NCBI GenBank assembly: GCA_947184155.2
Contig: CAMXCT020006564.1
Coordinates: 213,501 to 277,500 of the forward strand
Source of the DNA: Cladocopium goreaui
Lineage: Eukaryota > Sar > Dinophyceae > Suessiales > Symbiodiniaceae
Direction: 5' to 3'
Length of the DNA: 64,000 nucleotides
Shown here: piece by piece, positions 1-64,000 of the stretch
How positions within the stretch are numbered: the first letter of the stretch is position 1
Layout: each line of letters begins with the position of its first letter
Notes under the pieces: model-generated
The model's database searches: none
Seen by the model: only the letters and a program-made list of their open reading frames with translations
Told to the model about the DNA's origin: nothing
Program-made: the position numbers and the translations under genes

Positions 1-412
1 AGGTACCTTCGTCGAAGCCCCCTTAAGGTACCTTCGAAGGCTTCGAAGCCCCCTTAAGATACCTTCGAAGCCTTCGAAGCCCCCTTAAGGTACCTTAAGG
101 GGGCTTCGGTTCCTCGTTCCCCCCCCCCCCCGTCCCCCCCTTCGGCAAAGGCTCAAGGTTCCCTTCGTCGAAGCACCGTTAAGGTACCTTCGAAGGCTTC
201 AAAGCCCCCTTAAGATACCTTCGAAGCCTTCGAAGCCCCCCTTAAGGTACCTTAAGGCCCCCTTAAGGTAGCTTAAGGGCTTCGGTACCCCCCCCTCCTC
301 ATCCGTACCCCCTTCGGCAAAGGCTTGAGGTACCTTCGAAGTCTTCGGCGAAGACCCCTTAAGGTACCTTCGAAGGCTTCGAAGCCGCCTTAAGGTACGT
401 TCGTCGAAGGCA
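1..412. repeat. Palindromic KpnI-type satellite, left block
   Basis: The block is built from self-complementary words such as AAGGTACCTT and CTTCGAAG, joined by CCCCCTTAAG and short C-runs. Units vary in order, so this is a higher-order foldback satellite rather than a simple tandem array. Positions 1-150 recur almost exactly at about 2103-2252. No coding signal is seen. Confidence 0.85.
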
Positions 413-1800
413 TGATCTAAAATCTAATTCGCTTGCCTTCCACAATGCCATGATCTAAAATCTAACTCTTTATTTAAACTTCCACCCCCTTCTTGCCTTC
501 CACAGTGCCATGATCTAAATTCTAACTCTATTAAAATTTTCCCCGCTTTGCCTTCCACAATGCCATGATCTAAAATCGAACTCTTTATTTAAACTTCTCC
601 CCTTGCCTTCCACAAATGCCATGATCTAAATTCCAACTCTTTATTTACACTTCCTCCCCTGCCTTCCACAATGCCATGATCCAAAGTCAAACTCTTTATT
701 TAAACTTCCCTCCGCTTGCCTTCCAATGCCATGATCTAAAATTCAACTCTTGTTTTTAAAACTTGAATCTAAAATCTGACTTTTTATGAACTTCCGCCTC
801 TCTTGCCTTCCGCAATGCCATGATCTAAAATCTACTGTTTATTTATAGTTCCACTCTTGCCTTCCACAATGGTATGATCTAAAATCGAACTCTTCAAAAT
901 TTCCTTCCTGTCTTCCACCATGCCATGGTCTAAAATCTAACTTAAACTTCCCCCCGCTTGCCTTCCACAATGCCATGATGTAAATTCCAACTCTTTGTTT
1001 AAATTTCATCCCCGTGCCTTCCACAATGCCATGATCTAAAATCTAACTCTTTATTTAAACTTCCCTCCTTGCCTTCCACAATGCCATGATCTAAATTCTA
1101 ACTCTTTATTTCAACTTCCCCCCGCTTGCCTTCCACAATGCCATGATCTAAATTCCAACTCTTTATTTGAACTTCCCTCCCTGCCTTCCACATGGCATGA
1201 AGTAAAATCTAACTCTTTATTTGCACTTCCTCCCCTGCTTTCCACAATGCCATGATCTAAATTCCAACTCTTTATTTACACTTCGCCCTCTTGCCTTCCA
1301 CAATGCCATGGTCTAAAATCCAACTCTTGTTTTTAAACTTTGATCTAAAATCTGACTTTTTATGAACTTCCCCCTCCCTTGCCTTCCACAACGCCATGAT
1401 CTAAAATCTAACTCTTTGTTTATAGTTCCACTCTTGCCTTTCCACAATGGCATGATCTAAAATCGAACTCTTCAGTTCCCCCCTTGCCTTCCACAATGCC
1501 TGATCTAAATTCCAACTCTTTATTTAAATTTCCCCCTTGCCTTCCACCATGCCATGGTCTAAAATCTAACTTAAAACTTCCCCCCGCTTGCCTTCCACAA
1601 TGCCATGATCTAAATTCCAACTCTTTGTTTCAATTTCATCCCCCTGCCTTCCACAATGCCATGATCTAAAATCTAACTCTTTATTTAAACTTCCCCCTCC
1701 TTGCCTTCGACAATGCCATGATCTAAATTCTAACTTTTATTTAAACTTCCCCCCTTGCCTTCCACAATACCATGATCTGAAATCTAATTCTCTTGCCTTC
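413..1800. repeat. Minisatellite of about 54 bp, roughly 24 copies
   Basis: Each unit contains GCCTTCCACAATGCCATGAT, then CTAAAATCTAACTCTTTATT and a C-rich spacer. Units differ by point changes and small indels, with some shortened copies (for example near 770 and 1340). Short ORFs on both strands are translations of the repeat and are not genes. Confidence 0.9.
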
Positions 1801-2315
1801 CACACGACTGCCCCCAGGCAGTCGGTGAGAGGCCCTTCAGGAAGGTACCTTAAGGGGGGAGCTTGAGAAATTGAATTTGAAGGTCCGTTGAGGAAGGCTT
1901 CGAAGCCCCCTTAAGGTGCCTTCGAAGCCTTCGAAGCTCCCTTAAGGTACCTTCAAAGGCTTCAGCCAAGGCTTCAACGCTCGAAGCCACCTTAAGGTAC
2001 CTTAAGGGAGCTTCGAAGGCTTCGAAGGCACCTTAAGGGGGCTTCGAAGAATTCGTCCAAGCCCGCTTAAGATACCTTCGAAGTCTTCGGCGAAGACCCC
2101 TTAAGGTACCTTCGTCGAAGCCCCCTTAAGGTACCTTCGAAGGCTTCGAAGCCCCCTTAAGATACCTTCGAAGCCTTCGAAGCCCCCTTAAGGTACCTTA
2201 AGGGGGCTTCGGTTCCTCGTTCCCCCCCCCCCCCCGTCCCCCCTTCGGCAAAGGCTTAAGGTACCTTCGAAGGGGGCTTAAGGTACCTTCGCCGAAGGGT
2301 GCTCCACGACTGCCC
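1801..2315. repeat. Palindromic satellite, right block
   Basis: The same word set as positions 1-412 resumes here, including a near-identical copy of 1-150 at 2103-2252. A short non-satellite stretch (CACGACTGCCCC) occurs at about 1803 and again, slightly changed, at about 2306. The block stops immediately before the copia Gag reading frame, so it marks the truncated 5' edge of that element. Confidence 0.8.
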
Positions 2316-2323
2316 CTCTTAAG

Positions 2324-3199
2324 ATGACGCAAGGTTTGGACCCTATGCAGGTGCTGAGGTTGAGACAGGCATTAGGAGAGCAAGTGAACCAAGTGAGGGG
2401 TGTGCCTGAGTTGTTTGGTCAAAGGGATGGTATGTTCCCAAATGGATATAATCCAATGCACGTAGGAACCAATGGGGATAGCACGTTAGACGTTTTTGCA
2501 CGCTCAGAAAAATGGATAGGTAACCCACCAACACCCGAGACAGCAAAATGGAGCAACAGAGATCTCGAAATCTTGGGGTGGTCAACCTACATCGGAGATT
2601 TAGTGGCGTGGTCTATGCAAGCATCCCTGGAGTTCGGTTCAGAGATAGAGCAGGCGTGCAGATGGCCAGCAGCTTTGCAATGGCAAGAATTGAGTCCTGC
2701 ACAGCGAGCTAGAAGCAGGAGACTGATGGCAATTTTGAAAGCTGCTTTCAATGGACACCCTCGGACTGTGACGTTAATTAATGCCTACTCAGAAGGGGGC
2801 CACCTGTTGAGTTCAGATGTTGGAGTAAACCCTGATTTGCAGAGTTCAAATGGGTTTGAATTGATAAGACAACTCACCATGGAATACAGCTTGAGAACCC
2901 GCAGTGAAGCATTGAGTTTTCGCACGGCCCTTGCGCATAAGAGTTTCAGTTTGCATGCCAGTGAGACAAGCCCAAGCACTGTTGTGACGGACACCATCCG
3001 GAAGATCGACTATGAGAATGCACGCTATGGCAAGCTCTTGGGTACTCTTGCAAGTTCAATTGATGCCACTGGGCTGCAAGTTGCAGAGGCAGACTTAGTT
3101 GCAGTGTTGTTGAGGTCACTGCCTGAAAGTGTCAGAACGTTTTGTCTGCATCATACCAGTGGGGAGACGTACCAAAGTTTTAGAGCTGCAGCGTTGTGA
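2324..3199 (+). CDS. gag: Copia Gag, N-terminal capsid-like part
   Basis: This 291-residue reading frame is the structural part of a copia-type Gag and would form the RNA-packaging particle. It is helical and rich in charged residues, with no cysteine knuckle of its own; the knuckles lie in the next frame. The true N-terminus is uncertain because the frame starts within a few bases of the satellite junction and may be internal to the original Gag. It ends at a TGA where the bases TG appear duplicated (around 3193-3197), and the same protein evidently continues in the 3196 frame. A degraded relative of residues ~130-190 is present at 48.8-49.2 kb. The family is judged from position and context; the capsid fold itself was not verified. 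Confidence 0.75.
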   Translation: MTQGLDPMQVLRLRQALGEQVNQVRGVPELFGQRDGMFPNGYNPMHVGTNGDSTLDVFARSEKWIGNPPTPETAKWSNRDLEILGWSTYIGDLVAWSMQASLEFGSEIEQACRWPAALQWQELSPAQRARSRRLMAILKAAFNGHPRTVTLINAYSEGGHLLSSDVGVNPDLQSSNGFELIRQLTMEYSLRTRSEALSFRTALAHKSFSLHASETSPSTVVTDTIRKIDYENARYGKLLGTLASSIDATGLQVAEADLVAVLLRSLPESVRTFCLHHTSGETYQSFRAAAL

Positions 3200-6100
3200 G
3201 ATGGGAACAGCAACAAAGGGCTTTTGCAGAATTCCAACCCAAGAAACAGTTGTACCAGCTAGGGAATGAGTCTGAAGGTGCAGCGGAGTACTATGACATG
3301 ACAACTAGCGATGGTAATGGGGATTGGAATTTGGATGCAGTAGGAAACTCAGGGCATAGGTGCACGAAATGCGGGAGTAGGAAGCATGGTGCAAGCATGT
3401 GTGATGCTGATTTGACAAAAGTGCGTTGTTTCAAGTGCCAGAAATTTGGTCACATCTCGGCCAACTGCCCAGACAAGAGTGTAAAGGGCAAGGGCGACGG
3501 GAAAGGGGTGATCAAAGGCAAAGGAAAGACAAAAGGAAAGAGCAAAGGCAAGGCAAAAGGTAAAGGTTTTGGAAAGAAAGGAAAAATGAATGAACTCGGT
3601 TATGCAGAAGAAACCGATGGTATGGATGAATGGTATCAAGATGATGGGTCATGGTGGAGTGACCAGACGTGGCTGCAAGCGTCACAGGTGTGGAATGGAA
3701 CCTGGAGTGACTGGAATGAGGGTTGGACAGCTGACTGGACTGACGGACAATGGACAGAGGATTGGACCTGGACTGGTCAAGAATCCCAGCAAGAATATGC
3801 AAGCAGTAGTCAGCGACCCGAGAACAGTGAAATTCAGTCATTGGTTTTGAGCCCCTTAATTGGAAGAATTTTTGGGGAAATTTCCACAGGTTTAGTTTTG
3901 CAAGAGGCAATGGATGAGCTTGGCAGCAGTAACAGTCATAGCTCTTGGGGAGATAGTGTTTGCGTGGTTTCTGCCATTGGTTTGTCATGTCCTTTTAATG
4001 TAGGGCCACCTATGTGCCAATGTGACAACTGTGAGTTTCAGGATTGGCAGTTAGGAAGAGCGATGGACAGACACCAACAGATGTTGCAGAAGATGACACA
4101 TCTTTTCGAGAGTTTGCCACCGTTTTCAGAAATTTTGCCTGCACAGTTTTTTGATGATCCAGAACTCGTTTTTACTGAAACAGATGCATGTTCAGTTGTT
4201 TTTGATCAACCTGGGAATTTGGGAGATGAAATTGATTTTAGCAGCAGTGATGAAGACAGTGACGAACGCCACTGTTTGTGGGATCTCAACTTTGGCTGGT
4301 TTGGTTGTGGTGCAGGAACTGAGGACTCAGGATTCCTCTGCGGACTTCTTCAACAAGAATCCAGTTGCACGACACCTCCAAATCTGCATGAACCATGGTT
4401 TTTGGGTTTGCAAGGCGAAGGTTCCACAGGTGATGCTGCAGAGTTTTCCCAAGGGTTGGTTTCCGATGTCAACAGCAGAGTTGTTTTAAACAGAACTGCA
4501 ACCTCAACGTTTTTGAATGTGCATGACACTGTTTCAGTTTCGCATGAACTCCGTAGGTACATGCCAGTTTTGGATCCACTTTTGTCAGAATTCTGGAATG
4601 ATGGACAGTCAGAGTTTTGGTGGTTACTGGATTCAGGTGCATCTGCCACTGTCATGGCAACTTCTTCCGTGAGTGCATATGGTGCATGGGTAGCTGACAT
4701 GAAACATGAGCAATTTCGTGCTGCCAATGGAAGTAAGGTTGACATCGACGGTACTGCAACAATCACTGTTTGGGTCGGTTTTCGCACTGGTAGAGACAAG
4801 GATTGGGTACCTGACTACAAATCTGCCAAGTTGAAATGTTTGGTAGGTGGAATTAGTCACAACATCATGTCTACGACGACGTTGTGTGAATGTGGTTGGG
4901 AATTCAATCAAGGACCTGATGGGTTTCATGTCAAAGATGTGAAAACTGGTAGGACAGTTGAGGGTTGCATTTACTATGCAGGGTGCCCATGGATCAAATT
5001 AGAACCAGCATGGTCTTCAGAATCCCAATTGACTGTTTCCAAGGGTTTGGAACTTCCTCATCCTATTCCAGAAATTTTTGCTGCAAGTAGCAACAGTTTA
5101 AATCCACTTTCACGTGCGGCTGCATCTGACTTAGAGCGACATCGTCTTCAAGGACACGTTCCGTATGACCCCAGGTGCACGATCTGTGCGCGTGGGAAAT
5201 CTACCTTTCATCACAGAAGGAGAAAGGAGGGTTCGTTGGAGACTGAGGTCCAGGCGGACTTTGCATTCTTAACGACACGTGGAGAAGTTGTGAATGAAGA
5301 GTTAGAGAATACCATTAAAATCTTAGTCCTTACGGAATTAGCTACTAACTGCATAGGATTCGTAGTTACAACAGCCACTGATGCAAGGAAGGTCAAAAGC
5401 CAGGTCTGCAAATGGTTAGACCACTTTGGGTTATCATCTTCAACAAGTTCAGTGGTGTTGCATACGGATGCAGAAAGAGCGGTTTCAGAACTGGTAGGGA
5501 CAAGTTCGGAGAAGTACACATTCATGGTGCGTCGTGCACGCCCTCAGCAACACCAATCCAATGGTGGAGCCGAGCGAGCAGTCAGAAGGTTGAAGGAGTC
5601 GTTGGCTGTTCTTCGAGCTGAGATGAACGATGGCGGTGCTGATGTGAACTTTTCTGCACGTGGTTTGTCAGATGTTTGCACGTATATTGCATTGAGTCAC
5701 AATCATTTTTCAAATGCACATGGGTCAGATTTTTCACCTCTTGAATACTCAACGCAACGGAAGTTATCCAAACCAAGTTTTGCAATGTTCGGTTCCACAG
5801 TGTTAGCTGAATTGCCAGACAGTCTTCGTGCACAGTCACCAAACGAAACGAGAAGCATTGAAGCATGTTTTGTGCATTCAGGTTTAGACACAGGTCCTGT
5901 TGTTCAGGGTGCATTGCGAATTGATGGAGAGTTGGTTTTGAAACGTTTTGTTGCAAGGAATGTGAGACCAATCACACCCATTGCATGGAAACACATGATA
6001 GGTGACCAACTGTTTGTGGAAGTTGAAGGTGCAGATGTTCAAGTTGCGGAGAGTCAAGATGTGCATATGCAAGCGCCTCCAAACGCGCCCCCAGCAGCAA

Positions 6101-6525
6101 TTGCACCAACACCTGCACGGTCAGTAGGTGATAGGCCCCCACTTGAACCACCGCGACAACCGCGCGATGCACGTGATGATATCGTTGAATACCCAGATGG
6201 AGCCCCCAGTGAACTTGTTAGGGAAATGAAGGAACCTGACAACACTGCGAGGCCAATGCCAAAGAAGCGACCAAGTGAAACTCCTGTGCCAAAACGTTCC
6301 ACTGGTATCAAAATTGCCCATCAACCACCTTTGCCAACACCGGCAACAGCGAAAGCAGAACCAAAGACACCCGCTGTTGTGTCTAAGTCACCCTCAGTTG
6401 TCCCAACATCGCCTGCAACTTCACCAGCGGACTCTATACCCGAACTCCCAGCATGTGACTCTGCCCCTGGAATTCGGCACAATGCCGACTGCAAGCGGAG
6501 AAGAGCGGTGACTCTGGAATGGTAG
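3196..6525 (+). CDS. gag-pol: Copia Gag zinc knuckles, protease and integrase
   Basis: Two CX2CX4HX4C knuckles bind nucleic acid (C56-C69 and C78-C91). They are followed by a Lys/Gly-rich tract (~100-130) and a Trp-rich acidic linker (~140-200). The aspartic protease active site is LLDSGAS with D479. The integrase has an HH-CC zinc site (H649, H654, C661, C664) and a DD35E core with D688, D758 and E793 in the context NGGAERAV. The C-terminal ~180 residues are Pro-rich and low-complexity. The frame is joined to Gag by a two-base frameshift lesion and ends at a TAG inside a short tandem duplication, after which the polyprotein resumes in another frame. All catalytic residues are intact, so the inactivation looks recent. 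Confidence 0.9.
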   Translation: MRWEQQQRAFAEFQPKKQLYQLGNESEGAAEYYDMTTSDGNGDWNLDAVGNSGHRCTKCGSRKHGASMCDADLTKVRCFKCQKFGHISANCPDKSVKGKGDGKGVIKGKGKTKGKSKGKAKGKGFGKKGKMNELGYAEETDGMDEWYQDDGSWWSDQTWLQASQVWNGTWSDWNEGWTADWTDGQWTEDWTWTGQESQQEYASSSQRPENSEIQSLVLSPLIGRIFGEISTGLVLQEAMDELGSSNSHSSWGDSVCVVSAIGLSCPFNVGPPMCQCDNCEFQDWQLGRAMDRHQQMLQKMTHLFESLPPFSEILPAQFFDDPELVFTETDACSVVFDQPGNLGDEIDFSSSDEDSDERHCLWDLNFGWFGCGAGTEDSGFLCGLLQQESSCTTPPNLHEPWFLGLQGEGSTGDAAEFSQGLVSDVNSRVVLNRTATSTFLNVHDTVSVSHELRRYMPVLDPLLSEFWNDGQSEFWWLLDSGASATVMATSSVSAYGAWVADMKHEQFRAANGSKVDIDGTATITVWVGFRTGRDKDWVPDYKSAKLKCLVGGISHNIMSTTTLCECGWEFNQGPDGFHVKDVKTGRTVEGCIYYAGCPWIKLEPAWSSESQLTVSKGLELPHPIPEIFAASSNSLNPLSRAAASDLERHRLQGHVPYDPRCTICARGKSTFHHRRRKEGSLETEVQADFAFLTTRGEVVNEELENTIKILVLTELATNCIGFVVTTATDARKVKSQVCKWLDHFGLSSSTSSVVLHTDAERAVSELVGTSSEKYTFMVRRARPQQHQSNGGAERAVRRLKESLAVLRAEMNDGGADVNFSARGLSDVCTYIALSHNHFSNAHGSDFSPLEYSTQRKLSKPSFAMFGSTVLAELPDSLRAQSPNETRSIEACFVHSGLDTGPVVQGALRIDGELVLKRFVARNVRPITPIAWKHMIGDQLFVEVEGADVQVAESQDVHMQAPPNAPPAAIAPTPARSVGDRPPLEPPRQPRDARDDIVEYPDGAPSELVREMKEPDNTARPMPKKRPSETPVPKRSTGIKIAHQPPLPTPATAKAEPKTPAVVSKSPSVVPTSPATSPADSIPELPACDSAPGIRHNADCKRRRAVTLEW

Positions 6526-6568
6526 CCCCTGGAATTCGGCACAATGACTGCAAGCGGAGAAGAGCGGC
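6464..6568 (+). repeat. Tandem duplication of about 60 bp that breaks the polyprotein
   Basis: The word CCCCTGGAATTCGGCACAAT and the following ACTGCAAGCGGAGAAGAGCG occur at 6464-6508 and again at 6527-6568, differing by a 3-base gap. The peptide APGIRHN..DCKRRRA is thus present twice in two different frames. The duplication introduces the 6525 stop and shifts the reading frame. Confidence 0.85.
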
Positions 6569-7457
6569 ATTTGATGCTGAGAATTCACCAAATGTTGCAG
6601 TGGGTAGTCCAGAGAGTGTTGAGGTGAGTAGGGAAAGGTTGCAAGTGCATTTTGAGGATATGGAGGTTGATACTGAGCAAGACCCAGCTCCGGCTGGCGG
6701 TACGACAGAAGGTCAGGTTGAGATGGATGTGGAAGAGACTGGAGGAACTAAAAGAGAAGCTGAGCAACCAGTAGAAGAATTAGAAGCAGAGATGGAGCGT
6801 GAGAGAGCCTCCGGGCAACCCATGACTCTCGATTTGCTTTTAATGGATGATGCATGTCAATCAGTGGGACCAGTCTTGTGGAGCCTGGAAGCTGGACCAG
6901 AGCGGGCAGTTGCAACAAGCCCCGAGTTGTTTGATGATGAGTTGAATTCAATCAAGTTCATGCCAGAACGTGACCATACTTGCGTGAAGGTGAAGCTAGG
7001 TGGTACTAATGTTTTGGTGTGGAAGCCCGATGAGGTGATTGATGACAGCTCGTTAATGCAACTTAATGCTGATTTAGGCTTTGAAGGCATGAAGGAAGAG
7101 ATTGCTAATTTGGAGAAATGTGGAGCGGGAAAGGTGATAGGCCAAGCAGAGGTTGATGCATTGAAGAAGAAGAACCCAAACATGCGTGTGATCCCAAGCC
7201 GTTGGGTGTCAGCATACAAGAGTGAGACAAGGGTCAGAGTTAGGATCGTAGCCAAAGACATCAACAAAGGTGTCTCTGCACGAAAATTGGAATTTCTAGC
7301 CCCACTCCAAGCATTGAGGGCTTGCATTTCGTGTTGTCACTGGCTTCGAGACGAGCTCTACGACTTAAAGGTCTTGATGTCTCACACGCATTCATGCATT
7401 CTCCTCTACCTCGTGGTCTTGTCATCGTCCTCAAGCTACCGTTATCTGTCTCTATGA
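6519..7457 (+). CDS. pol: Copia polyprotein linker and start of reverse transcriptase
   Basis: Residues 1-150 are an acidic, low-complexity linker. From about residue 205 the copia RT start is recognisable: a lysine-rich segment, a V-I-P-S-R-W motif, then RVRIVAKD, the region in which copia RTs carry the KAR(L/W)VA-type signature. The useful frame ends near 7318, where a one-base shift moves the coding sequence into the 7322 frame. The residues after about 268 are out-of-frame read-through. Confidence 0.75.
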   Translation: MVAPGIRHNDCKRRRAAFDAENSPNVAVGSPESVEVSRERLQVHFEDMEVDTEQDPAPAGGTTEGQVEMDVEETGGTKREAEQPVEELEAEMERERASGQPMTLDLLLMDDACQSVGPVLWSLEAGPERAVATSPELFDDELNSIKFMPERDHTCVKVKLGGTNVLVWKPDEVIDDSSLMQLNADLGFEGMKEEIANLEKCGAGKVIGQAEVDALKKKNPNMRVIPSRWVSAYKSETRVRVRIVAKDINKGVSARKLEFLAPLQALRACISCCHWLRDELYDLKVLMSHTHSCILLYLVVLSSSSSYRYLSL

Positions 7458-9391
7458 TGGATGGTTCTCCTGCATATCTCTTGCTCTACAAAGCGCTGAA
7501 TGGTCTTCGAGATGCGTCACTGCATTGGTTGAATTTGCTCAGTGACTCCATTCGAGGAGTTGGCTTTGTTTCGGATGAAGTTGAACCTTGCATTTACCAG
7601 GGTATTGTGCATGGAGAAACTGCATTGTTGGTAGCCTATGTTGATGATCTTCTTCTTTGTTGTCAAACTGCACGTAGTGAGAAGCTGGTTGAGAAAGCAA
7701 TTGGGAAAGCAGTCCCGCTGAAAGAGACTGGCGTAATCCTACCCGCCGAGCAAGGTGGAGGTGCACTGACTTTTATTGGGAGAAGAATTCAACGAGGAGC
7801 AACGGATGATTCATTGTCAATTGGTGTTGACCCGAAGTTTCTGGATACAACCTTTGTGGAATTCAGTGTGAACAAGGGATCTAACACCGTGCCTGATGTT
7901 GCAGCAGTGCTTGAAAGAGCCTTGACGGACAAAAGCATGCAACAGCCGTTGTCGGCTGCAGCGTACTCAAGGTTTCGGAGGGCACTTGGGAAGCTGCTAT
8001 GGATGGCACAGTCACGGCATGATCTGAAATTGTTTCTTAGCCTGATAGGCTCACAGCAAGCTGCTCCTACGCATGGTACTGAAATGGCAATCAAAGCTTT
8101 GCTACGTTTTTTGCATGGAGATGTGGGAACTTGTCTGCGGCTTCCATCGCCGAAGTATGAGGAACTTATGATTGGAGCTGCACGACATTGCATTCTGCAT
8201 TCTTTTTCAGATGCTTCCTTTGCACCATATAGATTCAATGGCAGAAAGGGGATTACAGGTGGTGTGGTTTTCTGCGAAGGTGGACTTGTGCGATCCATTG
8301 CACGCCAACAACAGTCAGTTTCACTTTCGTCTTGCGAAGCCGAGCTCTATGCACTGCAAGCTGTATCTCAAGAAAGTGTGGCTTTCAGCCAATTCTGTCA
8401 GAGGGTCTATGTTGGTTTGGGAGAGATGCAACCGAAGAGTGTGCCAAAGATTTTGCTCGAATCTGATAGCTCTTCTGCATTGCAATTGCTTGTTGGTCAG
8501 GATATTCCGAAGAGAAGCAGGCATGTGGAGATTCGTTTGGCATGGATGAAATCCAAAATGGCTTCTGGAGAACTCGAGATCGAGCACCGAGCAGGGACTG
8601 AGAATGTGGCTGACCTGTTTACAAAGTGCTTGAGCACGAAAGACTTCCTACGCCATCGTGCAAGCTTGGATTTTGAGGCTGTGGAAGTACCTGCCAGGGA
8701 TCTTCGGTCAGTCAACGACCTTCTGCTGATCAATGATGTTGTGTCCAACAAACAGGAGATTGCATTTGTGGAGGTGTGCTGTGGCACGAATTCAGCTCTT
8801 CGTGATGCATGTCGAGTTGCTCGAATGCCCTATGTTGGAGTTGTGAAAGAGGTTGAGACCGACGCAATGTTTGCACGAGTGAAACAGTTTGTAGAGGTCC
8901 AAGCTCAACTTGGGTATCGCTGGATTCATGTGCATGCCTCTACGCCATGTAGCTCAGGCTCACCGTTGAAGAATTTTGGAAGTGGAAGTTTGAGTGAAGC
9001 CGATGTTGCGTGGGAAGGTATCATGAAAGCTGTGCCTAAGTATTTGACTCTGGGGAATTCGAGATCATTTGAACTCCCAAGGAACAATAACATTTGGAAG
9101 AGAGATGAAACCAAGCATGTTTTGAAGCACTGTGGTTTAGAATTTGAATCGGAAGTGTTTCTTTGCCAAACCGGATGCAAAGCTGACAACGGTTTGCCTG
9201 TTGGAAAATGCTTCATTTTTCGAAGCTCGTTTTCAGGTTTTTGCAATGTTTTGACCAAACGTTTTGGATCGTGCACATGTGAAAAGCATGCTGGCGTAAT
9301 GGATGTCAACTGGGTCCGAACAGGATCCTATACCAAGGAACTTGCTAAGGGAATCTTAGCAGCCGTCAGAGCTGCGCGCCGAGCAGCATGA
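7322..9391 (+). CDS. pol: Copia reverse transcriptase and RNase H with methyltransferase-like tail
   Basis: RT begins with the LDVSHAFMHSPLP motif, the copia D-x-x-x-A-F block, and has the catalytic YVDD at residues 106-109. RNase H carries the FSDAS, SCEAELYAL, LLESDSSSA and RSRHVEIR motifs, ending with ENVADLFTK, the usual copia terminus. About 230 extra residues follow. They contain FVEVCCGTNSAL (~482-493), like a class I methyltransferase glycine loop, and STPCSSGSPL (S540-L549), like the Pro-Cys catalytic motif of cytosine methyltransferases. After these come an SFELP-x4-W segment and a Cys/His cluster (CQTGC, CTCEKH). This tail is shared with the minus-strand fragment at 12.66-13.09 kb. 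Whether it methylates anything is not shown. The first residue given is a TTG; the frame really continues from the 6519 ORF through a frameshift. Confidence 0.88.
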   Translation: MHFVLSLASRRALRLKGLDVSHAFMHSPLPRGLVIVLKLPLSVSMMDGSPAYLLLYKALNGLRDASLHWLNLLSDSIRGVGFVSDEVEPCIYQGIVHGETALLVAYVDDLLLCCQTARSEKLVEKAIGKAVPLKETGVILPAEQGGGALTFIGRRIQRGATDDSLSIGVDPKFLDTTFVEFSVNKGSNTVPDVAAVLERALTDKSMQQPLSAAAYSRFRRALGKLLWMAQSRHDLKLFLSLIGSQQAAPTHGTEMAIKALLRFLHGDVGTCLRLPSPKYEELMIGAARHCILHSFSDASFAPYRFNGRKGITGGVVFCEGGLVRSIARQQQSVSLSSCEAELYALQAVSQESVAFSQFCQRVYVGLGEMQPKSVPKILLESDSSSALQLLVGQDIPKRSRHVEIRLAWMKSKMASGELEIEHRAGTENVADLFTKCLSTKDFLRHRASLDFEAVEVPARDLRSVNDLLLINDVVSNKQEIAFVEVCCGTNSALRDACRVARMPYVGVVKEVETDAMFARVKQFVEVQAQLGYRWIHVHASTPCSSGSPLKNFGSGSLSEADVAWEGIMKAVPKYLTLGNSRSFELPRNNNIWKRDETKHVLKHCGLEFESEVFLCQTGCKADNGLPVGKCFIFRSSFSGFCNVLTKRFGSCTCEKHAGVMDVNWVRTGSYTKELAKGILAAVRAARRAA

Positions 9392-9498
9392 CTTTTCAGA
9401 CAAAGAGCCAAGGCATGAACTTCCATAGGAATTCATGCAAAACAAACGAAACAGAAGTTTTTTTTTGGCATGTCCTGTCTCCGGACAGCGCACAGTTT

Positions 9499-9512
9499 AA
9501 GAGGGGGACAGG
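9499..9512 (+). other. Polypurine tract of the copia element
   Basis: AAGAGGGGGACAGG lies about 110 bases after the pol stop. A purine run here would prime plus-strand synthesis, and the 3' LTR should begin just after it (TATGCTGG or TGCTGG). Confidence 0.7.
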
Positions 9513-10080
9513 TATGCTGGAGATGTTTTCTAGATTTGTAACTGTAGGTTTGGGAATGTTTGCACGTTTTTGCATGTTATTTTTCAAACCTGCATGGAAC
9601 AACTTTATTTGCGTTTTTGGCATGTGCTTTATTTCAACCAAATTTAAACAAACAAGACAAACGGCAGTTGATGTGAAGCACGGCAGTCTTGTGGAACACT
9701 GCAGTTGATGTCAAACGCAAACAAGACAGACGGCAGTTGATGTGAAGCACAGTCTTTTGGGAGTGCATGTCGTTTGAGAGTTTTTTTTTTATGTTCACTT
9801 GATGTGGAACAAACAAAACAGACGGCAGTTGATGTAAAACACAGCAGTCTTGTGAAGCACAGAACAGTTGATGTTAATTTTGGTTTTGCGTTCAAGCACG
9901 GAGAGGGAATTCACTGCAAAGATGTCACAACACATGTTCTGACGCGCGACATCAAAGATGTCTGAAAGGAAAACTTCAGGTGACACGACAGTTGAAACCT
10001 CTCAGGTTCAGTGCTTGGCCGGACTCTTTTCTTTTTCGGGTGTGTGTGAGGGTTGAAACAGTTTCAGTAATTAATCGCCT
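9513..10080 (+). repeat. Probable 3' LTR with internal short repeats
   Basis: This gene-free interval after the polypurine tract contains three or four imperfect copies (about 9650-9870) of ACGGCAGTTGATGTGAAGCA with CAGTCTTGTG spacers. LTR identity is inferred from position only, because no second LTR is present for comparison and the right end is approximate. Confidence 0.5.
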
Positions 10081-10097
10081 AATTGCGCCTTAGAGCC

Positions 10098-11258
10098 ATG
10101 GCCAATCGACCTCCACCACCGCCGAATTCAGCTGGCATGGAATGCTACCCTAGGACCGATGTGACTGGAGTGGAAATGGAGCTTTTGAGGGAATTGATGC
10201 GCAAGGCAGAGCGCAACCAGATGATGACACAGACTCTGTCTTTGCACCAATTAGAACATAAGCATGCTCCTGACCCGCGTCAGGCTGAATGGAATGCACA
10301 GGAGGCCGCAGGACAATGGCCAGGATGGAAGGGAAATGGACCGCCTCCAAAGAGTGTGAACCCGCCTGCATCGTCTGGGCGACCACCCAAGATGAACTAT
10401 GACCCTGACGATGACCCGTGGGCCGCAATTCCAACTGCACCGAAGGCTGACCCGCCTGTTTTGCAGATCTTTGGGAATGTCCAGCAAGGCACACCGCCAA
10501 TTAATCTTCCACCTGCTGCCACTGCAATGCCTAAGTCTGGATTTCCAGAACATTCAGCTGCCGCTATGGGGACAGAAGCAGTGTTTCCGCCAGCAAAGGC
10601 TTCTGCTCCTACTGCACCAGAGAATTCAGCAGCGAAACAGCTGCCTATTCCGAAGGCAAGCGGGCCCAACAAAGCAGCCAGGAATTCGACTCCCAAGATT
10701 GAAGAGGTACCGGAAGAAGCTGATGAGGACGGCACTGGTGGACGCATGGATGAAAGCTTTAAGAGGAATCGAGATGTTTTTGAGGATGACGACGAACTCT
10801 TTGGCTTTGAGTATATTCCTGCAGACGTCTCACCGCCGTGGTTCCCAAATCACCTGTGGGGAATTCCAACCACAATTCAGCACAATGCAACGGATTGGAA
10901 TGACAAGAGTTGGTACCCCAGCTATCAGTCCAGTGACATGGACCCCGCAGTGCCATTTCCAGTGCATGTGCAAGGAATCAAGTCGTGGGCCAGCACGAAG
11001 ATCAAGCTGAAGAAATGGAGGGACAAAGAAATGTCCTACCATGAATTCATTCTGAAGGTCTTCAACCACGATGATGAGGCCGGGCAATATGCAAAGTGGA
11101 TTTTGGCACACTATACGCCCAAGATCACAGCTACGCCCAAGTCGCAAGCTCCAGATCTTGCCGCTTTCCTCAAGAAGATGAGAGTGGATGTGTTTTTGTA
11201 TGCAACGACGGCGTACCGCAGGGAGTTGATGAGTGTGGACTTCGACAAGAAGCCCTAG
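10098..11258 (+). CDS. Intact Pro-rich hypothetical protein, probably retroelement-associated
   Basis: This is a clean 386-residue frame from ATG 10098; a TTG at 10083 is in frame but less likely as a start. The N-terminus is MANRPPPPP, followed by a helical charged segment (~20-60), a long Pro/Ala linker with acidic patches (~90-230), and a compact C-terminal domain of about 140 residues. That domain is rich in Trp and aromatics: a PPWFPNHLWG stretch, a G-I-K-S-W-A-S-T strand and a charged WRDKEMSYHEF helix. I do not recognise the fold with confidence. The last domain resembles small Trp-containing domains that accompany dinoflagellate mobile elements. It sits directly after the probable copia LTR on the same strand, so it may belong to that element or its insertion site. 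It is unbroken, unlike the copia ORFs. Confidence 0.55.
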   Translation: MANRPPPPPNSAGMECYPRTDVTGVEMELLRELMRKAERNQMMTQTLSLHQLEHKHAPDPRQAEWNAQEAAGQWPGWKGNGPPPKSVNPPASSGRPPKMNYDPDDDPWAAIPTAPKADPPVLQIFGNVQQGTPPINLPPAATAMPKSGFPEHSAAAMGTEAVFPPAKASAPTAPENSAAKQLPIPKASGPNKAARNSTPKIEEVPEEADEDGTGGRMDESFKRNRDVFEDDDELFGFEYIPADVSPPWFPNHLWGIPTTIQHNATDWNDKSWYPSYQSSDMDPAVPFPVHVQGIKSWASTKIKLKKWRDKEMSYHEFILKVFNHDDEAGQYAKWILAHYTPKITATPKSQAPDLAAFLKKMRVDVFLYATTAYRRELMSVDFDKKP

Positions 11259-12654
11259 CCTGGTGTTTCCATGTGCATGCTGATAATTTTTGCATGATGA
11301 TGCAGCGATGACTGCATAAAATCAATGTATCTTTGTCAGATCTATGTCAGTCTGAAATTCTGGACTTCTGGTTTTGCTGGAGTGATTTTTTTGGATATAC
11401 AGTGCAATTCGAGAGGATACAATTCAATGCAATCACTGCACGAGGCACTGTCTAGAACGAGGTTTTTAGAGTTCACTGCAACTGGAACGGGATCGGGCTG
11501 GCAATCTGATTGAATTCAACAGTACTTCATATGTATTTTTGATGCAACGGTCTGGATACTATACCCTTTGAGGTGAACTTTCTGGACAAGCTGGTACATA
11601 CTGCATGGTCAATGTATTCTTGCAACGTCACAGCAAGAGGGGGTATGAAAGTATATGGATATACCCGGTGTGCTGTGACTATGTTTGGACTGGAATGCGT
11701 ACTGCATTTGGCTCTGGAATTTACAAGCAAATAGCTGGCTGATGTGTTGAGATTTGTTTTCACCAAGTCTCGCCTACGGACGAGGTACAAATCGTTGTTT
11801 TTGGTGTTTTCTGGAAAGCTGCATGATGCCATCATGTCTGGACAAGTTTCATTGACGGTTGAGAACGTTTTCGTGGAGAACAACCTTTTTGGAGAATGTG
11901 CTTGTGGACGTTGAATGTGAGAAGGATGTTTTTGGAAATCGTTTGGAATTTGTTTTGCCTCGCATGACGTATTTGCTCGACAACAACAACTTCCAAACTG
12001 CACTTTATTTCAAATCGTTTTGCATGATGATGTTTTTGGAGAGAAGCGTTTATTTCTGGACTGGCGTCGTTTGCAGAATACTGGAATGATGCATTTGCAA
12101 CATATGCAAATGCATGTGGATGTGGATGAGTTTATTTTTGTTTTTGCTTCAGCTGGAATTTGCAACAAACTCTGGAGAACAATGTGCATGTATGCACGTG
12201 CCTGGTTCAAGCATGTTGCACGACAGAATAAAAGAGAAACAAAGACAACACTGCACAGTGGCCGACAGAGCCAGGACAAGTTACCTTTGCTTGTTTTGTG
12301 TGTTGCGAGAAAAAGGTGAGAGCGAGGTCAAGTGAGAATTTGTGGGTTTTTAGCTTGCGTGTGTTTGCAAGTTTATTCATCGGCATCGCCGCTTAGGCTC
12401 GGACCCCAACGCGTAGGATTGGCGTTCGTGAGCGTCGCGGCTAGTGGTTGTAAGCCTGAATTTTCGCATCATGTCTCAGACATTTAAAGACCTTTCTCTG
12501 TCCAGCTGACTTCACAAGTCTATCAAAACTTCAAGATGACTTCACAAGTCGTTCAAGTTATCCAAAATTTCACAAGTCCACTCATGCAGCAGACTCTTTC
12601 TTTTTCCTCAGGGAAGATCAGGCGATAAAATCAGCGTGGCTTCGACGCCATCGA
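11259..12654. other. No gene recognised
   Basis: The sequence is T/G-rich with recurring TTTTGCATGATGATG (about 11288 and 12018) and three copies of TTCACAAGTC (about 12510-12580). Small ORFs on both strands show no protein-like features. It could be 3' UTR or LTR-derived sequence of the ORF upstream. Confidence 0.5.
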
Positions 12655-13090
12655 TCACCCGAGGGCAAGTAATGCGAGCATCCGCACAAAAAATCTGGCA
12701 AACTTCCTGGAGTATTTTTCTGACAACTGAAAGTCAGAAAAGTTGAATGATGCGTGGAAATCACAAGCACAATGAAAACGCTTCTCAAGACGTTGACTAA
12801 GCTTCTCAGAACTTGACATGATCCTGAACGCTTTCTTGATGGATAATCCTGGCAGTCCTTCAATTCCTATTGCACAAGCATGGACAACAGACCTGAATGG
12901 AATTCTGGCCTGAACAAAGGCTTGCAGCTTCGGATGAGTCCAGTACCTGTTGGAATTTGGCAATTCAAAAGACATGGACAACTCGGGATGTCTTTCTACT
13001 AACCTATCCAACAACTTTTCACAAGCGGCTAGAAGTTCAAAAAACTTTCGCTCATGCTGGTCCCTTTGTTTTTGTCTTGCGTTTTGCCTC
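12655..13090 (-). pseudogene. Retroelement methyltransferase-like C-terminal domain fragment
   Basis: Read on the minus strand, this gives a charged basic segment, then SFELPNSNRYW at about 12940-12972, a C-A-x-G-I/L element followed by GLPGLSIKK, an F-R-I-x-S-S block, and a Cys/His cluster (FHCACDFHASF). The order and spacing match the copia tail around 9065-9390 (SFELPRNNNIW, CQTG, GLPVGK, FRSS, GSCTCEKHA). It is therefore a second, diverged member of the same domain. It has no start codon, no upstream RT and no obvious catalytic half; the frame stays open upstream into an Arg/Gln-rich stretch near 13150. The stop is at 12655. It is probably the 3' remnant of another element inserted opposite to its neighbours. 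Confidence 0.6.
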
Positions 13091-13227
13091 TTTGACCTGT
13101 CTCTCTGTCTGTTGTTGCTCTCCCTCCCCCCGCGGTTGGTCCCGTTTGGTGCCCTGGTCCAGCTTTTTGCTGGTCCCTCCCTCTAGGTATTTGGTTGCAG
13201 TTGTGACGGCTTGGTTGCCCTGCTTTA

Positions 13228-13773
13228 GTGCTAGGAGTGTGGTTGTGCTCTGTCATCCTTCCGTCAAATGTCTCATGGCAACAAAGGCTCATCAGCCCTG
13301 TGTGGGGTTTTCGCCCTCTACACCATGTTGCAGATGATGTCAGGGAGCTTAGTGTGGCCACACTGAGGTATTCATCATACGATGGTCCAGTTCCCAATTT
13401 GGACCCCGCTAAGCTGCCTTATTGCTATTCTAATGTGATTGGTGCAGCCTTCTCTGCCCTTGTCCTCCCCTGCCGCCCCAACACCCCTCTCCCGTCAAGA
13501 AATTCAGGTACAGTTATAAAGAGTTCTACAGCTTTGTCGTGTGACTCTGACGGTGAAGGCCCAGGTACTCGTATCTATTGGAGTTTTTGCCGAGAGATGT
13601 ATCACTGCAATGAGAAATGCGAGGTTTTGATTGCCGCCGCTAGTCCAAATGGACATATTCGATGCCGAGACAATTGCCAGATTTGCCAACCGGAGACTGA
13701 ACCCTTGTTGGTTGTGACTTCAACAGGATCGAAGTATCACTGTTCAGGTTGCCGTACAACGGAGAAGTCATGA
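13228..13773 (+). pseudogene. Possible 3' end of a retroelement polyprotein (Cys-rich)
   Basis: Only the last ~65 residues look protein-like. They carry a Cys/His-rich pattern (FCREMYHCNEKC, then CRDNCQIC, then YHCSGC) and end 55 bases before a purine run. Such Cys-rich tails close many dinoflagellate element polyproteins. The first two-thirds of the frame looks like chance read-through. It could simply be a random ORF. Confidence 0.3.
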
Positions 13774-13828
13774 GGAATGTCAAGGCCGAGTGACTGAATT
13801 CGTTTTGAATTTGAGTCGCACAAGTTCG

Positions 13829-14470
13829 AAAGGGGGTGTGAAAAATCATCCTATGTATAGCTAGCGTAGCGATCTTGTGCTTGAACTTAGGTAGTTGTTA
13901 GTTGCTTTGTAGTTGTAGTTTGTGGACTTGCGTAGTTTGAGCTTTGTTTTGTAGTTAGCAGGTGATTGTGATGTAGTTAGTCGATCTCATCTCATTCCGT
14001 CACAAAGAGTTGTGACGGAGTTGCCATTTTTCGTTTGTAGTTAGCCGTTTTTAGGTTTTCTGCACGTTGTAGGGTATTCCACACGAGAACCAAACTGCAC
14101 GAAACCAATCTTAGGTTTTTAGGAACCGAGAAACCTGTTTTGCACGTTTCTAGATTGGTAGAATCGTTTTTGCACAATTAAGTTTGTAGAGATTTTGGAA
14201 TCTCCTTGACTGGACCGGAATCCAGTTTGCTTTACCCACAGAAACCCACTTAGTTTCTGTGTTCTGAACTGTGTTTACCAACGTGAACGTTGGCTCAAGC
14301 CTGCGAGAGCGAAAAGTGTGTGAGTGTGTCGCCGTGAGACGGCCTGGGAGAGTCGATACTGCAGAAACGCGAAACGCCGTTTGTTTGTGTTTTGGTTTGG
14401 GTTTACTTTGAGCACGAGAGGTTTGAAAGCGGTTTTCGCGATCTAACTTTGTGTGTCAAAGTTTTACGAC
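13829..14470 (+). repeat. Candidate polypurine tract and LTR of a second retroelement
   Basis: AAAGGGGGTG at 13829-13838 is followed by TGTGAAAAATC and about 600 bases without genes, rich in TAGTTGTAG-like words. A purine tract followed by TG is the usual start of a 3' LTR. The right end is not defined. Confidence 0.4.
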
Positions 14471-14878
14471 TAACCGTCAAGATGCACCCACCTTCGTTGA
14501 CTGCTCTTTTGGAAGGTTTCTTACCCTGAATTCGTTTTGCTGCCTGTTGTCCCTAATTGGGTTGCTGGCTGCCCTCATGACTGCCTGGGCGGTGCAGCAG
14601 TGCAATGAGTGGCACTGACCTGTCAGAACCGCTCCCTGCCCTCTGTCTAGGGCGCCCACGTGCAGCAAAGACTGCTCTCATGGCTCGTTCTGGAGATGGC
14701 ATTAGCAGACTTCTGCCCCACAGGGTGAGTGGACGATGTCACGGATGTCCTATATGCACTTGATGATGGCGATGATCCTCACCAAGTGCCTGAACAGCCA
14801 ATCCCACTCTGCATGTTACTGACCCCTTCACCAACAAATTTGACGACATTTCTCCTGGACGAATTTGCAGAAGGGCGG
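14471..14878. other. No gene recognised
   Basis: Mixed-composition sequence between the candidate LTR and the CCGG-rich array. No conserved protein motif, tRNA or clear repeat is visible. Confidence 0.5.
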
Positions 14879-14894
14879 TACCAGGGGGGTTTTG

Positions 14895-15228
14895 ACCGGT
14901 GACCGGGCAACCGGGCTGACCGGCCCGGTTGACCGGGCCCGGTTGGCCGACCGGCCAACCGGCTGACCGGCCAACCGCCGACCGACCGGCCAACCGGCTG
15001 ACCGACCGGCCAACCGGGCGGCCGGCTGACCGGCCGGCCGACCAACCGGCCCGGTTGGCCGACCGGCCGACCGGCTGACCGGCCAACCGCCGACCGACCG
15101 GCCAACCGGCTGGCCGGCCGGCCAACCGGTTGACCGACCGGCCAACCGGCTGGCCGGCTGACCGGCCGGCTGACCGGCCGGCTGACCGGCCGGCCCGGTT
15201 GGCCGACCGGCCGACCGGCTGACCGGCC
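14895..15228. repeat. CCGGCC/CCGGTT palindromic array
   Basis: Dense degenerate tandem array of 4-8-bp words (GACCGGCC, AACCGG, GGCTGACC), nearly all self-complementary around CCGG or GGCC. The same word set recurs at 16556-16627 and at 42.67-42.93 kb. Long ORFs reading Gly-Arg-Pro-Ser are repeat translations. Confidence 0.9.
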
Positions 15229-15262
<34 letters not shown>

Positions 15263-15341
15263 CTAGTCGTAGTACTAGTCGTAGTAGTATAGTTGTTGTA
15301 GCAGTAGAAGTAGCAGTAGCAGCAGCAGTAGCAGTAGCAGT

Positions 15342-15372
<31 letters not shown>

Positions 15373-15890
15373 CTAGTCGTAGTAGTCGCCGTCGTAGTAG
15401 TGGCAGCCCAAACACATATCCAAGAAAAAAGCAAAAGCAGAAAAAGCATGAGGAGGAAGAGAAGAAATTACACGCAAACACCCTTAAACAAAAAAGTAAT
15501 ATGTCAATAACTTTTAGATTTGAGAAAAACATAGTTTCCCAAACGGACCAGTTTTTGACAACTTTCTTTACTAAAAAAGGCAATTTGAAGTTCAAAGAAG
15601 GGTCCCCTCCACAAATTGCCGAATTTAACTTGTGCGGCAGTCATTGTATTGACACGTGTATGATGTTCATCCTTATTTCTATGTCCTGGTTTCTGCAGCT
15701 AATATTTGATGGCAGCCCAAACGCACATCCAAGAAAAAAGCAAAAGCATGAAAAGCAGAGAAGGGCGGAGCCGGGCACTCTCCAACCGTGAACCGTGGAA
15801 CTCAACCGTGGAAACCGTGAAACCGTGGAGCTCGAACCGTGGCCCACGTTTCCACGGTTCAACCGTGGAACCGTGGAACCCGAACCGTGA
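15157..15890 (+). repeat. Segmental duplication, copy 1
   Basis: The copy runs from the GGCTGACCGGCC words through (AGT)n and AGC/AGT imperfect repeats, then a unique ~430-bp core and the start of the CCGTGG array. It is almost identical to 16556-17321. Differences include (AGT)n length, a 1-base change in an A-run near 15425, and a 6-base indel near 15520. Two GGCAGCCCAAAC..CATCCAAGAA words lie inside each copy. Confidence 0.9.
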
Positions 15891-16100
15891 CACACGGTTC
15901 CACGGTTCAACCGTGGAACCGTGGAGCCCGAACCGCGGCGTACGGTTCCACGGTTGAACCGTGGCGGACGGGCGTACGGTTCCACGGTTCAACTGTGAAA
16001 CCGTGGAGCCCGAACCGTGGAGCCCAAACCGTGGCCCACGGTTGCACGGTTCAATTGTGAAACCGTGGGGCCCGAACCGTGGCACACGGTTCCACGGTTC

Positions 16101-16102
<2 letters not shown>
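15776..16102. repeat. AACCGTGG / CCACGGTT hairpin array
   Basis: AACCGTGG and its complement CCACGGTT alternate along about 330 bp. Pairs such as CCACGGTTCAACCGTGG form perfect 8-bp hairpins with a one-base loop. Spacers read GAGCCCGAACC. All frames are open, but this is repeat, not gene. Confidence 0.9.
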
Positions 16103-16162
<60 letters not shown>

Positions 16163-16188
16163 CTAGTACGAGTACCAGTACCAGTACC

Positions 16189-16219
<31 letters not shown>

Positions 16220-16245
16220 CTAGTACGAGTACCAGTACCAGTACC

Positions 16246-16278
<33 letters not shown>

Positions 16279-16555
16279 GGTGGTGGTGGTGGTGGTGGTG
16301 GTGGTGGTAGTGGTAGTGGTAGTGGTAGTGGTAGTGGTAGTGGTAGTGGTAGTGGTAGTAGTGGTAGTAGTGGTGGTAGTGGTGGTAGTGGTGGTAGTAG
16401 TAGTGGTGGTAGTAGTAGTAGTAGTAGCAGTAGTACTAGTAGTGCTAGTAGTACTAGTAGTACTAGTGGTACTAGTGCTAGTACTAGTACTAGTGCTAGT
16501 ACTACTTGTTGTAGTAGGAGTCGCAGTAGTAGTACTAGTACTAGTAGTAGTACGG
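16103..16555 (+). repeat. AGT/GGT trinucleotide array
   Basis: About 450 bp of AGT repeats are interrupted by ACT, GGT and AGC variants, including a (GGT) run at about 16268-16307. Because the unit is 3 bp, ORFs of poly-Ser, poly-Val and, on the minus strand, poly-Thr appear. They are not supported as genes. Confidence 0.95.
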
Positions 16556-16627
16556 GCTGACCGGCCGGCTGACCGGCCGGCTGACCGGCCGGCCCGGTTG
16601 GCCGACCGGCCGACCGGCTGACCGGCC

Positions 16628-16685
<58 letters not shown>

Positions 16686-16764
16686 CTAGTCGTAGTACTA
16701 GTCGTAGTAGTATAGTTGTTGTAGCAGTAGAAGTAGCAGTAGCAGCAGCAGTAGCAGTAGCAGT

Positions 16765-16796
<32 letters not shown>

Positions 16797-17321
16797 TACT
16801 AGTCGTAGTAGTCGCCGTCGTAGTAGTGGCAGCCCAAACACATATCCAAGAAAAAGCAAAAGCAGAAAAAGCATGAGAAGGAAGAGAAGAAATTACACGC
16901 AAACACCCTTAAACAAAAAAGTAATATGTCAATAACTTTTAGATCAGGATTTGAGAAAAACATAGTTTCCCAAACGGACCAGTTTTTGACAACTTTCTTT
17001 ACTAAAAAAGGCAATTTGAAGTTCAAAGAAGGGTCCCCTCCACAAATTGCCGAATTTAACTTGTGCGGCAGTCATTGTATTGACACGTGTATGATGTTCA
17101 TCCTTATTTCTATGTCCTGGTTTCTGCAGCTAATATTTGATGGCAGCCCAAACGCACATCCAAGAAAAAAGCAAAAGCATGAAAAGCAGAGAAGGGCGGA
17201 GCCGGGCACTCTCCAACCGTGAACCGTGGAACTCAACCGTGGAAACCGTGAAACCGTGGAGCTCGAACCGTGGCCCACGTTTCCACGGTTCAACCGTGGA
17301 ACCGTGGAACCCGAACCGTGA
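16556..17321 (+). repeat. Segmental duplication, copy 2
   Basis: Second copy of 15157-15890, starting at the same CCGG words and ending at CGAACCGTGA. Its CCGTGG section stops where copy 1 goes on to expand. The two copies are separated by the hairpin and AGT arrays. Confidence 0.9.
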
Positions 17322-18287
17322 AGGTCTCTAGATTTCATCAGAGTTGTCCTCTCCTCCTCTTCCCTGCCAGAAAGTTTTGCCAGAAAGAATGTCAAAATCT
17401 GTATGACATTCATGGTGGGGATCACTCGAAGAAAGGTCACCAATGATGAATCTTCGATTTAGGATTCTTGCTTTGGTGAACCACACCTGTGTCTGGAAAG
17501 TACTCGTAACTTCTTATGCTAGGTTTGGCCACAGATAGGGTGCTTTCTGTTTCTTTCGCTCTCGCCATCAAGGGTTGTGGTTGAGGAGGCATGTCATTGG
17601 TTTATGGTTTTGTCTTCATTGTGTTTGCCGTTGCATTCACACGCTTCGTCCTGCTGAGGCGCATTCTTCCTGATTCATCTCGTGGACGGTGCCTGGTTTC
17701 CGACGGGTTTGCAATTGACATGTATTCACTTGTTCGTGTCTGTTTTGGTAGACCTGTAGGTCTTGCTGCAAATGGGTGAAGCTGTTCTGTCAGATGTCGC
17801 CCTCAAAGAAATGGGTTCCATTAAACATACCGTCGCGGTCTTGTTGCGCTATTTTTTTTTGGACCTGGTGTGATCACGATTCAGACCCCGGACCCGAGAA
17901 CCCACTCCAGCTTCATCTCTATTAACTGTATTCGGTCTCTCCTTCTCACACGTCTTGTTTGTGGGACTTAACTGTGATCTTTCCCATTTCCAAGCATATC
18001 GCTCTGCGAGGCCATTGCCGCAGGATGACTGCAAGAAGGGGACGACATCGCGAAGCCTTGTTTCAAAAGGGTGCTTTGGATTGTGTGTGAGATCAGAAGT
18101 AACGGTTTCATGTGTACCTGATTGTTGTCAATATTTTCGTTCTGGAAGATAGTCTTTTGATTTCTTTTTTGGCTTTTCTCAGTTTATGTGGCCTGTTGCC
18201 ATGACCGGAAACGTTGGACTTATTTCTCCACCTGCCAGGTGAGGGTTACTAGATTTTACCATGGCTGCGCGGGGGGGACGGAGGGGG
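17322..18287. other. No gene recognised
   Basis: Mixed-composition sequence with polypyrimidine stretches and AG dinucleotides like those before exons. It may be intronic to the gene whose exons lie at 18.97-19.9 kb, but no exon can be defended here. Confidence 0.4.
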
Positions 18288-18290
18288 GTG

Positions 18291-18545
18291 GGCACTGCCG
18301 GACCTCAACGGCGAGCTCCAGATCCCAGTGGGCAACGCCGGACCACAACGGCGAGCTCCAGATCCCAGTGGGCAACGCCGGACCTCAACCGCGAGCTCCA
18401 GATCCCAGTGGGCACTGCCGGACCTCAACAGCGAGCTCCCGATCCCAGTCAACAACGCCGGACCTCAACCGCGAGCTCTCGATCTCAGTGGGCACTACCC
18501 GGCCTGAACGGCGAGCTCCACATCCCAGTCGGCACTGCCGGATCT
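18291..18545 (+). repeat. 40-bp minisatellite
   Basis: Six and a fraction units start at 18291, 18331, 18371, 18411, 18451, 18491 and 18531, each with GCCGGACCTCAAC, GCGAGCTCC and GATCCCAGTG. Units differ by a few substitutions. Confidence 0.95.
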
Positions 18546-18551
18546 CAAGGC

Positions 18552-18790
18552 CAGATAGAATGTCAGATAGAATGTCAGATAGAATGCAAGATAGAATGCA
18601 AGATAGAATGCCAGATAGAATGCCAGAAAGAATGCCAGAAAGAATGCCAGATAGAATTCCAAATAGAATGTCAGATAGAATGCCAGATAGATTTCCAGAT
18701 AGAATACCAGATAGTATGCCAGAAAGAATGCCAGATAGAATGCCAGATAGAATGTCAGATAGAATGCCAGAAAGAATGCCAGATCCTGAT
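18552..18790 (+). repeat. 12-bp minisatellite AGATAGAATGCC
   Basis: About 20 tandem units of AGATAGAATGCC with G/A and T/C variants lie directly after the 40-bp array. Because 12 is a multiple of three, several frames stay open and read DRMPDRMPE-like peptides. No independent coding evidence exists. Confidence 0.95.
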
Positions 18791-18973
18791 GCGTGTCTTT
18801 CTTTCTTGCTTTCTTTCTTTCTTTCAATAAAAACCATAGATTTTTTTTTTCTAGCGTTCATTGCGTTAATTGAATTGGTTGCGACTCGGCGTTCCCAGCA
18901 TGGGCTGCGCATAATCTTGCTGTCTGCCTTTCTGTCTGTCACTTATCTTTTCCTTGCTTTCCTTGTTTGATGC

Positions 18974-19074
18974 AGGTTTAACAATCGCTATGACAAGGCG
19001 TGGAATCAGAAGCTCGGTCGAAACTTCACGACCCCCATCCCACAGTTCAGCACGGACGGATGTGTGATTTACTG
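18974..19074 (+). CDS. Candidate exon upstream of the CCCH exon
   Basis: After a CTTGTTTGATGCAG acceptor, the frame gives a basic, aromatic peptide (FNNRYDKAWNQKLGRNF) that ends in TGA at 19072-19074. It may be spliced out of the CACAG at 19044. It is on the same strand as the CCCH exon 210 bases downstream. Coding status is judged only from composition and the acceptor. Confidence 0.3.
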
Positions 19075-19285
19075 ATGCTGTTCCATCTTAACACAATCTT
19101 TACAGATTTTCTCGTTGGCACAACCTTTGAATGTTTGCCCGCTTGAAGTGACATGTCTTGATGGACTTTGCTTTCTCATCTTTTCCTGGTGCTGCATTGC
19201 CCTGTGTTTCTCGCTCCTCCACTGTTTCTATCCCTCTCTCTTTCTCTGTTACTTTCCGTTTCCTTCTATGTCTCCCTTTCCCGAG

Positions 19286-19535
19286 GTTGGATCGCAATCG
19301 CGTCAAGAAATCCGTTAAGTGCAGGGATTTCTCCAGAGGAGACTGCCGAAGAGGAAGTCGCTGCCGCTTTGTGCACGCGACGGCAAAGGACATTGGGTTC
19401 ATGGATGAAATTTGCTTTTCGACAATGAAGCACAGCTACTACACTGATTTGTATGACCCCCGAAGAAGTCGAGAGGACGCTTCAAGGAGAAAGTTGTGGA
19501 CGACCAGGTTTGGGGAATCCAAGCCACATTTCTCA
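19286..19535 (+). CDS. Exon encoding a CCCH zinc finger
   Basis: The exon begins after a polypyrimidine tract and CCCGAG, and ends at CAA|GTAAGG, a strong GT donor. The peptide contains CRDFSRGDCRRGSRCRFVH, a C-X7-C-X5-C-X3-H finger of the type that binds single-stranded RNA, near residue 13. A basic, Tyr-rich tail follows (KHSYYTDLYDPRRSRED). In dinoflagellates such proteins are usually RNA-processing or mRNA-stability factors; the target is unknown. The exon ends in phase 0, matching the next candidate exon at 19779. Start codon and upstream exons are not identified, so this is a partial gene. Confidence 0.6.
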
Positions 19536-19778
19536 AGTAAGGATCTACATTCTGCTGCTTTGCCTTTGAAACTTGAAAACGCAAAAGCATTAGATAGATT
19601 TCCATTCCTTTGAATCAACCTTCACTTTCCTTTCTTTTTAGTTTCGAGAAAATCTAAGAAGACATACGGATATATATTAATATCGCTTTCGTTCTTACTT
19701 CTTTTCCTTAATAATAATTAGGAAGAGATGCTTTCATTTCCCTTTGCTTTCACTTTGGTTTCTTGTCCTGCCTTTCAG

Positions 19779-19930
19779 CTTGTGGCAGTGAAACCAAGCA
19801 CATTGCTCCAGGAAGATCCTCGCTCTCTTGAGCAGCCCGCATTGGATCGCCGCACGTCACTCGCAAAATTTGGGACATGTCGGAAGCATGGACAGTATGG
19901 ATACGAGCGAGCATTAATTTGGGAATCGGC
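19779..19930 (+). CDS. Candidate following exon of the CCCH gene
   Basis: The exon starts after CTGCCTTTCAG. In phase 0, as needed after the CCCH exon, it reads LVAVKPSTLLQEDPRSLEQP, then a basic stretch with CRKHGQYGYERAL. The donor is not clear; the frame stays open to 20126. Another protein-like segment (acidic, EESENETILEEPVPE) lies at about 20050-20126. Exons are proposed from phase and composition only. Confidence 0.4.
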
Positions 19931-20126
19931 CTTATCGTGTCTGATGCCACTGGCATCGTCCTATCATCAACCTAACCGTTACACGGCGACCTTTCTCTGC
20001 CCTTCCTATATCTTTCATTTCCTGCATGCCATTATTTCGTCTCTAAGGATTCTCCGTGATGAAGAGTCGGAAAATGAAACTATTTTGGAAGAGCCAGTGC
20101 CAGAAACTGTTCGCCGTGTGCTTTAG

Positions 20127-22300
20127 CTGCAGTGAAGTCAGTATTGCCGACAGTTTGTCTGGATGTGCCATCAAACGATGCAAACATTTGAGCATCACAA
20201 CTTACTGCTGGAATGCGTACGCTGTTTGTAATAAATTTCCAGATGAAGAAACTAGAGAGGACACATGTGGAGCAGGGTTGCAGCTTTCCATTGTTTCCCA
20301 GGTTCAGAAGCATGTGCCGCCTGATGATTTGCGCTCAGAAGCTGATTGTCCCCTGGCCGCGTGTAATGAGCCGAGCTGCCATTCGATTCAGCAGTCTCAG
20401 AGTTTCAGCCGCCGGATTTATCCACAAACTCGTGTGTGTTTTGTTTTGACAATGTCCAGACCGTATACAAATTTCGGTGTAAAAGTTTGCTGTCTGCAAA
20501 AGCCGTGCTTTCGCCTGAGATAGTGACTAGCTACTACATCTGAATCTCCTCTGAGTGCATCGCTTCACGCCGTTGCTTCAGCCGCATGGGGTCGCAGATG
20601 TTTTTTGCCAGGTCATTTTGTTCGCCAATGTTTCGTATTTGATCATAGTCGTATATATGTATATGTGTATATATATATATACAAATTTCAGTTTATTTAC
20701 TGCATATCATCGCGACAGTATAGGTTATTTCTAAATGATCTTGAAAGGTCACCTTTTCTTCTCTACATTTTTTGTTCAAACATCAACGTCACATCCGCTG
20801 GGATCGGCCATAAGTTGCAGAACCGTTGGTACTTGGTATAGTCCAGCAGTTGGAAGCCACTTCAATCTTGACGGGATGGGGTACACCTTGTAATGTCCCG
20901 CTCATTGGAATGGCAACCTTTTCAGGATCCCATGAACAATTTCTTTTTGGAATGATGCAATTCTTCAACATGCCATCATTTCTGTGACGGAGTGGTCGAC
21001 CTGACACCTTGGAATCAATCGCAGCACGCATCTTAGGAAGTGCATGCTGGCCTCGCTAAGCGAGGTTCGGCAGCTCTTCTCGCTGGGTGTGTCCTGTCAG
21101 GAACATGTTGAGAAGATGGGTTCACTTCAGCCATCAGCTTCACCGCCTTCGTAGAATTGCCAGATGGTATTTAATTTGAAGTTTGCAGGTGAACGCCTGA
21201 TATCCATATTTTGTGGCTCTCTGGGTACAATTTGTTGACTTCCATCCAAGGGTTTAAACCTTAAACTGTTTTGTTCGGAATCCTTCAACCAAATATTTGA
21301 TTACCGGGAGATCACTATTTTGCAAGTTTTGGCAAAACCCTTGAAGTCTTTACTTCAAACCATCCTATAAAGATAAGTGAACCGTATTTTTGGCTTGCTC
21401 ACAGCCCATTTCGCCACTAGTCTTGGGTTGCCATTGCCCCCATCCTGCAAGTCATCGAGGAACCCGTCGGGCGCTATTTGGAGTACAAACAGACGCTTCA
21501 ATGAGGTGAACAGGGTCAGCCAATCAACTGAACGGTGATTGGTAGGTAGGTCAATGGGTGTTTTTGTCCGTGTTTTTGTCCCAACGGTATATAGAATCTA
21601 CACACTGACCATCACAATATGTATATACCTGACAACTGTTTTGCGGGGTATCCCAGGCTTCTCTACGCAGTATGGAAGGAAACAGGGAGTGTACCATAGA
21701 CTAACCTATTGCGGGAAGAAAGCTAGAAAGTAAACGAGCAATGGCAGTTTGATGTGGCAATGTTGGATCCTCATGTTCAATGACCAATTGTCCACTCCTA
21801 TTATTGTTGGCTTAAGAAAAAAGATAGTACCTAGGAAACCACCATTTTGTTGGTGACAAATCGAAGGTTTCCTGCAGTCCCATGATGGTGGGTGATTGGC
21901 ATACTGGTTGAAAGGTTCTGATAGCTTAAGGTAAATGTCCAGCAGCATTGGAAGAAAACCATGGAAACTATCCAGCTACATGCTGATTGGCTTGCAGCAT
22001 AGCTAAGGTTGGAACATGTGGGTGTGGTCCTTTGTATGTTGCTGCACCCCGAGTTCTTAAAACTCATGGACACCAAGTCTGTATCAAAGTGATTCAAAAT
22101 GGTTGTTCTTCGCATGAAAACGTTACGTTTGAGTTCCACGCTTGGTCTACCTGACTGTCAGTTGACCTTCAGAAATTAATGAAACTGCTGAAATTGTGGG
22201 GTAAATAGCAATTCAAAAAAAGGCATGGTTTCCCTTTGATTTTCCGTCAAACTACTCCATTGGGCTGGCTGGTTTGCTTTGGGATCACAACTCGCTTTGC
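20127..22300. other. No gene recognised; TA microsatellite at 20650-20685
   Basis: The sequence becomes AT-richer. There is a GTATATATGT/TATATA microsatellite, and the word TTTGATTACCGG at 21297-21308, which recurs in the last 14 kb. Exon-like material may continue to about 20520 but cannot be defined. Confidence 0.45.
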
Positions 22301-22304
22301 GGCG

Positions 22305-22712
22305 TTCGGAGCGATTTTTCGGATAATTCGTTCGCATCAGAAAGATCCATATTGATTTGGATCGACAGATCAAAATGGTGAATCATGTTAGGATGCTAAT
22401 CCATATTCATTTGGATGAATCACGGATCCATACTAGGATGTCCGCAAATCAGATGCAGCAACCAACCCCTTCTGTGCCGCGGTGCGCCACGCGCAGGTCG
22501 GCTGATTCTGATACCTTGCGCAGAAAGACATTGGTTTCTTCCATAAATGGAAAACCTTTTGTCTGAGGTGTTTGGGTCAAACTCTTTGGACACCGAAAAA
22601 TTGAAGAACCAATATGGACGTTTTCCTAAGTCATGGGGGTACCCCAAATAATCATATGTAAATGTATACATCAGTCAATAGACCTTACTATTGAAACCCA
22701 TGGTGACTTGGG
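22305..22712 (+). repeat. About 410-bp direct repeat, copy 1
   Basis: The block from CGGAGCGATTTTTCGGATAA to GAAACCCATGGTGACTTG is repeated at 23054-23469 with few differences. Short ORFs inside it are not maintained by any visible coding constraint. Confidence 0.9.
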
Positions 22713-23053
22713 ATGCCATACCACCCGCACAACATTGACCCTGAAAACCGCTCATCTCAAGCAGACAGTTGTCTTACTCCAAAGTCCTGGCAGAGTCTGT
22801 GTTCATTGGAGGGACGGTGTGAATTTTCATCTCTTATTCTGTATATCTTGATGTGGAGGTTTCCTAAAATAAGGGTACCCCTAAATCATCCATGTATAGA
22901 TGGGCTTTCCCTTATAAGCGATCCATTTTTGGGTACCTCCATTTTTGGAACCCCCCATATATTTCAAGCGTTGGATTGAATTTCGGAGATCCAAAATTCA
23001 GACCTACACCTCGATTTTGTGATGCCAGAAGTTGCACCAATACGTGACAACTT
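22713..23053. other. Spacer between the direct repeats; GGGTACCCC motif
   Basis: The spacer contains TGTGGAGGTTTCCTAAAATA followed by GGGTACCCC at about 22852-22882. A related word occurs at 55845-55885. No gene is seen. Confidence 0.5.
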
Positions 23054-23469
23054 CGGAGCGATTTTTTGGATAATTCGTTCGCATCAGAAAGATCCATATT
23101 GCTTTGGATCAATACAGATCAAAATGGTGAATCATGTTAGGATGCTAATCCAATCTAATCCATATTCATTTGGATGAACCACGGATCCATACTAGGATGT
23201 CCGCAAATCAGATGCAGCAACCAACCCCTTCTGTGCCGCGGTGCGCCACGCGCAAGTCGGCTGATTCTGATACCTTGCGCAGAAAGACATTGGTTTCTTC
23301 CATAAATGGAAAGCCTTTTGTCTGAGGTGTTTGGGTCAAACTCTTTGGACACCGAAAAATTGAAGAACCAATATGGACGTTTTCCTAAGTCATGAGGGTA
23401 CCCCAAATAATCATATGTAAATGTATACATCAGTCAATAGACCTTACTATTGAAACCCATGGTGACTTG
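23054..23469 (+). repeat. About 410-bp direct repeat, copy 2
   Basis: Second copy of 22305-22712. It carries a short extra stretch around 23150 (a repeated TAATCCAAT word) and then runs directly into the GCCGAGAA array. Confidence 0.9.
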
Positions 23470-23634
23470 AGAAGCCGAGAAGCCACAAGGCAAGCCGAGA
23501 AGCCAACAAGCCGAGAAGCCGAGAAGCCACCGGACAAGCCGAGAAGCCGAGAAGCCACAAGGCAAGCCGAGAAGCCAACAAGCCGAGAAGCCGAGAAGCC
23601 ACCGGACAAGCCGAGAAGCCGAGAAGGGATCAAA
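23470..23634 (+). repeat. GAAGCCGA array
   Basis: Tandem GAGAAGCC words form two higher-order copies with CACAAGGCAA, CAACAAGCC and CACCGGACAA variants. Confidence 0.95.
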
Positions 23635-24250
23635 TCCGCCACCCCGTCTGAACAATACGTTGACTGGGATTTTAACTTCAAAAGCTTGTCTTAGTAAGAA
23701 ATCAAATGCGCCAACCCCTCTGTCCAATAAGTTGCATAGGTTTTTAACTTCACAACTTTTCTTCCTAAGGGATCAAACCCGCCACCCCCTCTGACCAAGA
23801 CGTGGGATGGGATAGTAACTTCAACTGATCTTCAAAAGGGATCAAATCCGCCACCCAGTCTGACCAATACGTTGAATGGGATATTGGCTTCACAAGTTTT
23901 CTTTTTAAGGGATCAAATCCGCAACCCCTTCTGACCAATACGTTGACTGGGATATCAACTTCACAACTTCTCTTAGGGTCTCAAATTCGCCACCCCCTCT
24001 GACCAATACGTTGCATGGGATATCAACTTCAACTGATTTCCAGGAGGGATCAAAACCGCCACACCCTCTGACCAATCTGTTCACTGGGATATTCACTTCA
24101 CAACTTTTCTGCATAAGGGATGAAATCCGCAACCCCCTCTGACTAATAAGTCGGATGGGATATTAACTTCAACTGATCTTCAAAAGGATTCAAATCCGCC
24201 ACCCCCTCTGACCCATACATTGAATGGGATTTTAGCTTCAACGGATCTTG
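23635..24250 (+). repeat. About 62-bp minisatellite (ATCAAATCCGCCACCC)
   Basis: Around ten units each contain GGGATCAAATCCGCCACCC, TCTGACCAATACGTTGA and TGGGATATTAACTTCA. Units vary at the 3' end between CTTCACAACTTTTC and CTTCAACTGATCTTC. Confidence 0.95.
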
Positions 24251-24254
24251 AAAG

Positions 24255-24376
24255 GACAGTGTCACAGCGTCGCTCTGGCTCGGCAGCGTCGCAGCGTCGA
24301 AGCGTTGAAGCATCGCAGCGTCGCAACGTCGCAGCGTTGCAGCGTCGCAGCGTCCACGGCCCCATTGCAGCATCGC
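24255..24376 (+). repeat. CGTCGCAG array
   Basis: Short 8-9-bp tandem words (CGTCGCAG, CGTTGAAG, CATCGCAG) form a low-complexity block after the minisatellite. Confidence 0.9.
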
Positions 24377-24412
24377 AGCGGGGCCTATGTTTTGCCGGAA
24401 TGTACTACTGGG

Positions 24413-24932
24413 TGGCATGTGTGTGTGTGTGTAACATCTGAATAGATGTAAAACTTCTACTTTTATAAAGGTTTCATCATCATCATATATATATATATAT
24501 ATATTTTTAGGTTCTTCACCTCATATACTCATGTTCATCCCAGGCTCAGGTCTCATTTCTTTAGGTAGGCTTTTTAGGTTTAGGTTTTTTGTTTTTGTTT
24601 TTTAATTAAGTATATAAGCAGGGGGCAGTGGCCCACTCATGAGTCCACTGCCAACGAAGCTACTCATGAGTTGGGAGGATATCGGGACTGATCATCCCGA
24701 CGTACCTGCATTTTTGTCAAACTTACTTTTCTGCAATGGGACGTGGCTAACCCAAGAACCACCTTGCCGTTGTCAAACAATCAGTTTCTTTTCGCTTTTG
24801 CACTGTTGTCGCAATCTTAGAATTCCTCATTTCTGGTCGCAAAGGGTTTTCCTGTCAGGTGAATCTGAATTGTTTTTGCACGTAAGATGCATTCATCATC
24901 CTAATTCGATAAGATTGTTCTGAACAAGTGTG
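24413..24932 (+). repeat. About 510-bp direct repeat, copy 1
   Basis: The block starts in a GT-run with AACATCTGAATAGATGTAAA, includes a TA microsatellite, and ends at GATTGTTCTGAACAAGTGTG. It is repeated at 25955-26460. It holds a 94-codon ORF (24639-24923). Between the copies that ORF shows three amino-acid changes and about two silent changes, which does not indicate selection for protein. Confidence 0.9.
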
Positions 24933-25954
24933 TGCTTCATGACGCTTTCGACACGATGTCATGAACTCTTCGGGGAATGCTTTTCTAAGCAGAATGTGAC
25001 GCCAAGACTCGACCTCCGAATTTACAGTTTTCAACCTAGTAATTCGTTTAAGTAAAGTGAAGAAGCCGTTCACCTTTCAGCTTCTCACCTTTGGTCGGTC
25101 GATGTGTTAAACAACTGGCCGCTGAGACTGGCTTCATTTTTTCGGTTGCGCAAGGGTTTGTAGCCTGAAGCTGCGCCAACAATCTCCCTTTCTCAAGAGA
25201 CTGACCGCAGCCCCTTTACATGAGGACTTAAGGCATCAGGACATGCTTGCAGGTTTGGTGATTTTTCCTTTTGATGGTCTTTGGTACGGAGGAAATTTGT
25301 GCATGTAATTCAAGGGTTCACCACGTAAGCCGTCCAAGGGTTGACTTGAACACCGAGGGCCTTGAGCCTAATCACGACTTTGCATGATTTGATGAATGCA
25401 TCATTTGTTGAAACTGTTGAACTTTTACACCTGAATCCCCTATTTCATGTGTTTCTGCGTGCTCCTCTCTCCAGGTAGGTTTGGCCCTTCGCGTGCCCAG
25501 GTAGGTGTAGGTTTCGCTGGTGTAGGTTGGTTCAGGCGCTTCCGTCTTCCCCCCCCTCCGCGGGTCTGGTTCCGTTTCCGTCTGCCTCCGTTTTCTTTTT
25601 CCTTCCCCTTTCAGGGTTTGCCCGTGGTGGGCTAGGTTTTCATGTGTTGGTGTTTTCTCCTTCCCTCTGCGTTTGCGTTCCCCCTCTTCGTGTCCTGGTT
25701 AAGTAACTTTCATCTCATTGTCATTTTCATCTCATCTTCATTTCCCTTTCTCTTCATTTTCATCTTATTGTCCGGACCTTATCCTCCCACCCTCCTTCGG
25801 GAGGGTGGGTGAGTTGTTTCATCATATATTTATATTTTGCTAGGCCTCTCATCTCATCTACTCATGTTCATTCCAGGCTCAGGTCTCATTTCTTTAGTTA
25901 GGCTTGTTAGGTCTAGGTTTTGAGGTTTTAAATTGTCCACCCTCCTGCGGGAGG
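24933..25954. other. No gene recognised; partial repeat copy
   Basis: Between the two 510-bp copies lies pyrimidine-rich sequence. A fragment at about 25840-25930 (TACTCATGTTCATTCCAGGC and TCAGGTCTCATTTCTTTAG) matches the middle of the repeat, so a third, truncated copy is present. Confidence 0.55.
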
Positions 25955-26460
25955 GTGTGTGTGTGTAACATCTGAATAGATGTAAAACTTCTACTTTTGT
26001 AAAGGTTTCATCATATATATATATATACATATTTTAGGTTCTTCACCTCATATACTCATGTTCATCCCAGGCTCAGGTCTCATTTCTTTAGGTAGGCTTT
26101 TTAGGTTTAGGTTTTTTGTTTTTGTTTTTTAATTAAGTATATAAGCAGGGGGCAGTGGCCCACTCATGAGTCCACTGCCAACGAAGCTACTCATGAGTTG
26201 GGAGGATATCGGGACTGATCATCCCGACATACCTGCATTTTTGTCAAACCTACTTTTCTGCAATGGGACGTGGCTAACCCAAGAACCACCTTGCCGTTGT
26301 CAAACAATCAGTTTCTTTTCGCTTTTGCACTGTTGTCGCAATCTGAGAATTCCTCATTTCTGGTCGCAAAGGGTTTTCCTGGCAGGTGAATCTGAATTGT
26401 TTTTGCACGTAAGATCCATTCATCATCCTAATTCGATAAGATTGTTCTGAACAAGTGTGA
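25955..26460 (+). repeat. About 510-bp direct repeat, copy 2
   Basis: Near-identical second copy of 24413-24932, with a shorter TA microsatellite and single-base differences. Confidence 0.9.
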
Positions 26461-28009
26461 AACCCGTTATGGTGTTGCAATTCTGACCCCTGAACTTGTA
26501 TTGGTGAATTATATAAGTTTACAATTTACGTCCTACGTTTTGACTTCCACCAACCCGACATTCAAACTTTGTGTCCGTGGAGCGTCCCTTTTGAATAATT
26601 GATTCGGCTGAATGACCAGCCACTGTTCAAGTGAGATGCACTTCGAACGGACTCCTGGCCACGTCGAGCTGGTTGCAAAACCGTTTTGTGCGGTTTGTTC
26701 ATGTTACCAGTGGGAGAATGGAAATGGAGTAATGCCGGACAGCCAACTATTGGCCACAAATACATATAAGTAACCGTCAAAATTAGTGGAGGGCTCAAGT
26801 AGTATAGGTGCTAGACTTGGGATGTTCAAATATGTGTGCAAACCTTTCACGAGCGATACCGGAACATCCACTTACCGGCATCCTATTTTGTCACCTAGCA
26901 TGGGAGTGCCAAAGTTCACAACCGATAGGGGACCACCTACTTTGGCCACGTCCTTTTCCGAGTACTAAGTCGTTTTGCGCGCCGCTTTTTTTTGTATATT
27001 GAGACTTATTTCTTTATATTGTATATCCTCTCACACAGTGTATGCTATTCCTGAATGGTGTTGTCTGAAAGCAAGGTTAAATGACAGAAGGAACGCAATA
27101 TACCATCGTCATATTGCTATGAAACCCAGAACTTCAAAGGACACCAAAAACTCACCCAGTCACAACGCCTAGGTTAAACTTAGCCTTTGTGAAACTGGGC
27201 AATTTTGATGAAATTACAACTTATTATGATACATGTGAAAAGGCCGTGAAAAGTCAGTGAAAAGGCCGTGAAAAGCCCGTGAAAATATGGTTCTTGATGT
27301 TTACCACAATCTCCTGTCATTTGGGTAAATTGTAGCCTTTTAGTCAAACCTGTCCTTTGTGATAACGGACTTAGTAAACCTATCCTTTGGAAGCACTGGG
27401 AAATGATGTTTTGACGGTCGGTAAACGTTGGTTAGTCATATCCCAGTATAAATGGTTCAAACCAGATAGAACCGAACCCTTGATTTTATTTTTTCGTAAT
27501 ATATTTTCTTCCTCCCCGAATGCGTAGCGAAGAGTTCTTTGTTTTCTTGGTCGTCGTACGTCTGGGGGCTGAAGCCTTGTTTGCGGCCCGTTGCACGTCG
27601 CGACGTTTTGATCGGAATGTACATTCCTGGGCATGACATAAGCTTACGCTGGGCGCAAGATGGCTCAGCATGGGCCCGACGACCACGACGACGACGACGA
27701 CGACAACCACAACAACCACAACAACCACCACCACCACCACAACCACAGCGTGTACGAACCGAAATAACCTGCGGTGTGGGCGGCCACCCCACGCGGAGCG
27801 GGGTGAATAAACGATTTTGCCTTCATTGCTCCTGCTTTGTTTCTTTTCGTTAGTCTTTCTGTTTGTGTACGTCATTCTGTACGTAAAATGATAGCAAAAG
27901 TAGATTTAACATCGATTTCTTTTAAATGAACCAAAACGCAAAGTGTATCAGCGTGTTCATGACAGTTCAGTGTGTTATTCTTTATTGCTCGCTTAACTTG
28001 CAGCAATGC
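26461..28009. other. No gene recognised; GAC/CAA trinucleotide tract
   Basis: The interval is non-coding in appearance. At 27680-27755 a compound tract runs from CGACGACGACGA into CAACCACAACAACC and CCACCACCACC. Two imperfect AAAAGGCCGTG words repeat near 27240. Confidence 0.6.
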
Positions 28010-29255
28010 TGCCACCCTGCGGCTCATCCACCCTGTAGCTTGACTGCCACCCGCGGCTTCATTGCCACCCTGCGGCTTGACTGCCACCCGCGGTTTCATT
28101 GCCACCCTGCGGCTTCATTGCCACCCGCGGCTTCATTGCCACCCCTCGGCTTCATTGCCACCCCGCGGCTTCATTGCCACCCCCCCACCACCCTGCGGCT
28201 TCATTGCCACCCCTCGGCTTGATTGCCACCCCGCGGCTTCATTGCCACCCCCACCATGCGGCTTCATTGCCACCCCGCGGCTTCGTTGCCACCCCGCGGC
28301 TTCATTGCCACCCTGCGGCTTGACTGCCACCCGCGGCTTCCTTGCCCCCCCGCGGCTTGATTGCTACCCCGCGGCTTCATTGCCACCCTGCGGCTTCATT
28401 GCCACCCGCGGCTTCATTGCCACCCCTCGGCTTCATTGCCACCCCGCGGCTTCATTGCCACCCCCCCACCACCCTGCGGCTTCATTGCTACCCCGCGGCT
28501 TCGTTGCCACCCCGCGGCTTCATTGCCACCCCCACCACCCTGCGGTTTCATTGCCACCCCGCGGCTTCGTTGCCACCCCTCGGCTTGATTGCCACCCCGC
28601 GGCTTCATTGCCACCCCCACCATGCGGCTTCATTGCCACCCCGCGGCTTCGTTGCCACCCCGCGGCTTCATTGCCACCCCGCGGCTTGACTGCCACCCGC
28701 GGCTTCCTTGCCACCCCGCGGCTTGATTGCTACCCCGCGGCTTCATTGCCACCCTGCGGCTTCATTGCCACCCGCGGCTTCATTGCCACTCCGCGGCTTC
28801 CTTGCCACCCCGCGGCTTCATTGCCACCCCCACCACCCTGCGGCTTCATTGCCACCCCGCGGCTTCGTTGCCACCCCGCGGCTTCATTGCCACCCCCACC
28901 ACCCTACGGTTTCATTGCCACCCCGCGGCTTCATTGCCACCCCTCGGCTTGATTGCTACCCCGCGGCTTCATTGCCACCCTGCGGCTTGACTGCCACCCG
29001 TGGCTTCATTGCCACCTGTGGCTTCATTGCCACCTGAGGGCTTGATTGCCACCCCGCGCCTTCATTGCCACCTTGCAGCTTGATTCCCACCTTGCGGCCT
29101 CATTGCCACCCCGCGGTTTCATTGCCACCCCGTGGCTTTATTGCCACTTCGCGGCTTCATTGCCACCCCGCGGCTTCATTGCCACCCTGCGGCTTGACTG
29201 CCACCCGTGGCTTCATTGCCACCCTGCGGCTTGACGCCAACCCGTGGCTTCATGT
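28010..29255 (+). repeat. 1.25-kb 18-mer array (GCGGCTTCATTGCCACCC)
   Basis: About 65 units of roughly 18 bp occur, with C/T variants and occasional CCCACCACC insertions. Larger blocks of about 350 bp are themselves repeated (for example around 28120-28480 and 28420-28750). Since 18 is a multiple of three, long frames reading CGFIATPRLHCHP appear on both strands. They are repeat translation. Confidence 0.95.
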
Positions 29256-29518
29256 AAACTCATGTCTGCATACATATCGCTTCATGAAAAAAAGTTTCTT
29301 GTGTTTCACTTGTGCCAATATGAGAGATTTGTTGGGGAAATGTAACGAGCATGAGCTTGGAAAGCCTCTGGTTCCATTTGCAAAAATCATGAGATCTTTG
29401 GGAACCCTTTTTACAAGTCCTGCATTCGTGACTTCTGTGCGACGTTCTTGAGTAACATTTACATTCTATGGTATAATCGCTTCTTGCATGTAACCGAACA
29501 AAATATAAAGATTCTTCA

Positions 29519-29800
29519 ACGTAACGTGCCATGCACCTTAGACGTCACTTGAACGTTAATGCCACTCCATCCCACCCCACCCACTGCATCAGCGTAAGAC
29601 ATCTGGACCGTAACGTGCCACTCACCTTCCACGTAACTTGAATGTAAAAGCCGCTCCATATTAACACCGAAACCTCCCCCACTGCATCTGTAAGACCTCT
29701 TCCACGTACCGTGCCATGCACCTGACACGCAACTTGAACGTTAATTCCCCCCATTCACTTCTCCACCCCACCCCCCTACTGCACCACCCCACTCCATGAA
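29519..29800. repeat. Three imperfect copies of a ~90-bp unit
   Basis: Units begin near 29519, 29609 and 29703 with ACGTAACGTGCCATGCACC, then CGTAACTTGAACGTTAA and a C-rich end. They are AACGT-rich and diverged. Confidence 0.75.
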
Positions 29801-30400
29801 GATCTGCACCTCCAAACCTTTGAACATCAATTTCTCCACCCGCATTTTCGTCACATAGGTCTTTGAAATTGACATGCATGCCCTGCTGCATTTCGCTTCT
29901 ACCAAATCTATTTACTGACCACCCAATGTTCGAACATGCTCTGAACAATCTATCCAAATTTCAAGTTTTACTGTGCTTCGCCATTTTGCAGGTATGACTC
30001 CTATCACTTGCTCGTTGGGTTGCCATCCTCCATGTACAACGTCTGTGCTATGCAAAAGTTTCTGCAACAACAGCCGCTTGCAACAGTTTTCTTTTAATTT
30101 GCAAGCACGAATAATTCAATCACACGCAGCTCTTCAAACTCTCAAGTGAATTGCTCACTCGCTTCAGCGCGTTTTAAACTTCAAAGTGGGGCAGCCTCTC
30201 TTTCCATGCTTTTCTGGCCGAGCCTTTCCATACTGATTGCATTCTCGCGTGCAGCTTAAGCGCTCAAAATCGCAACTTGTGTCTGTCACTACGCCGCTCC
30301 CTTTTCTCCCTTGTTCAAGGCCCGGACTTCAGACCTTTCAGCTGGTGTTTACTTTGCTCGCTTGCCACCTTGGGCTTCTCATCTCCGCTCGGGACAGCTC
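29801..30400. other. No gene recognised; possible 5' region of the giant ORF
   Basis: Mixed-composition sequence with pyrimidine tracts. It leads into an ATG-containing candidate first exon at 30416. No TATA-like or spliced-leader acceptor can be asserted. Confidence 0.35.
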
Positions 30401-30415
30401 GGCTTTCCCGCCAGG

Positions 30416-30636
30416 ATGGCGCGCTTTTTCAAGCTCAGTACCTTCGCTGAGGCGATGTGCATGTGCATGCAAGCTGACACCTCACACTTTTGCACTGCAT
30501 GTCAGGTCGAAGACGAGATTCTGGTCTTAAGCAACTTGTTTGTCTGGAGCGGCCGCACCGCGTGGGCTGATCTTCATGACGAGGACGGGGGGGGGTCAGG
30601 CTTCAATGCAATTCGTTCAAAGCTGGCTAACCTAAG
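30416..30636 (+). CDS. Candidate first exon of the giant gene
   Basis: From ATG 30416 the frame reads MARFFKLSTFAEAMCMCMQ, then a Cys pair (FCTACQ) and an acidic stretch ending near CTAACCTAAG. It looks protein-like and shares the strand of the 31-41 kb ORF. Exons at 31.0 and 31.3 kb may connect the two. The donor is not certain. Confidence 0.35.
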
Positions 30637-30924
30637 GATGCCACCTTCCATATCCAGTTCTATTTACGTGTCCTTGCTTCAGATCTTCACCTATATACTA
30701 GAACGCTACTCCTTCTTGCGTCGAATGCGGCCTCTGCATCTTCCACTTCCATGGCCCTTCCCTTTACACGTCAGGAATTTGGCCCCGAACTTGCAGCAAG
30801 TCCCACGGCAGCGGCTTCTTGTGCAGAGGCGCAAGCATGCCGAACAGGTTTCAGCTTGTGTGCCCTTCTCATGCTGCAATTTTCACATGTCACACTTCAC
30901 GTCCGGGGTCTTTTGCTGTTTCAC

Positions 30925-31560
30925 ATGGCCTTTTCTGTTTATACCGTCATTCTTTTGACACAGTTCGCCGGGGCACGTTCTCAATCTTTTTTTTGCATTG
31001 CATCTCGCGCAGGACTCGGATGATTTCCAAAGTGTTGCTTCCTACTTCTCGGTGGAAGACTCAGAGGAGATCGCGCGGTTTTGATGCTGCAACTATTTTT
31101 GGTTTTATTCAAATGTCAAACCTGTGTTTTGATTGACACTGTCTCGTTTTCGCGCTTCACGCAGTGTTCGGATCATTGTATTTCCCGTTTCCTTGCCTGT
31201 ATACCCTTTTCTGTTTATACAGTCATTCTTTTAACACAGTTAGCTGGGAGCACGTTCTCACTCTGTTTTTTGTGGCATTCCATCTCGCGCAGGCGTCGGA
31301 TGATTTCCAAAGTGTTGCTTCCTACTTCTCGTTGGAAGACTCCAAGGACATCGCACGGTTTGATGCTTCAACTATTTCTGTTTTTGCTACGTCCGTCTCT
31401 GGTTTCATGCAAATACGAAATATGTCGTTTGCCTAACACTTTCGCGCTTCGCGCAGTGTACGGGTCGTTGCACGTTCATTTTTGTTGCATATATCCTTTA
31501 CACTGTATACCCTCATGCTTTCAACACAGTTGTTCAATGCACGTTGTGAATTTCCCTTTT
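30925..31560 (+). repeat. Tandem duplication (~280 bp) carrying a repeated mini-exon
   Basis: The blocks at about 30929-31200 and 31205-31490 match at a 276-280-bp offset, with a third, more diverged partial copy to 31560. Each of the first two copies has a CTCGCGCAG acceptor, then a 65-base segment reading SDDFQSVASYFS(V/L)EDS. The differences between copies include conservative amino-acid changes. This resembles exon duplication upstream of the giant ORF. Confidence 0.65.
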
Positions 31561-34500
31561 GTTGCTGTTTGTTTGCTTTTAGGTGCGAGTGACGGCCATT
31601 CACACGACTGGTTCGGATTCTTGTCTAGATTTTTTTGTCCGAAGTGTGCGCGCCAGGATTTCCTTCAGCTTCGCGATCTACAGTGCGGGCAGCCACACCC
31701 TGCATTCGCAGGACACCGCTTCTGCCGCTTGCACCACAGCGCAATCAACCAATCCTTTCGCCGCTCGTCCTTTCTTCCCCCGAAAGCAAAAGTGCTTGAG
31801 CCGGATGTCCGAATTCACGCTCCCGTTCCTTCGGGTTGGCGCGCATTCAATGTGCAGGGCGATGGACGGTGCGGATACAGAGCTCTTGCGAAATTCTTAG
31901 GAATTTCTTGGACGGATGTCATGCAGCGACTCCTTCCGTTGATGCTGGCCGCGCAGCACACCTTCCAGCCTCATGAGCTCATGGCTTTTGTGATGGCCAT
32001 GGACCCTGCCAACCCCTGCTCCCGCGCAGCTTGGCTGTCGCACCGCCACATTTTGTTGCTCAGCCAGCTGCGCGATTGGTTTCCGGACGGCATCGCAGTT
32101 CGCAAACTTCACGCCGGCCTTGACTTCATCCATTTTCAGCCTGATGGCGATGTGCAACTGGCGTCTCACATTTCTTCCGCATCTGTTTGCGTTCTGGGAC
32201 TGCTTAGCATCCGTGCCCCCCATTTCGTTCTGCTTCACTCTACTCCTTTTGAAAAGTCGCGAGCGGGGTTGCTTGGGCGATCTTCTGCCTTGCCTGCGGC
32301 CCGTGCCATGCAGCCATCGAGTTTGGATTTCGCCGGCGGCTCTTTTGCTTGCATGGTGCCGACCAACTTTGAGGATAGACCTTTGCGTTTTGCTTCCGCA
32401 GAACGGTCCTGGAGTCTTGCTCTTCCAGAGCAGCAACTTGTCACTTTCACGCTGCGCTCTCTCCTGTCCGGCGCTCACCTCTGCACTGTGACGCTGCCAG
32501 TTTCGGACCTCTGGAACAGATCGCTCCACATGGTTCTCATCAAAGTCATTGCTAATGTTTTGCAGGCGTCGCCCTTCCACCTGCGGTTGTTTGCGTCCTC
32601 CGACGTGGTCTGTCCAACCCCGACTGGCCCGCAGCTTGCGCCGCTTGTGTCCGTCAAGCTTCTGCGGATCCCAACGCGCAAAGACTTAGCTGACGAGCTC
32701 CTCCGAGCCATTGACTTGAATGACGTTGCTTGCGCTCAGGAGCTGTTGTTTGATGGGCAGTGCCCCAATCACCCTGCAGAAGGCACCCTGCACCCTCTGT
32801 ATGCAGCCCTGAACAAGAAGAATGTAGATATGGTCCGCGCTCTCCTCCTGGCGCGCGCTGATGTCGCTTGCCGGTATGATTTCGGCGGCACCCCGTTGCA
32901 TTTGGCTTGCAGGCAAAGCATGCCAGCAGCTGTTGATCTTTTAATCAACGCCAATGCCCCGGTGGATGCAACTGACGTGGAACAAGATTCGGCCCTCCAT
33001 GTCGCTGCAGTTTATGGGGATGCTGCCTGTGTTCGGCTGCTGCTTGCCGCATCAGCGCCAGGCGCGAGCCGCAACCTCCGCCTGGAGACCCCTCTCACCG
33101 TTGCTGTGGACACAGGTGCGCCGGTTGCTGTCGTTGCTACATTGATGCAAGCTGCTTGGCCCGACAGCTGGCAGGTTCTTTTCCAAATGGATTTATTCCA
33201 TATTTGCCGGGCGTTGGGCTTATGTCGTTTTCCATTGTTTGCAACTTGCGGCGCGTTGTCTTCCCAACGAGACTGTTATCCTTTGTTGTCCGGGGGTGTA
33301 ATCTTGCGCGAAAGCGCAGAAAGCAGCAACATATTGGAGGCGCTGGAGCCTGAGATCCTCGTCCAAATTCTGCACTACGCTCTCTCTCCGCAAACTTTCT
33401 GCTACACAATGCGCGTCTCCAATGAATTTTGCGAGCTAGTCCAATCACCGCATACTTGGCCCGGAAACTTGCGCCTCGCACCATGCACATGCCAGCGCCT
33501 CTGTGCGAACCTCTGTCTTCGAGCGGTTGTCCAGGCAGTGCCCCATTCATGTCCTTACTCCCCTGTTGCCCATTTGACTTTCGCGCTCGCGCCGCGGCCC
33601 CGCAATCCATTGTGGTCCTGGCATCACTACCATGCTGAGCCTCATGGCGCCAATTTCTGGTTCACGAGTTCTGCTTCTCCTTCACCGCCGGTGTTCGCTT
33701 TGAATTTATCTTTTGCACGCTGTGCTGGTTTGGCGGAGTGCCCGGACTTGGAATTGCTTCTAGGGGTTTTTGCTTCCGGCTTTTCTTCTTTGCAGGGTTT
33801 GCTTCACTTGAGCACCTTCCCCCCCGACGCCCGCAATGTGGCTGCTGCGAAGCTCAACATCAATTCCGGCCAGTGCTGCTCCTTGGCCTCTTTCCTCACA
33901 CATGACAGTTTCCAAGCCAACTCATGTGATCTGTCGTTGGCCGGCATCGCTCCACAAAAGTTAACTTTTGCATGTCGCCAGCAAGACCAAATCTGCTGCC
34001 TGTTTGGCAATGACGGTTCTGTGCTGCTGCAGTGGCGCTGCGTCGGTTTGCCAAAGAACACGCCGTTAAACTGTTTCGTGGCGTTGCATTCTCCATCGGC
34101 TCCCCTGTCCAATTTGGCGCCCGCTCCGTCAAACGGCTTCCGGCGGCCGGTGCGGGTGACACAGGCGCGCTTGCATCAAGGGGTTGGCCTCGCTCGCGTG
34201 CTGCCGTGCCTGGACCTATGCGGGGGCTTCTGGGATCGACTGCCGCAGACTTGTCAGCACACAGTTTTGGCGTGTTTGTGTGCTCTTAACGATCTTGTGA
34301 CGTTCCTACAAACGCACAGAGCCGCTTGTGCCTTTCTGATCGATGCGAGTCAGCACAATGCACTGGTCGCGTCTGTTTCCCCTTGCTGTTGCACGAGGCT
34401 GTGTTTGAACAAATGCATTGAAGCGCTGCTGTCCCAAGGTTTTCCGATCCACAAGAAGTTCCTTTTGGGGTGTTTCAACCCGCGCTCCTTCCCTCCTCTT

Positions 34501-37500
34501 CATCGAACATGGCAAACTTTCCACTCTGTTGACTTTCGCCACGTCGTTCGGATGGCTTCGCGCATTTCCCCTTCAGTTTCCACGGCCGTCATCGAGTTGT
34601 CGCCCGTGTTGCTCGGGCAGTCGCAGCTCTACTTGACAATAGGCATGAGCACGGGACCTCACCCTGCAGCAGTTGCTTGGCCACACCTCTTCAGCCTGCA
34701 GGCCCCATTTTCCCAACGCGGGCTTCAGCTGGAGATCCGAGATGGGCGTTGCAACGGCGCGCGCTGGTGCACAGAAGTCGAGCGAATGCAAATGCACGCG
34801 CTGCGCCCCATCGATTTTTCGCGATGTCAAACTTTCACCTTTGTATGCTCTCCTGCAAGTGTTGCGCTGTTTGATTCCCGTGGGGACTTGGTCTCGCTTT
34901 GTCCGCAGCCTTGGCCGGCCACAGAGTCGAATGAGCTGAAAGGCTTCATAGGCTTAAGGGGCGCCGCACCTTTGCCCCGCCCGGACCGGGACACCACAAT
35001 TATTCAGCCAGTCTTGACTCAAGCTCGTCGCGAAGCCTTGCAGCTGCAGCCTCTGCTGCGTATCGTCGGGCCACATGTGTTGCACATTGGTCCCTTGACA
35101 TTGACCGGCGGTGGCAAGGCGAGTGGATCCAAAGCCGGCAGCCGCCGCCCAACCGACCCGCGTTCCACCAAGGCTCACCGCCAAGACGTGGCCATGCCCA
35201 AACGGGCTTTGATCATCAAACGCAAGTGGGCCGAGCTCATTCTTTCAGGCGAAAAAACGTGGGAGGTTCGCGGGGAGCCGACCACGAAGCGGGGAAGGAT
35301 TGCGATCGCACAAGCTGGTTCCAAACAATTGGTGGGGGAAGTCACCCTGGCCGAATGCTTTCTCATCGGTGAGCAACCTTCACCTGGCATTTGGGTTTCC
35401 ACGGGCCCTCCTTCGCAGTACATTTGGGCACCCGACAACGCAAACAAGCATTGCATTACTGACCAATCGTCGGTGAACTACAAGAAAGCCTATGCGTGGG
35501 TCATGGAACATGTGCGCAAGTATCCTGCGCCGCGGCCGTACACCCACAAACTAGGCTGCATGAAGTGGGTTAAGCTGGATGGCGGTAGTGTGGCCCAATT
35601 TTCAGCCGGCGCAACCAGCGCGGCAGGCAACCCTTTGTGGTGCGACGCAATGGACTCCGACTCCACTGGATCTGTTTCTGTCACCTCGGCCGCTGCTTCC
35701 GCTCCAGTGGTATTTTGCGACGATCATTTCCATTTTGAGTCTTCGCCAAGCCGGCTGCTTTCCCCGAATCGAACGCCCGCTTCGACATTGCTCGGCGCCA
35801 GTTACCCCGGTTCTCCGCGCCTGCGTACTCCTCACAGTCCAACTGTTACTGTTGGGGAGGTTCCGGCGATTTCACTGTCAGCGGCCCTCCTTCGTGACGA
35901 TGCTTCTGATTCTAGTTCTGATGCCTGGGCAGACGCGTCTTTGGCTTTTCTTTCTTCCAACTGCAGAGCTTCCTCGTTCTTTCAGGCGTTGCAGAACGCG
36001 TGTGGCTTGCGTTCTGCTTGCTTGGCAAAGACTTGCGCGCAGCTGGCTTTAACTTCGTCTGCGTGGCATTGCTTCTTCTCCCATCCAAAACGCTTTTCTT
36101 CTGAGCTTCCTTTCTCCTTCATTCAAGACGTCCACTCCCACCTTTCGTGTGCGCCGCTACTGCTTTGGATCCTTCCGGCCGGTGATCTGCTTCTCTTGTC
36201 GGATGGTTTTTGCGAGCCGTATGAAGGCAGTGTTGTGGATTTTCCAACGATTGTTTTGAACTCTACCAATGCTTGGTTCTTTCCCGTGGTGATGACATTG
36301 CGCCCCATTGTTGTCCCAGCGTTGAGCTCTTGTCCCGCAGTCGGATATCTGCACCTTCTCGTTTTTGGATTGGCTCCCACGCTTCTACCTCCGACGGAAA
36401 ACCTTTTCCATTGCTTCAAAACTACGCGCTTGGAATGCGTAGGTCACTTGGAGACGCTGCGTGACACAGTAGCGTTGTCCATTTGCCCTTGCATCCTGGA
36501 AATGGGCCAGCATCTTTGTGGTCGGGGGCTCTCGCAGCTTGCTCTTGTGTTGGCTCCTGCAGAGCCTGTAGACCTTTTGATCCTGGACAGCAACAGTTGT
36601 TTGTTCCACGTCTCCAGCTTCCACACCTTCCAGCGAATTGAATGGGGCGCCGCATTGCTCCGGCTTAAGAACCCAAATTGTTTCCTGTTCGTTTTCATCC
36701 ATTCGACCAAGCATTTTTTGCAAGCGCTCTTGCGCGTTCCAGGTTCCACTGGTCACGCCGAGGCTTGGCTAGGCCGGGCGCAGCCCACGGCTCATGCAGC
36801 GTGCGTGGCGACCGTTCCATTGAACCTGGCAGAACCCACGCTCACCGAGCGGCTCAGCCGTGAAGCGCTGACAGTTTTTACGCCATGCGAGTTACTCACT
36901 TCCTCGCCAGACGCTGCCAGTTGCACAGCGGGTGCGTCGGGCCCTGCGCAAATGGAAGACGACTCAGTCAATGCCTGTATAGCCTCGCCGGGCAATTTGC
37001 TTCGGGGTACACCTGAAGACTTCAACCGAGCTTTTGCAGACGTGTACCGCAAAGATCCAGAAAGAGCAAAGCTGATCTCTCGATACATCCTTGCCGACCT
37101 TGCCCCCTTCCCACATGAGCAGCTGAAAAATGCCTTGCCGGACGTCTATTCAATGACAGACAACCTTGCCCAAAAAGCGGGCTGCCCCTTTGAATGGGCT
37201 TTCCTCCTTTTTCTACCCGTTCTTGGCACTGCGTGCTCCAAAGCCAGGCTGTTCATCAACGAATTTTTCCTCGTGCCGCCGCTGCTTTGGTTGGGCTTAT
37301 GCCTCGACAGCGGCGCCAACAAAAGCGGCATCATGACAGCCTTGGCAGACATCGTCTCTGGCTTTGAAAAGGAGTTGCTCCAAAAGGCGCTGGACGAAGC
37401 TCGTAAGGAAGCGCAGCTGGCAGAAGAGGAGGAGGATGCACACGGTGCGGAGCCAGATGAGCGTTCGTCAAAAAAACGCAAGACCTCCTTGTCGAAAGCA

Positions 37501-40500
37501 TTAGCGGCCATCCACAACAACAAGCCCGCCTTGTTTTCCGACGAAGGCTCGTTGCCCGCCATTGGCATGCAAATGGCGCACAACGGGCACCGGGCTATTG
37601 GATTATATGATGAAGGCCGGTTCCTTCTCCGAGCGCTGGCCAACGGAGAAGGTTCCGGATTTAATGCCTCCATTATGTCCAAGCTCTTTAATGGCTCCAT
37701 TTGGAAAAGGACGGTTGTGAAGGATAACAACCGCTTCTCCATGCACCAGACATGCCTTTGTTTAGCAATGACTTTCCATGTCGAGGAATGGCATGACTTT
37801 CTGGCCAAAGATGGTGCCTTGGGCATGCAAAGTCGGTTTCTCATGTTTCACAGCAGCCCCCGCCTCGAGAAAGCAGACGCAGTCCTCGAACCTGCGGTGT
37901 ATTCCACGGGGGCTGCGCGCTCTCGAGGTGCGCCGGTCCTTCCAGCTTCATTGCTCACCCAGTTTGTTTCTGTCCTCACAAGAATCGAAAACGTTCACAC
38001 TGCAAATGCTCCTGATTTTGATGCGTCGCGGGAATTCATTCCATATTTCTTTGCCCCCGATGCCTTGGATTATTTTCGAGAGCACTACGACGCCCAAGTT
38101 CTCACGCAAGAACAATCATACTTGCAGGACCCAAAGCTTTTCAGCCATGCCGGCAAATTGAAATCACTTCCCTGGCGTTTGGCTCTGTTGTTGCATTCTT
38201 GGGCGCGTGCGTGTTCTGCCGCCGATCAGTCAGGCACGGCTTGGAGCAGAGAGCTTTCTCGCGAAGTCGTGGAGCCGGCTAAAGCTATTTTCGATTATTT
38301 GTCCTTGCAGTCTCAACTGCTCGCGCCGGGATCCAACCTCGTCAGCACCTTGGACACGCACGACTTGCGCGAGCTTGCTGCGCAGAGGTATCCGTATCTT
38401 ATCACTTTGATCGAAACCGATACTCTCCCAACTGCTCGCGCAGAAGCTGCCCCTGCTAATTCGTTGCCGGATGCTAGCCCGTCTTTCACTGTTTGGTGGG
38501 AAGCCCTTTCCCCGGACAACAAACTCTATGCTTTCGTTGCTGCGCACTGGGTTCTCACGAGCGCAAGCACAATCATGGTTGACCAGGGGACCTTGCTGAA
38601 GAAACTTCATGCAAAAGACACAGGCGTGGCATTACCAAGAGATGCTACCAAGCCATATTGCCAAAACGCGTTTTTGCTTCTGAAATATTTCCAGTTGGCA
38701 GCCTTGACCAGGACCTCCGAAAAGGCGGCTCACAGGCTGCGCAAAAGAAAGCCTCCGCAATGCCCAACTTCCCAAGTTGCATTTTCAAATTTGCTGCATC
38801 TTTTCCAGCACAAGCAGGCGAACAGCTTGGCGGAGTACGCAGAATCCTGCCTAACGGTGACCGCGTCTATCTCCACTCTGTATGCTGCCGACTTGAAGGT
38901 CCTGTTGCCGCCCGATTTCGATGTCCCGCGCATGGAGCAGTGCTTGCAGCTGCTCACGCAATACGCCACTGACGCCCGCCCTTTCGAGCACAGTGCCAAA
39001 ATTCTGAATGTCAAATCCCAGCGCGTGGCAGCCAAGCAGGTAGCGCCTAACAATCCTCCTCCTCCGCCTCCAGGAACCGAGATGTTAGCCGGGGCCACAC
39101 ACAGCGACGCGTGCTCTTCGTTGATGTACCCAGGGTCCCTCAGTTTGTTGCCTGCTTTCGTTCTCGCGTTCCACCACGCGGATCCTGCATGTCGAGCGTC
39201 TGTGGCGCACGCATTGCTGCAACAACAATGTTTCCATCTTCACCTGTCTGAAAGGGACTGCGACTTTATTCTTGGCAAGCTTCTCCGACGTGCCCCGTAT
39301 TGGCTTGGAGCTGAGTGCCACTTGCCAAAGCACATTCCCACGAGATGCATTCAACCAGACGTGAAACATTGTCTGACGTGCCACGCACATCTCAAATGTG
39401 CCGCCGCTCGCGCAGTGCCTTGTGCGCTTGGCTTGCATTGCGTGGAACAGGTCCTGCTCCTCAGCTACTCTTGCTGCTCCTGCAGTCGCTCTTATTTTGG
39501 ACCGTGGTTTGAGGGCAAAGATGCAACTGGTGCGCGGGCTAGGATGCTAGTGCAAGACAACCCACGCTACTTCTGCATCACGCAAAACATCGTCTTTGCG
39601 ACAGCTTTCTTGGACCAAGTCACCGATATTCTGCTTCATTGCGGCGATTCTTTCCGAGGCATTGTGAATGTGCTGCGGCCCAAGCTCCACATGAAAATTC
39701 GAACGCTGGAGAAGCATCTCCGCGATTCGTGGCTGCAATACTCCGTGTGCAAGTTTTTGACAAACAATCGCACTTCCATCAATTGCTTTGTCGGCAAGAA
39801 TGGCATGGAACCCTGGTGCCGTGGACTCGAAGACCAGGTGCTTCACCAATTTCAGCGTCGCTGGCTCCTGCAACACCAGTGTTCCAAGTGCGAACGAGGC
39901 ATTCTAGGCGTGGACGGCAATGCCAAAGTTCGTAGCAAACTGTGCGCCAACACGGATGCGGGCGTATGGGATTGCAGGCCTCTGAACGCCCATTGCCGGA
40001 CTGGATGCCAGAGTGCTCCCATTCCTAGTCGAAAATATTGCGCCGTGCACCTCCGAGATGCTGACCCGATTTTTGGTTGCGATCTCATTTTGCAAATGAT
40101 CCTTTCCTTCCTCGCAACGACAGCAACCCTGCTTTCTCGCACCGAAGCTGGTCGCCACAAGTCGCCAGATATTGTCGCGCTTTTCCCGCTTTGTCGACGA
40201 ACGCGGAAAGCGTTGAGTTTTGCTGTGAGCCACGCTAAGCTTCAATATCCAGTTTCGCTTCTTTCTGTCAAACGTATTCCGCGTTCGCGGCGGTATGCTT
40301 TCCAAACCAAGACAGGCCAAGCCTTTTCGCTATCAAGCGCCTTGGTTCCCACGCACTACCAACAGCAATATGGTCAATCCTTGTTGGAGCCCGTTTCACG
40401 AGAGTGCCAATCAAAGCCACGCGTCGGACATCAAGTCCAGTTCTCTGCGTCCGAGAAAAATGACGCGTGTCGCCGGCAATGGGAAAAATCTCGTGCAGCA

Positions 40501-41166
40501 CGGCGCAGTGGGGGCGTTTTAGCCGCTGTCAAGGAATGCCAAATCATCAGCGCCATCAAGCTCGTGTACACCCACGAATCCCCAACAGGGGTCTACTTTT
40601 TCTTGGCTGAGCTGTTTGAGTTTCTGTCTGCCGGCCGCAATGTCAATTTGAAGACTGCCAAGCGGAAGACTCGCCTGCGAACACTTCAGCAAACCATGCC
40701 GCTGGTCTTTTACGATTGCGCGTGCACGTTGCAGCGCTTCATGGCTTCCAAGAAACGACGCCGCATGAGCAAAGTTGCTCGTACCCTCAGCCGGCTTCGC
40801 CTTGTCATCGACAAGTTCCATTTTCGCAAAGGGCACAGCGGCTGCAAGCCTGATGGCACTCGCCCGTTTCCCAAAACGTGGCCTCAGACGCATGCCTCGA
40901 GCTTCCCCAACATTAATGACAGCGCAGCTGAACAATCTTTTGCGTTTGTTCGCAAAATTGCGGTGGCGGCGCGGCGCATGACCCCAGTGCGTGGCCTTCT
41001 CTTCCTTGCGTCATTGCTGCACGCTCGCAATGTACAACTCGAACTCATGGGGATCAAAAAGGCAGAACTGGCAGCGGCCAAGAAGCGAAAATTCATGGCG
41101 CGCCGCAACTTCCAGGATGCAGTGGAAACGCTGCCATTTCGACGACCAGCTTCGCAGCAGCTCTAA
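31081..41166 (+). CDS. Giant OTU-ankyrin-F-box-ASCH-DUF3987-KDZ transposase fusion
   Basis: This is one open frame of 3361 codons. The first ~167 codons are hydrophobic read-through of probable intron; coding proper likely begins at an acceptor (GCTTTTAG) ending at 31582. In order it carries an OTU protease-like domain, three to four ankyrin repeats, two F-box-like plus beta-rich cassettes, an ASCH domain, a Ser/Pro-rich region, a DUF3987-like P-loop region, a helical winged-helix-like segment, and a KDZ transposase with zinc sites and a D-D-E triad at the C-terminus. The transposase would cut and move DNA. The N-terminal modules suggest interference with ubiquitin signalling and RNA recognition; that reading is inference. 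No internal stop or frameshift exists over more than 9.5 kb, which argues for recent or continuing function. An alternative is a host gene made from a domesticated transposon. Upstream exons at 30.4-31.3 kb may belong to it. Confidence 0.85.
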   Translation: MMLQLFLVLFKCQTCVLIDTVSFSRFTQCSDHCISRFLACIPFSVYTVILLTQLAGSTFSLCFLWHSISRRRRMISKVLLPTSRWKTPRTSHGLMLQLFLFLLRPSLVSCKYEICRLPNTFALRAVYGSLHVHFCCIYPLHCIPSCFQHSCSMHVVNFPFVAVCLLLGASDGHSHDWFGFLSRFFCPKCARQDFLQLRDLQCGQPHPAFAGHRFCRLHHSAINQSFRRSSFLPPKAKVLEPDVRIHAPVPSGWRAFNVQGDGRCGYRALAKFLGISWTDVMQRLLPLMLAAQHTFQPHELMAFVMAMDPANPCSRAAWLSHRHILLLSQLRDWFPDGIAVRKLHAGLDFIHFQPDGDVQLASHISSASVCVLGLLSIRAPHFVLLHSTPFEKSRAGLLGRSSALPAARAMQPSSLDFAGGSFACMVPTNFEDRPLRFASAERSWSLALPEQQLVTFTLRSLLSGAHLCTVTLPVSDLWNRSLHMVLIKVIANVLQASPFHLRLFASSDVVCPTPTGPQLAPLVSVKLLRIPTRKDLADELLRAIDLNDVACAQELLFDGQCPNHPAEGTLHPLYAALNKKNVDMVRALLLARADVACRYDFGGTPLHLACRQSMPAAVDLLINANAPVDATDVEQDSALHVAAVYGDAACVRLLLAASAPGASRNLRLETPLTVAVDTGAPVAVVATLMQAAWPDSWQVLFQMDLFHICRALGLCRFPLFATCGALSSQRDCYPLLSGGVILRESAESSNILEALEPEILVQILHYALSPQTFCYTMRVSNEFCELVQSPHTWPGNLRLAPCTCQRLCANLCLRAVVQAVPHSCPYSPVAHLTFALAPRPRNPLWSWHHYHAEPHGANFWFTSSASPSPPVFALNLSFARCAGLAECPDLELLLGVFASGFSSLQGLLHLSTFPPDARNVAAAKLNINSGQCCSLASFLTHDSFQANSCDLSLAGIAPQKLTFACRQQDQICCLFGNDGSVLLQWRCVGLPKNTPLNCFVALHSPSAPLSNLAPAPSNGFRRPVRVTQARLHQGVGLARVLPCLDLCGGFWDRLPQTCQHTVLACLCALNDLVTFLQTHRAACAFLIDASQHNALVASVSPCCCTRLCLNKCIEALLSQGFPIHKKFLLGCFNPRSFPPLHRTWQTFHSVDFRHVVRMASRISPSVSTAVIELSPVLLGQSQLYLTIGMSTGPHPAAVAWPHLFSLQAPFSQRGLQLEIRDGRCNGARWCTEVERMQMHALRPIDFSRCQTFTFVCSPASVALFDSRGDLVSLCPQPWPATESNELKGFIGLRGAAPLPRPDRDTTIIQPVLTQARREALQLQPLLRIVGPHVLHIGPLTLTGGGKASGSKAGSRRPTDPRSTKAHRQDVAMPKRALIIKRKWAELILSGEKTWEVRGEPTTKRGRIAIAQAGSKQLVGEVTLAECFLIGEQPSPGIWVSTGPPSQYIWAPDNANKHCITDQSSVNYKKAYAWVMEHVRKYPAPRPYTHKLGCMKWVKLDGGSVAQFSAGATSAAGNPLWCDAMDSDSTGSVSVTSAAASAPVVFCDDHFHFESSPSRLLSPNRTPASTLLGASYPGSPRLRTPHSPTVTVGEVPAISLSAALLRDDASDSSSDAWADASLAFLSSNCRASSFFQALQNACGLRSACLAKTCAQLALTSSAWHCFFSHPKRFSSELPFSFIQDVHSHLSCAPLLLWILPAGDLLLLSDGFCEPYEGSVVDFPTIVLNSTNAWFFPVVMTLRPIVVPALSSCPAVGYLHLLVFGLAPTLLPPTENLFHCFKTTRLECVGHLETLRDTVALSICPCILEMGQHLCGRGLSQLALVLAPAEPVDLLILDSNSCLFHVSSFHTFQRIEWGAALLRLKNPNCFLFVFIHSTKHFLQALLRVPGSTGHAEAWLGRAQPTAHAACVATVPLNLAEPTLTERLSREALTVFTPCELLTSSPDAASCTAGASGPAQMEDDSVNACIASPGNLLRGTPEDFNRAFADVYRKDPERAKLISRYILADLAPFPHEQLKNALPDVYSMTDNLAQKAGCPFEWAFLLFLPVLGTACSKARLFINEFFLVPPLLWLGLCLDSGANKSGIMTALADIVSGFEKELLQKALDEARKEAQLAEEEEDAHGAEPDERSSKKRKTSLSKALAAIHNNKPALFSDEGSLPAIGMQMAHNGHRAIGLYDEGRFLLRALANGEGSGFNASIMSKLFNGSIWKRTVVKDNNRFSMHQTCLCLAMTFHVEEWHDFLAKDGALGMQSRFLMFHSSPRLEKADAVLEPAVYSTGAARSRGAPVLPASLLTQFVSVLTRIENVHTANAPDFDASREFIPYFFAPDALDYFREHYDAQVLTQEQSYLQDPKLFSHAGKLKSLPWRLALLLHSWARACSAADQSGTAWSRELSREVVEPAKAIFDYLSLQSQLLAPGSNLVSTLDTHDLRELAAQRYPYLITLIETDTLPTARAEAAPANSLPDASPSFTVWWEALSPDNKLYAFVAAHWVLTSASTIMVDQGTLLKKLHAKDTGVALPRDATKPYCQNAFLLLKYFQLAALTRTSEKAAHRLRKRKPPQCPTSQVAFSNLLHLFQHKQANSLAEYAESCLTVTASISTLYAADLKVLLPPDFDVPRMEQCLQLLTQYATDARPFEHSAKILNVKSQRVAAKQVAPNNPPPPPPGTEMLAGATHSDACSSLMYPGSLSLLPAFVLAFHHADPACRASVAHALLQQQCFHLHLSERDCDFILGKLLRRAPYWLGAECHLPKHIPTRCIQPDVKHCLTCHAHLKCAAARAVPCALGLHCVEQVLLLSYSCCSCSRSYFGPWFEGKDATGARARMLVQDNPRYFCITQNIVFATAFLDQVTDILLHCGDSFRGIVNVLRPKLHMKIRTLEKHLRDSWLQYSVCKFLTNNRTSINCFVGKNGMEPWCRGLEDQVLHQFQRRWLLQHQCSKCERGILGVDGNAKVRSKLCANTDAGVWDCRPLNAHCRTGCQSAPIPSRKYCAVHLRDADPIFGCDLILQMILSFLATTATLLSRTEAGRHKSPDIVALFPLCRRTRKALSFAVSHAKLQYPVSLLSVKRIPRSRRYAFQTKTGQAFSLSSALVPTHYQQQYGQSLLEPVSRECQSKPRVGHQVQFSASEKNDACRRQWEKSRAARRSGGVLAAVKECQIISAIKLVYTHESPTGVYFFLAELFEFLSAGRNVNLKTAKRKTRLRTLQQTMPLVFYDCACTLQRFMASKKRRRMSKVARTLSRLRLVIDKFHFRKGHSGCKPDGTRPFPKTWPQTHASSFPNINDSAAEQSFAFVRKIAVAARRMTPVRGLLFLASLLHARNVQLELMGIKKAELAAAKKRKFMARRNFQDAVETLPFRRPASQQL
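31800..32260 (+). other. OTU cysteine protease-like domain in the giant ORF
   Basis: The QGDGRCGYRALA block has D261 and nucleophile C264, as in OTU deubiquitinases. A second block, PHFVLLHS with H381, fits the catalytic histidine. The spacing of about 117 residues is short but within the OTU range. The expected activity is cleavage of ubiquitin or a ubiquitin-like protein. Confidence 0.75.
32692..33150 (+). other. Ankyrin repeats in the giant ORF
   Basis: Residues ~538-690 contain the typical TPLHLACRQ, SALHVAAVYG and TPLTVAV helix starts with ~33-residue spacing and xVxLLLxxxA second helices. They would act as a protein-binding surface. Confidence 0.85.
33330..34980 (+). other. Two F-box-like plus beta-rich cassettes
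   Basis: Cassette 1 starts at ~residue 752 (LEPEILVQILHYALS, then SNEFCELV). It is followed by a Cys-rich helix and a beta region (LTFACRQQDQICCLFGNDGS). Cassette 2 starts at ~1050 (FWDRLPQTCQHTVLACLC) and has the parallel beta region (FTFVCSPASVALFDSRG). The repeated order suggests internal duplication of an F-box plus lectin-like or SPRY-like module. The fold of the beta part is not identified. Confidence 0.5.
35194..35580 (+). other. ASCH domain in the giant ORF
   Basis: Residues 1372-1500 start with KRALIIKRKWAELILSGEKT, followed by WEVRGEPTTKRGRIAIAQAG and a VGEVTL strand. This is the ASCH (ASC-1 homology) signature, a PUA-like fold that binds RNA or modified nucleic acid. Confidence 0.8.
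37012..38210 (+). other. DUF3987-like P-loop NTPase region with altered Walker A
   Basis: Residues ~1978-2377 have the DUF3987 layout: a helical N-terminal part, a hydrophobic strand before the P-loop, then LYDEGRFLL with D2177/E2178 as Walker B, and a fingers-like segment on the DNA-primase/helicase plan. The P-loop reads SGANKS (S2077-S2082), where family members usually have GSGKS. The glycine before the lysine is replaced by asparagine. A basic KKRKTS nuclear-signal-like patch lies at ~2130. Confidence 0.65.
39100..41166 (+). other. KDZ-type transposase domain
   Basis: A Cys/His cluster (from H2763, HCLTCHAHLKC) precedes the catalytic region. Then come CSKC (C2934, C2937), GVDGNAK with D2945, and YCAVH (C2987, H2990). 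These are followed by FYDCACT with D3212, DKFHFRKGHSGC (H3247, H3252, C3255), and SAAEQSFAFVRK with E3284. This DGN ... YDxAC ... HxxxxH ... AEQ order is that of Kyakuja-Dileera-Zisupton transposases, with a D-D-E triad in an RNase H fold. Terminal inverted repeats could not be identified. Confidence 0.75.
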
Positions 41167-42664
41167 ATCCATGCCGACCTCCTGCTGTTTCACCCGCTTT
41201 ACAAAAAAAACCGACAGAGTTCGAACCGCAGCAAAATGAAATTTTCGGCAGCGACTTTCGTGCGAAATGTGTCCTACTTGCCAACCTCTATGTCTCCTGT
41301 TCGATCTCCATTGCCAAAGTCCTCCGTCTCAGCCATGACACCGTGCAATGTGTATCTGTACTGTCGTCTCTGTTTCTTCAACATGTTTTCCATCATCCAC
41401 GAAACTAACATGCAGTTTGTGTCTTGTACCGAACCTCCACGGCATATGCACACTAACGACATTTGGTCTCTGAACTTGCCTTAGGTTGTAGCGTATCAAA
41501 TCGTATTTAATCTTGTTACACTGCCTTGGTTTGCAGCTTTCGGTTTGCAGCGCCCAGTTTCCATAGACTCCAGTTCCCTTAGATATCTATTGAGTTCACC
41601 ACAATGCAGACATGTACTTCCCATGCCCTATTTGAACATAGTCCAGTCCAAAGCACATGCTTCTACCTTAGCTAAAACACACACACACATTCACACACAC
41701 ACACATGGCATTTTGCCAATCGCAGCCTCACACAACCAGCGCTGCCCATCAGCACCTCTCTCCATGTGCCGTGCAACGAGTCGTCATCCGGCTGCAACGG
41801 GCTGCTGCTACGGAGCCGCTTGCCTTGCAGCTTAAGGTCGGGGGGTCGTCTGTACACGCGAAAACGGGTTCGTCTGTACACGCGAAGCGGGGGTCGTCTT
41901 TACACGTGAAACGAGGATCAGCTTCATGGACTTCATCTATTTCTTGTCCTCCTGTGCATCGTCTACACTAATCATATATATATATATGTTTTTTATTTGC
42001 CTCCGCAACGCTTCGAAACCGCGAAGAGTTAGAAGAGATGTTACTTATCAGGTTCACAGAAGATAATGACGCAGGTATGTGTCAGGTGGAGTATCGATTC
42101 TCGCCTGGTCCATGTTTTCACGGTTCGAATGTTTTTGGCACGATATATTTTCAAAGATTCTCATGGTTACATTTTGCCATTTTCATGGTTGCCCTTTACA
42201 TTTTTACTCGTGACCGTTCTAACTTTACCGCTACGACGTTACAATTTGGGTGATGCAAGTTTACACTTGTTGGTTGAGGTCTATGTTTAGTGCTTGCATG
42301 GAACAAATTTCCTACTTAGACTTTGCATTTCCCATGGTTCCTTTTCGCATTTTAATGGTTCCGGTCTACATTTTTTAGCGGGACTTTCCCAAAAAGTTTT
42401 CTTCTGTCAATTTTTTCTTTGCTGTTTTGCTTTCTATTTTCCAGTGTTTTTCTTCAGGCTCTTTTTTCTTCCGTGGTCTTTTTTGCTCTCCTCTTCTCTT
42501 CAACTGCTTTTGTGTCCTTGCCACTTTCAATACTTACGTTTTCAGTTTTTGGCAGGTTAGCTGCTACTTGTAGTGCTTTGATCTTGCCTTTGGTTCTATT
42601 CTGTGTCTGGTGTTGCTGTTGCTTTTGTTTGTCTCGTGTTCTTGTCTTCGATTTTTTGTGTCCC
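41167..42664. other. 3' flank of the giant ORF; CA microsatellite and 25-bp repeat
   Basis: No gene is seen. A (CA)n tract lies at about 41675-41705. Three copies of a ~25-bp unit with GGGTCGTCTGTACACGCGAA lie at 41842-41914. A TA microsatellite is at 41970. Further right the sequence is T-rich. Confidence 0.6.
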
Positions 42665-42669
42665 TTGGT

Positions 42670-42930
42670 CGGCCGGTCGGCCGGTCAGCCGGTCAACCGG
42701 GCATTCCGCCGGTCAACCGGGCAACCGCCCCGGTCAGCCGGTCAACCGGGCATTTCTTCCCCTAGTCGGCCGATCGGCCGGTCAGCCGGTCAACCGGGCA
42801 TTCCGCCGGTCAACCGGGCAACCGCCCCGGTCAGCCGGTCAACCGGGCAACCGGGCAACCGGGGAGGGGAGGGGTCAACCGGGATCCGGTCAGCCGGTTG
42901 CCCGGTCCGGTCGGCCGGTTACCGCCATAC
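42670..42930. repeat. CCGGTCAACCGGGCA array
   Basis: Tandem CGGCCGGTCAGCCGGTCAAC and ACCGGGCAACCGC words, with one internal duplication of about 110 bp. It is the same palindromic word family as at 14.9-15.2 and 16.56 kb. ORFs reading Ser-Ala-Gly-Gln-Pro are repeat translation. Confidence 0.9.
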
Positions 42931-44087
42931 TCAATCTCGGCCAGCTACGAAGTAACCCAAGCGCAAAAGGCCATATTGTTACTGGATCATACAGCCAAAG
43001 GAGCTAGCACGTCATCGGAAGAGCTCAATGCACAGATATCACCGCGTACTGGTAATGAGCACAATCTCCCATACCATGAGGACCATTGGAAGAGTAATAG
43101 TGCACGGAAATTCACTCCAAGCGCAATGATGAAACTATGAGAGATCCTTGGAGGACATCTCTCACCGCCCCTTCATTCTGGTCGTTCTCCAAGTGAACTA
43201 CCCCAGGCGCAGCGCCTGTCCTATTAGCACTCTTGAACATGGGCATGGATAACCCCTGAGAGTATGATGATTGGAAAAGCACTACTGAGCGGACTCTGAG
43301 TGTGCCCTGAGTGCCGTAGTCTTACTCTCATTTCACTGCGGTAGTTCTTCTCACCACTTTCGTTGCGACCCGGCGTTGTCGGTGTTTGCTTCAAAGTGTC
43401 AGGGTGAATGTTATGCCGTGAAGGCTGCTCTTTGTGATCTCGGGGAACCTGGCTGGGGGGATCCCTGGTTTCTGCATTGAGCTGTGTTGCTTCTCGCACC
43501 CGCTGAATTGGCCCCTGGTGTTTTTGTGGCGTTTCTTGTTTTTGTTATTGTAAGGGGCCTGCGTCATCATGGCACACAAGATGTCATTATGCATGCACCG
43601 AGATGATACTAAGCTATCAACTCTTGCATTAATTGATCTTTTTCACCCATAAACTGGAATCTGTCACGTCACTGCTCTGTGGTGTGTGTTGTCTTTTGGT
43701 TTGTTTGTTTTTGGTTTTGGGTGTTTGTGTTCTGTTTGTGTTTGGGGCTGTTTTTGGTGTTTTTTGGTTTGTTGTTTCTCGGTTTTTTGTTTGGTTTTCT
43801 GAATGATCGTGACAATGCACAGGACTATGTATCGGTCCTCCACCAGTTTACTTTTGCGGCCACTCTACAGCACCGGCCTTTGCGCGATTTAATTAATCAA
43901 TTCACCCCAATTGCAACATGCTCTTAAACATGTTGAACGACCTGGCGGAAGCCATGAAGGCGTTGGACGGAAAAAAAACCGCACAAATGAAACTTGCACA
44001 CTTCCACCTGTCACCTGTTGCCTATTCAAAATTTTGAAATCACACAAAACGTCCATGTACGGCTCTCCAAGTCATGCAGCCTTTTCC
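42931..44087. other. No gene recognised
   Basis: Unremarkable sequence with a T/G-rich tract at 43680-43800. It lies immediately 3' of the minus-strand recombinase. Confidence 0.5.
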
Positions 44088-44795
44088 TCATATGTAATGG
44101 TCTTTGAAGCAAGGTACCACACAAAGGGTGGAGGAACTTCGGTCGCTCTCCTTGCATTTCATACCGGAAGACATTGCCCTGCCACAAGCCAGGTGGGTTC
44201 CAGCTTCGTCCATGATCTTGTGCAGACAACGTGAAATGGCATGGCGGACATATACCTGCACAGTGTCGGGCTCAACATGTTTCGGTTGCCAAGCACCAGC
44301 AACCTGTTCGATCGCCTGTTCTTCCTCATATACATCTCTGTCATCCTCATCTTCCGAGCCGCAGCTTGATGAATCAATGTCGTCCCCAGCATCTTGCAAA
44401 GCACCTGCCTCACGGGCAAACATGCCTGACCTCGTGAGATTAGGGTCAAAACTGCCACCGACCACCTTGCCGATGAGATCCACAAGAAGCCTGAGTGGAT
44501 GGGAAATGGCATTACGTGAGTACACCAGCACAGATTGATCGGCTGACCCACTGTGATACCCAAGCAATCTCCTGACGTCATGGTCAAAACCCGCACGGGC
44601 GCTCCATGCCAGAAGGGTTGCTTTGCAGCTGTGAGTTGCAATCCTGATGTCACCAACAGTCTCGGTGTTCTTCAAAAGATTCCGCAACCACTCACCTGCT
44701 GGTGTCACGTTCAGCTGAGCTTGAGACCAACCACCACCAACTGCTGGAAAAGGCATAACAGGGAAATTTCCACCCGATTTTCCAGATGCCATCAA
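44088..44795 (-). CDS. Tyrosine recombinase, C-terminal catalytic part
   Basis: The frame holds the rest of the catalytic domain: IRIATHSCKATLLAW (H55, K58, an H-x-x-K form of the usual H-x-x-R), LLGYHSG (H81), and VLVYSRN with the likely nucleophile Y92. After the core comes an acidic tail and a terminal Cys segment (HLACGRAMSSGMKC). The frame overlaps the end of the 44792-45862 ORF; the start given is a TTG followed by ATG and is not a true start. A single missing base near 44793 explains the split. The enzyme would break and rejoin DNA in Crypton- or DIRS-like elements; no accompanying RT or capsid gene is seen here. Confidence 0.8.
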   Translation of the reverse strand: MMASGKSGGNFPVMPFPAVGGGWSQAQLNVTPAGEWLRNLLKNTETVGDIRIATHSCKATLLAWSARAGFDHDVRRLLGYHSGSADQSVLVYSRNAISHPLRLLVDLIGKVVGGSFDPNLTRSGMFAREAGALQDAGDDIDSSSCGSEDEDDRDVYEEEQAIEQVAGAWQPKHVEPDTVQVYVRHAISRCLHKIMDEAGTHLACGRAMSSGMKCKESDRSSSTLCVVPCFKDHYI

Positions 44796-45862
44796 CCTTG
44801 TTCAGCCCGTAGCTTGTCCCAAACAGGAAACCATGCAGGCTCGGTCAAGCACTGGACAGGTATGGCAATTGGCAGATATCTAACCTTGCGCTCCAAACTG
44901 ATGCTGGTTTTTGTACGTTCAGCAGAGCATTCCAAAAACCCTACAGGCTTTGAATCAACGTGTGCCAACTCCAAACGCATCCCAGTGATACGTTGGCCAT
45001 CAGAAAATCTCAGTCTGCCGTACAATAACATAAGAAAATAGCCAGCCATAACCCGGTCATAAACGCTCTTGTTGGAACTGGTGACGACCCTTTCCAAGGT
45101 TTTGACCTGGTCAGCAATTAAAGGAGGACGTTGTCGTACCTTTGCACGCTTCTCATAGTGCAACTTGACTGCACCATCAATCCTCTTTGAACTGCAAACT
45201 TCGAGGCCTCCAAGCAAGCCCAAAACATGTGTTGCAAAACTAATGGACAGCATGAAAGACCTCGGATAACTCGGAGCCGTGTCAGCAACCGACTTGACAT
45301 AGTCGTAGACCCTGTACTCTTCCAATGGAAAAGCCCTTAAGTCCCTGTCAGCACAAAATTTCAAAAATCTCAGCAACGGACCAGCCCTCGAATGAAGAGT
45401 GCTTGATGACTTGTTTCCCAACGAGTCACCGATCGATTCAGCCATCCCTCCTTTGGCAAACTCCATCGGGCCAGACAATATCTGCTGCCTCGCCACCTCA
45501 AATGCCATAGGGTTGGAAGAAACAATGCTAATCCACTTTCTGTAGGCGCATTTCCGTTCATAGTTCAGTTGATCTTGCCATGAACGTTTCTGTGCGTTTT
45601 GGAAGGCTTTTGTACTGAAGTTAGGATCATCCAGTCCAGGCCTGCTCAACTTGTCCGGCAAACCCTCATTTGACCCTTCCACAGCAGGAAGCGGTGGCAT
45701 AGCTCCCATAGTCCGAAAAAGGTTCTTTTGAGATCTTTGCACAATGTCCAAGTTATCCATTAAAACGGAAATCCCAAGGTATTTTGGTATTGCTGACATT
45801 GTTCGAAATCTAACAGTGACGTGCATGTATGCAAAACTGAGTGGTATCTGCAAAATCATCAT
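44792..45862 (-). CDS. Tyrosine recombinase, N-terminal and first catalytic part
   Basis: This 356-residue frame has a charged N-terminal region (~1-140), then a SAM-like core-binding domain of helices (STLHSRAGPLLRFLKF, then YDYVKSVADTAPSY). The start of the catalytic domain follows, with LLYGRLRFSDG; R285 is the probable first catalytic arginine. The frame stops with TGA at 44792-44794 just before the second catalytic half, which lies one frame away. The organisation matches the recombinase family widespread in dinoflagellate genomes. The first ~20 residues may not be coding: MSAIPKYLG at about 45799 is an alternative start. As it stands the gene is a pseudogene by one frameshift, or uses a frameshift or small intron. 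Confidence 0.8.
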   Translation of the reverse strand: MMILQIPLSFAYMHVTVRFRTMSAIPKYLGISVLMDNLDIVQRSQKNLFRTMGAMPPLPAVEGSNEGLPDKLSRPGLDDPNFSTKAFQNAQKRSWQDQLNYERKCAYRKWISIVSSNPMAFEVARQQILSGPMEFAKGGMAESIGDSLGNKSSSTLHSRAGPLLRFLKFCADRDLRAFPLEEYRVYDYVKSVADTAPSYPRSFMLSISFATHVLGLLGGLEVCSSKRIDGAVKLHYEKRAKVRQRPPLIADQVKTLERVVTSSNKSVYDRVMAGYFLMLLYGRLRFSDGQRITGMRLELAHVDSKPVGFLECSAERTKTSISLERKVRYLPIAIPVQCLTEPAWFPVWDKLRAEQG

Positions 45863-47585
45863 TAAAATTATCCCTCTTACGCTTCAGGCCCATCGAAAAA
45901 AACCAAAATCAGGAGGCACAGAATCTGATGAAGAGGATGTCAATGAAAATGACTGCAATGGCGGTGTGGGAACAATCCAAGGCTGAGAATGGCACTGCAA
46001 CCTAATGGACGTCGCTCCCAAGGCCACGTCAGTGCGATCAACCTGAATCACCAGGCACGAGATGAACAGCCGTGTCTGTGAAAAATTGTCAAGATATGCA
46101 GTAATCAAAATAGATACCTCGAAATTAATCCAAATGTCACGCACAAAAATACCACTGAAATGAAGTCGCTGTGTGAATCGTTCCAAATCCACTGGCAACT
46201 GTAGCATGCAATGCACTGGAAGCAAATCACTGTGAAAGGATCCAAGCCAAAAATAAGATGGCCGCTGCACCAAGGCTACCAATGAAGCCACACAGGCTCC
46301 GGCAGAAAATGTCAAGAGATGACGGCGATGAAAAACCCAGGCAAATAGGATTGTTGAATGCCACCTTCCCTTTTGTAATGGCAGATCCTCTCATGAAAAA
46401 TTTCACCTATGCATAAGGTGACCCTCCCTACCCAACCCTGCATCTTGAGTTGTAAAATGCCACACGAATTAAATTCATAACCCATTATAAAAATGAGAAT
46501 TCCGGTGGTTATGATTCATGGAATATACACAGTACATATGCGTGCATGGCATGTAGTGTGTATATATATATATACTCAGCGTGTCAAACTGTTTTAAAAA
46601 AAAACATGTATTTGGTTTCAGATAACAACATTATTACCGAGGTTGACATCTGAAGATGCTCAAGGCATTTTTTTTTTTCGGGACGCCTTCTAAAGAAGGC
46701 TGCAAGGTCAAGTTTCTAAACAGCTATTAGATAAGTCTAACTAACTGCTACCATAACTCATGTTTTCGTTGCACTAACATTCTCACCACCACGGTGAACC
46801 CAACGAGTCAGACAGCCCCGAGGAAGATCCGTAAAGTGGGGAGATCGTGCAAGGAACTAAGTGGTGGCACACAACATGATGCCCCACAATACTTGAGATT
46901 CGAAGGCATTGCATCAAACCCGCAAGGGTACTTTGGACACTTCGTTAGCGCAAGTGCCAAAGTGGGGTGCAAACCATCCACAGTCATGTGTATCTTTTAG
47001 TTTTTGACCCATTGGCGGGTTGGTGCACCTCAGCCATGTTTACAATGCTTTGTAGTATTTGTCCCCAAACAGTGTGGCCACACTTGGGGATCTTACCGTG
47101 GTTAAGGCCTGGTTTCGATTCAAGGTTCGGGTCGATGGGTCCGGAAAATTTGTGATCCTTACAAAACCTACGCAGTATCCATATAAAATTGCTAAAAGAA
47201 GACCGGTCATTTCGATTGAACATAATTGGCCAGGAGACCTCCGTGCGTATCGACCATGCCGACAGCAAAACCACAAATTGCCACGTAAAGCATTGATGGG
47301 GCAATCAACCCCACAATACAGAAATCAAAAACATGCAATCAAAACTAATTGGGACAACAAACAAACGAATTCAACCGATAGGCAATAATATAAAATTGGT
47401 GAAACCAAGATCAACCTAAGCTGTAGAACTAGACGACGGATGGCCCGAAAGCGTACAGGAGCAGGGTCTTCTCTTGTTAGTATAGAGACACCATATTACA
47501 AAATAATATATTAAAAATGCATTATAGGCAATCGAGAAGAGGAGTGTCCAGACAATACAGCACAAGTACAAGACAATAATTTGCA
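45863..47585. other. No gene recognised; TA microsatellite
   Basis: Low coding potential. There is a (TA)n run at about 46562-46575 and T/A homopolymers near 46590 and 46668. Confidence 0.5.
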
Positions 47586-47588
47586 TCA

Positions 47589-48690
47589 CAAACACTTTTA
47601 CACACAGAAGCTTTTACACACAGACGCTTTTACACACAGACGCTTTTACACACAAAAGCTTTTACACACAGACGCTTTTACACACAAAAGCTTTTACACA
47701 CAGAAGCTTTTACACACAGAATTTTTTACACATAGACATTTTTACACACAGACACTTTTACACACAGGCACTTTTACACACAGAGACTTTTACACACAGG
47801 CGCTTTTACACACAGACGCTTTTACACACAAAAGCTTTTACACAGACGCTTTTACACACAAAAGCTTTTGCCCACAGAAGCTTTTACACACAGAACCTTT
47901 TACACACAGACGCTTTTACAAACAAAAGCTTTTACACACAAAAATTTTTACACACAGACCCTTTTACATACAGAAGCTTTTACACACAGACCCTTTTACA
48001 CAAAAAACCTTTTACACACAGATGCTTTTACACAAAGAAGCTTTTACCCACAAAAACTTTTACACACAGAACCTTTTACACACAGACGCTTTTACAAACA
48101 AAAGCTTTTACGCACAAAAAATTTTACACACAGACCCTTTTACACACAGAAACTTTTACACACAGACCCTTTTACACAAAGAACCTTTTACATACAGACG
48201 CTTTTACACAAAGAAGCTTTTACGCACAGACGCTTTTACACACAGCCGCTTTCATACACAGACGCTGTCACACACAAACCCTTTTACATACAAACACTTT
48301 TACACATAGACACTTTTGCACACAACAACTTTTACACACAGACGCTTTTACACACTAACACTAACACTTTTAGACACAGACGCTTTTACACACAGACAAC
48401 TTTTACACAGAGACGCTTTTACACATAGATGCTTTTCCACACAGACCCTTTACACACAGAAGCTTTACACACAGACCCTTTTGCACAAAGAAGCTTTTAC
48501 GCACAGACGCTTTTCACAAAGAAGCTTACGCACAGACGCTTTCGCACAAAAGAAATTTTTACGCACAGACGCTTTTACACACAGACGCTTTTACACAGAA
48601 AGCTTTTGCACACAGACACTTTTACACACACAACCTGATTCATAAGACGCTTTTACAGACGTTTTTATACACAGAAGCTTTTACACTCAG
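47589..48690 (+). repeat. 1.1-kb 16-mer array (CTTTTACACACAGACG)
   Basis: About 68 units of CTTTTACACACAGACG occur, with AAGC/ACCC/GACG variants and occasional shortened units. All three forward frames stay open over long stretches (HTDAFTHRRFYTQ-like). The ORFs are repeat translation. Confidence 0.95.
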
Positions 48691-48779
48691 GAAATTGCAA
48701 TTTAAACACAGTTTTTGGCGATCGAACCTAATTTCATGCAAAAGGGTCGCGATTAGATAATTGGAGAAGAGAAATTCCG

Positions 48780-49170
48780 GCCACAGTTCCGTTCTTCATT
48801 GTGGAGTTAGCGGCAAAACTTCAAGTACCAACTCGTGGAGCAGTTTGCTCAACCTAATTGGCCACATGGGCCAAGGAATTCATGTGGAGATGACGGGCAC
48901 ACTAAAGTTCAAGACCGTGGACCGCCGAAAGGCAACGGGCTCGGACAAAAAAAGGCGAGGTCCAGGAGGTTGATGTCCATTTTGAAAGCAGCGTTCACGA
49001 CAATCCACGCTGTGTAACATTAGTAAATGCATTCAGTGACGGAGTAGCTTTGCATGCTGTAGGATCAGGTAATAGGATGTCAGTTGCAGTGAAATCAACA
49101 GTCAAATTGAGATATAAATGGCTCAGACAACAACTTACCCTGGAATTTTCGATCAGGTTACGACCAGAGG
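48780..49170 (+). pseudogene. Fossil copia gag fragment
   Basis: KARSRRLMSILKAAF at about 48950-48995 matches RARSRRLMAILKAAF in the 2.3-kb copia Gag. The DNA continues to match through the GTAACATTAGTAAATGCATTC stretch (GACGTTAATTAATGCCTAC in the intact Gag) to CAACAACTTACCCTGGAATT (GACAACTCACCATGGAATAC). Stops and an extra base break the frame after residue ~60. A short EQ-WP match lies upstream. It is a separate, older insertion of the same family. Confidence 0.7.
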
Positions 49171-49310
49171 TCCCTGTTATTTATGGACCGCGACACCAAC
49201 TGCACCACGAGGACGACTAACCTTCTGACCTCGCCTGAACTCAAAGAGCACTCTATCTGATAGGTCATAGAGGGTTTCTTCTATGACCATCAACCAAAGG
49301 GGAACTTCAC

Positions 49311-49445
49311 CAGGCGACCCGATCGCTCAGTTGGTATGGCGTTGGTCTTGGCAGCGCTGACAGACTGCCGGTGGTGGTTCGAATCCCTGCTGGTCCACTC
49401 GGGAGTCTCAAGTACGACCCGCCGAAAAATAAATTTGTTTGTTAG
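49311..49445 (+). mobile_element. tRNA-derived SINE-like unit
   Basis: It contains an A-box-like TCGCTCAGTTGG (49323-49334) and a B-box-like GGTTCGAATCC (49377-49387), 42 bases apart. The arms do not pair well enough for a functional tRNA: the T-stem is mismatched and the anticodon region is too long. A tail (GGGAGTCTCAAGTACGACCC) follows. It is best read as a tRNA-derived SINE head, or a tRNA pseudogene. Confidence 0.55.
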
Positions 49446-49499
49446 ATGAGCCGCTGTATAACTGAACCCTAATCTATTGTTTGATTCATATTGTTGAAA

Positions 49500-51560
49500 A
49501 TTAGTGTATAGGCGGTTTGCCAAATACTAGTAACACTCTCATGCCCCGGGCCCAAACAGACTCATATGCAGCATACAAAATGATATATGTTAATAACAAG
49601 ATCAAGGTCTTACAAGGGTTAACAATAAATCCAATCCCTTATTAGGGTCTATTTGGGTGCCATCAGATTCCCCTATCATTTCTTCAGGGTTCCTTGTGAG
49701 AGACACTACTTCCAGCACCTGCCAGAAAAAAAAATCTGCATATAACCGGTTTTAGTGCCGGAAAGGTTCCAGGATTCCCCAAATTACACAAACCAGACCA
49801 GGAAAAACATATGTGGCTTAGGAAGGCTTAATAAGGCTACACTAATTTCTGCTTTTTTTGGGGCCCATTTCCAAAGAAATCTCATTAAACACATGTATTC
49901 CCAATACCTAATATCATTTCCTTTTTTAATAAGGGTTATTTTATTGGAGCCAGAAAATTACATATTATTTATTAAGGGTTATTATCTCAATAATATCTCT
50001 AAGTAGTAAAAAACAATCAATTTGGTGAATTACATAGTACTACAAAAAATTACGCTTATTAAGGGTTATTAGTTATTTATCCAAAATTCATAGGCAACGA
50101 GTCTGTTAGGAAAATAATTACCCCTAAAATCTGGATATTTCTTATTTAGGGGTTTTAATCTAGCTTAATAAATCTAGCCCCCGAAAACAGTGCTCCTATA
50201 AATAATTAAATATAATAAATTCATTTTAAATATATAATTATTAAATAATTTAATATATAATAAAAATAATAAAAAATACTTATAATTTTATTATTTTATT
50301 TAAATATATATAATATATATTTTTAAAATAAATACTATATAAATATAACTTATTATTTATTATAAATTATCAAAAATATAAAAAAAATAATTTCAAAAAA
50401 AATATTTTTTTATATTATTAAAAAATATCAATTATATCCAAATTAAAACCATTTTTTATTTTTTAAAATAAAATTCAAAATTTATATTTATAAATAATAT
50501 ATTTTTTTAATATTTTAATTATTTTAATTATATTATTCGAATTATTAAAAATATTTAAATTTTAGATTTAATTATAATTTTTTAGATATTTAATATTTAA
50601 TATTATTTAAATTTATATATTCCAAAAATTATATCTATAATTTTATATTATAGAATTCGTTTTTTTCTTCCTAAGAAATAAATATAAATATCTAGGAAAA
50701 AATCGCCAAATTACTTTAAATATCAGAATAAATATAAATCCGACCCAACAATGTTATGAGCAGCAAAAAATACCAAATAAAAATCCAAATAATCAAATAA
50801 AATCGTTAAAATATAAAATCTCTGATATTGCTAGGAATATATTTTATCCAATTGTTTACTAAATATTATCATTATTATGATTAATATTTTTCGATTGATA
50901 TACAATCATCGATCGTTTCGAGGATGGGCATGACACAACCTCCAGTTTCCAAAGACGTAAAATTAACATGCTCTCAATTACGTCTTATGCCTGGATATCA
51001 AGATATCACATTGTGATGTCAAGGGTACGGGGGCAGTCCACCCCCAAAGTCAGGATGGTTTCCAACTTTTTTCAAATTTGCCTCAGTGTGAATGACTATT
51101 TCTATATGTACTACGTAGATATCTTTGCCCACCCTCATAATGAACATGACGCACCAAATTATTCCTTGATCTACAAGGTGGTGGCCCCCAAATACAACTG
51201 GGCTTGTAGCAACATTTAACTATAACTGTAATGCGTTAAAATCTTGGTCAATCTATAGCTCACAGGAATATATGTTCTTTTGCTGGTTATGGTTCTGTTG
51301 CATTTATGGCAGAAAACTCTGCCGGATTGCAGTACCCATCCAAGGTGGGGGATGTCACCATAAAACCTGGTTACCGTAGTGATATTGGACTTACAAACTC
51401 ATTTGGCCCCATGTCAAATGCTTCCCCATTGTATTCCCAGAAAAAACAATCCGAAAACAACATCTTATAACCCAAGAAACATCACCATTTTTGTTGGTCA
51501 AATCCTCAATTTCCATGATTAATCCATGAATACCATCATTTGATGGTGAGATCATATAAC
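49500..51560. other. AT-rich intergenic or intronic DNA
   Basis: The base composition drops sharply here. Between about 50200 and 50690 the sequence is almost entirely A and T (TTATTATTTAAATATATAAT-like), with no repeat unit that holds for long. No gene is seen. Confidence 0.6.
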
Positions 51561-51567
51561 ATTCCAT

Positions 51568-51779
51568 CCCTAGGGATCCAGCTGTGCCTTCTGAAAGGAA
51601 GTATGACTGGGGTATGATGACGTTTCGGGGGTTAGGCTAAGTACCTTCTCAGACAGTGGCCATGGATCCATAGGGAATATCTTTATTATTCTTTATGAAT
51701 ATGTTCTTAATATGTTTGCAGCGGGCTACATACCCGGATTTGCGGAGGACAACACAACCATATAGATCTATATAGTATA
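51568..51779 (+). repeat. Inverted repeat arm A (~210 bp)
   Basis: From CCCTAGGGATCC to TATAGATCTATATAGTATA. The reverse complement of 54892-55092 matches along its length, including TGATGACGTTTCGGGGGTTA and GGCCATGGATCCATAGGGAA. A foldback or transposon end is likely. Confidence 0.85.
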
Positions 51780-51825
51780 ATGGCACTTACTCACAAACAT
51801 ATCGAAAATCATCCAAGGACGGGAC

Positions 51826-51908
51826 GCTGCAAAGCCATGCGTTCGCTTGATCTTCTCCCAAGCGCTGCGAGAGGTGGCAGTGGCTTCTGCCTCCTCCTTC
51901 AGACAGGT
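51826..51908 (-). CDS. Candidate micro-exon
   Basis: Read on the minus strand it lies between CCGACAG and GC|GTCCCG and encodes TCLKEEAEATATSRSAWEKI followed by KRTHGFAA in phase 0. The peptide is charged and helical. The preceding candidate exon (53051-53148) ends in phase 0, so they can be joined. It sits just inside the inverted repeat. Confidence 0.45.
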
Positions 51909-52908
51909 CTGTCGGAAAATGGGGTATACCCCCAACAATGGTTCTTTAATAGGCAAAATGATGACCACCTGTGGATTTAGGCGTATAATATTTTCAGACA
52001 TTTTGCCAAATGGTGGGTATAAGTAATAAGCATCAAAAATGACGATTTATATTATGGGATTTAATAGGATTTAAGACGACTTGATTTGACATGATTTAGC
52101 TTGAAAAGTTGAACTTTCTGTGCAAAGCTAGCTAGCTAGCATCCGGTAATCAAACAGAAAATCATCGAAAACAATTTCGGGAAGTTCATGACAAAAACTT
52201 GGAGATCTACGGATTCAGCAAGCCAAAGATAGATAAGTATAGATAAGTTGGCTTGGCAAAGTGTTGAATTTATAGTGTGAATATCTCGTTCCAGCTGGAT
52301 GGGAGAACATAAGCCAACCTAGTCGGGGCTCGATGTTTCAGAAGAATTTCAGTGATAAAGATGTTACCCTCTGGTAAACTAACATAACTATGGAAAATCG
52401 CCATTTTTAACGGGTAAATCCACTATAAATGGCCATTTTCAATAGCTATGTTAGCTTACCAGGGGGTACACGAATATTACAACAGCCCAAATTCACCAAC
52501 AGTTGGTTGATTCAGTGCTACAGATACACTTCACTGATCAACCATAGACCTGTTCAGCACTGGGACATGTTGACATTTTTTGACAATTGCCTATACCTGA
52601 TGTCTGAAAATTAGAGGAAAGGTCCAAACATGTGATGCTTAAGGATAAAATAGGCTAGACTTGCGAAAAATAAAAAAACGTTTATAAATAGCTTGAACAA
52701 AATCTTAAACTACCAAATCATTCCAATGTTTGTGGCTAAATCATATTAATTACGCTCCAACTCACAGAAAGATGTGGAGTTTACCCACCTGTAGATCATT
52801 TTCCGAAGGAAACCCATGGTTTTTTTTCCATCTACAAGGTGGTGCCCCAGGTCGCAATGTTGGTGAACACAACTGCAATTTCACTCGGGTTTGTGATGTT
52901 TGTGGTAC

Positions 52909-53022
52909 CGAACTAGTTACTATTGGTTTTAAACCATCAAACATATGGTCTGGTATATATATATATATCTATATATGTATATCGAACTAGTTCCTATTGG
53001 TTTCAAAGCATCAAACATAACT
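52909..53022 (+). repeat. ~38-bp direct repeats around a TA tract
   Basis: CGAACTAGTTACTATTGGTT at 52909 recurs as CGAACTAGTTCCTATTGGTT at 52983, each followed by CAAACAT-like sequence. A TATATA microsatellite lies between. Confidence 0.8.
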
Positions 53023-53050
53023 TGGGGCAGCACCTGGTATGTTCGTTTAC

Positions 53051-53148
53051 CCAGGCGAACTCCCCATGGAACCAGCTCCGCTTCGCCGCCACCACCTCGT
53101 GGACCGCGGGAGCCACCGGGCCTTTCTCCAGCGTTCTCTGACTTCCGC
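53051..53148 (-). CDS. Candidate micro-exon
   Basis: A GC-rich island in AT-rich DNA. On the minus strand it runs from CCCCCAG| to |GTAAAC and reads GSQRTLEKGPVAPAVHEVVA then AKRSWFHGEFAW. Length is 98 bases with the donor in phase 0. The other frames are either broken or less protein-like. Confidence 0.45.
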
Positions 53149-53544
53149 CTGGGGGAAATCTGGTGACCCACTAAATCATTGACATATAACCATTAATGGT
53201 GATTTTTCATGGTTGATACTGATAATTAATGTTAATAGTATCTGAGTGCGATTCGCAGATTAGTGAACCTCTCTTAATATATTCAGATGAAAAGTGCGAT
53301 TCACATGGGGTTTGCTATAGTTGAAACATGTAATCTCTTCTCCCTATTACTGAAACTCCCAAAATTATATCATCAAAATAGGAGTGGATTGCCACTTTTG
53401 GATTTTTTTTGGTTGCTCACAATTGCGTTCTTAGTTGTGGTAATTGAAAATCAACAGGAGAACAGGATGGTGAAATAATGGTTTGTACCCCCTGTTAATA
53501 AGAATAGAACGAGATCCGTAAGTTTATTATTAGGGTCCCATCAA

Positions 53545-53840
53545 CTTTGAAATCATTTTTTTATTCTTTGCATAAAGGTTTTGAGTTTTGATTTGATTAT
53601 TAGGGGGAAAGCTTCGAAATCCAATCTTTGGCAATATTCTAAAGGGATTGTATAAAGGGATTTAATTGATTTTGAAATCGATTTTTTAAATTGAGGTTTT
53701 TGCTTTATTATTAGGGGAAAGCTTCGAAATCCAATTTCTGGCAATATTTTAAAAGGATTCTAAACAGGGATTTAATTGATTTTGAAATCGCTTTTTTTAT
53801 TTCTTTATTAGGGTTCTTGTTTTATTATTAGGGGCACCCT
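53545..53840 (+). repeat. ~111-bp tandem repeat, about 2.5 copies
   Basis: Units share TTATTAGGGGGAAAGCTTCG, then AAATCCAAT, GGCAATATT and GATTTAATTGATTTTGAAAT. The third copy is truncated. Confidence 0.85.
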
Positions 53841-54891
53841 AATACTAAATAATACCCCCTAATAATAAAAATAGATCACCGTGTTTAGCATTTTGGGGGT
53901 GGTGTTTTAGTATTAGGGAGCATCGATTAGCCAAGAGATGCTGGAGAACACTATCCAAAGATCAACCAAGTAACTCATCAAACTGGGAATCAACATATCT
54001 TATCATACACATAAAAAGGTAGGTAAAGCTAACCTTTTTTTGGGATTCCTGGATCATGAAACTTCTGAATTTGATGTTAGACGAAGGGATTGTTTTCCTT
54101 CTTAGCAATACTAAACAAATATCAACGAACCAAAATTGAAAATTGAGTCTCCAATAATCCCATCCCCCGTTCATATTAACCCACCCTTCCGATGGTCCCA
54201 AATATGTGCAAATTCTCCTACTAAACCATGGTTTATGCGGGGTGTGTATATGATATTAGGGGGATTTAGGGGGAAGGGATTGATGTTTTAATGTATTGAA
54301 TTTTCAGTCTTAGCTATATTAAACCATGCATTTCTAGGACACTGTTGATCCATACCATTCCATACCATTTCCATAGCTATCTAAATCAAAAAGCAATGCT
54401 TTCCTTTCCAATTTTGGCGCCGACCCAAAGGGTGAATCTGGTGAACATCATGTTGTTCAGTGTTCCATGAAGTTCAATTGTGCCTGTGCTGTAAGGAATC
54501 CAAGTAGTTATACCAGTGGCTAGTTGGTGATTGAACCCATGAAAAAAGCAATCTGATGAGCTCATCCATCCAAAGATGCCACAACTTCAAGCCTCGACGA
54601 TTTTCTGAGCAAAATTCACAAACAGCCCTTTGCCTAGCCTAGGTCCTTTCACCAACCTTAGATGCCTTGCAAAGCAAATTAGTTTGGATGTATCCCATTG
54701 ATTCCTGGATGAATTGAATCATAATTCGCTCGCCCAAAAATGATTGTTATCATACAGAAAGCTCTGGGGATGATTCTCCGATACTTGCTAATCACCATTC
54801 TAGTGACGTCACGACGTTTTCGGTCATGATCAAATTCATCCAGAATCATCTCATCCCCATTAACTATATTAGTTATAAACCCAATGAATAC

Positions 54892-55092
54892 TATACTATA
54901 TAGATCTATATGGTTGTATTATCCTCCACAAATCCCGGTATGTAGCCCATTGCACTCATATTCAGAATATATTAATAAAGATATTCCCTATGGATCCATG
55001 GCCACTTTCTGAGAAGGTACTTAGCCTAACCCCCGAAACGTCATCATACCTCAGTCACACTTCTTAAGAAGGTATGGCTGGATCCATAGGGG
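54892..55092 (-). repeat. Inverted repeat arm B
   Basis: Mirror of 51568-51779; spacer about 3.1 kb. A further degraded relative is at 55918-56015 (CTATGGATCCAAACAGCTCC, then GAGAAGGTACT). Confidence 0.85.
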
Positions 55093-56185
55093 TTCATATT
55101 TCATTAAATACCATGCATAATCCATCCATAATCCATCAACAATCTATGAATCATCAAATCCCCTTATTATCCACTAATTATCCATACTATTTCAATGATG
55201 AATTATCCATCAATTACCCTTGGGTATTATGTTGTACTCGACGTTTTTCACAACGTCGACCCAAGGCTTAGCCGATTCAACGGTCTCAGAGCGTGGCTCT
55301 TCTGCATGCTTGTGCCCTGGGATGGGATGAAATGGGAAGAAAACCCTGGAAGTCCTGGTGAAATCCTGGTGAAACGCATTGGAAATGCATTGGATTCAGA
55401 TTTTTTTCATAATCCAATGTATTTCCAATGATCCAGATTTTGGGTAAACTGATTTTGTTGATTTTGGATCTGATTTTGTTCAAACTCTGAGTTTTCGGGC
55501 AAAAGAAATGGGCTTCACTCGTTGAAACATGTAGCCAAGAGATGGAAACATATCCACATATAAGCTACTCAAAATAGGATTCGACGTATTTCTCATTATA
55601 CCCATGAAATGGTTGTTTTAGCTAACCAGTATGGATTTCACGGATCATGAAAGGTTTGAGTTTGATGTCACAAAGGGATCATCTTCTCATGTATCGAATG
55701 CTTATTCTTACCAATATTGAACTATGCATCGTTAGGACAGGTTGATCAATATCATTCCATACCTATCCAACTCAAGAAAACACTATTTTGACAAAATCCC
55801 AATGAACTAAAGTTATAAACCGCATGATTAATATTATATATATGTGGAGGTTTTCTGAAATGGCGGGTACCGGGGGTACCCCGAAATCAACCATTACTAT
55901 ATCTATATATATATATATATACATACCCTATGGATCCAAACAGCTCCCGAGAAGGTACTAAACCCTCCAAATCATGCCCCAAACACTTGCTAAGAAGGTA
56001 CTTGGATCCATCGGGATATATACATACATATATGATATGTATATATTTATTATTACTGTTATTATATTTTCATTTTAACTATTATTATATATTTATTGTT
56101 ATTGTTATTGTTATTATTACTATAATTATATAATATTAAAATATATTATATTACATATCATCATTAAATATTTCTACTGACACAG

Positions 56186-56312
56186 AAATGACACACCCAA
56201 AGTTCTGCGGCGTTGCTGAGGACGGCGCCAGCAGCTCGGACGCTCGAGCGCTCCCTTCGAAAGAAAACGATGCTGACTTCGTGGACATTTCACCAACAAA
56301 AGAAACAAAAGA
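56186..56312. other. GC island with exon-like composition, strand unclear
   Basis: On the plus strand after CTGACACAG it reads EMTHPKFCGVAEDGASSSDA then RALPSKENDADFVDISPTKE. The minus strand is also open. It is probably an exon, but the strand cannot be settled by eye. Confidence 0.3.
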
Positions 56313-56669
56313 AACTGGATTTAAGATGATTTAAGTATAAATATAGCTAAAGGATTGATATATTTGGCTGATATAAGTATAGGATATATTACACCATGAA
56401 TAACGGGGACTTAGATGGACTGTTAGGCTTTAAGTTTGGCTGAAAAAAGGACTTTGCCGTGCGTGAAAGACCTTGAACAAGTTTGTAATCGATTGTAGGT
56501 TTTTAAGTTTGGGAGTTTTACGGCGTATGGATTTAACTAGCGAACATTGTCCAAAGTGTAGACGTTCTCATCATGAGGACTCAACCATAAAGACGTGGTA
56601 ATTCCAACTGTTGATAAGCTCTGGTAATCAAAGATAAACACCACATGTTTAATTAGGAAATCATCTACA

Positions 56670-56830
56670 CATGGGTACAAATGAGTGACGTTCTGTGGCC
56701 AGGTTAGCTTGCCTCAGGCTCGTTTTTGAGATATCATCAGGGTCGTCCCTCTCCATCCATGTGACGATATGATGGATGGTGAACAAATCCACTTTGAATG
56801 GTACTTTACATGGTTTCAATTTGGGTCCCA
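56670..56830 (-). CDS. Candidate exon
   Basis: On the minus strand it reads VPFKVDLFTIHHIVTWMERD then DPDDISKTSLRQANLATERH in a 93-codon open stretch. The composition is protein-like; splice sites are not fixed. Confidence 0.35.
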
Positions 56831-57282
56831 AAACATAGCCACAAAACGAGCCAATATGGTAGTTAAAGAGACCAAATATGTTTGGATTTCCAATATAGGT
56901 ATGTAACTGGCTTGAACCCCCTTGTTCATCCCAATACATCATAATTTCATAACGACCCTACTCACGTCGTGGCAGGGCCGGTTGACAGCAACAACATAAG
57001 GGCACTCCTATCCAAATGTTGGTAGTCGAAGATTCAAAGTGATTCCCATAATGTGTCCTAATAGTCCCTGATAAACCAGGTAGTACAACCAAAATAATCC
57101 CTTCCCCCTAATGATGAGTACCCCTAAACCAAAAAACCTTGGGTTAGAAACGACTGGATCGCTTCATCATGAGCCCCCTATCGGTACAGTACGGGAATCG
57201 CATTGACCCAAACATTGGAATCGCGTCGCCCTGGTTTTTCTGCTTCCGAATTACATAACAATAGTTATAATACACAGCCCCA

Positions 57283-57403
57283 CTCATGTTCATGGCTTAA
57301 AACTTTAAACTCAAGAAACTGCAAGAGGTCCACACCTCGCCGTTGAGGGAAGATGAAGCTCTTTCCGAGGTAGGCTTCCACCGGCCTCAGGGTCAGCCAG
57401 GGT
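57283..57403 (-). CDS. Candidate exon
   Basis: After CCCCCTTCGCAG the minus strand reads PWLTLRPVEAYLGKSFIFPQ then RRGVDLLQFLEFK. This is the most protein-like stretch of the AT-rich half. The donor may be AAA|GTTTTA or a GT a little downstream. Confidence 0.5.
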
Positions 57404-58472
57404 CTGCGAAGGGGGATCGGAATGCAGCAAACATGGTGAATATCAACCAGAAAAATAACTGTGTCACCTTTTGCAATGTCCCTTTGTATTATTTTCTATG
57501 ATTAAACCAAGACATTATGACTCAGGGAAAATCTATGTTTTACATCATCAATTATAAGGCTTACCTGCAGATTTCTCCTTGATCCAATTCCTGGACAAAG
57601 CTTGGCAAGTTGTATCACCACCTCGTGTGGAGCAGAACTTCGCCCTTGAAAGTAAGATACCCTCCTGCAAACTTCCAGAAAGATGTGGAAAACCCACCAT
57701 TCTTACATCATTTTCCGAAAACCATCAGGTGTTCCGGTGTTCCACATCTTTTTTCCAAGTTTCCAGCCTCCAATAGTTGGGTGTTTCAGAAAGTCATCAG
57801 CAGCTCCCTGCGGAACTGAAAAACTGCGCAGCTCAGCTCCTTACGACCTCCAAGGCTTTAAGCAACTCTTGGCCAGCTTCTCTTTAGGCCTCCGAAGTTT
57901 CCGGTCAGAAACTCAGGACGTCTCAGGATGCCAAAAGAGACTCGTGGAGAATGGTCTACCACCAAGCCGGGAAAAAATAGATAAAACAGTGGGGAATGAC
58001 ATGGAATAAGCTTCAGGAACTGGATGTGAACCAATAATCATCCAGTCAATGGATTGGTTTAAGGGACAATTTTGATCAGCATCCGTGGCTTTTACTCCCA
58101 AATTGATTGGGGTGTTCCTGCAGATTTTCCCTCACACTTTCAACCAATTCTGGGATTGCAAGTATCTAACTATGGATATTCACCATATCATTAGCCTGGT
58201 TAAACCAGCTTAGCTACCTAGGGGGCTCCTTTCCGCGGAATTCTAATATGGTGAAAGCATGTTAAGGCTCTATAATGACATCAAATGGCTACATGTAAGT
58301 TAGAATTGGATTTAGTCAGGACCTCTCAAGCATTAAGATCTTATCATTGTTTGGAAAATTCAACTCGTGATGCACTCTACTCAAACAGGGCTGCAAACTA
58401 TAGGGATATCATGGTCGGAATGCTGGATGGAAAAATGGTGACAACCCCGTCTTCCATTGGATATCTCTAGAC

Positions 58473-58567
58473 CCTGAGCCCTTGGCGATACAGAGGAACT
58501 GCTGGAGCTTGATGGGCTGGAAGGAACTTCCTCAGCGCGCGTCGCCAAGATCTTCCCGCCAAACATG
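58473..58567 (-). CDS. Candidate exon with Ser-rich stretch
   Basis: Between GAAATTCAG| and CAGG|GTCTAG on the minus strand it reads MFGGKILATRAEEVPSSPSS then a Ser run and VSPRAQ. It is a GC-rich island with AT-rich flanks. Confidence 0.4.
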
Positions 58568-59911
58568 CTGAATTTCACAACCCCAAATAGGTCTGTAGCA
58601 AAACTTTCCTAAAATATCCTATACATTTGACATGACTGGGTGAACTGGATTCAGGGATGCTTACTTATCTGGTTGGGGTATACCTACCTTCGTCAGTTGG
58701 GATGATGAAATTCCCAATATATGGAAAGTCATAATCCATTCATGTATTAATAATTCACCAGTATTAACCATTAATAATCCCTAAATCTCCATATTAGATA
58801 GTATATTCCCAATATGATGGGAAAGTCATAAAATTTATGTTCCAAACCAGCAACCACTTATCCCTTCAAGGCACAACTTGACATCCTTCACTATATTCAA
58901 ATGCTCCAGATTTACACTGTTGGACCCCTGAAGCTGCGGACCACCCAAAACATACGGAACAACAAAGAAACATCTACAACTCAAGAACAGCAATTGAAAT
59001 GTCAACACATGCCTCTTGAAGTTGAGAAAAACCAATCTGGCAAGCCGCAAATTTACCAATTGAGCAGTGCTCAAAACCTTGTCGTGTGCCTTTCTACTGG
59101 CTGTTTTTTCGATTTCCCATAGTTGGTTGTGATTATCTGCAATCTATTGGATTTTATAAATTCCCGCACTCATCAACCGGGGCACCGCTTCCTCCAATCG
59201 GAGGGTCCGGACCTGGCGACGTGAACTAGGTGAAGTAGGGATGCTTCAAAGCAAAGGGGAAATCTATTAAATAGTTGGGAAACTGCAAAGTGAAACTACA
59301 TTAGTTGATAGTATTAGCATCTGACCCAAGAAATTGGTAACTGCAAGTCATATACGAAATATTATCAAAGATGGGAATGGGAAATCTGCGATAAATGGAG
59401 GTTTATAGCTGGAAAATGTTACCTGTACCATCCGGATCCCTCCGGTTGTTTCAAAAATGCCTCGGAAATCCACTATGAATGGAGGTTTATAGCTGGAAAA
59501 GACAACTAAAAAATGGATATGTTCCATTGCCACGTTTGATTACCGGAGGGTAGGTGAAACACATGTTATTTTAATGTTCACTTTTGAGCAAGACATTGCG
59601 TTTGTCTGAAGATGGAGTACCGCCAGTTCTAACCAATTCTCATCATCGTGCCCATTAACATGGCTTTAGGGTATCACATTTTTTTGGACAAACACACAAT
59701 TATACCCTCCGGTGGACTAAAATAGCTATGGTATAGACGGCTCATTTAGTTCAATGATATACTTAGAAAAATTGTTATAATCTCAAATTTGATGTAAAAC
59801 AAATCTTAGAAATTGATAATCCAAAATTGCTACTATGATGATATACTTAGAAAAAATTTTATATAGTTAAATTGTGATTTCCATTGATTTCAATAGCAAA
59901 CATACGTCTAC

Positions 59912-60003
59912 CGGAAGGGATTCCAACAAATCTGCTGTCAACAAAAGGCTCACAGTCCCAACAAGCTCAGGTTCCTGGGGCATCGCCTTGCACAGTAGAG
60001 ATG
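59912..60003 (-). CDS. Candidate micro-exon
   Basis: Between CCATCAG| and CTTCCG|GTAGACG on the minus strand, 92 bases read SLLCKAMPQEPELVGTVSLL then LTADLLESLP. It needs a one-base carry-over, which the 60231-60286 candidate supplies. Confidence 0.45.
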
Positions 60004-60230
60004 CTGATGGTTTTGTTACAACAAAATTGGTTTAATTGTTGGAAAATATCGACATTGTATTTTCAGATGAGTTTCTGTAGGTGGTTTCAGACTCCAATGT
60101 TTGTATGGTTTATGATACTTCTAATTATAGTATTCATGGTGTTATGAACCAACAAACATAGCTGTAATATTGCTCTCCTGTTTTTCGGCAAGTCAACAGC
60201 CCAGTTTCGTCCCAAGTCATCCCTGGTGAC

Positions 60231-60286
60231 GCTGCGAAAATCCACCCGACTTCTGCGCCTCATCGGCCTGGAGCAGAGCCGAATGT
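60231..60286 (-). CDS. Candidate micro-exon
   Basis: Between AACAAG| and GCAGC|GTCACC on the minus strand, 56 bases read HSALLQADEAQKSGGFSQ. It begins with one base and ends with one base of a codon, fitting the exons on both sides. An alternative frame is also open, so the call rests on phase. Confidence 0.4.
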
Positions 60287-60489
60287 CTTGTTGTGCAAAA
60301 GATAATCACATGTCAGAAATACATAATCTTCTATATTTTTTACATTCGTGATCTCCATATATATATATAAATATTATGGTTGTATTATGTATATACAAGA
60401 CACGGATTTATAGAATATTGTATGATACTATATAATATGTACAATATCATACAATATGATAATATTTCAAACTGTACTGAATTAGATAT

Positions 60490-60720
60490 ATTATATTAAA
60501 TTAAATTAAATTATATTAAACGATATCATATCATATTAAATATTATTATATTATATTATATTATATTAAATATTATTATATTATATTATATTACATTATA
60601 TTATATTATATTATATCTTATTATTTAAAGTACATTATATTATTTTATTTTTTTGATATTAAATTATATTAAATTATATTAAATTTTATTATATTGTATT
60701 ATATACATATTGAATATAAC
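60490..60720. repeat. ATATT/TATATTAAA tandem AT repeats
   Basis: Long runs of TATATTATAT and TATTAAATTA words, essentially all A and T. Confidence 0.85.
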
Positions 60721-60807
60721 ATGGACTAGGGACCATAGACATGTTTACACATGTGCAGATGAATACCGCATGATATCTATATGCCAGATCCGATGGCGCC
60801 TGCTTGC

Positions 60808-60853
60808 GTTCCCCAATCACAAAGGGATGCTGAAGCGAAGGCTCTAGCACCTC
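60808..60853 (-). CDS. Candidate micro-exon with GC donor
   Basis: Between GGCAG| and GGGAAC|GCAAGC on the minus strand, 46 bases read GARAFASASLCDWG with a two-base end. That end joins in frame to the 60231-60286 exon. A GC donor is allowed in dinoflagellates. The plus strand is also open here. Confidence 0.35.
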
Positions 60854-61436
60854 CTGCCGGACTCACAAGGTGGTGCAGCATAGAAACTGAAGGTTTATCC
60901 ACCAAAACAACATAGCATTTAACATCATTTCATGAGCAATATAATTGATTTATCTTAGCTGAGTTGCCTGAAAAAACTCCGATCACGTGGGTGTATGGGA
61001 TAGTTGACCATGCCCTACCAAAAGAATCATGTTCGGACTTTGTATGAATTTGCTATATGTGCTATTGAAACGTCCATTTGGGAAACTTTTAACTTATAGC
61101 TATAACTGTGAACACACCCATACGCAATGAACACATATAATGTCTTGGGGTTGGGTGGTTTGGTCGTACCATTCCAAGGACACAGGTATTGATAGGGATA
61201 TGTGAGGTGACACAACCAACTGTGACCTAGCTAGGCATATAAAGTAGACCCAGGACTAGAAACCAACAGCAACCAAAATCAACGTAAATAATCATAATTC
61301 TATCAGTTGATGCAATGGAAACCAACAGTTCTTCATTAGCTATCTGAAATCTACGGGCTTTCAACACCTCAGAAATGTTCGACCCGCCCCTTCCACTTTT
61401 CTGGTCGCTGCTCCCGGGATCAACCTGTCACTCCAC

Positions 61437-61558
61437 CTCCACTGGTGCCGTGCTCCATCTCCAGTCATTCTCAGGGGGCGCAGCGCGCCGGCCGTGATTT
61501 CCAGCAGCCTCCGTCGGCGTTGAGGACATCGTTGTGACGAACTTGTTGCGGTCGTCAT
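61437..61558 (-). CDS. Candidate exon
   Basis: GC-rich island; the minus strand reads RNKFVTTMSSTPTEAAGNHG then RRAAPPENDWRWSTAPVE, up to a possible GAG|GTGGAG donor. Without splicing there, a TGA follows at 61428-61430 and this would be a terminal exon. The opposite strand also has an open frame. Confidence 0.35.
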
Positions 61559-62224
61559 GTCTTGGGGATCAAGGGATTCACATTTTGGCGGAAACCTCAG
61601 GCGCGGTGTGGCAGCTGGTCTATGGGATGCGCGGGTTGGAGGGGACCAGCTGAAAGGAGGTGAAAGCACAGTGACTCTTTGCCAGGCCACGACTGAGCAG
61701 CACCCAGCAGTGGATTATGGGCAACCAGAGACACAAAGTGCCTGAAACTAAAGATCCCTAAATCAAGGGTTGCTCCAAACACCCCTGGCACAAGGGGGGT
61801 AAAGTGGGTTAATACCCCCCTTGCGGCGGGAAATTTACCGATGAGTTGGAGCATCCCTGAAATCCGTGTCGATGTTTTGATCAAAGATCACTACAACCCT
61901 ACGTCAACTGCGATATCCAACAGCTGAGCTCTAGTTGCAAGATTCTGTGTCTCTGTTCCCGAAAAGCATTTCAACTCCAACGCAAACAAAGAGCACCACT
62001 AGAGGAAGAAATGGATTCAAATTGAATAATCAGGTAAACCCAATGACACAAACCATCACAGCAACCAGCCATGGGTTATTTTTAATCATCCCAAACAAGG
62101 GTATACCCAACAATAACAATAAACACCGAAATGGGGATGGCTTAAAATTGGGTAACTATATTATATATGCATATATATGCATCTCAATAAATAAATCCTC
62201 ACGATTTTTCTCACGATTAATCAC

Positions 62225-62380
62225 GGCTCCGAAACTCCGAGACTTCGGTCTCTGCACCCATCCCTGGAGGCCGCACCACACCACGGCACGGTTGATGATC
62301 TTTGCAAATTTGGGATCCAATGGCACCTCAAACAGGACACCAACAAAGACCATGTTTGTGCATTCGAACAACAGCAAGTT
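62225..62380 (-). CDS. Candidate exon, 52 codons
   Basis: Between AAAACAG| and GGAGCC|GTGATT on the minus strand it reads NLLLFECTNMVFVGVLFEVP then LDPKFAKIINRAVVWCGLQG and WVQRPKSRSFGA, exactly 156 bases. It is hydrophobic then basic, and clearly protein-like. I do not recognise the family. Confidence 0.5.
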
Positions 62381-63084
62381 CTGTTTTGGTTTTGAGAAAA
62401 CAATTCCTGGTTTGCCAACAAATTGTGGCGCTTGACGCCATAGTCTTTGGCACCAAAGTCTTTTTGAGGGCTATTGGAACAACACAGTTTTGTGTGAAAA
62501 CAACACTGACAACACAACACTTCCCTTTATTCATGACCGAATTTGTTGAACACAAGAAAACAACACACCCCCGCCATGCTAAAACAAAAGAGGAAAGGAA
62601 CGGCAGCGGCACCACAACCGGCACAGCTGATTTCCTCAAACGTTGGAATTTCCCACTGCTAGCTTAAGCTACCATTCCCAGAGGGTCGCTGACAGCCTGC
62701 AGATGGATTTGTCCAAGTCCAAGTAAAAGGTACTTCACAATCCAATGGGTTTCTCATCATTCACACCATTAAAATTACGAAACATTGAGATAGTCGCGAT
62801 TTCTTGGCAAACCCCCATGTTTGGAAACAGCCATATCGCTAAGCCACTAAGCACTAAAACCGTTTGAACAAATACTTCGAACCTCAGTACTATCACCAAG
62901 GCCACAAACTTTCACCAGATTAATCCCTTCCTTTTAATATCAAACGCACCTAAGAAACTATGATTTGTTGTGAAGGCGGTTTACACATATTTGACTATTC
63001 TGAAAAGTTCGGCTATTTTGGGACAGCTACCCCGGATCCTAATCATCATTTCCAATGAGGTGGCAGTGGGGTTGTTATAATAAT

Positions 63085-63245
63085 TCCATTCATATCCACC
63101 CAATGTTCCACCAATCTAACATTAACACCCATGAATATCCCATTAATACCCCGTTAAACCCCATTAATATCCCAGAACCCTCATCAATATACCATTGATA
63201 CCCCATTAACCCCCTTCCATTTACCATTGATATCCCACATTAGGC
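63085..63245 (+). repeat. CCCATTAATA imperfect tandem repeat
   Basis: About eight diverged units of CCATTAATATCCC / CCATTGATACCCC at 13-22-bp spacing. Confidence 0.7.
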
Positions 63246-63895
63246 TGGAACTTATATGCCATCAATATCCAATGAAATTCTCTTTTATCCTTGGTTTCTC
63301 AGATTCGTCCAATTTCTGGCGGCCTCACGGTCTGCCTCTTGTCGTTCCCTCTTCAAACGCACCTGATTTTTCATCAGCGTCTTGCGGCTCAGCTTACTGG
63401 TCTCCGAACTTTGATATTGATTTTCCCATTCATTCATATTTGATTTTCGCAGGTATAAGCGTCCATTTACAAGGGATTTTCCAGCAAACCATGTTTGATT
63501 ATTAAAGGGTATGATTAATCAGCAATGAAATTGGAGTTCTGCTTACAAACTTAGCTAACTATGGGGCACCACATTGCAACTTCGGGGTATGGTTTTCAAT
63601 ACACCCAAATGGTCGAAACACGGTTACGATTCGTAAAAAAAAGGAAAATAAAAGTAACCATGGTAAATGGTTGGTCGTCGGGCTTAACGCAATTATACAT
63701 ACCGAAAATCGCACAAGGGTCGTGTCTGCTGACAGGTGGAGAACCTGGAAGCCTAAAACATATGGCTTTCCGCTACCAAAACTGACCATGAACTGCTTGA
63801 TTGGTAAAATCCCTGTTTGTTTTGTGTGATATGTGGAAAAATATACCATGATATACCTGGTCTTGGTTGGACACATCCTCAATATCTTTTACCCT

Positions 63896-63994
63896 GGTAA
63901 TCAAACATGGCAATGGACGATCCCCTACAACTGCAGGGTTTAATGGGAAAATCACCCATACATGGGGGACTCTCCATTGCCATGTTTGATTACC
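63896..63994. mobile_element. MITE-like foldback with 22-bp inverted ends
   Basis: GGTAATCAAACATGGCAATG at 63896 is the exact reverse complement of CATTGCCATGTTTGATTACC ending at 63994; the perfect arms are 22 bp with a 55-base spacer. The outer bases (CCGGCGGG) reach the window end, so the element may be longer. A related single end is at 59522-59546. Confidence 0.7.
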
Positions 63995-64000
63995 GGCGGG

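Follow-up and report, generated by a model that had tools for sequence, protein, structure and literature searches.

The DNA stretch analysed here, 64 kb long and referred to as the window, carries on its plus strand an uninterrupted reading frame of 3380 codons, running from stop to stop at 31024-41166. About 117 stop codons are predicted for this frame from its own base composition and none occurs (log10 P = -52), while the other five frames across the same interval contain 70-111 stops apiece. The 10-kb stop-free frame described in an earlier note on this DNA is thereby confirmed. Of the span given there (31081..41166), the open plus-strand frame stands and the TTG start at 31081 is doubtful. 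Ahead of the Cys box at residue 280, in-frame ATG codons are found at residues 21, 93, 114 and 172, all within or at the edge of a region of direct repeats spaced by about 280 bp (30929-31540, plus strand), and the following ATG is residue 300. The repeats probably represent a 5' untranslated or exon/intron region, and the protein may start in an upstream exon. By eye, the repeats have splice-acceptor-like ends and are perhaps duplicated 5' exons. When the host genome (1.17 Gb, 6202 contigs) was searched with the spliced-leader motif of dinoflagellates, 172 exact sites were found, against 0 for the reversed control, which marks the host as a dinoflagellate; no spliced-leader site within 3 mismatches is present in the 64-kb window.

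Modules of the giant protein

The C-terminal part of the frame holds a KDZ transposase core (40612-40992, plus strand) with YDCAC from 40711, DKFHFRKGHSGC from 40810 and NDSAAEQ from 40915. The KDZ superfamily is recognised by acidic residues of the catalytic site together with D-x-F-H..C and E-Q motifs, and the present core has D, D, H..H..C and EQ motifs. Pfam reported no KDZ match for the whole protein or for its 688-aa C-terminus, and the isolated core matched the KDZ transposase profile PF18758 at E 7.9e-5 and 22.9 bits, under the cut-off of 26.6. All five members of the alignment built on the window core gave a Pfam KDZ match, and hhalign comparison of the core with genome loci above the KDZ cut-off yielded 99.4% (E 9e-22). 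The columns Y, D, A, C, D, H, C, E and Q are invariant in the five rows, and the second His of the window copy is replaced by Arg in the row from contig C1366. By profile-profile comparison, not by the single-sequence cut-off, the core is a divergent KDZ transposase with predicted catalysis, in keeping with the earlier assignment. It is preceded by a CxC5-like cysteine cluster (39334-39663, plus strand) that covers the profile nearly in full (1-109 of 117) at E 0.0011 and 19.6 bits, under the cut-off of 26.9.

Three further plus-strand modules named in the earlier note were recovered by Pfam: ankyrin repeats at 32674-33168 (Ank_2, 4.2e-27), for which PDB matches jointly span residues 551-715; the first half of an ASCH domain at 35215-35358 (6.3e-6, above the cut-off, profile 3-53 of 103); and DUF3987 at 37183-38319 (2.9e-23, profile 2-360 of 364). 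The F-box is marginal. A plus-strand F-box-like motif at 33349-33459 exceeds the Pfam cut-off of 24.3 bits solely in the shortest segment scanned (1.2e-5, 25.4 bits) and falls under it in longer pieces (16.4 and 23.0 bits). An NCBIfam scan returned ankyrin-type matches alone, far under the cut-off. We take DUF3987 to be a helicase/primase-type ATPase family; the Walker A pattern (G-x4-[GN]-K-[ST]) has no match anywhere in the giant frame, so the ATPase claim is weak, and the nearest sequence by eye is SGANKSG within the DUF3987 segment. Searches of IMG/VR confirmed no relatives of the C-terminal, OTU-like or DUF3987 segments, and no relatives of the C-terminal segment were found in the phage records searched. 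Other giant frames (1852-2938 aa) on C711, C5926, C5618 and C62 show 27% similarity to the ankyrin region of the protein.

Near the N-terminus lies a segment that can be called OTU-like by motif only (31759-32286, plus strand). Its Cys box DGRCGYRA (31861-31884) and His box HFVLL (32221-32235) are separated by 120 residues and occur together in none of 2000 shuffles, with patterns picked after the sequence was seen. In the family alignment the Cys is kept in all six rows and HFVL in two, the remaining four rows ending or diverging earlier. The genome contains 13 near-identical copies of the segment (28 candidates, all 28 scored), four of them with a stop inside it, and a diverged family at 9 places. 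OTU was not matched by Pfam in the window segment or in 5-6 relatives, nor by a PDB profile search of the segment, and the segment is absent from the 150 PF02338 matches listed in the genome (349 candidates, 150 scored). An hhalign score of 15.6 against OTU was beaten by 3 of 30 column shuffles. In that comparison the Cys box falls in register with the catalytic Cys of the genome's OTU loci, over only 17 aligned columns. A single-sequence structure model of the segment was unusable (pLDDT 35). With Pfam, PDB and profile-profile comparison (30 shuffles) all failing, the OTU identity proposed earlier was dropped, and the suggestion that the element edits host ubiquitin signals loses its footing, since it rests on this OTU and on the marginal F-box.

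Recognisable OTU domains are abundant in this genome: the PF02338 matches number at least 150 among the 349 candidates, and many lie in frames of 1,200-2,800 aa. Many of them score equally, which suggests that OTU cargo is carried by several high-copy elements. One high-copy OTU family has an exact spliced-leader site about 3.6 kb upstream on the same strand on at least three contigs (spliced-leader/OTU pairs at C1381:10696 and 14318, C1989:28602 and 32203, and C2049:80338 and 76372).

A 28-kb element with exact ends

The C-terminal 688 residues recur in at least 16 genomic places at 98-100% identity (98 candidates, 65 scored), 14 of which match the whole query and two over 608 residues. The frame measures 3379-3380 codons in five of the 16 places and at least 3053 in nine, and is shorter in seven. 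By coordinates, the order OTU-like, DUF3987, KDZ is conserved in 13 of the 16. Alignment of copies to the window revealed shared ends at 14868 and 42932, which delimit a mobile element of 28,065 bp with common exact ends, differing host flanks and 8-bp target-site duplications. Its imperfect terminal inverted repeats are the left end CAGAAGGGCGGTACC (14868-14882, plus strand) and the right end (42917-42932, minus strand), which reads GAGTATGGCGGTAACC when reverse-complemented, and the element ends in CAG..CTC. Both ends lie in subterminal CCGG/ACCGG arrays, of which the left one (14868-15230) consists of tandem units with 110 CCGG per kb and the right one (42651-42932) has 89 per kb, compared with 1.7-6.2 per kb in three interior segments. 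The left array is a candidate transposase-binding region. Between the left end and the giant frame, a small plus-strand frame (19152-19613) encodes a CCCH zinc finger at about 19308-19376 (zf-CCCH E 1.5e-5, 25.2 bits, above the cut-off of 20.5) and is a possible accessory gene or exon.

A pattern search of the genome retrieved 13 exact left ends and one related end with two mismatches, together with 15 exact right ends and one with two mismatches. Flanks were read at all 14 left ends and at 14 of the 16 right ends, those on C3779 and C2846 being left out. Among the 196 left-right pairs, nine share an 8-bp flank, comprising seven distinct 8-mers, where 0.003 are expected; at lengths 6, 7, 9 and 10 none matches. 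At three of the 13 exact left ends the neighbour is another copy, and nine distinct host flanks are seen at the remaining ten. On the right side this holds for one of the 14 ends, and the remaining 13 have 11 distinct host flanks, one of which is common to three contigs. For one of seven insertions, that with the duplication CGAATTTG, the host flanks were joined and searched, and five of 34 matches cover all 120 bases (74-76% identity, 22-34 extra bases). Since these five run through the joint, the CGAATTTG target is a host repeat with uninterrupted copies elsewhere. On C285 (60439-60459) a related left end, GAGAAGGGCGGTACAAGGGGG, is followed by a different interior and perhaps belongs to a second family with the same terminus.

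In all seven cases the two flanks that carry a given duplication are found on separate contigs, and none of the three copies with both host flanks read (C5923, C735, C1700) has matching duplications on one contig. For the window copy, the left flank CGAATTTG has its match in the right flanks read on C735, C1700 and C1280 and not in its own right flank, AATCTCGG. Because matching flanks are never on one contig, two insertions have probably been joined in the window. Either copies recombined or separate insertions were fused by the assembly across the 28-kb repeat, and what lies beyond 42932 is not to be read as truly adjoining what lies before 14868. Outside the element, frames at 2282-9391 resemble by eye a Copia-type gag-pol retroelement, and two minus-strand frames at 44088-45883 look by eye like tyrosine recombinases, with no Pfam match.

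These data make it very likely that the frame encodes the transposase of a giant dinoflagellate DNA transposon that belongs to the KDZ superfamily and was active recently; cut-and-paste is its most likely mode of movement. Exact ends, 8-bp duplications, different flanks and many near-identical copies uphold the transposon reading of the earlier note and count against its alternative of a domesticated host factor. In its fuller form, that alternative supposes that a KDZ transposase was domesticated as part of a host gene, whose copies later multiplied through segmental or tandem duplication. It could accommodate the head-to-tail copies on C143, C2286 and C1851, the frame left intact in several copies and the matching flanks that never share a contig. 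Duplication, however, produces neither exact flank starts nor recurring 8-mers, whereas nine left and 11 right distinct host flanks begin at an identical base and seven distinct 8-mers recur on both sides. The duplications thus largely refute this origin, which is highly improbable, and together with the distinct flanks they rule out a host array of tandem genes.

For the KDZ transposon, a working model can be sketched. The cysteine cluster would bind the CCGG/ACCGG arrays at the ends, and the KDZ core, as follows from its family, would cut both ends and insert the element with an 8-bp stagger. DUF3987 could remodel or load DNA for the 28-kb cargo, a role that shares the weakness of the ATPase claim. 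More tentatively still, the OTU-like, ankyrin, F-box-like and ASCH modules might tether the transposase to host proteins or shield it from turnover. The KDZ and CxC5 scores of the window copy both lie below the curated cut-offs, and the zero-gap head-to-tail junctions described below are not the normal product of cut-and-paste.

Abutting copies

Head-to-tail copies with zero bases between a right and a left end are present on C143 (168565/168566), C2286 (16335/16336) and C1851. The junctions on the three contigs represent two different sequences, those of C2286 and C1851 being identical. In this shared junction the upstream partner breaks at window position 28896, and of its right end no more than about the final 8 bases are retained; for the short upstream partner on C2286 the break falls inside a plus-strand array of 19-bp tandem repeats (28010-29253). 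C1851 has two left ends separated by 13.3 kb (80818-94126). None of the matches listed to KDZ, DUF3987 or the OTU-like segment is on this contig; both of its copies therefore seem to be devoid of the giant frame, and the pair looks like a deleted derivative. One outer duplication is common to C143 and C3043 and another to C3779 and C2286; across these separate contigs the pattern might reflect a multimer that was inserted as a single unit or had grown in place. A nested origin of the junctions, with one copy inserted into another's end, was also considered. The right end would then be followed by CCATACTC, and not one of the 14 right flanks read starts in this way; they do not include that of the third copy on C143, which makes the rejection partial.

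We regard it as possible but rather doubtful that the transposase, with DUF3987 as its own replication-type ATPase, moves the element as multimers: the ends would be joined precisely head to tail, in a circle or by a rolling mechanism, before the whole multimer integrates and creates one 8-bp duplication. If true, a eukaryotic element of 28 kb would use a mode intermediate between cut-and-paste and replicative transposition. The abutting copies could expose a joined-end intermediate.

Directly abutting ends on three contigs, with two junction sequences, would also suit a Helitron-like or recombinase-like element that forms circles or moves by rolling circle and carries the KDZ domain as a passenger. 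Helitrons are not known to create target-site duplications and are recognised by their Rep/helicase protein. In the giant frame and in the six frames of 17320-31085, no Rep/HUH or recombinase was matched, and both 8-bp duplications and inverted repeats are present. A Helitron was rejected on these grounds. Polinton/Maverick elements are characterised by genes for a protein-primed DNA polymerase, a capsid and an integrase; no such Pfam match was obtained in the frame or in the same six frames, and the length of the duplication is also against them. OTU-like proteases are known in Helentrons, according to the available text of PMC6431247, which is a further point for a rolling-circle origin. On balance the passenger scenario is hardly credible, and a KDZ transposon remains the preferred reading.

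DUF3987 beside KDZ and comparison with known elements

Diverged relatives give a longer view of the protein. Compared over 660 codons with the relative on C1366, the C-terminal part is 59, 69 and 35% identical at codon positions 1, 2 and 3, and 53 of 166 fourfold sites are equal, from which old purifying selection at the protein level can be deduced for this part. Among five young copies, 13 synonymous and 30 nonsynonymous changes and one stop were counted (dN/dS 0.74); constraint among them appears weak, and the changes are too few to show selection.

Diverged KDZ matches occur on 28 contigs and diverged DUF3987 matches on 21; seven contigs are common to both among the matches listed, and on all seven the two domains lie on the same strand about 1.3 kb apart or less. 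The order is that of the window on C1366, C2490 and C1835 and the reverse on C5810, C66, C245 and C1194. The reverse-order loci may be copies of two families, since the scores of C245 resemble those of C1194, and those of C5810 come close to those of C66. On the other 21 of the 28 diverged-KDZ contigs no DUF3987 relative reached the threshold. Because DUF3987 recurs close to KDZ at seven diverged loci, and in either order, it may be a working partner of the transposase. None of the nine diverged OTU-like places is on these seven contigs, so DUF3987 and KDZ may represent an older core to which the N-terminal half was added later.

The same relatives bear on whether the frame encodes one protein. 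The transposon could be real and giant without the frame yielding one protein: the frame might give rise to more than one transcript or to a polyprotein that is later processed, its N-terminal half being a separate accessory gene. That half does look separable, because the relatives on C1366, C2490 and C1835 combine DUF3987 and KDZ on contigs that lack an OTU-like match, and the start codon of the giant frame is not fixed. Separate genes, on the other hand, would not need the single frame of 3379-3380 codons that is kept in five of 16 places, and we consider a divided frame unlikely. A single transposase protein is the reading retained here.

Giant KDZ transposons have been described in algae, reaching 30.3 kb in Ectocarpus and 31.7 kb in Chlamydomonas (PMC12477816, available text). 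The window element resembles them in superfamily, total length and recent activity, and the giant Ectocarpus families also bear extra genes (PMC12477816). It differs in its dinoflagellate host, in DUF3987 and in having the extra domains in the frame of the transposase itself; the accessible part of PMC12477816 names no domain fusion of this kind for giant algal KDZ elements.

Among other KDZ elements, Zisupton has terminal inverted repeats as well. The 8-bp duplications found here are also created by Zisupton and Dileera (PMC12730594, available text), elements of fish, fungi and nematodes that share the KDZ core and have a cysteine cluster, to which the CxC5-like cluster described here, below its cut-off, may correspond. 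A platyfish Zisupton isoform with an F-box is cited in the accessible text of PMC12062965, and fish and nematode Zisupton/Dileera proteins of up to about 1400 aa are given in that of PMC9297572; the present frame of 3380 codons is set apart by its length and by its ankyrin, ASCH and DUF3987 modules. The fungal Kyakuja elements, which have the KDZ core in common with it, are described in the consulted portion of PMC12730594 with 7-bp duplications, CA..TG ends and no inverted repeats, whereas the window element shows no matches of length 7, ends in CAG..CTC and possesses inverted repeats. A very long frame with ankyrin repeats is also known from the giant Gypsy-like Burro elements of planarians (4,873 aa, with ankyrin and RING/MATH-TRAF modules; PMC6431247, available text), but Burro is an LTR retrotransposon and the window element a DNA transposon.

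Among the papers listed on DUF3987 and transposons, none deals with such an element, judging by its title and the opening of its abstract. Among the literature matches listed, which include few subscription journals, neither the module combination of the window nor KDZ elements in dinoflagellates are described. This mix of modules fused to a KDZ transposase thus seems to be undescribed, giant KDZ elements themselves being known in other algae. The family provides a defined case, recent in origin, with exact ends, end arrays and a DUF3987 domain that recurs beside KDZ in both orders in diverged loci of this genome. Such a case brings the idea of an ATPase partner within reach of testing and extends the hosts of giant KDZ elements to dinoflagellates.
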